Virus record (IMG/VR): IMGVR_UViG_3300034073_004595
Coordinates: 1 to 28,436 of that record
Direction: 5' to 3' (one strand)
Source of the DNA: a virus
DNA length: 28,436 nt
The position numbers and the translations under genes were made by a program. Shown here piece after piece: positions 1 to 28,436 of this stretch; the first letter of the stretch is position 1, and the number at the start of each line of letters is the position of its first letter. Under the pieces are notes generated by a model that was not told where the DNA came from, ran no database searches, and saw nothing but the letters and a program-made list of their open reading frames with translations.

Positions 1-7
1 ATATTAA

Positions 8-496
8 ATGACTAAAACTACCAAAGAAGAATTACAAAATTGGGATGTTCTTTTAGACGAATATGAAAAAAATATTGGTATATCTACATATATATCCGAT
101 GTTTTGCCAGAAGCTGAGCTGCAAGAATATTTGGTAATGTCTCGGGACGTTATAGAGAAATTGCAGCCCGAAGATTGTATGCAAATAGCTTATAGGCTCG
201 GACAGTTTGCTTTTCATATACAAAGAACTATTAACAGAGAAATAGCTCGCTACAACTGGGCTGATGAAACCATTAAAGAAGTTATTGCCGATGATATCAA
301 TAACTACAAAGGATACGGCTATATAGAAAAATCTATGCAAGCCATCAAGCACAATGAAAAAGCCAATGCTCTGAATAAAATCAAAAAGTATGCCAAACAA
401 AGGTCTGATAGATTGTCTTATATAGCCAATTCAATTAAAAATCTGTCTGACATTATTCTTACTATAGCAAGAACAAAGGTGAAACATGGATCTTAA
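8..496 (+). CDS. Helical phage protein of unknown function
   Basis: A 162-residue protein that I do not recognise. It is rich in Lys, Glu, Ile and Asn and looks almost wholly alpha-helical. There is no signal peptide, membrane segment or cysteine motif. The most distinctive stretch (about residues 58-85) has the pattern YRLGQFAFHIQR followed by NREIARYNWAD, which looks like a packed helix pair. The C-terminal third is basic (several Lys/Arg) and could touch nucleic acid or a partner protein; this is inference. It is the first gene of the replication operon visible here and overlaps the next gene by 11 bases, so the two are probably translationally coupled. The ATG at 8 has only seven bases of upstream sequence in the window, so its ribosome binding site cannot be judged. 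A role next to the helicase (loader or accessory factor) is possible from context only. Confidence 0.75.
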   Translation: MTKTTKEELQNWDVLLDEYEKNIGISTYISDVLPEAELQEYLVMSRDVIEKLQPEDCMQIAYRLGQFAFHIQRTINREIARYNWADETIKEVIADDINNYKGYGYIEKSMQAIKHNEKANALNKIKKYAKQRSDRLSYIANSIKNLSDIILTIARTKVKHGS

Positions 497-890
497 ACCC
501 GAACAGATACAACAGATGATATCTTTGCTACAATCAATGCTTGAGGTTTCGCAGTCAAATACATCTAGCGAAGAAGTATCCCAAGAAGATGGGGCAGATA
601 AGCCCGTACATACCATCAGAACAGATACCAAAAAAATATCAAGCAAGCCAAGTAAACATAATGATCACAATAATAAGTTTGATAGTATGATGGAGTCTAG
701 GATGCATAAAGAAGATACCAAAATAGACAAATTGCTTTGTGTGCATGAGCCAACACCTAGACTCAGAGAATTTACTCCCATGCGCGTGGTTTGTAGAGTG
801 TGTGGTAAACAAGAGACCATCAATCCTATGTTATTAACAGACACAGCCGAAAGATACAAATGCAACAAGTGTGCTAGGAGCGCCGGATAA
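486..890 (+). CDS. Small protein with C-terminal zinc ribbon
   Basis: A 134-residue protein in two parts. Residues 1-80 are polar and low in complexity (Ser, Lys, Asp, Gln, His) with a short amphipathic helix at the start, probably disordered after it. Residues about 95-131 form a four-cysteine zinc ribbon: C103-x2-C106 and C126-x2-C129, following a hydrophobic strand around MRVVCRVCG. Such ribbons bind DNA, RNA or protein, and nothing here says which. The gene overlaps its upstream neighbour by 11 bases and ends two bases before the helicase start, so it belongs to the replication transcript. A helicase-associated factor is a reasonable guess from position, but no family was recognised. Confidence 0.7.
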   Translation: MDLKPEQIQQMISLLQSMLEVSQSNTSSEEVSQEDGADKPVHTIRTDTKKISSKPSKHNDHNNKFDSMMESRMHKEDTKIDKLLCVHEPTPRLREFTPMRVVCRVCGKQETINPMLLTDTAERYKCNKCARSAG

Positions 891-892
891 GA

Positions 893-2359
893 ATGATTCT
901 TTCTGACCCATCAGCTGAAAGAGCTGTATTAGCTGGTATATGTAAGTATGGTGAAGATGCTTACTTAGATATTGCGGATATTATTCAGGATAGTACTTTT
1001 ACTATTGATAGTAATAGTATTATATACAAATGTCTTAAAAATATTTTTGAAAAGAATGCGAATATATCTATAGATATAGCTGCAATTTTTTCTACAGCAG
1101 AAGAACTTAATCTAAGTCATATAGTGTCAAAAAAAGAAGAGGTCCAACACCTAAAAGCTATTTTTGACTTTCCTGTTAATCTAGACAATGTTAGAAAGTT
1201 TGCTGCTAAAATTCGTAAGCTAGAAATAGCTAGGCTTTTACGTAAGCAGCTAGAAAATGCTCAAGATAAAATTTTAGACGTTACAGGCAATGAAACTATT
1301 GGATCGATTATTAGCATTGCTGAAGATACCATTTTTGACTTTACTTCTCTCTTGAACGATACAGATAGTAATCCTGCGTCAATAGGGGACGATATAGAAG
1401 AATATATAGAGTATTTGTCTACTAATAAAGTTGATCAAGTTGGTATTCCTACTGGTTTTCCAGTATATGATCAAGCTATAGGGGGAGGGCTAAGGAAAAG
1501 CACTATCAATGTTATAGCGGCTCGACCAAAAGTAGGCAAAACCCTACTATCTGACAATATGGGTTTTCATATAGCTAATAAGCTACAAATACCAGTATTA
1601 AATATGGATACTGAAATGACCAAAGAAGATCATATTAACAGAGTACTAGCAATGATGACCGAGATAGAAATCTCGAACATAGAAACAGGTAAATTTACAC
1701 AAACACCAAATCAACAAACAAAAATACAAGAAGCCGTTCAACAATTGAAGAATACAAAACTATATTATAAATCTATTGCTGGTAAATCATTTGAGGACCA
1801 ATTGTCTATTATGAGAAGATGGTTAGTCAAAGAAGTAGGACTCAATGATGATGGAACAGCAAAAGACTGTGTTATTTTTTATGATTATTTGAAACTAATG
1901 GATAGTGCCGGAATTAGCCAAGACCTAAAAGAATATCAGGTTTTGGGATTCATGATGACATCCCTGCATAACTTTGCAACAAGATACAAGGTTCCTGTGG
2001 TTGCATTTGTACAGCTGAATAGAGACGGTATTACTAAAGAAAGTACAGATACTGCTAGTGGTTCCGACAGAATTATTTGGCTTTGTAGTAACTTCAGTAT
2101 TTTCAAAAGAAAAACTCCTGAAGAAATCTCTGAAGACGGACCTGAGAACGGCAATAGAAAACTTGTGCCTTTGATCTCAAGACATGGAGGTGGATTAGAC
2201 GATAATGACTATATTAACTGCCACATGAAGGGTTGGTGTGCTAAAATTACAGAAGGTAAAACCAGAATAGAAATCTCTCGCGGCGCTAAACAACAAAACG
2301 ATGGCTTTATTGTAGACTCTGAATATGATAACAATGAACAAACAATCCCGTTTGAATGA
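893..2359 (+). CDS. dnaB: Replicative DNA helicase, DnaB family
   Basis: This 488-residue protein has the length and layout of a DnaB-type hexameric helicase, which unwinds DNA 5' to 3' ahead of the replisome and recruits primase. Residues about 1-110 form the helical N-terminal domain (start PSAERAVLAGI), followed by a helical linker. The RecA-like motor starts near residue 180. Walker A is ARPKVGKTLL near residues 205-214, the same form as the bacterial ARPxxGKT. Walker B is CVIFYDYLKLMD near residue 325. The conserved PVVAFVQLNRDG block corresponds to the QLNR motif of DnaB. The C-terminal end has a basic stretch followed by an acidic tail. It overlaps the primase gene by 35 bases, the usual helicase-primase pairing. 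I am sure of the family; loader requirements cannot be read. Confidence 0.95.
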   Translation: MILSDPSAERAVLAGICKYGEDAYLDIADIIQDSTFTIDSNSIIYKCLKNIFEKNANISIDIAAIFSTAEELNLSHIVSKKEEVQHLKAIFDFPVNLDNVRKFAAKIRKLEIARLLRKQLENAQDKILDVTGNETIGSIISIAEDTIFDFTSLLNDTDSNPASIGDDIEEYIEYLSTNKVDQVGIPTGFPVYDQAIGGGLRKSTINVIAARPKVGKTLLSDNMGFHIANKLQIPVLNMDTEMTKEDHINRVLAMMTEIEISNIETGKFTQTPNQQTKIQEAVQQLKNTKLYYKSIAGKSFEDQLSIMRRWLVKEVGLNDDGTAKDCVIFYDYLKLMDSAGISQDLKEYQVLGFMMTSLHNFATRYKVPVVAFVQLNRDGITKESTDTASGSDRIIWLCSNFSIFKRKTPEEISEDGPENGNRKLVPLISRHGGGLDDNDYINCHMKGWCAKITEGKTRIEISRGAKQQNDGFIVDSEYDNNEQTIPFE

Positions 2360-3485
2360 TCAAGCTAAACTCAAAGTTGTATGTGATCAACTGTGTGATA
2401 ATATTGAAGACCTTTTGGGGTCTTTGGATATACAATACAAGAATGGTCCCAAAATGGTGTCCATGAGTTGTCCTATTCATGGAGGAGATAATATAGGAGC
2501 ATTGAACCTATATACTCAGGGAGACTCCTATAGAGGCAACTGGAAATGTCGCACACATGGATGTGAAAAAGTTTTCAAAAGCTCTATCATAGGGTTTATT
2601 AGGGGTGTCATGTCTCATCGTAAGCACGGATGGGAAAAAGATGGAGATAAAACATGTTCTTTCAAAGAAGCTGTTAATTATGCTACTTCTTTTTTAAAGG
2701 CAGACCTCAATGATATCAAAATATCTAAATTATCAAGAAATAAGCAATCGTTCACAACTGCTGTTCAATATATTGGAAATAATAAACCAATAATAACACC
2801 CACAGGAGGAATATCTAGGGCAATAGTACGTAAGTCTTTGGATATACCGGCGGAATACTATTTAAATAGAGGGTATTCAGAAGATATACTTAATAAGTAT
2901 GATATAGGATTTTGTAATAATCCCAAAAAAGAAATGTATAATAGGGTAGTAGCACCCATATATGATGATAATCATGAATATCTGATCGGATGTACAGGAA
3001 GAAGCATATTCGAAAAATGTGCCCATTGTAGTTGTTATCACGATCAAAACAATAGTTGTCCAGATAAAGAAAAACGATGGCTTTATCCTAAATGGAAACA
3101 TAGCTCCAACTTTAAAAGTCAGAATACTCTATATAACTACTGGTATGCAAAAGATTTTATATCTAAGCTTGGGTATGTTATTATCGTTGAAGGTCCAGGG
3201 AATGTTTGGAGATTAGAAGAAAATCATATTCATAACAGTGTAGCCATATTCGGTTCTTCAATGAGTGATAGACAAAAAATTATTTTGGACTCTTCAGGAG
3301 CAATGACTATAATAGTCTTAACAGATAATGATGATGCTGGCAGGCAAGCAGCAGAACAAATTAAGGCTAAATGCCATAAAACATACAGAGTATTTATTCC
3401 AACTATCACAGCATCAGATGTTGGAGACATGACGCAAGAACAAATATCTACAGAAATAGTAGGATACATAGAAAGCAAAATATGA
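2325..3485 (+). CDS. DnaG-like primase with CHC2-type zinc finger and Toprim domain
   Basis: This 386-residue protein makes RNA primers for replication. A CHC2-like zinc-binding site lies at residues about 49-80 (CPIH, then W-x-C and a second Cys in CRTHGC). A DnaG core follows, with YYLNRGYSEDILNKYDIG near residues 183-200 and a segment ending IGCTGR. The Toprim domain has the catalytic Glu in IIVEGPGNVW (near residue 290) and the metal-binding TDNDDAG motif near residue 334. An extra cluster, CAHCSCYHDQNNSC near residue 232, sits between the core and Toprim and could bind a second zinc. It stops after Toprim, without the long helicase-binding C-terminal domain of cellular DnaG. The ATG at 2325 overlaps dnaB by 35 bases; ATG 2334 is an equally possible start. 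Confidence 0.9.
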   Translation: MITMNKQSRLNDQAKLKVVCDQLCDNIEDLLGSLDIQYKNGPKMVSMSCPIHGGDNIGALNLYTQGDSYRGNWKCRTHGCEKVFKSSIIGFIRGVMSHRKHGWEKDGDKTCSFKEAVNYATSFLKADLNDIKISKLSRNKQSFTTAVQYIGNNKPIITPTGGISRAIVRKSLDIPAEYYLNRGYSEDILNKYDIGFCNNPKKEMYNRVVAPIYDDNHEYLIGCTGRSIFEKCAHCSCYHDQNNSCPDKEKRWLYPKWKHSSNFKSQNTLYNYWYAKDFISKLGYVIIVEGPGNVWRLEENHIHNSVAIFGSSMSDRQKIILDSSGAMTIIVLTDNDDAGRQAAEQIKAKCHKTYRVFIPTITASDVGDMTQEQISTEIVGYIESKI

Positions 3486-4072
3486 ATACAATCATTGCTT
3501 TTGCCGGAAGAAAACAGTCTGGTAAAACCACATGTGCTGAAGCTATTATTAGACATATAAATCAAACATCTCTCAAAGACAGTATTAAACTATACAATTT
3601 TGCTGATCCTCTCAAACAAGATGTCTGTATTAATATACTGGGATTAACATATAATCAGTGTTATGGTACTGACGAAGAAAAAAATCAACCAACAGATCTT
3701 GTGTGGAATAAACAAAGATTATCGGCTAGGGAAGTTATGCAATTTGTTGGAACTGACATTTTTCGCAAAATGAAACCCAATGTTTGGGCGGATGCCACTG
3801 TTACTAAAATAAAAACAGAAAACCATGATTATGCTGTTATAGCAGACTGTCGGTTTCCAAATGAGGTTGAGGCCATAAAAAATGCTGGTGGTACTGTTAT
3901 AAAACTAACACGAAACCCACATAATTCTGATCATATTAGTGAAACAGCTTTGGATCCAACAAATTATAATCCTTCAAATTTTGATTACGTGCTAGACAAT
4001 GTTAATTTGTCTATAGATGATCAAAACTTTCTGGCTATACAATACCTAAAAACCATTAAAGTCTTACCATGA
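3482..4072 (+). CDS. Deoxynucleoside monophosphate kinase (T4 gp1-like family)
   Basis: A 196-residue P-loop kinase predicted to transfer phosphate from ATP to dNMPs, supplying dNTP precursors in the infected cell. The P-loop is GRKQSGKTT at residues 8-16. The block ADPLKQDVC and the later LSAREVMQFVGTDIFRKMKPNVWAD are typical of phage dNMP kinases. The motif VIADCRFPNEVEAIKNAGG, ending in a strand with KLTRNP, is the family's LID/phosphate-binding part. It overlaps the primase gene by four bases (ATGA) and the nuclease gene by four bases, so it lies inside one polycistronic unit. In T4 this enzyme also accepts hydroxymethyl-dCMP, which matters given the glycosyltransferase cassette downstream. 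Substrate range cannot be told from sequence. Confidence 0.88.
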   Translation: MNTIIAFAGRKQSGKTTCAEAIIRHINQTSLKDSIKLYNFADPLKQDVCINILGLTYNQCYGTDEEKNQPTDLVWNKQRLSAREVMQFVGTDIFRKMKPNVWADATVTKIKTENHDYAVIADCRFPNEVEAIKNAGGTVIKLTRNPHNSDHISETALDPTNYNPSNFDYVLDNVNLSIDDQNFLAIQYLKTIKVLP

Positions 4073-5112
4073 TTATTGCTTATCTGCGTAGTTCTAGCTA
4101 TAATACCCATTCTATGTGTGAAATGCAATATTTTTTAGAGTATGTATTAGGCAACAGGTCTCCTTCCGGGAAAAAGGCTGATAAAGGCACAATATGCCAT
4201 AAGGCATTAGAAATATTAGCTTTTATCAAACTTAACCAACAAAATAATAACGAAACATTTGAAGATGATATAATAGGATTAGTAAACGTTAATACCTACA
4301 ATTTGGATACTATTATAGACCAAGTATACAAACACTATACATCACAATTTACACATCACATATGGGAGACTAGGGACTACAAGGATTGTCATAGCTGGAT
4401 TTATAAAGCAATTAATTATAATGATGGTATGTTCGACCCAAGAAACCACCATATAGTTCAGCCCGAACAACATTTTGATATAGAAATTAAGAGGCCGTGG
4501 TCTGCATATAAATATGATACTCCAGACGGTGTTATGTCGGGCCATCTGGCAATTAAAGGAACCATAGATCTAATCACAAAGGTTAATGATAACACACTAG
4601 AAATCATAGACTATAAAACAGGAAGAAGACTGGATTGGGCAACAGGACAAGAAAAAACTCCAGAAAAACTACAAAATGATCCTCAGTTAAGAATATATCA
4701 TTATGCAATTCAGCATCTGTATCCGGATATAGATCATGTTATTGTATCGATTAATTTTATTAACGATGGAGGTATGTTTTCGATCTGTTTTGACAAGTCA
4801 GATCTATATCAAACAGAAATGATGCTAAAACAAAAATTTGAAACTATCAAAAACACACAAATACCTAGACTTAATAAGACCTGGAAATGTACTAAATTAT
4901 GTCATTTCGGCAAAAGCACGTTTGAAAATACCAATATTCTGCCCATTATAGAATACAGAGATAACCAAGTCACACCCAACGGTCAATTTATGACAAAATG
5001 TGAGCAAGTCCATCACGATATTTCTCTAAAAGGCGTTAAAACAGTCATTGACGAATACACTCGCCCAGGTTATACTGTGGGTCAGTACAAGGCACCAGGA
5101 AGCGTAGAATGA
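4069..5112 (+). CDS. PD-(D/E)XK nuclease, RecB/Cas4-like
   Basis: A 347-residue nuclease of the PDDEXK_1/RecB-like superfamily, likely acting on DNA ends during replication or recombination. The N-terminal motif S-M-C-E-M-Q-Y-F-L-E-Y is the usual opening of RecB/Cas4-type nucleases. GTICHKALEIL (about residues 44-54) supplies the helix with the metal-binding His. The catalytic core is GTIDLI with D167, then IIDYKTGR with D181 and K183. QLRIYHYAI near residue 207 is the conserved Q-x3-Y helix. Cysteines C17, C274, C278 and C311 resemble the one-plus-three arrangement that holds an iron-sulfur cluster in Cas4/AddB proteins, though the spacing of the last is wider than usual, so cluster binding is uncertain. 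Both ends overlap neighbours by four bases. No cas genes are nearby, so a CRISPR role is not indicated. Confidence 0.85.
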   Translation: MIIAYLRSSSYNTHSMCEMQYFLEYVLGNRSPSGKKADKGTICHKALEILAFIKLNQQNNNETFEDDIIGLVNVNTYNLDTIIDQVYKHYTSQFTHHIWETRDYKDCHSWIYKAINYNDGMFDPRNHHIVQPEQHFDIEIKRPWSAYKYDTPDGVMSGHLAIKGTIDLITKVNDNTLEIIDYKTGRRLDWATGQEKTPEKLQNDPQLRIYHYAIQHLYPDIDHVIVSINFINDGGMFSICFDKSDLYQTEMMLKQKFETIKNTQIPRLNKTWKCTKLCHFGKSTFENTNILPIIEYRDNQVTPNGQFMTKCEQVHHDISLKGVKTVIDEYTRPGYTVGQYKAPGSVE

Positions 5113-6980
5113 ACTATATACCACTTCACTGTCATTCCATGTTTTCTCTTTTGGACGGACTCTCAAAACCTGAACAAATGGCTGATAGGTGCAAAGAGAT
5201 AGGAGCAACAGCATGTGCCATCACGGATCACGGAAACATAGCTGGAGCGGTTAAGTTTTATCTCGCTATGAAAAAGGCCGGAATTAAACCAATTTTGGGT
5301 TGCGAATTATATATTTGCAAAGAACACCCCTCTATTAAAACCAAAGAGAACAAAAAACTAAGTCATTTTATAGTTTTAGCCCAAAATTATCAAGGATGGA
5401 AGGATCTAATCAAACTTGTTTCAGAATCAAATAGACCCGAATTTTATTATCATAAACCTAGACTCGATATAAAAACTCTATCGGTCATATCTCATAGTAA
5501 TTTTATTGGTATAACAGGACATCTTGGTTCAACACTTGCTGACCTTATCATAGAACAAGATCAGCTTGTCGATAACTGGGAAAAAATCGGAATAGAGCAT
5601 ATAAATACTTTAAAGTCTATCTTTGATGATAGATTATTTTTAGAAGCACAATTGATGGACCAAGACAATTTGCCTGTACAAAAAGTATTAACAGACGCCA
5701 TTAGAAAACTTGGTAAAAAGACATCAACCAAAGTTATTTGTACCCCAGATGCCCATTACTGCAACAAAGAAGACGCTGTTGATCAAAGGGTTTTATTATG
5801 TAACAATCTGAAAACGACTTTTTCTGAGGTCAACTCTAAACTTATCAATAATGAAGACATAGCCATGGGTTGTTTTTTTTATTCCGACAATTACCACATT
5901 CTTTCTCAAGAAGAAATGTCGGCACTACACGAACCTATAGAGATAGAAAATACTAACTATGTTGCTAATCTTATCGAAGATTATGATATTATCAGTAAGC
6001 CAAGATTGCCTCCTTTTAAATGTCCTAATAATATGGACGACGCAGAGTATCTTAGGGAACTATGTCGCCAAGGATGGAAAAAGAAAATAGCTAATGTTAT
6101 TCCAAAAGAAGAACATCAAAAATATGTAGACAGAATTAAATATGAATTAGATGTTTTGCAGGGTGCTGATCTTAGTAGTTATTTTTTGATAGTGCAGGAT
6201 ATCGTTAATTATGTTAGAGATAACGGGTGGTTGCCTGGACCCGGCAGAGGTAGTGCTGCTGGGTGTCTTGTTTCTTATTTGATTGGTATTACTAACATAG
6301 ACCCCATACAGTATAATCTATTGTTTGACAGATTTTACAATTCTGGTAGAAATTCTGCTGACCATATCTCAATGCCCGATATTGATGTAGACGTTCCGAT
6401 CAATAAAAGAGAACAAATTATACAATATATCAAAGATAAATATGGACAAGATAAAGTTTCTCAAATGGTTACATTCAATACCATCAAAGGTAGAGGGTCA
6501 TTAAAAGATGTTCTAAGAGTATATGGCAACATATCATTTGATGAAATGAACCAAATCACTAAAAATATTCCAGACGAAGCCAAGATAGCAGACGAGCTTC
6601 AAGAAATGAAGGAAGAAACAGGAGAATCATCAATCGTTAGATGGGCATTAGAAAACCAGCCAGATAAGCTAAAAGAATGGTGTTATGTAGACGATAACAA
6701 CGAAATACAAGGACCACTTGCAAAAAGATTCGAACAGGCTATAAGATTAGAAGGAGTAAAATCCAATCAATCCAAACACGCTGCCGGTATTGCTATTTCA
6801 GCAGAGCCTTTATCTGATGTGTGTCCTATGGTTTATGATGCTAAAAACGACCAGCTTATTGCCGGAATGGAAATGCAAGACCTCGAAGCTATAGGGGTTA
6901 TTAAATTTGATATATTGGGTATAGCATATTTAGATAAAATCATGTGTATCTCAGACCTATTAAAAAATAAGGAGAGTTAA
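5109..6980 (+). CDS. dnaE-N: DNA polymerase III alpha (DnaE-type), N-terminal half: PHP and palm
   Basis: A 623-residue protein matching the first half of bacterial DnaE. Residues 1-270 are the PHP domain: LHCHSMFS (H7, H9), AITDHGN, LGCELYI, a His before LAQN, and PDAHY all look intact, so most PHP metal ligands appear to be kept. The palm and thumb follow, with the GPGRGSAAGCLVSYLIGIT motif near residues 376-395. The catalytic aspartates are D424 and D426 in MPDIDVDV and D601 in IKFDILG. The protein ends about 20 residues after the third aspartate, just where DnaE would run into the fingers domain carrying GVFQLES. That part is encoded separately at 7860-9503. The stop is clean, with a strong ribosome binding site for the next gene in its last codons, which argues for a real gene boundary rather than a sequencing error. 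Confidence 0.95.
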   Translation: MNYIPLHCHSMFSLLDGLSKPEQMADRCKEIGATACAITDHGNIAGAVKFYLAMKKAGIKPILGCELYICKEHPSIKTKENKKLSHFIVLAQNYQGWKDLIKLVSESNRPEFYYHKPRLDIKTLSVISHSNFIGITGHLGSTLADLIIEQDQLVDNWEKIGIEHINTLKSIFDDRLFLEAQLMDQDNLPVQKVLTDAIRKLGKKTSTKVICTPDAHYCNKEDAVDQRVLLCNNLKTTFSEVNSKLINNEDIAMGCFFYSDNYHILSQEEMSALHEPIEIENTNYVANLIEDYDIISKPRLPPFKCPNNMDDAEYLRELCRQGWKKKIANVIPKEEHQKYVDRIKYELDVLQGADLSSYFLIVQDIVNYVRDNGWLPGPGRGSAAGCLVSYLIGITNIDPIQYNLLFDRFYNSGRNSADHISMPDIDVDVPINKREQIIQYIKDKYGQDKVSQMVTFNTIKGRGSLKDVLRVYGNISFDEMNQITKNIPDEAKIADELQEMKEETGESSIVRWALENQPDKLKEWCYVDDNNEIQGPLAKRFEQAIRLEGVKSNQSKHAAGIAISAEPLSDVCPMVYDAKNDQLIAGMEMQDLEAIGVIKFDILGIAYLDKIMCISDLLKNKES

Positions 6981-6985
6981 AATAT

Positions 6986-7168
6986 ATGTCAATTAAAAAA
7001 TTTTTTGATATACCAGTAGGAACCACTTTTACTCTTAATAATGTTGAATACGTAAAAGTTACAGAAGATAGAATTTCGTGCTGCAAGGTTTTGAATGCAG
7101 AAACCGTAACAGAACCCAAAACTAAGATTCAGGTTATCCCTATTACAGAAGTTGAAGTTAAAGACTAA
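6986..7168 (+). CDS. Small conserved-type phage protein of unknown function
   Basis: A 60-residue protein between the first polymerase half and the exonuclease. It is preceded by a good ribosome binding site, GGAG at 6971-6974, eleven bases before the ATG and inside the last codons of the upstream gene. The sequence has the pattern FFDIPVGTTFTLNNVEYVKV, a compact beta-type fold seen in many small phage proteins of unknown function. The C-terminal half ends in an acidic tail (EVEVKD). Two adjacent cysteines (near residue 32) are not in a zinc motif. Its stop codon overlaps the exonuclease start by one base (TAATG), so the pair should be translationally coupled. No function is recognised; being co-made with the replicase suggests, but does not show, a role there. 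Confidence 0.7.
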   Translation: MSIKKFFDIPVGTTFTLNNVEYVKVTEDRISCCKVLNAETVTEPKTKIQVIPITEVEVKD

Positions 7169-7857
7169 TGATTAATTACAACAAAATTTGTGTTTTCGAT
7201 TTTGAAACCGACGGGTCTAATCCTTTTGAGTGTAGTCCAGTGCAACTTGCTGCTATTATGATAGATCCGATTAAGCTGGATATTGTTCCTAACTCTGATT
7301 TTAATATTTACTTCAAGCCAGAAGTTTTAGAAAAAGATGACAATTACCAGTATACTACAGACATATTAGATTTTCATGCGAAGGTAAAAGGATCATCAAA
7401 AGATGATATTCTGCAAGAATGGAAAAAATATCCGTCTCAGGAACATTCCTGGTCAATGTTTGTTAATTACTTAGAGAAGTATCATACCAGAGCATCTAAA
7501 AAAAGCCAGTTTTCTGCACCTATAGCTTCTGGTTACAATATATATCGATTTGATTTACATATTATAGATCGTCTCAGCAAAAAATATGGAAACACCAACA
7601 AAGAAGACAGAACAAATCTGTTCTATCCAAGAGATGTTGTTGATATTATGAATTTAATATTCTATTGGTTTGAAAATAATAATGACCTTAAAAATTATAC
7701 TCTTGATTCTTTAAGAGAATATTTTGGAATTTCAAAAGAAGGAGCACACGATGCAGCTAAGGATATACAAGACAGCGCAGAAATCTTGATAAGATTCTTG
7801 AGACTCCACCGAAATTTGTCACAAAAAATTAAGTTTAAAAACGCTTTTGCTTCATAA
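7168..7857 (+). CDS. DEDDh 3'-5' exonuclease, DnaQ-like (proofreading)
   Basis: A 229-residue DnaQ-family exonuclease, expected to remove misincorporated 3' nucleotides. Motif Exo I is CVFDFETDG (D11, E13). Exo II is SGYNIYRFDLHII (D129). Exo III is GAHDAAKDIQDSA, with H194 and D199, giving the DEDDh set. Length is close to that of the E. coli epsilon subunit (about 240 residues). I see no clear clamp-binding motif, though a C-terminal peptide could be missed by eye. The gene begins on the stop codon of the 60-codon gene and ends two bases before the second polymerase half, so it sits physically between the two parts of the polymerase it presumably serves. Its upstream region has only a weak ribosome binding site, so coupling to the preceding gene is likely. 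Confidence 0.9.
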   Translation: MINYNKICVFDFETDGSNPFECSPVQLAAIMIDPIKLDIVPNSDFNIYFKPEVLEKDDNYQYTTDILDFHAKVKGSSKDDILQEWKKYPSQEHSWSMFVNYLEKYHTRASKKSQFSAPIASGYNIYRFDLHIIDRLSKKYGNTNKEDRTNLFYPRDVVDIMNLIFYWFENNNDLKNYTLDSLREYFGISKEGAHDAAKDIQDSAEILIRFLRLHRNLSQKIKFKNAFAS

Positions 7858-7859
7858 TA

Positions 7860-9503
7860 ATGATATCTACACAGAATCCCAATAAAAAAAAGAAACTACA
7901 ATATTCTTGCGGTTGTTCTTTCAACACCATAGATAATGACTCGGATAAAATAGACTTTGATCCTGTTCATAACCCTATCAATTTTAATTGCTCCAAAACC
8001 TGGGCACTTATAGGAGATGGTAATACTAAGGGTTGTTTTCAGCTTGAGTCTAGATTAGGTAGATCTATGGCTAAAAAACTTAAGCCAACAAACATAGAAG
8101 AGCTATCTGCCCTAATCAGTATTCTGAGACCAGGATGCTTGGAAGCCGTAAGAGACGGAAAAACTGTGTCCAACCACTACATAGATAAAAAAAATGGCCA
8201 GGAATCTATAGACTATTATCATCCAGCACTAGAGGAAACACTTGGCAAAACCTATGGAGAGATGATATATCAAGAACAGGCAATGGAGATTGCAAAAAAT
8301 ATAGCTGGTTTTAATCTACAAGAAGCAGACATGCTTCGTAAAGCTATTGGTAAAAAGAAACCAGAAGAAATGGCAAAAGTAAAATCTAAGTTTTTGAATG
8401 GGTCCAAAGAACTGGGTGTCGTTTCCTTTGAACAAGCAGAAGAAATTTTCGGATGGATAGAAAAAAGCCAAAGATATTCTTTTAACAAAAGTCATGCTGT
8501 TTCCTACGCTGTTAATGCTTATCTGTCTGCTTACGCAAAAGCTCATTTTCCTAGGATATTTTTTGCTTCGTACCTAAGATTTGCGAAAGATAAAATTGAT
8601 CCTAAGGCAGAAATTAAAGAACTGATACAAAACGCTAACGCAATGGATATAGGCGTCTATGTGCCAGACATTAGAAATATGAATAAATTTTTTGTTCTCA
8701 AAAATAACCATATTTATTTTGGTCTCACAGATATCAAAGGGTTCGGCGATTCGGTATATAACAAACTATGTGAACTTATAAAAAAAGAACATATAGATTT
8801 TGATACTGTGTCTTGGTTAGAATTTGCATGTAAAATTTTATTGAATATTAATTCTATATCAGCTAAATCATTAATCAAGTCTGGTTCATTGTCTTTTCTA
8901 AAGAAAAGCAGAACATCAATGCTTTTCGAATATGAACTATTGGGGAAATTAACCAAAAAAGAAAGCGGTTTTATTTGTGATAGAGCGGATCGATATAAAA
9001 ATTTAAACGACGCATTGCTGGATTTATTCCATAATCATAGACTAACTAATAAAAGAAGCCAGACCATTAATACTATTATACAAACCTTTAATAAGCCCCC
9101 GTATTCTCTTCAGGACAGCCCGGAATGGATAGCCGACTCAGAAGAAGAAATACTGGGCTGCAGCATCACTTGCTCTAAAGTAGATATGTATGATATTTCT
9201 ATGACTAATGCAACATGCAAAGACTTTCATAATATGTTAAATACTGATAATATTATTGTGTGTGGAGAAATAGACACTATCAGTATCATTAAAACAAAAT
9301 CAGGCAAAAATCCTGGTGCGGAAATGGCCTTTGTTTCGATGAGCGACGGATCAGGAGTGATAGACAGCGTTATTTTCTTTCCAGAGGCTTACAAAGAATT
9401 TCGAAACATTCTTTTTCAGAACAATGTTATTATTGTCAAAGGGAACAAAACAAAGAGCAAGGATGGACTCGTTGTCCAAAAAGCCTATATTCCTAGAACT
9501 TGA
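7860..9503 (+). CDS. dnaE-C: DNA polymerase III alpha (DnaE-type), C-terminal half: fingers, HhH, OB
   Basis: A 547-residue protein matching the second half of DnaE. It begins with about 57 residues not typical of DnaE, basic at first (PNKKKK) and holding C17, C19 and C44. It then joins the DnaE sequence at GCFQLESRLGRSM (from residue 58). The fingers follow: LISILRPG, TYGEMIYQEQAMEIA, EADMLRKAIGKKKPEEMAK and RYSFNKSHAVSYAV. A helix-hairpin-helix region lies around IYFGLTDIKGFG. The final 100 residues form an OB fold (start IIVCGEI, with SGVIDSVIFFPEAY). It stops after the OB fold, so there is no obvious tau-binding domain. No catalytic aspartates are present, so it must work with the N-terminal half. 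The two halves total 1170 residues, close to a full bacterial DnaE. I see no ribosome binding site before the ATG. Confidence 0.95.
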   Translation: MISTQNPNKKKKLQYSCGCSFNTIDNDSDKIDFDPVHNPINFNCSKTWALIGDGNTKGCFQLESRLGRSMAKKLKPTNIEELSALISILRPGCLEAVRDGKTVSNHYIDKKNGQESIDYYHPALEETLGKTYGEMIYQEQAMEIAKNIAGFNLQEADMLRKAIGKKKPEEMAKVKSKFLNGSKELGVVSFEQAEEIFGWIEKSQRYSFNKSHAVSYAVNAYLSAYAKAHFPRIFFASYLRFAKDKIDPKAEIKELIQNANAMDIGVYVPDIRNMNKFFVLKNNHIYFGLTDIKGFGDSVYNKLCELIKKEHIDFDTVSWLEFACKILLNINSISAKSLIKSGSLSFLKKSRTSMLFEYELLGKLTKKESGFICDRADRYKNLNDALLDLFHNHRLTNKRSQTINTIIQTFNKPPYSLQDSPEWIADSEEEILGCSITCSKVDMYDISMTNATCKDFHNMLNTDNIIVCGEIDTISIIKTKSGKNPGAEMAFVSMSDGSGVIDSVIFFPEAYKEFRNILFQNNVIIVKGNKTKSKDGLVVQKAYIPRT

Positions 9504-9527
9504 CACAATGGAACGACGACATATGAT
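9500..9527 (+). promoter_or_regulatory. Sigma70-like promoter for ssb
   Basis: A perfect -35 box TTGACA (9500-9505) is followed after 16 bases by TATGAT (9522-9527), one mismatch from the TATAAT -10 box. The -35 box overlaps the stop codon of the second polymerase gene. Transcription would start near 9534, about 40 bases before the SSB start. This is the only strong promoter I found in the + strand block. It fits the need for far more SSB than polymerase. Recognition by host RNA polymerase is inferred. Confidence 0.6.
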
Positions 9528-9560
9528 AGAATATGTTTGGTTTTTGGATTTTTCTTTACA

Positions 9561-9565
9561 AGGAG
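9561..9565 (+). promoter_or_regulatory. Strong ribosome binding site that fixes the SSB start
   Basis: AGGAG lies ten bases before the ATG at 9576. It settles the start at 9576 rather than at the upstream ATG 9537, which would add 13 residues and has no ribosome binding site. Confidence 0.75.
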
Positions 9566-9575
9566 ATTTAAACAA

Positions 9576-9962
9576 ATGAATATTAATATTCTGCGCGGTA
9601 ATTTAGCTAGAGATCCTGAAGTACGTGTTGTGACTATTAATGGTAAGCAAACTTCTGTAGTAAACTTTACTGTAGCAGTCTCTCGTGAATATACTAAGGC
9701 AAATGGAGAAAAGGATAAGGTTACCACATTCGTGCCATGTGAAGCATGGGATAGTGGTGCTGAGATAATAGGGGACTCCTTTAGAAAGGGAGACCTAGTA
9801 ATGGTAGAAGGTTCGCTACGAAACGACTCTTGGGAAAAGGATGGCGTTAAGCATAATTCTTTGAAAGTCCGAGTTAATAACTTTTCAAAGATTACCAAGC
9901 TCTCAAGAAATCGTACAGACAAAAGTCTAGACAAGAGCGAAGCTGAAACGGTTGCTTTTTAA
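9576..9962 (+). CDS. ssb: Single-stranded DNA-binding protein (SSB)
   Basis: A 128-residue bacterial-type SSB that coats single-stranded DNA at the fork. The OB fold starts with INILRGNLARDPEVRV and continues with VNFTVAVSREYTK, then FVPCEAWDSGAEIIGDSFRKGDLVMVEGSLR, all hallmark SSB segments. The C-terminal tail is short and basic, then mildly acidic, ending SEAETVAF. It ends in Phe but lacks the run of aspartates (DDDIPF-type) used by bacterial SSB to bind partner proteins. Loss or change of the tip is common among phage SSBs and suggests phage-specific partners. The gene has its own promoter and a strong ribosome binding site, and a hairpin follows it, unlike its coupled neighbours. Confidence 0.93.
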   Translation: MNINILRGNLARDPEVRVVTINGKQTSVVNFTVAVSREYTKANGEKDKVTTFVPCEAWDSGAEIIGDSFRKGDLVMVEGSLRNDSWEKDGVKHNSLKVRVNNFSKITKLSRNRTDKSLDKSEAETVAF

Positions 9963-9990
9963 TTATCATCAGAGCATAGGACAATAGATG

Positions 9991-10021
9991 AAATGGGGGG
10001 TGTTTAGTCGCCCCCCAATTT
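9991..10021 (+). terminator. GC-rich hairpin after ssb, probable terminator
   Basis: Six G (9995-10000) pair with six C (10011-10016) across a ten-base loop. The flanking AAAT (9991-9994) can pair with ATTT (10018-10021) past one bulged base. A true U tract is lacking (AATTTCTACG follows), so termination may be partial, letting some transcription into the glycosyltransferase genes. It could equally protect the ssb mRNA 3' end. Confidence 0.6.
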
Positions 10022-10037
10022 CTACGCAAATAAAGAC

Positions 10038-11705
10038 ATGACACAAAACAAAAAACTCAAAATATTGATGGTTTCTGAGGCTAGCTTTTTAAGCTCTGGA
10101 TTCGGAACTTATGCTAAAGAAATTCTAAGTCGTCTTCATGCCACCAACAAATATGAGATCGCAGAATTTGCTTGCTACGGCAAGGTTAATGATCCTAAAG
10201 ACCATTCTATTTTGTGGAGATATTATGCTAATGCTGTAGACGAAAATGATCCAAGACATAAAGAGTATAACAATTCTTTAGAAAATCAATTTGGTAGATG
10301 GAGATTTGAGAGAGTTTTATTGGATTTTCAGCCAGATGTTGTTGTAGATGTTAGAGATTACTGGATGAATTCATATCAGCAATTCTCTCCTTTACGACCA
10401 TTTTTTCACTGGGTTCTTATGCCCACAGTAGACTCTTCGCCTCAACAAGAAGACTGGATTGACACATTTTTACATGCAGATGCTATTTTTACTTATTCAG
10501 ACTTTGGTCGTGACACTCTCTTAGAGCAAAGCAACAACAAAATTAATTACATATCTACAACGTCTCCGGGTGTTGATCTTAATATTTTTCATCCAATCCC
10601 TAACAGAGATAATCTTAGACAATCTCTGGGTATTGCTCCGGGCAGTTTTGTGATTGGATCAGTTATGCGTAACCAAAAACGCAAATTAATTCCCGAGCTA
10701 TTTTCTGCTGTTAAGTCTCTTATCAATAATCTTTATCAGCAAAATAATGATTTGGCTAACAATATTTACATATACTTGCATACTAGTTATCCAGATGCGG
10801 GTTGGGATATACCACAGTTACTAAAAGAATATGAGATAGGAAACAGGGTTTTATTCACATACTCATGTAAAAGTTGTGGATTTTTCAGACCAAAACTCTT
10901 TAGTCATCCTGTAACATATTGTCCTAAGTGTGGCAATAGGTCTCTTTCTATGCCAAATGTTAGTAATGGACTACAACAAGAAAATCTCAATCAAGTTATT
11001 AACTGCTTCGATTTATATGTACAATATGCCATATGTGAAGGATTTGGTATGCCACAGGTTGAAGCAGCAGCAGCGGGGGTACCCATAGCATCAGTAGATT
11101 ATAGTGCAATGTCTGATGTTGTTAGAAAACTTAATGGATACCCAGTTAGAGTTAATCAATATTTTAAAGAACTTGAAACCAAAGCAATACGCGTTTATCC
11201 AGATAATAAGCACCTTCAGCAAATCATTACCGACTTCATTTCTTTGCCTGATATCCTGAAACAACAAAAAAGACATGAAACCAGAAAATTAACAGAGGAG
11301 CACTATAACTGGGATAACATAGCTAAACAATGGGAAAATTATTTTGATCATATTACGCTCAGTGGTATGCAAGGCAAGTGGTCATCGAATCTTCCATTAA
11401 TGAACAATATTAATAATTTAGATGGAGACAATGCTTACGACATCATAACCTCGGCTGTTTCAACACATATGCCCCAACACCAGATCATAAGCTCAATGTC
11501 TCTGTTAAATATGCTCAAAGATACAGATTACGGATTTACTCTTAATGGCTTACAAATTCAGCCATACGGACTAGAGCAGGTAAAGAACTCGCTAAACGTA
11601 ATGATCAACAATCATAATACTGCCATACAGGCAAAAAATAATCTTGGATCACTCTCTCCAGAAGACTATATTTCTTACGCACACATGAAAGATAACACTA
11701 AATGA
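10038..11705 (+). CDS. GT4-type glycosyltransferase with inserted zinc ribbon
   Basis: A 555-residue GT-B-fold glycosyltransferase, predicted to move a sugar from a nucleotide-sugar donor to an unknown acceptor. The N-terminal domain opens with KILMVSEASFLSSGFGTYAKE, where the glycine-rich loop is typical of GT4. The C-terminal donor domain has the E-x7-E motif at E334 and E342 (EGFGMPQVEAAAAGVP). Between the two, at a place where GT4 enzymes normally have a short strand-helix segment, sits a zinc ribbon with C277-x2-C280 and C295-x2-C298. A further 110 residues or so follow the GT core without a recognised domain. It starts the sugar cassette, just after the ssb hairpin, with only a weak ribosome binding site, and overlaps the next gene by four bases. 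Confidence 0.88.
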   Translation: MTQNKKLKILMVSEASFLSSGFGTYAKEILSRLHATNKYEIAEFACYGKVNDPKDHSILWRYYANAVDENDPRHKEYNNSLENQFGRWRFERVLLDFQPDVVVDVRDYWMNSYQQFSPLRPFFHWVLMPTVDSSPQQEDWIDTFLHADAIFTYSDFGRDTLLEQSNNKINYISTTSPGVDLNIFHPIPNRDNLRQSLGIAPGSFVIGSVMRNQKRKLIPELFSAVKSLINNLYQQNNDLANNIYIYLHTSYPDAGWDIPQLLKEYEIGNRVLFTYSCKSCGFFRPKLFSHPVTYCPKCGNRSLSMPNVSNGLQQENLNQVINCFDLYVQYAICEGFGMPQVEAAAAGVPIASVDYSAMSDVVRKLNGYPVRVNQYFKELETKAIRVYPDNKHLQQIITDFISLPDILKQQKRHETRKLTEEHYNWDNIAKQWENYFDHITLSGMQGKWSSNLPLMNNINNLDGDNAYDIITSAVSTHMPQHQIISSMSLLNMLKDTDYGFTLNGLQIQPYGLEQVKNSLNVMINNHNTAIQAKNNLGSLSPEDYISYAHMKDNTK

Positions 11706-12838
11706 ACGCTTTGTTTATCGGACCATATAGACAAAATGATGGCTGGGGCGCCGCCACCAGAGATTACATAAGGTCTATAGCAACACAGACAAAAAATCTT
11801 TCTATTCGTCCAATCTACTTAGCCAATAATTTGATAGAAAAGCTAGACGATGACTTGTTGTCATATGAAAACTCCATATACAAAACATATGATGTTGTTT
11901 TCCAAAAAACATTACCTCATTGCTTGGTTCCGCAAAATATTACTACTAAGAATGTTGGCATATTCACCCTAGAAACCAACAATATATCCCACTCCAATAG
12001 CATACATCTGATCAACAGAATGAGCGAAATTTGTGTTCCTTCTAACCAAGAAGCACACAGTCTTAAAATCTCTGGTATTAAAATTCCGATCAGAGTTATC
12101 TCCCAATCTCTAAATACCGAAGCAATAAAAAACCATATATCCAATAACACCCAAAAGCCATTTCCTTTCGACATTATCACATCTAGATCGTTCAAATTTT
12201 ATACAATTGGTGAATATATAGAAAGAAAAAATTTATTAGATATTGTGTTAGCCTTTAATTTGGCTTTTGACATAAATGATAACGTTAGTTTAGTTATCAA
12301 AACCAATAAGCCAGGACTTAACCACCAGCAGTCATATCAATCTATTATGCAAGACATAGCTGACCTTAAAAGAAAGATGAACATCGGCTCCGTAAACAAC
12401 AAAGAAGTAGTGATTACACATAGGTTGTCAGACAACGATATGATGTCTCTACACGACTCATGTGACTGCTTCGTGTCTGCATCAAAAGGTGAGGCGTTTT
12501 GCAGACCTGCTGCGGAAGCCCTGTGTTTCGGTAATGTTCCTATGGTTACAGATCATACCGGAATGATAGACTTTATAAATAACCAAAACGGATTTATCAT
12601 TAATAGTCATAAAACGCCTGTGGTGACATCAGAAAGAACACTCTCTAATGATTTTGATATATATAATGCTCATGAGTACTGGTATCAGCCAAATATTTAC
12701 TCTATGATAGAGACCATGAAAAAAGCCTACCATATGTATCGTAAAGATCAAGATGCTTGGCAAGCTAAAAGACAAGCAGGAATATTATCCATAGAAAAGT
12801 TCTCTTACTCACAAATAGGACAGAATATATGCATCTAA
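11702..12838 (+). CDS. GT4-type glycosyltransferase
   Basis: A 378-residue GT-B glycosyltransferase. The N-terminal domain begins NALFIGPYRQNDGWGAATRD, with a glycine-containing acceptor loop. The second Rossmann domain starts near FKFYTIGEYIERKNLLDIV (about residues 163-181). The donor-binding E-x7-E motif is E264 and E272 in KGEAFCRPAAEALCFG, followed by a VPMVTDHTG segment, as in GT4 enzymes. It overlaps its neighbours by 4 and 10 bases. Unlike the previous gene it has no zinc ribbon. The sugar and acceptor cannot be read. No membrane segment is seen, so it should act in the host cytoplasm. Confidence 0.85.
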   Translation: MNALFIGPYRQNDGWGAATRDYIRSIATQTKNLSIRPIYLANNLIEKLDDDLLSYENSIYKTYDVVFQKTLPHCLVPQNITTKNVGIFTLETNNISHSNSIHLINRMSEICVPSNQEAHSLKISGIKIPIRVISQSLNTEAIKNHISNNTQKPFPFDIITSRSFKFYTIGEYIERKNLLDIVLAFNLAFDINDNVSLVIKTNKPGLNHQQSYQSIMQDIADLKRKMNIGSVNNKEVVITHRLSDNDMMSLHDSCDCFVSASKGEAFCRPAAEALCFGNVPMVTDHTGMIDFINNQNGFIINSHKTPVVTSERTLSNDFDIYNAHEYWYQPNIYSMIETMKKAYHMYRKDQDAWQAKRQAGILSIEKFSYSQIGQNICI

Positions 12839-13767
12839 GTCTATCTATGGTCAATGTACTCCATCAAACATTGTCAGATACCATCAATACAATAGTAGAA
12901 CCCTCTGCTACTATTTTTGATCACATAATGTTTTTGGTTAATCCAAACTATAATTTTTATGTCATTCATCCAGACAACATGCGATACAATGCCGATAATG
13001 CTAAATCCTTAATTCCATCGTATGTTGATCTATATGGCTATAACCTTTATATCAGTCAAAATCCAATGAGCTATGTACAAAATAATTTAGCTCAAATTTT
13101 TCATATTAATAGTCTACTAATATTTCATGCTCATAAGCCTAATAATCTTAAAAAAGAAGACAGAGCCATTATTAATAGCAAAATACATAAGCATACAAAG
13201 ATATTTTTTGACGCTAATCAACTTAAAGATTGGCAAATACAAAATAAGACTATGGTGATGCCGTATGGGGTGCCATTAAAGCACATTTCTTATAGTATAC
13301 AATGCTCCGATAGAACCAAAGATGTTCTTATTGTAGGAGACACTCAAAATGTCGTTAACAGAGCGTTACATAGGGCTTTTACTGACAATAATTACTCTTG
13401 TGATATTAACGGGCTGCACCTTTCAAATATTACAGAAGTAAATACGATACTTAATCAATATAAAATTGTGATCGATCTAAATAACAATGGGTGGATAAAT
13501 TGTTTATGCGCGGTTGCAGCAGGGTGTTACTCTATACACAGCACTCAACGAACATCAAATATGCAATCAGTTATTTTTGCATCATCACTAGAAAATATCA
13601 TCTCATCCACACAGCAATTGTTACAAGAATATGACGCAGTAGACCATCTAAACAGAGTACAAAACGACAGACTCTCTCTTAGAGATAACTATAATTTTGA
13701 ATTATTCCAAAACAGCATGTCCAACGTAATAGAACATTTATCGCATCAAGAGGTATTTATCATATGA
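12829..13767 (+). CDS. Glycosyltransferase-like protein (GT-B fold, divergent)
   Basis: A 312-residue protein that looks like a divergent GT-B enzyme. Residues about 160-175 (KDVLIVGDTQNVV) resemble the start of the second Rossmann domain. YKIVIDLNNNGWINCLCAV, followed by AAGCYSIHS (near residues 214-240), mirrors the donor-domain segment in which GTs usually read pRxxEAmAxGC. The acidic residues of the E-x7-E motif are not present at this place, so catalysis by the GT4 mechanism is doubtful. It may be an inactive partner or use another mechanism. It overlaps the previous gene by 10 bases and the next by four. Confidence 0.55.
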   Translation: MHLSLSMVNVLHQTLSDTINTIVEPSATIFDHIMFLVNPNYNFYVIHPDNMRYNADNAKSLIPSYVDLYGYNLYISQNPMSYVQNNLAQIFHINSLLIFHAHKPNNLKKEDRAIINSKIHKHTKIFFDANQLKDWQIQNKTMVMPYGVPLKHISYSIQCSDRTKDVLIVGDTQNVVNRALHRAFTDNNYSCDINGLHLSNITEVNTILNQYKIVIDLNNNGWINCLCAVAAGCYSIHSTQRTSNMQSVIFASSLENIISSTQQLLQEYDAVDHLNRVQNDRLSLRDNYNFELFQNSMSNVIEHLSHQEVFII

Positions 13768-14177
13768 TACAAGAAATTAATGTTATAACGCATCCCAGCC
13801 AGTCTGTGGAAGGGTATCAAAATGTTCCTCTAGATCAACTAGGAGGTATCACTAACGGATTTGTTAGAAGTATCATCTGTAATTGTTTGGACTATCTGCC
13901 TTTTGGACAAAGACAAGTTTTATTTTCAGAATTAGTTAATAAAATATGCATAGAGGGGACCTTAACTCTGCGATTTTTAAATGCTAGTTTATTGCCGAAT
14001 AAGATTATTTCTGGCGACATTACTGGAGAAAAGTTATCGGAGATTATATCCAATATATCTTCATGTTGGTCGGAAAAAGAATTTCAGCAAGTCATGCAAC
14101 AAATAAATAATTGTAGCATCTCTAAGCTATTCCATGAACAAGTCTATACCGTTGTTTCTATTCAAAAGACTAAATGA
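13764..14177 (+). CDS. Methyltransferase-like fragment, function unknown
   Basis: A 137-residue protein. The central part (IICNCLDYLPFGQRQVLFSE, then about 18 residues later a TLTLRFLN strand) has the look of the second half of a class I SAM-dependent methyltransferase. There, a conserved acidic loop is followed by a helix, a glycine turn and a strand. The N-terminal half with the SAM-binding GxGxG loop is absent, and no such motif lies in the upstream gene in frame. The protein is therefore either a degenerate remnant that has become a structural partner, or something unrelated. It overlaps both neighbours by four bases, so it is translated as part of the cassette rather than being debris. 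Confidence 0.45.
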   Translation: MIQEINVITHPSQSVEGYQNVPLDQLGGITNGFVRSIICNCLDYLPFGQRQVLFSELVNKICIEGTLTLRFLNASLLPNKIISGDITGEKLSEIISNISSCWSEKEFQQVMQQINNCSISKLFHEQVYTVVSIQKTK

Positions 14178-14860
14178 AAACTTTATGTTGTGTCATGTCC
14201 TATGAGATTACTAAAGGAATGAAATCTCGTGGACCCATAGGACTACTTAAAAAAAATAACAAATCTGAAGAGCTTATTATCAAACAAATAGATTCTTTAA
14301 ACTCACTATTTCTGAATAATGATATTTATGTGGTTACTGGATTTGGCTCAGAAAAAATACAAAAAAGAATACCTTCCAATATCTCTGTTATTGTTAATGA
14401 TAAATTTAATCAAGCCAATCAGATGTATGCATTGAAATTATTTTTAAATACCATACAAACAGAAACAAACTATGAAGGCATATTCATTTTAACCTCTAAT
14501 ATTATCATTAAACATCTTAGATTAAATGACCCTAATAAGTCATGGGTCCTAACAAAGAGCAAAAATAATCGCACAAAAGACGAATCTTTATTAGGAGTTG
14601 GACTAGACAGCACAGAAAAAATCAATACTATATTCTATAATCTCGGCACACTACTGTGGTGTAACGCCGTCTATCTGTGTAAAAAAGATGTTGAGATCAT
14701 CAAGAATAACTTAGATAAGTATTATGACAATATGTTTCTATTTGAAATGATAAATAAATCTATCGACGAATATTATTTAAACATTGGTATCAACACCCTG
14801 TATAGCAATAACGACTGTATTATTATCAGAGGACCCAAAGATAAGCACAAAATCATATGA
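14174..14860 (+). CDS. Putative nucleotidyltransferase-like GT-A protein
   Basis: A 228-residue protein whose layout recalls sugar-nucleotide or choline nucleotidyltransferases. An early glycine, lysine and arginine loop (GMKSRGPIGLLK, residues about 15-26) stands where those enzymes have the GxGxRLxPxTK signature. A strand-turn follows in the pattern DIYVVTGFGSEKIQKRI (near residues 51-67), then VIVNDKFNQANQMYALKL, both typical of the family. The signature loop is not canonical, so activity is uncertain. If active it could make the activated sugar used by the neighbouring glycosyltransferases. It overlaps both neighbours by four bases. Confidence 0.45.
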   Translation: MKTLCCVMSYEITKGMKSRGPIGLLKKNNKSEELIIKQIDSLNSLFLNNDIYVVTGFGSEKIQKRIPSNISVIVNDKFNQANQMYALKLFLNTIQTETNYEGIFILTSNIIIKHLRLNDPNKSWVLTKSKNNRTKDESLLGVGLDSTEKINTIFYNLGTLLWCNAVYLCKKDVEIIKNNLDKYYDNMFLFEMINKSIDEYYLNIGINTLYSNNDCIIIRGPKDKHKII

Positions 14861-15645
14861 GCAAAACCATACTCGTACACCATACCAATAATCCATTATA
14901 TCGATCTATGATAAAGTATCTATTCTCTCTACAAGGAGAATCATACCAGATAGATATACGACCACTGCACACTAAATTGTTTGAATCTTTTCATAATGTA
15001 AAACCCACAACGGTGTTCTTGCCTGCTGCAGAGTATACTCAGGAATTTCATGATTTTATTACAGAACATCACAAGAATACATCAATTGTATTATTGATAG
15101 ACCAGCCCATTGATCATCAAGAACTATTAAGATTTTGGAGAGACACACACATTAAGATTGTTGTTAACGAACGATTTGCTGCTCAGTATACTCACAACAA
15201 ATCACTATTATTTAATCATTTGTATGATTCTGACATTTTTCAACATTATGGTCTTGAAAGAAATAATAAAGTTGCTGTTATATTATCACACGACAACAAT
15301 AAAAACAATAATATATTATCTAGCTGGCTATATCCAGAACAACCCAAATCAACGCTAGTTTTATTCAATAATCCAGAGTTTAAGCATCCCCAAAATATAG
15401 GTATTTTTAATAATTCTGATCTTAGTATGGTTCTGAATACTTTTTCTTATCTAATAGATATTGAAGATAATTTTGCGGTAGAAGCACAAGCATGTCAAAT
15501 TAGCAATCTAGAATTTTCTAGTATCACAGACATTTTAGACACAACAACATATACTCAAAAACCACACCCAATCGGTTCTGAACAACTAGAAACGCATTGT
15601 TACAGGACTTTTGTATCAACGAAACTCATATCTTTTTTAAGCTAG
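14857..15645 (+). CDS. GT-B-like protein of unknown function
   Basis: A 262-residue protein with alternating strands and helices as in a two-domain Rossmann-type fold. YDSDIFQHYGLERNNKVAVI (near residues 123-142) reads like the linker and first strand of a GT-B donor domain. FSYLIDIEDNFAVEAQACQI (near residues 196-215) reads like the donor-site helix, with a single Glu retained. It is otherwise unlike known enzymes and rich in His and Asn. It overlaps the preceding gene by four bases and is nine bases from the next. It could be a divergent glycosyltransferase or a non-catalytic partner of the two clear GT4 enzymes. Confidence 0.45.
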   Translation: MSKTILVHHTNNPLYRSMIKYLFSLQGESYQIDIRPLHTKLFESFHNVKPTTVFLPAAEYTQEFHDFITEHHKNTSIVLLIDQPIDHQELLRFWRDTHIKIVVNERFAAQYTHNKSLLFNHLYDSDIFQHYGLERNNKVAVILSHDNNKNNNILSSWLYPEQPKSTLVLFNNPEFKHPQNIGIFNNSDLSMVLNTFSYLIDIEDNFAVEAQACQISNLEFSSITDILDTTTYTQKPHPIGSEQLETHCYRTFVSTKLISFLS

Positions 15646-15654
15646 GACTTTTAC

Positions 15655-16119
15655 ATGAATATCGGTTTTTACTTATTAGATGTAGATATGTCTGAAAAAT
15701 GTAAAATTATCTTGCAAGCAATCAATGATTATTGCAAAAATAACAGACAAAATAATGTTGTATTATTTAATAACCAATTTAATGCTGTCGATCTAGATCC
15801 CAAATACTATATACTACATCTGAATCAGGCAAAGTTTTTTAAAGGTTTACTGTTTGTTTTTGGTACTAAACCAGCTCTATTAACAAACTCCTTTCCTTGT
15901 GCTAAAAAACAAATAATTTACATGACCGAACCAGAGTGGTCAGATCATCCGGAATTACCATTTACTGTGTGGTCAAATATCTATCTTAATGATAGCACAG
16001 AACTACTGACAGATAATCTTGATACTTATAATTTAATAAATATATGCTGGAAGAAACCACTGTCCCTAATTAAGTCTTTTGACGCTGAGGCTATTAATAA
16101 TGTCATACAAAGCTTATAA
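15655..16119 (+). CDS. Short Rossmann-like protein, cassette member of unknown function
   Basis: A 154-residue protein with a good ribosome binding site (AGGA at 15644-15647, seven bases before the ATG). The N-terminal strand MNIGFYLLDVD, followed by a helix, resembles the acceptor domain of GT-B glycosyltransferases. A second strand group appears at QIIYMTEPEWSD. There is no donor-binding domain, so alone it could not be a complete GT-B enzyme. It ends inside the start region of the nuclease gene, overlapping it by 20 bases. I assign it to the sugar cassette by position and style only. Confidence 0.5.
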   Translation: MNIGFYLLDVDMSEKCKIILQAINDYCKNNRQNNVVLFNNQFNAVDLDPKYYILHLNQAKFFKGLLFVFGTKPALLTNSFPCAKKQIIYMTEPEWSDHPELPFTVWSNIYLNDSTELLTDNLDTYNLINICWKKPLSLIKSFDAEAINNVIQSL

Positions 16120-16891
16120 TTCTTATAGTGATCAACAAAAACGAGAACTTATTAAAGAGCTTTATCTTAAAGATAAAAAGTCTTTTCAAGATATTGCTGA
16201 TCTATTATCTACTTACCCAAATAAAATTAGAAGAGACGCAATCAAAATGGGAATACCCATTAGGGATAAGAGTGCAGCACAATCTAATGCATTGTCTTCT
16301 GGTAAGCATAAACATCCAACAAAAGGAACAACACGTTCAGACACCACAAAACACAAGATAGGCTTGGCCGTAATGTCTTCTTGGGATAATTTATCAAATA
16401 AAGAAAGAAAACAAAGACAAGAAAATAGCAAACAGCTTTGGGATAGTTTGGATGAAGAAGAAAAAAAATATAGACTTACTCTAGCTCATCAAGCGGTTAG
16501 AGATAGTAGCAAACAAGGATCAAAGCTAGAAAAATTTTTATTAGAAAAACTGTTATCAGACGGATATAAGGTTGATTTCCATAAAGAACAGATTTTGTCG
16601 AACACGAAGTTGCAGATAGACCTGTTTCTTCCTACTATGAGTATAGCCATAGAAGTCGATGGGCCTTCTCACTTTTTGCCCGTATGGGGAGAGGACACCC
16701 TACAAAAAAATATAGAATATGATCGTAAAAAAAACGGACTTATTATAGGTAAGGGACTAAAATTAATTAGGATCAAGCAAACACATGATTTTTCTATGGC
16801 GAGATCACAAGAAGTCTATCTCAAACTGATAGACGCAATCAAGGAAATTAAAAACAATAAAACTATTACTAATCTGGATATAGAGGACTAA
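16100..16891 (+). CDS. Homing-endonuclease-like protein (HTH/NUMOD plus Vsr/DUF559-type PD-(D/E)XK)
   Basis: A 263-residue protein taken from the ATG at 16100; an ATG at 16079 would add seven residues and overlap the previous gene further. Residues 1-60 form a helix-turn-helix type DNA-binding region (FQDIADLLSTYPNKIRRDAI). Residues about 70-95 (GKHKHPTKGTTRSDTTKHKI) resemble the NUMOD3-like motif of phage homing endonucleases. The C-terminal domain has LQIDLFLPTMSIAIEVDGPS, with the Asp and Glu-x-Asp of a PD-(D/E)XK core, then a conserved His and a YDRKKNGLI helix, as in Vsr, DUF559 and I-Bth0305I-type enzymes. It probably cuts one strand or both of a specific site and spreads its own gene. 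No intron or intein surrounds it. Confidence 0.75.
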   Translation: MSYKAYNSYSDQQKRELIKELYLKDKKSFQDIADLLSTYPNKIRRDAIKMGIPIRDKSAAQSNALSSGKHKHPTKGTTRSDTTKHKIGLAVMSSWDNLSNKERKQRQENSKQLWDSLDEEEKKYRLTLAHQAVRDSSKQGSKLEKFLLEKLLSDGYKVDFHKEQILSNTKLQIDLFLPTMSIAIEVDGPSHFLPVWGEDTLQKNIEYDRKKNGLIIGKGLKLIRIKQTHDFSMARSQEVYLKLIDAIKEIKNNKTITNLDIED

Positions 16892-16892
16892 A

Positions 16893-17615
16893 ATGGCAAA
16901 AAACAGCAAAGCTCAGGAAACCGAAAACAAAAATACGGAAGAAACCACAAAAGTAACACCTAATGATTTAGGGTGGACAGATTATGTGTTGTCTTTATTG
17001 TCGGACGACGAAAAAATAGTGGGCAATCCCACAACAGACGGCCTTAGAAGAGTATTTGAAATAGCCTTAAACTGTCACATTGTATCGTCAACAAGCAATG
17101 TAATACAAAGTCCCGACCCGTCAAATGAAAAAAGGGCCACTGTAGTTCACTCTATATCGTACTGTTTAAACGATGCTTCTCTTGAAGCTAAAGGCTTAAA
17201 TATCGTCTCTATAGACGGCTCTGCTGACGTATATTGGGGCAATTGTGACAAAATATATCGTAATCACCCCGTCGCTGTTGCAGAAACCAGAGCAGAAGGT
17301 AGAGCTTTGCGTAGAGCATTAAAGTTGCGTAAAGTAGTAGCAGCAGAAGAATTGGCTAATAATATAGAAGATCATCCAGATGCCAATAGCGTATCTAAAA
17401 TTAGCAGTAATCAGATCAATTTTATGGATGTTTTATCCAAGAGACTTAATATAAATACAATATCCTTATTAAAGGGTCTTGACTTGGAGTTTGACACCAT
17501 ATATAATATATCTCATGAGGGTGCTGTTGCGGCTATACAACAATTAACCAAATATCAGCAAGATATATCCTCTATTCCAAATGAACTGATAGGATACCAG
17601 GATAACTGGAAATAA
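16893..17615 (+). CDS. Putative DNA annealing/recombination protein (Rad52/ERF-like signature)
   Basis: A 240-residue protein with a good ribosome binding site (GAGG, six bases before the ATG). After a charged N-terminal tail, the main domain begins GWTDYVLSLLSDDEK and contains NPTTDGLRRVFEIAL. The signature lies at residues about 127-150: VAVAETRAEGRALRRALKL followed by VVAAEEL. The A-x-T-x-A-x-GRALR pattern resembles the helix found in Rad52, ERF and Sak-type single-strand annealing proteins. The C-terminal third looks like a separate small helical domain. Next to it are a zinc-ribbon protein and, farther upstream, SSB and a RecB-like nuclease, which fits a recombination role. The family call rests on this motif and on context. 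Confidence 0.5.
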   Translation: MAKNSKAQETENKNTEETTKVTPNDLGWTDYVLSLLSDDEKIVGNPTTDGLRRVFEIALNCHIVSSTSNVIQSPDPSNEKRATVVHSISYCLNDASLEAKGLNIVSIDGSADVYWGNCDKIYRNHPVAVAETRAEGRALRRALKLRKVVAAEELANNIEDHPDANSVSKISSNQINFMDVLSKRLNINTISLLKGLDLEFDTIYNISHEGAVAAIQQLTKYQQDISSIPNELIGYQDNWK

Positions 17616-17617
17616 TT

Positions 17618-17953
17618 ATGAAAGTAATATACAAACCAAATGATAAGCTACAATTTGAATTAGAGGGTTCTGGACAAAAAGAAATTTTTAAAGAATTAGC
17701 TATTATTCAAGAAGTTTTTTCGGAAGAAAAGTGCGGTCTGTGTGGCAGCACAAATTTTAGGTTTGTCGTTAGAAATGTCGATGGAAATGATTATTACGAA
17801 TTACGATGTCAGGACTGTGGAGCTATTCTAGCTTTTGGTCAACATAAAAAAGGTGGCACTCTATTTCCTAAGCGTAAAGACGACAATAATAATTGGCTAG
17901 ATCACGGCGGTTGGCACAAATGGCAAAAAGAACACGACAACAAAAAATCATAA
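17618..17953 (+). CDS. Small zinc-ribbon protein, recombination-associated type
   Basis: A 111-residue protein with a four-cysteine zinc ribbon: C39-x2-C42 (CGLCGS) and C64-x2-C67 (CQDCGA). The strand between them (NDYYELRC) and the tail (GTLFPKRK, then GGWHKW) follow a pattern I know from small phage proteins encoded beside single-strand annealing proteins. It starts two bases after the stop of the putative annealing protein, which supports that link. The tail region with two Trp and several Lys could bind single-stranded DNA. That role is inference, as the family has no firmly assigned activity known to me. It overlaps the next gene by 34 bases. Confidence 0.7.
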   Translation: MKVIYKPNDKLQFELEGSGQKEIFKELAIIQEVFSEEKCGLCGSTNFRFVVRNVDGNDYYELRCQDCGAILAFGQHKKGGTLFPKRKDDNNNWLDHGGWHKWQKEHDNKKS

Positions 17954-18945
17954 GTTGTTTAGATAAAATAGTATTATACGGATACGACAACGGCATTTGG
18001 CCTAGTCTTATTATACATTCTGTTTTACTAACAGTCTTAGCTTTGGTATGTGGTTCTACGGAACCCCCTAAGCCTATTGCAATAGAGCTTTCTTTCACAG
18101 ACTCAAGCAATGAAGAACCAATCGAAGATATAGCGGTAGGCATCCTGCCTTCTCTGCAAGAATTGTCTTCTGCGGTAGATGCTTTATCAGGCACACAAAA
18201 TAAGAATGCTGATGATAGTGATAATATTCCATCTATAGATATCGAAAACATCAAAGTTCCTTCGGTAGACGTAGAACAATCGATAACTTATGTGTCAATT
18301 ACCGATATCGATAGCCTATTAACAAAAATAGATATTGAAGATGAATCCCTGTCAATCGAAAATACTCAGCAACAAGAATCGTCTCATGTCGCTGTATCTA
18401 ATAATGATGCAGTATCAGCTATCATGGGCTCCCTGCAACAAGGAATAGACAACAATACTAAAATAGTAGGAGCCGCAGCTGCAAGAAATAATAGTTCAGG
18501 GGGCGACATAGAAGGTAGGCTATCTGCGTACGGAGCCAAAACAGGAGATGTTCAAATATCTCTAGCATGGAATACGATAGATGATGTAGATTTACATGTA
18601 AAATTTACTCCGGGTAATGGAATAATAGACAGCATAGACTGGACTAATAGAATTGGTAGACTATCTAATGGTATGTTAGATATTGACATGAACGCTAATA
18701 GCGCTGCTATATCACAATCTCCTGTAGAAAATATTTTTTGGCCCCCTGGCTCATCTCCCAATGGATTTTTTACTGTTTATATCCATTTTTTTAGATCTTG
18801 GACAGGAAACCAAAAAGTACCTGTTGTTGTTAGAATAAAAAACGGAAACAAAATAGAGCAATTCACTGTTATTGCTCAATTATATAGTAATCCTCAGATT
18901 GTAAAACAATTCTCTTATCCTCTCAATAGGACCAAAGGATTTTAG
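17920..18945 (+). CDS. Membrane-anchored protein with DUF2135/YfaP-like domain
   Basis: A 341-residue protein taken from the ATG at 17920; a TTG at 17893 would extend it by nine residues. A basic N-terminus precedes one membrane segment at about residues 25-46 (WPSLIIHSVLLTVLALVCG). The segment and the following PPKPIAIELSF resemble the anchor of TonB-type proteins. Residues 50-190 are acidic, Ser/Asp-rich and probably extended. The C-terminal domain (from about residue 205) has VQISLAWNTIDDVDLHV, then LDIDMNANSA, ENIFWPPGSSPNGFFTVYIH and a final beta region, the pattern of DUF2135/YfaP. Such domains are exported in bacteria. It lies outside the sugar and replication logic, and its architecture looks bacterial, so host origin is likely. 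Lysis, superinfection exclusion or surface change are all possible. Confidence 0.65.
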   Translation: MAKRTRQQKIISCLDKIVLYGYDNGIWPSLIIHSVLLTVLALVCGSTEPPKPIAIELSFTDSSNEEPIEDIAVGILPSLQELSSAVDALSGTQNKNADDSDNIPSIDIENIKVPSVDVEQSITYVSITDIDSLLTKIDIEDESLSIENTQQQESSHVAVSNNDAVSAIMGSLQQGIDNNTKIVGAAAARNNSSGGDIEGRLSAYGAKTGDVQISLAWNTIDDVDLHVKFTPGNGIIDSIDWTNRIGRLSNGMLDIDMNANSAAISQSPVENIFWPPGSSPNGFFTVYIHFFRSWTGNQKVPVVVRIKNGNKIEQFTVIAQLYSNPQIVKQFSYPLNRTKGF

Positions 18946-19409
18946 CTTTTAATTGGACCCCATTTATTAATCGGACAACTAGCGTCACGATGGGCTAATT
19001 TATTTTGATAATTAGCTTCTCTGACTATTTTACATCCACATAACATACAAGCATTTTCTTTAAAGTGCTCACAACTATTACATATTGTTAATCTGCTGTT
19101 TATTTCTTCTTGAGAACATAAATTATTTTCTTGGTTCTCTTTCTCTTTATCTGCTTGAGCTGCCATTGATCTGGCTATTAGTTCGTTTTCGGCGAATTTA
19201 GCTAAATCAACTCCAGCAGGAATATCTTTATTTTCAGCTACTTGTCCTGTTAGCTGGTTATATGTCATATCTGCTAATTTTTGTTGTTGTTTAAAACACA
19301 ATATTTTTATTTCAGGACTATCTAATCCCAGAGTAATACCGCATTCTTTGCACGTATATACTTTTTTATTATTGAACTGCTTACCAGTATATTCAAAATT
19401 ACAATACAT
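18942..19409 (-). CDS. Small cysteine-rich protein downstream of the giant gene
   Basis: A 155-residue protein with two cysteine-rich ends and a helical middle. The N-terminal part has CKECG, with a further Cys after about 15 residues. The C-terminal part (from about residue 107) has ICNSCEHFKENACMLCGCKI and a last Cys in ASCPINKW, a compact set of seven cysteines likely to bind zinc or iron. Similar short Cys-rich endings occur in phage proteins encoded beside virion genes. It starts three bases after the stop of the 2653-codon gene and has only a weak ribosome binding site, so translation is probably coupled. It could help fold or assemble the giant Cys-rich protein; this is inference from position and shared cysteine richness. 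Confidence 0.75.
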   Translation of the reverse strand: MYCNFEYTGKQFNNKKVYTCKECGITLGLDSPEIKILCFKQQQKLADMTYNQLTGQVAENKDIPAGVDLAKFAENELIARSMAAQADKEKENQENNLCSQEEINSRLTICNSCEHFKENACMLCGCKIVREANYQNKLAHRDASCPINKWGPIKS

Positions 19410-19412
19410 ATT

Positions 19413-22400
19413 TTATACCCATACTTTTCCTGTTTTAGCTGATAAAAATTGAGATCTCATATCTTGCGTTGACCAACAATACCAATCCGCAGCAGCACAA
19501 GGCATAGGCGGCTCTTGCCAATTTGGGTCTAATCTGTGTAGGTTATACCTATAATAACTAGATATACCATCAGTACAACCATTGTCTCTAATATAATTTT
19601 CAGTTAATACAAATGTTGCTGGTATTCTGGGAGGTACTGGATAGAACCATGCATTCCATCCCCACCAATCACCCCATCCTGGTAAAGTAAACCATGATGG
19701 GAAACCGAGACTCCAGCATTGAAATTGCCCAGCTCTATTTATTTGACCGACAAAATCCCAACCGCCACCGTCTGGAGGAGCTTCTGGTAAAGTTAGCGCC
19801 GGTATATCCCCTTCTGGATTTACTGTTGTTTGTCCAGCACAAACTGCTCCCTCTGGCTTTAAAACATCCTGTATTGTTTTTGGCCTAATATATTCATATT
19901 CATAGTAAGCTACTTCTACATTAACATACCATTCTTGTACTTCAACATCTGTTTTCCCAACTGGTCTAGCCTTAAACGATTTGAATGAATAGGTTTTATA
20001 CTGAGGCATGGAACTACAAGAACCAGGGACTATGCCATGCATAATATCTTCTTCTGGTATGTGTACATTTTCCAGGCATCGACCGCCCTGAGAATAACTT
20101 TCATCTATAGAAGCTTTCCATTCATTTAATTGTTCGACAGCTGCTGGTCCTTCGGCCATGGCAGGAACACCAAACTCGCAAATCATTTGACCTAACGGAC
20201 GATGTGTTCCCTCTCCTACTGGTTGTCCTCCACAGCCACCCATGAACCATCTGTCCACCGGCACCGCAGCGGGAGTAGACTGCGAGTAACTCATTGATCC
20301 TAAACAAGCAAACCATTCAAAACCCTCAGAACACTGTTTGCGTAGACTGGATCCAGCACCATAGCACGGAGGACAACAAAAACCACCACCGCCACCAAAA
20401 CAACAACTATTTCTACAAGCTCCTTCTTCGGATTCGTTAGTAGCTCCTATGTTGATCAATGGATTTGGATTAATCTCTCCATATACAAATGTACCAATAA
20501 TACATTTTCTTTTTTCTTTTATCGTAGCATAAGTTTGTTTTTGTTCAGGTATATCTATTTTTAATGGAGGTTGATTACAGGGAGAGCATTCCGAGTTAAT
20601 AGATTCTTGAATAACAAAATCAGATGGTAAACTATTGATAGTAATATATGGGCAAGCCCCATTAAAATCTACAATAGCACAGCTAGAGGCCGTACCCTCT
20701 TGCGATATAGTTGCTGGATCGTATGCTGATGATCTTCTCATAACAATCCTAGTATCGGGATAAGTGATGGTTACAGCATAATTATTGTATGTTATAGTAC
20801 ATAAATTTGTTGGACATAATGGGTTGTAGGGATCGAATTCTTTGAGTGTCTTTCTATGATAAATATTTTTTACGGTAGCTGGTCTACTTAAGCATTTACG
20901 AACAACACATGTTTCAGTCCAAGGTCCTCCTGGTATATAGTTACCACAATAAGCTCCACATCCTTCACATCCTCCAAAAACATCAATAATTAGATATGAA
21001 CATCTTGGACAAGCTCTTGGTCCCCAGCATCCTCTAGCAATACCGGGAGATGCAGGAAATCCACAGTCATAACCAAATGTTTCGTATGTTTCTATTGCTT
21101 CTGTTGTAGGGATGACTGGATCAAAATGATTTTCTCTATAGGTATGTCCGTATAAAGTAAAGTTATTACGACACACAGAAAAATTATATTGAAAGTCATC
21201 TCCTTCTGTTTCTACCAATGTTTCTTTACAAGTAGCACATTCTGAGTTTCTATTGCGCCTACAATATGCATATTGAAAATCTTGACATTGATCAAAATTA
21301 GCAGTACATCTAGAGACAGTAGGTCTCGGCTCGTATTGAATACCCGGAGGGAAAATCATGGTTGCTTGATAATTTCCCGGAGTCCATGTTTGTCCAGTGG
21401 TCACCGAGACGTCTTCGCAGGAGTTGTCTGGGGGACCAGACCAACTCTCTCCAGCTTTAACCGCAGAAGCAAAAGAGCCCCAGCTGTAAGTTGCTCTAGT
21501 TGTTCGTGATCCAACCTTAATAATGGTTTCATTGTCCGAAGATGGTTCGGGGGCGCTGTTATTATTTTCTGTAACTATTAGACTATTTTCTTGATACTTT
21601 TCTGTATAAATTTTTCCATAGATAGGCTGATTATTAAATGTTCCTTGCAAAGCAATGATGGTTTCTGTGTCTGTTTCCTCTCGTACGATGGTAAGGTCTA
21701 TAATTACTGATCCTATAGATATATTAATATTTTTACCAACAGACAATATTCCATCAATAGACAAAGTGCTACTATAAATTAAATTATTAGGAATAATAGA
21801 GCGATCATAGTTATATAAAATTTGATCATAAATATCTTTTGCTGTAATTTTAGGTTCACTATAAGACAGCAAATCTCTAATAGTTAATGTTTTATTTTCT
21901 TGAAGCAGAATATCTTTATTGATAGGAATTTTTTCTCCGTGCATTATTCTAAACAATATTTCATTTGCCATATCGTCTGTTTGTTTGATTAATAAAGGAT
22001 GGTCCTCTACTGTAGTAAGGTTGGACTGAAATCTACTATCTAGTGTACTAAACCTCAGATTAAGAGGCCTAAGCATATCAGAAGAACAGCTATTTGTTGA
22101 ATCTAGCCATGAATCAGGTTTAATTTCGAATCTTTTTATTGTGGTCACCGATTTTGTGCCAAATGAATTATAGTTTCCAGCATCATAAGATATAATATAT
22201 GGAATACCATCAGACACAGAACGCAACGATAGGGTTCTGTTTTTTGCTATTTTAAATTCCGAGGTCAGATTTACAGATCCTATATTTTTAATTTCGCATG
22301 GTTGTTGACCACATATAGTGGGATCATCGGTGTCGCAATAAATGGGATGACTATAAAAAACTTGTTTTCTAATCTCTGTAGTGGAACCCATATTAGAAGG

Positions 22401-25400
22401 TAAAAAAGAATTACTTGTGGAAGATAGTGTACTTATGCGTGAAGAAGGATTAAAAACTCTATAACAATTAACAGACTCTTCTTCGTCTATTACGGAAGTT
22501 TTGTTGGTTTTATTTAACCAATAAATCGGATCGTCTATACGCAAAGTAGTAGAATAAATTGTTTGAGTAGGAACGAAAGCTGAAACCAGCTCGGTGTCCG
22601 AAGGTAAATTGATCCAAAATTTTCTATCACTACTAGCATTGGGATCAATAAAACTACCCCACTCATAATCATCGGGCAACTCATTATACAACGAAGTTGT
22701 TTTGATTGTTCCAGAAATGGGTTTGGTGGAAGATTTTATTAAGTTATTTAATGAAGATATAATAGGTGAACTACTTGTTGTAGAAAGCAAATTAATATCC
22801 ATAAAAGGCAGATAATTATGATAATTTTCTAAATTAGTACTATAAAATTTATCGCTATAATCAGTATTATATTTTTGATGTATATTGTAATATACTAAAT
22901 CATTATGATCAATAGTATATGTAATATTGTTATTAGAAACAAATATCTGATATCTATGTTGATTTTGTAGATGATTATTAACAATCAGTTTATAAAAAGT
23001 ATTTTTATATGTAGGAGTAGGATACCAATACGATGCATCAACATTGACGGACGTTAAATCGTCTAATATTTCGCCATCATAATACAAAACATCTCCCCAC
23101 TTAGTCTTTTGAGGACTACTTAGATAAGTATCAGATTCTGATCTTAACCATAATGTAGGAACATATACAGTTAAAGAATACTGTTTTATGATGTTCTCGT
23201 CCTGCTCTGCCAAGAAAAGCAGTAGAGGATCTATCATATTATATCCGCTGCGAACCTTATTTTGTAAAAGAAATTTTGTGTAGACTTGTATCTTGGTCGC
23301 TTCGTTACCCGTAAAGAAACTGGTAACAGATTTATCGAATTTCACTAATAATTCTTTTTTAAGAATAGTATTAGTATCTAATTCTCCTCTATTATTGTAT
23401 AAAGCTATTTTGCGATTAACATTTTTTCTAGAGTTATATACATAGCCCGCTCTATTTGTTGCGCTGTATGGGATATGTAGATCGCTAAAATTATGATACA
23501 AATAATTGTAATCTGTGGCCACATAGGATTCTGGACTAGTTTTATTAGGACCACGATATATCCATCTACGACCATCTCCAAATTGTACGATACTACCAAA
23601 AGTTATTTTGTTTTGGGCTTCTTCGCTCATGGTACCAACGTCATCTAAGGATGCTATTTGAATAGGTATTGAGGGATCAATTTCTGGCACCATAAAATAA
23701 TATCTTGATCCAGGAAGAATAATGGTCTTATCACTAGATACTTCAAATTTATCAAATAATATGGGACTAATAGCATTAGTTGAAAAATCAAATTTTGTTG
23801 TATGATTGCTAATAAAATTGAGTGGAACGTGCTGCTTAGGGGATATGGGAATAAATCCGGGAATATTCAAAGAATCTGTTTTATGATGAACATACTCAAA
23901 CCATGATGGTCTACCCACGAACGTATAATTTTGATGTTTGTATCCATACCTATTAGGAATTATCGCATTATACCAATTACCATTAATTTGCAGATAAAGT
24001 CTTGGCTTGCGGTGTCTGTCAAATTGACTAATGTTGTTAAATAAATTTTGAATAGATTCGTCTATGTCACCTACAAGCACGGTCCCCGCATCATAAAAAT
24101 CATTGTATAAAGGTTGGTCATAATATATTTTATTATTTTTGATTGGGGACAAACCATGATAAGTAGAGTCTGTGGTTAAACCACTATTGGGATGAAAAAA
24201 TCCTTTTTGTAGCGTACCCTGCATTACTGGAGGATCGATACCAAATGCCAATATTTGTTTGCGGGGCCTGTTGATGAAATTTAAACTAACAGTAACTGTT
24301 TCGTCTCCTCTAGAAGTTATTCCAGGATCTCCGTACGATACCGGCTGGCCGAATATATAATCTTGTCCGGAAACCAAATCGCCAGACGGAGGTGCCAATA
24401 CGTATTTTTCGTCTTTAGTTAGTTTTTCTAGATATGGATTTTGTAAATAAACAGATAGGGCTGTGGGTATCGTGCTTCCTTTAGGAAAAAAATTTAAAAT
24501 CTGGTCTTTCCATATGGTGTTGTCGCTACTAGCTCCGGCTCCTGATGGAGCAATATTAATTTTAGTAAAAAATCTTTTCCATGCTGGATTATTTCTTGCA
24601 GTAAAATAAAAATCATTAAAAGTATATAGAGCAAACCTTGCTGCTAGATCTCCGTATTCGCTAACGGAAATCAATACATCCGAATGATCAGTAGAAAATT
24701 GTTCTGGTTTTACAACCCATTCGCTATTTACATAGTTTTTTAATGATATCGAAATTGATCTTTCACAACCATAGGGCTGGTCTGGAATAATTTTATTCGT
24801 TAGTCTTGGTAAAGAACCCCCTGCCGTTAAAACTCCTTGACCAAATAAGCTATCAAGCTCGGATTGAGAATAACCACCATATTTCCTAAGAGTAGGAGAA
24901 TTTTTAGTAGAAAGACCAGGCAGAAAAACATCAGCATAACCATAAGTATTGCCGTCACAATTGTATGGATGAGCTGAATAATCACTAATATTTAACCCAT
25001 AACACTTGCACGCGTTTAGATCCACGGGAAAACGCTTACATGACCAAGAAGAGGTACTAGAAGATTGTAATTTTTCGGCATATAATCCATATATTTTTAG
25101 TCCTATGTCCTTGGTAACAAAAGACAGCTTAGGATTTCCTGGAGTAATAGTGCTATTAAGTCTATCAAATACTGTTAATCCGTCTTTATTACCAAAAGAT
25201 CTACTGCGAAAAAAAATACCATTATCTTTATGAAATGCAATAATATCTATGTATGGATTAAAGGCTAGAGCATTATACGATCTTTTTATTCGTAAAGTAT
25301 CATCAGAAATATATCTTTCTTTTCTATTTCCTGGCGGATTTTGAGAATTATTAAATCTTTTGGCTAGCTCAGTAAAACAAAAATCTCCGTCTCTACATAA

Positions 25401-27374
25401 AGATAGTTCGGCATCGGGCACCAAATAAAACGAAGAATTTTCATCACAGTCGTAACAAAAACTTAACGGATCTTCACTATTTACTATTCTAGGATAACTA
25501 TCCTCAAACTTAATACAGGTAGCAGACGATGGAACAGACTTGATGCGAGAATTATTGAGATATAGTGTAGAATAATTATTAAAGTCATATTTGGTTACAA
25601 TAGCGGTATCATTTGTTACGGCACAGGTTTGCTTGTGTCTAAGCTCATCAAAACACGCCGTAGATAAACTGGTAGTACCTAAAGCAATAGTTTGATCGTA
25701 ATAAAAATTTTTATTGTAATTCCTAGTACCACACGAACGTATTTCTCTGCAATTAATATTTCTAAATTTTGTGTCATTTTTTTTGATAGCTAGATCAAAA
25801 TCTATGTCCACATAGAAAGAGTCTGTTTGAGTGGGAATCGTGAAAATTATATCTTGTGAGCTATTTGGAGGAATCCACAGATATGCTCCATATTTATTAA
25901 CCAGTGTATGAATTAATTCTTTTTTATTGCTTATGTAATATAGATTACTCACAGAGTCATATTTCGTTGTAACCAACATATCACGATTAAATACATCAAT
26001 TTGTTGCAGAGCGTTGTACTGGTAGTTTGTTAAAAAAGAACTTTTGTTAAGATCAACAGTTACCTTATCGTAAGCTGGAGCGGTAGCCAATAAGGCTGCT
26101 TGATTAAGTGTTTTGATAGTATCAACGCCATTTGTAGACAAAAGCGTATTATATATGCTAAAAAACTGAGGATAAATATTGGCTGAAATATACATGAATT
26201 CTGAGCCAGACGGGATAATGCATGATACCTCGTTATTGTCTACGATTTTTAAACCGGACGGACATCCCTTTATGAAACTACTACTATCTCCTACATCAGG
26301 CTCTGGCTCGGGACCATCATTGGTTGCAAAAAAAATATCGCCAGGAGAAATATATAAATCTATACCTTTTAAAGGTCTTACATCATTTGGGCGATTAATA
26401 TCAAAATATCTATACCAACCTATAATTCCAGACGTATAATTCCATTTCCAATATGAACCAATTTTGTCATTATTAATATAGATGTTGTTGTATGTTTGTT
26501 TGTCGAAACCGTAGGGAGTTTCCTGAAAACTAGACACAGACGGAATATTTATTCTTTTATTCTGATCATTTGACCCTATTAATCCAGATAGCTTAGGAAA
26601 TAAAGTTTTATATTCTGTTTCATAATCAGTATTAAGCTTGGTTAAAATAAAATTACCACATGTTTGACTTTTAAGCTTGGCTTTAGTGAAGGATTTATTG
26701 TGTAGGTTTTCGCTATCGTGTTGGGTATAAATTTTATTATATGGAATTTCACTAATAGTATCTTTTATTTTCCAGTCTATACATAAATCAGCTCCTGCTA
26801 TGCTAGATATATTATTTTCAGGTATAGTAATAAATTTTTCAAAACCCAGTCCAGCATTAGTACAAGCAGGAAACTCTGACATATATTTAAAATCTAAGAA
26901 ACCAGAAATATAGCTATGATTTAATACAGGAATTTTAGGAATGTAATCATCCTTTTTCATACGAATATCACAAGCTCCAGAGCAGCACCCCCCAGCTTTC
27001 AAGTCAGCTGATTTTTCTCCATTAGCATCTACTAAATTCCAAGATTCTATACTAGAACTACCGCAATAATTACAACTAAGATTCGAGTCTTGAAAATCTT
27101 CGAACTGAGAATCAGTAACATTGTTCAAACCAGCGTCACTGCAATTACACGGAGAAAAAGAAGAAGCTGTACCCAAACCAGCCATAATAAGAGGTTCACA
27201 ATATATAGCATTAGACTGACTTGCAGTAATAATAATCGGTTGCCATAGGCCGCTTGTATTGATGTTGTAAGCCCCTATTAGGCTTCTGAGTTTAGAAATA
27301 TCTATAGATACATTAGCAGCATCTAAATCAGCATCTAAAACCAAACTTTTATTAAAAATAGCACAATCACTCAT
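19413..27374 (-). CDS. Giant cysteine-rich virion-type protein, function unknown
   Basis: A 2653-residue protein, the largest gene here. AGGA seven bases before the ATG gives a good ribosome binding site. There is no signal peptide, membrane segment or coiled coil, so it is not a tape-measure protein. Most of it is rich in Asn, Tyr, Ser, Asp and Ile and looks beta-rich, as in tail or adsorption proteins. Residues 76-135 hold a first cysteine group (CNC, CNYC, GGCCSGAC). Residues about 470-650 and 760-800 have scattered Cys. From about residue 2010 to the end there are many Cys in CxxC, CC and CxC patterns (such as CEGCGAYCG and NSCCFGGGGGFCCPPC), with Gly- and Trp-rich stretches. It ends MRSQFLSAKTGKVWV. 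No enzyme motif was recognised. A host-binding or tail-tip part is the best guess. Confidence 0.85.
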   Translation of the reverse strand: MSDCAIFNKSLVLDADLDAANVSIDISKLRSLIGAYNINTSGLWQPIIITASQSNAIYCEPLIMAGLGTASSFSPCNCSDAGLNNVTDSQFEDFQDSNLSCNYCGSSSIESWNLVDANGEKSADLKAGGCCSGACDIRMKKDDYIPKIPVLNHSYISGFLDFKYMSEFPACTNAGLGFEKFITIPENNISSIAGADLCIDWKIKDTISEIPYNKIYTQHDSENLHNKSFTKAKLKSQTCGNFILTKLNTDYETEYKTLFPKLSGLIGSNDQNKRINIPSVSSFQETPYGFDKQTYNNIYINNDKIGSYWKWNYTSGIIGWYRYFDINRPNDVRPLKGIDLYISPGDIFFATNDGPEPEPDVGDSSSFIKGCPSGLKIVDNNEVSCIIPSGSEFMYISANIYPQFFSIYNTLLSTNGVDTIKTLNQAALLATAPAYDKVTVDLNKSSFLTNYQYNALQQIDVFNRDMLVTTKYDSVSNLYYISNKKELIHTLVNKYGAYLWIPPNSSQDIIFTIPTQTDSFYVDIDFDLAIKKNDTKFRNINCREIRSCGTRNYNKNFYYDQTIALGTTSLSTACFDELRHKQTCAVTNDTAIVTKYDFNNYSTLYLNNSRIKSVPSSATCIKFEDSYPRIVNSEDPLSFCYDCDENSSFYLVPDAELSLCRDGDFCFTELAKRFNNSQNPPGNRKERYISDDTLRIKRSYNALAFNPYIDIIAFHKDNGIFFRSRSFGNKDGLTVFDRLNSTITPGNPKLSFVTKDIGLKIYGLYAEKLQSSSTSSWSCKRFPVDLNACKCYGLNISDYSAHPYNCDGNTYGYADVFLPGLSTKNSPTLRKYGGYSQSELDSLFGQGVLTAGGSLPRLTNKIIPDQPYGCERSISISLKNYVNSEWVVKPEQFSTDHSDVLISVSEYGDLAARFALYTFNDFYFTARNNPAWKRFFTKINIAPSGAGASSDNTIWKDQILNFFPKGSTIPTALSVYLQNPYLEKLTKDEKYVLAPPSGDLVSGQDYIFGQPVSYGDPGITSRGDETVTVSLNFINRPRKQILAFGIDPPVMQGTLQKGFFHPNSGLTTDSTYHGLSPIKNNKIYYDQPLYNDFYDAGTVLVGDIDESIQNLFNNISQFDRHRKPRLYLQINGNWYNAIIPNRYGYKHQNYTFVGRPSWFEYVHHKTDSLNIPGFIPISPKQHVPLNFISNHTTKFDFSTNAISPILFDKFEVSSDKTIILPGSRYYFMVPEIDPSIPIQIASLDDVGTMSEEAQNKITFGSIVQFGDGRRWIYRGPNKTSPESYVATDYNYLYHNFSDLHIPYSATNRAGYVYNSRKNVNRKIALYNNRGELDTNTILKKELLVKFDKSVTSFFTGNEATKIQVYTKFLLQNKVRSGYNMIDPLLLFLAEQDENIIKQYSLTVYVPTLWLRSESDTYLSSPQKTKWGDVLYYDGEILDDLTSVNVDASYWYPTPTYKNTFYKLIVNNHLQNQHRYQIFVSNNNITYTIDHNDLVYYNIHQKYNTDYSDKFYSTNLENYHNYLPFMDINLLSTTSSSPIISSLNNLIKSSTKPISGTIKTTSLYNELPDDYEWGSFIDPNASSDRKFWINLPSDTELVSAFVPTQTIYSTTLRIDDPIYWLNKTNKTSVIDEEESVNCYRVFNPSSRISTLSSTSNSFLPSNMGSTTEIRKQVFYSHPIYCDTDDPTICGQQPCEIKNIGSVNLTSEFKIAKNRTLSLRSVSDGIPYIISYDAGNYNSFGTKSVTTIKRFEIKPDSWLDSTNSCSSDMLRPLNLRFSTLDSRFQSNLTTVEDHPLLIKQTDDMANEILFRIMHGEKIPINKDILLQENKTLTIRDLLSYSEPKITAKDIYDQILYNYDRSIIPNNLIYSSTLSIDGILSVGKNINISIGSVIIDLTIVREETDTETIIALQGTFNNQPIYGKIYTEKYQENSLIVTENNNSAPEPSSDNETIIKVGSRTTRATYSWGSFASAVKAGESWSGPPDNSCEDVSVTTGQTWTPGNYQATMIFPPGIQYEPRPTVSRCTANFDQCQDFQYAYCRRNRNSECATCKETLVETEGDDFQYNFSVCRNNFTLYGHTYRENHFDPVIPTTEAIETYETFGYDCGFPASPGIARGCWGPRACPRCSYLIIDVFGGCEGCGAYCGNYIPGGPWTETCVVRKCLSRPATVKNIYHRKTLKEFDPYNPLCPTNLCTITYNNYAVTITYPDTRIVMRRSSAYDPATISQEGTASSCAIVDFNGACPYITINSLPSDFVIQESINSECSPCNQPPLKIDIPEQKQTYATIKEKRKCIIGTFVYGEINPNPLINIGATNESEEGACRNSCCFGGGGGFCCPPCYGAGSSLRKQCSEGFEWFACLGSMSYSQSTPAAVPVDRWFMGGCGGQPVGEGTHRPLGQMICEFGVPAMAEGPAAVEQLNEWKASIDESYSQGGRCLENVHIPEEDIMHGIVPGSCSSMPQYKTYSFKSFKARPVGKTDVEVQEWYVNVEVAYYEYEYIRPKTIQDVLKPEGAVCAGQTTVNPEGDIPALTLPEAPPDGGGWDFVGQINRAGQFQCWSLGFPSWFTLPGWGDWWGWNAWFYPVPPRIPATFVLTENYIRDNGCTDGISSYYRYNLHRLDPNWQEPPMPCAAADWYCWSTQDMRSQFLSAKTGKVWV

Positions 27375-27376
27375 TG

Positions 27377-28436
27377 TTATGTCCTAGTAGACTGTAGTAC
27401 CCATGATCCGTTTAAATATACAAATAATCCTACGCTATTAATATTAGCATTCAAATTTAATGGATTACTAAAATTAGTTTGATAATTATCTGGAGTAGCA
27501 TCAGCTGGCGTTATGGTAGACCTATTATAAGCCTTATATATTGTGGCTAGTGTTGGACCAATAATGGTACCAGAAGTAATAAATGGTTGATTATATATAG
27601 GCTCATAAAAACCATTGTCACTATTATATTTGCAATATACAGCTCCGCCTCTTGGCGCAGAAAATAGTCTGGACCCATCTTTAACAAACACAAGCTTACG
27701 CAAATTATTTGGAAGAGGATCGTTGCCCAAATATCCTTCTAAAATAGTACCTCTAACTGGGTCGGTGTCTACAAGATCGTTTTCCAAAACAACCCATACA
27801 GGCTTATAATTATTTCCTACAGTCCATACTCCAGCGTCATCGTCCCACCTTAAATCTACCGGTCCTACAGGCCATGTAGACGGTAATTGAGCCCACCCCT
27901 TATAAAAAGAATTTTCTTTATACGGCTTAGAATATGTTCCATCAGCTTGTAAGATTTGATTTTTATATACCGGATTATTACTTGAATCTCTAACAATATT
28001 TCCATTTTGAATTTTAAATTCTCCGGAAGAATTAGGTACGGGATATCCTTCAGTGTCATAGCCCCACCCATGAACCATTAATGGTCCTCTTAAGCCAAAA
28101 AATCTTACATTATTATCAGCATAATTACTATCTATAGCAGAGGACAAAGCAGCCCTAAGACCTCCTTCTGCTTGATCCATAGTGTGTCCAAAAGCTACCG
28201 TATCTATCGAATGACCACAAGCATCATTTTGTTGTTTGTTAGTATTGCAATTAAACTCACTGCTACTAGCTGACATTATCATAGGATTTAAAGTATATCT
28301 ATTAATAATAGCATTATTACCAGCAAAAGTATTTTGGCTACTATTAATAATAGTCAAATCATCTCCACTAGCAACAATAAATGGAGGTATCATTTCAGCT
28401 GGTCTTATACTATTCTTGTACGATTGTTCTTTCTGC
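27377..28436 (-). CDS. Virion-type protein, 5' end beyond the window
   Basis: The frame is open to the right edge, with 352 residues visible. The first in-window ATG (28393) lacks a ribosome binding site, and fourteen codons without a stop precede it, so the true start lies outside. The visible part opens with IRPAEMIPPFIVASGDD. Later it has FGLRGPLMVHGWGYDTEGYP, then WPVGPVDLRWDDDAGVWTV and a KPVWVVLENDL segment. This combination is familiar to me from structural proteins of environmental tailed phages without a fixed name. The end (GLFVYLNGSWVLQSTRT) looks like a folded beta domain. It stops two bases before the giant gene, in the same transcript. A virion role is likely; the exact part is unknown. 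Confidence 0.8.
   Translation of the reverse strand, partial: QKEQSYKNSIRPAEMIPPFIVASGDDLTIINSSQNTFAGNNAIINRYTLNPMIMSASSSEFNCNTNKQQNDACGHSIDTVAFGHTMDQAEGGLRAALSSAIDSNYADNNVRFFGLRGPLMVHGWGYDTEGYPVPNSSGEFKIQNGNIVRDSSNNPVYKNQILQADGTYSKPYKENSFYKGWAQLPSTWPVGPVDLRWDDDAGVWTVGNNYKPVWVVLENDLVDTDPVRGTILEGYLGNDPLPNNLRKLVFVKDGSRLFSAPRGGAVYCKYNSDNGFYEPIYNQPFITSGTIIGPTLATIYKAYNRSTITPADATPDNYQTNFSNPLNLNANINSVGLFVYLNGSWVLQSTRT

Follow-up and report, generated by a model that had tools for sequence, protein, structure and literature searches.

Division of a replicative polymerase between two genes is known from both bacteria and phages. In cyanobacteria, the intein-split DnaE is cut at a site other than the linker between palm and fingers. 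Splitting of dnaE by an intein has been noted in the literature (PMC3919608). Aeromonas phage 25 carries a split PolB, 43A/43B, the halves of which co-purify and have polymerase activity (PMC2988022). Group 2.2 jumbo phages contain a minimal split PolIII α, which is thought to reconstitute the enzyme (Iyer et al. 2021, PMC7824862). Here, we analyzed a 28.4-kb virus record, a metagenomic contig (hereafter the window), in which DnaE is encoded as two halves, dnaE-N and dnaE-C, separated by genes for a small protein (S) and an exonuclease (X). The features of the locus are as follows.

893–2359, + strand: DnaB-type replicative helicase (Pfam/PHROG), in the operon shared with dnaE-N and dnaE-C
2325–3485, + strand: DnaG-type primase (Toprim)
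3482–4072, + strand: deoxynucleoside monophosphate kinase
4069–5112, + strand: PD-(D/E)XK exonuclease, immediately 5' of dnaE-N, a neighbour kept in relatives
5109–6980, + strand: dnaE-N, 623 aa, with PHP, palm and thumb (Pfam/PHROG, AF2)
6969–6974, + strand: Shine-Dalgarno-like AAGGAG for the 60-codon gene, within the final dnaE-N codons (from sequence)
6986–7168, + strand: S, 60-aa small protein, found in every relative checked; M1, F15, C32, C33 and N37 are invariant
7168–7857, + strand: X, 229-aa DEDDh 3'-5' exonuclease (Pfam RNase_T, alignment, PDB profile matches)
7860–9503, + strand: dnaE-C, 547 aa, with fingers, helix-hairpin-helix and OB fold (Pfam, AF2)
7860–7958, + strand: extra residues capping the N terminus of dnaE-C; C17-G-C19 is invariant, and intact DnaE has no counterpart
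7989–7991, + strand: codon for C44, the third invariant Cys of dnaE-C (alignment)
9570–9962, + strand: single-strand DNA-binding protein (SSB), immediately 3' of dnaE-C, a neighbour kept in relatives

A preliminary description of this DNA had placed the two polymerase halves at 5109–9503, with a 60-codon gene and then a DEDDh exonuclease between them, and the open reading frames are as it claimed. The halves are separated by 879 bases and have a combined length of 1170 aa; D601 (KFD601ILG) is indeed the third catalytic Asp, with dnaE-N ending ∼20 residues later, and GCFQLES begins at residue 58 of dnaE-C. The start of dnaE-N lies within the upstream PD-(D/E)XK nuclease gene, with a 4-nt overlap. 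Elsewhere in the window, a 2653-aa protein (19413–27374, − strand) has no PHROG match and is probably structural, and a weakly HNH/homing-endonuclease-like protein (16079–16891, + strand) is encoded 3' of glycosyltransferase genes.

The domain content of the halves is complementary. Pfam identifies PHP and DNA_pol3_alpha (3.5e-75) in dnaE-N and DNA_pol3_finger (5.4e-46), HHH_6 and OB in dnaE-C, and PHROG 405 is covered nearly without gaps, by dnaE-N at 42–616 and by dnaE-C at 622–1077. Jointly, the halves contain everything that marks a DnaE-type (C family) polymerase, namely PHP, the palm DxD plus third Asp, fingers, HhH and OB. The single-polypeptide form, which is usual for DnaE and not defining of homology, is absent, as the protein is split in all members of the family. 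An AF2 model of dnaE-N (pLDDT 86) aligns with Taq (Thermus) α 5–640 (Z 40.1) and E. coli α 4–577 (Z 37.6). The dnaE-C model (pLDDT 83, pTM 0.60) aligns with Mycobacterium tuberculosis DnaE1 605–1099 (Z 15.7) and E. coli α 573–927 (Z 15.1), with a high rmsd of 11–13 Å that probably stems from relative domain placement in the model. Sequence profiles agree with the structural placement of both halves. Since each model matches its part of single-chain DnaE over the full length, nothing has been lost where the halves meet, and the split lies in the stretch that links the final palm helix to the fingers. We recognised no tau-binding domain at the C terminus of dnaE-C.

The boundaries had been described as clean. 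The split is sharp, but dnaE-C is not a bare cut: it begins with ∼30 extra residues that are absent from intact DnaE and carry an invariant CGC. Most intact DnaE proteins examined have 54 residues between the third Asp and FQxE, compared to about 23 on dnaE-N plus 63 on dnaE-C in the split family, a longer span because dnaE-C has gained this extension. The catalytic residues are invariant in an alignment of both halves and the exonuclease. All three catalytic Asp residues (the D424/D426/D428 region and D601) reside on dnaE-N, and a conserved R/K-rich fingers segment, LRKAIGKKKPEEM, on dnaE-C. Hence, the earlier proposal that the active site forms from two polypeptides holds for dNTP and template binding but not for the metal ligands, all of which dnaE-N supplies.

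Scanning viral contigs with dnaE-C brought up 403 relatives; another scan, which started from a distant member, brought up 234, and the sets share members. We examined 160 of these stretches, on contigs of up to 231 kb. In every stretch that could be judged, the order is nuclease, dnaE-N, S, exonuclease, dnaE-C, SSB, so the gene order that was to be sought in other phage genomes is shared by all judgeable relatives; the split is real. A few relatives have extra genes inserted within this row. Two of them (L060:3378–6003 and L050:2359–5988) contain 2.6–3.6 kb of extra genes between the exonuclease and dnaE-C, one of which encodes a protein whose N terminus resembles that of a type IV pilin (GFTLVELLVVIAIIGVLVGLLLPAVQ). 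When dnaE-C is clustered at 98% identity, the 135 complete loci fall into 82 groups; at 80% they fall into 54. Intergenic gaps are mostly +1/+2 nt between dnaE-N and S, and −8/−4 nt both between S and X and between X and dnaE-C; that the genes mostly touch or overlap suggests translational coupling. Median dN/dS is 0.034 for dnaE-N, 0.032 for X, 0.033 for dnaE-C and 0.13 for S. The genome collection yielded the family in only three MAG contigs (Flavobacteriales, Chitinophagia and Alphaproteobacteria), too few and too likely mis-binned for a host to be assigned. Tail sheath (PF04984) had no matches in 23 contigs.

Could the arrangement be an artefact, or could the halves be joined after all? 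The only point in favor of misassembly, or of a decaying pseudogene, is that the window is a 28-kb metagenomic contig. Yet the arrangement is repeated in >80 distinct clusters with dN/dS near 0.03, and such recurrence in all relatives is neither chance nor misassembly. The preliminary description would have counted an undivided dnaE at this locus in a related genome against the split; we looked for one among the relatives and found none. A DNA pattern for a fused family member (FDILG[VI]A to GNTKG, at 90–120 and 175–205 nt) gave zero matches, in a search with a sensitivity of about two thirds, as the N motif occurs in its exact form in only 107 of 160 known loci. We give the artefact reading a negligible probability. 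Fusion by frameshifting or readthrough was also considered and rejected, because the frame of dnaE-C relative to dnaE-N varies freely (63/45/27).

Inteins are classically found in DnaE, and the halves might in principle be joined post-translationally by a split intein, as in cyanobacteria. The family even includes three-piece dnaE genes with a true split intein, at a second break in dnaE-N (GRG/S; L035:3184–4394, L046:3184–4402 and L142:4169–5379), where the junctions read GPGRG/CFLPDSRV...VEGIGVHN/SAAG and a separate nuclease (endonuclease) gene between the intein parts makes this a Dassa-type fractured gene. That break is at another site. At the palm/fingers cut, no member has recognisable intein blocks at the end of dnaE-N or the start of dnaE-C: the N tail extends 20–30 aa past D601, and the C head is the CGC cap fused straight to the fingers linker. 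Joining by an intein is, on this evidence, extremely unlikely. A further rival takes the 879 bases for an intron, or the split for the recent scar of a mobile element, with the mRNA spliced to one frame; it draws on insertions at a different position. In L139 (4383–5525), L070 (3400–4527) and relatives, ∼1.1 kb is inserted at the catalytic DIDVD motif, and the L139 insertion carries a LAGLIDADG endonuclease; this site is also the place of the cut in phages phi13:1, phi127 and G, with HEG/intron-like insertions in the latter two. By contrast, at the split studied here, most members have S, X and dnaE-C overlapping one another by 4 or 8 nt. Purifying selection acts on S and X, neither of them a homing-type endonuclease, and the C head shows constraint at the protein level (pN about 0.06 versus pS about 0.6). 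Region 4900–9700 has no Rfam match, a weak negative in that insert-bearing relatives lack one too. We therefore consider splicing very unlikely. The inteins and the LAGLIDADG insertion serve as positive controls, indicating that elements of this kind can be seen where they occur. At the palm/fingers cut in the relatives examined, no homing endonuclease, intein or intron was seen.

The reading we favor, and hold with considerable confidence, is that of a naturally split DnaE, the two chains of which assemble non-covalently and give the phage a replicase of its own. The complementary halves, the lack of an intact dnaE in any relative and the strong purifying selection on both halves all argue for a working polymerase assembled from two chains. 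Twenty contigs of 105–231 kb each have one PF07733 (palm) and one PF17657 (finger) match. PolA, PolB and a second DnaE were not found in these 20 contigs, which are possibly incomplete, so that another polymerase could be missed. Nor was a beta clamp (PF02767) found in the large contigs, which, as regards processivity, counts against the replicase reading. The operon neighbours of the split gene are a helicase, a primase, a nucleotide kinase and SSB. In the mechanism we propose, dnaE-N (PHP-palm-thumb) and dnaE-C (fingers-HhH-OB) would be translated separately, side by side, from one coupled operon that would also supply the proofreading exonuclease and S. The two chains would then dock in the manner of palm and fingers in a one-chain DnaE, with no covalent joining, and the normal fold would be re-formed across the palm/fingers boundary. 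The co-purifying, active 43A/43B halves of the split T4-type polymerase set a precedent for such docking (PMC2988022). Assembly is the most likely outcome, and the assembled enzyme would be active and recruit the exonuclease. A plausible role for the CGC cap is to seal or shield the end or interface that the split creates.

X matches Pfam RNase_T (1.5e-12) and, in PDB profiles, ExoI/PolC-exo. Its D-x-E, D and H-x4-D motifs are present, with D11, E13, D129, H194 and D199 invariant in the alignment. E. coli epsilon binds the PHP domain of alpha, and by analogy X may be seated on the PHP domain here. Its position in the operon suggests that X may be an epsilon-like subunit of the split polymerase. 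S has an invariant CC motif, and in the loci where a tblastn search had failed to detect it, S was found after all, with its SCC motif. The preferred two-chain assembly could be extended to a four-part core, in which S and/or X are structural subunits that hold the halves together rather than mere operon neighbours; the preliminary description had likewise suggested that the exonuclease or the small protein helps to join the halves. S and X always lie between the dnaE halves in the relatives, and both the CC motif and the known epsilon–PHP contact fit this idea. Nonetheless, the universal presence of S and X in the family is, by itself, co-inheritance only, and the dN/dS of S is about four times that of dnaE-N, X and dnaE-C. 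We regard such structural roles as doubtful. A fuller version, with palm and fingers as permanently distinct subunits, bridged by the Cys cap and held with S and X such that their separation allows control of replicase assembly, seems to us rather unlikely.

The 5' end of dnaE-N, uninterrupted in the window, is interrupted in 35 of 147 classifiable loci (examples are L134:4214–4290 and L075:3230–3300; also L157, L026, L070 and L006). A pattern scan returned 59 stretches, at least three of them unrelated chance matches, and 37–39 distinct interrupted elements were collected. Each runs from ATG through YxPLHVHS to TAA or TAG, then a further 5–9 nt, then HYSLLDGL or MYSLLDGL; the total gap is 8–12 nt, and hence the downstream frame differs between members. 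Joined, the parts restore exactly the PHP motif of uninterrupted members (YxPLHVHSHYSLLDGL). A first hairpin (ATGGACRTG/CAYGTCCAT), formed by the upstream portion, is paired in 98.9% of cells, and 6 of 20 show a double change from GC to AU. A second holds the stop codon and the gap, and its arms covary (UAAGUG/CACUU; UAGAGAAU/AUUCUCUA; AGCGAAU/AUUCGCU), with a register shift that was read by eye. Three interrupted examples fold 3.8–5.1 sd better than shuffles, while a hand-entered control of the uninterrupted type does not, and CACTTTTGGATG is present in 30 of 39 interrupted versus none of 65 uninterrupted genes. In 23 of 37 elements the landing codon is UCN and so matches the TCT/TCC take-off codon; in the others it is ACT, GCT or GCC. 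Bypassing in T4 gene 60 involves a 5' stem-loop, a take-off stem-loop, a stop after the take-off codon and a matched landing codon, and a major review states that shorter natural counterparts have long been presumed (PMC5009743). Judged by their sequences, the interrupted starts share these features and are candidates for a short ribosome-hopping element like that of gene 60, held by the same gene in many relatives. Restart at a TTG after the motif is possible; restart at a GTG would be in frame only in some members.

The split family forms one clade on a long stem (SH-aLRT 100 in a quick tree), and this monophyly indicates that the split is old. Bacterial DnaE proteins from a genome scan are mostly 27–34% identical to dnaE-C, with 41% over the best short segment. 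Splitting of DnaE has also occurred independently in other lineages of phages. Corynebacterium phage P1201 (NC_009816) likewise has adjacent genes, gp59 and gp58 (A7IYD0, A7IYC9), and the break falls in the same linker between palm and fingers, with gp59 ending in LDCLGLKTMTIISDTIKSVNEGGKSDIKPTDDV* and gp58 beginning 30 aa ahead of FQFEG. The P1201 genes (44915–48275) overlap by 29 nt, with neither an intervening gene nor a CGC cap, and the protein is about 32% identical to that of the window. Zion, a relative in the P1201 subfamily, has one intact dnaE, so the P1201 split is a separate event and probably younger. As a cultured phage, P1201 offers a convenient laboratory system for two-gene DnaE.

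In other phages the cuts lie elsewhere. The dnaE of Cellulophaga phage phi13:1 is in pieces, cut near the DIDVD motif, although its clade mates DAC23 and MA9V-3 have an intact gene; phi13:1 gp39, used as a query, found no relatives in viral contigs. Mammaliicoccus phi127 is also cut near DIDVD, with a homing endonuclease at the break. DnaE of Bacillus phage G (NC_023719) is spread over three genes in ∼11 kb (gp329, gp331 and gp339), with breaks at the DIDVD motif and just ahead of the third catalytic Asp and the homing endonuclease gp330 in the first gap; L193, a relative of phage G, is fused at the palm/fingers boundary. In Microbacterium phage Hager and Mycobacterium phage Aikoy, dnaE is also multi-gene; the first of the pieces is short (353 and 333 aa, respectively), which places the cut further upstream. 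PaP1 was considered as another source of split DnaE and rejected, as it gave no match.

Split DnaE genes are annotated in several phage isolates, and in the open literature searched we found no published description of this family or its arrangement. The family, a large lineage of uncultured phages, shows that a family-C replicase can remain stably divided between palm and fingers through long evolutionary time with no splicing. It provides a natural system for palm/fingers docking and motion, and should be useful for building controllable split family-C polymerases. Cyanobacterial DnaE is likewise encoded by two genes, but there a split intein joins the products. In Dassa-type fractured genes a homing endonuclease and a split intein separate the parts, whereas here an exonuclease and S intervene. 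The gp43 of Aeromonas T4-like phages 25 and 44RR is likewise a two-gene replicative polymerase, but of the PolB family and with a split linked to intercistronic sequence and a homing endonuclease. The split PolIII α of jumbo phages retains only core catalytic and template-binding domains, encoded by distant genes beside PolB (PMC7824862); the window's family has full domains and adjacent genes, with no PolB in the 20 contigs. Split phage DnaE is not unprecedented; what is new here is an ancient, fixed split with the exonuclease between the halves.
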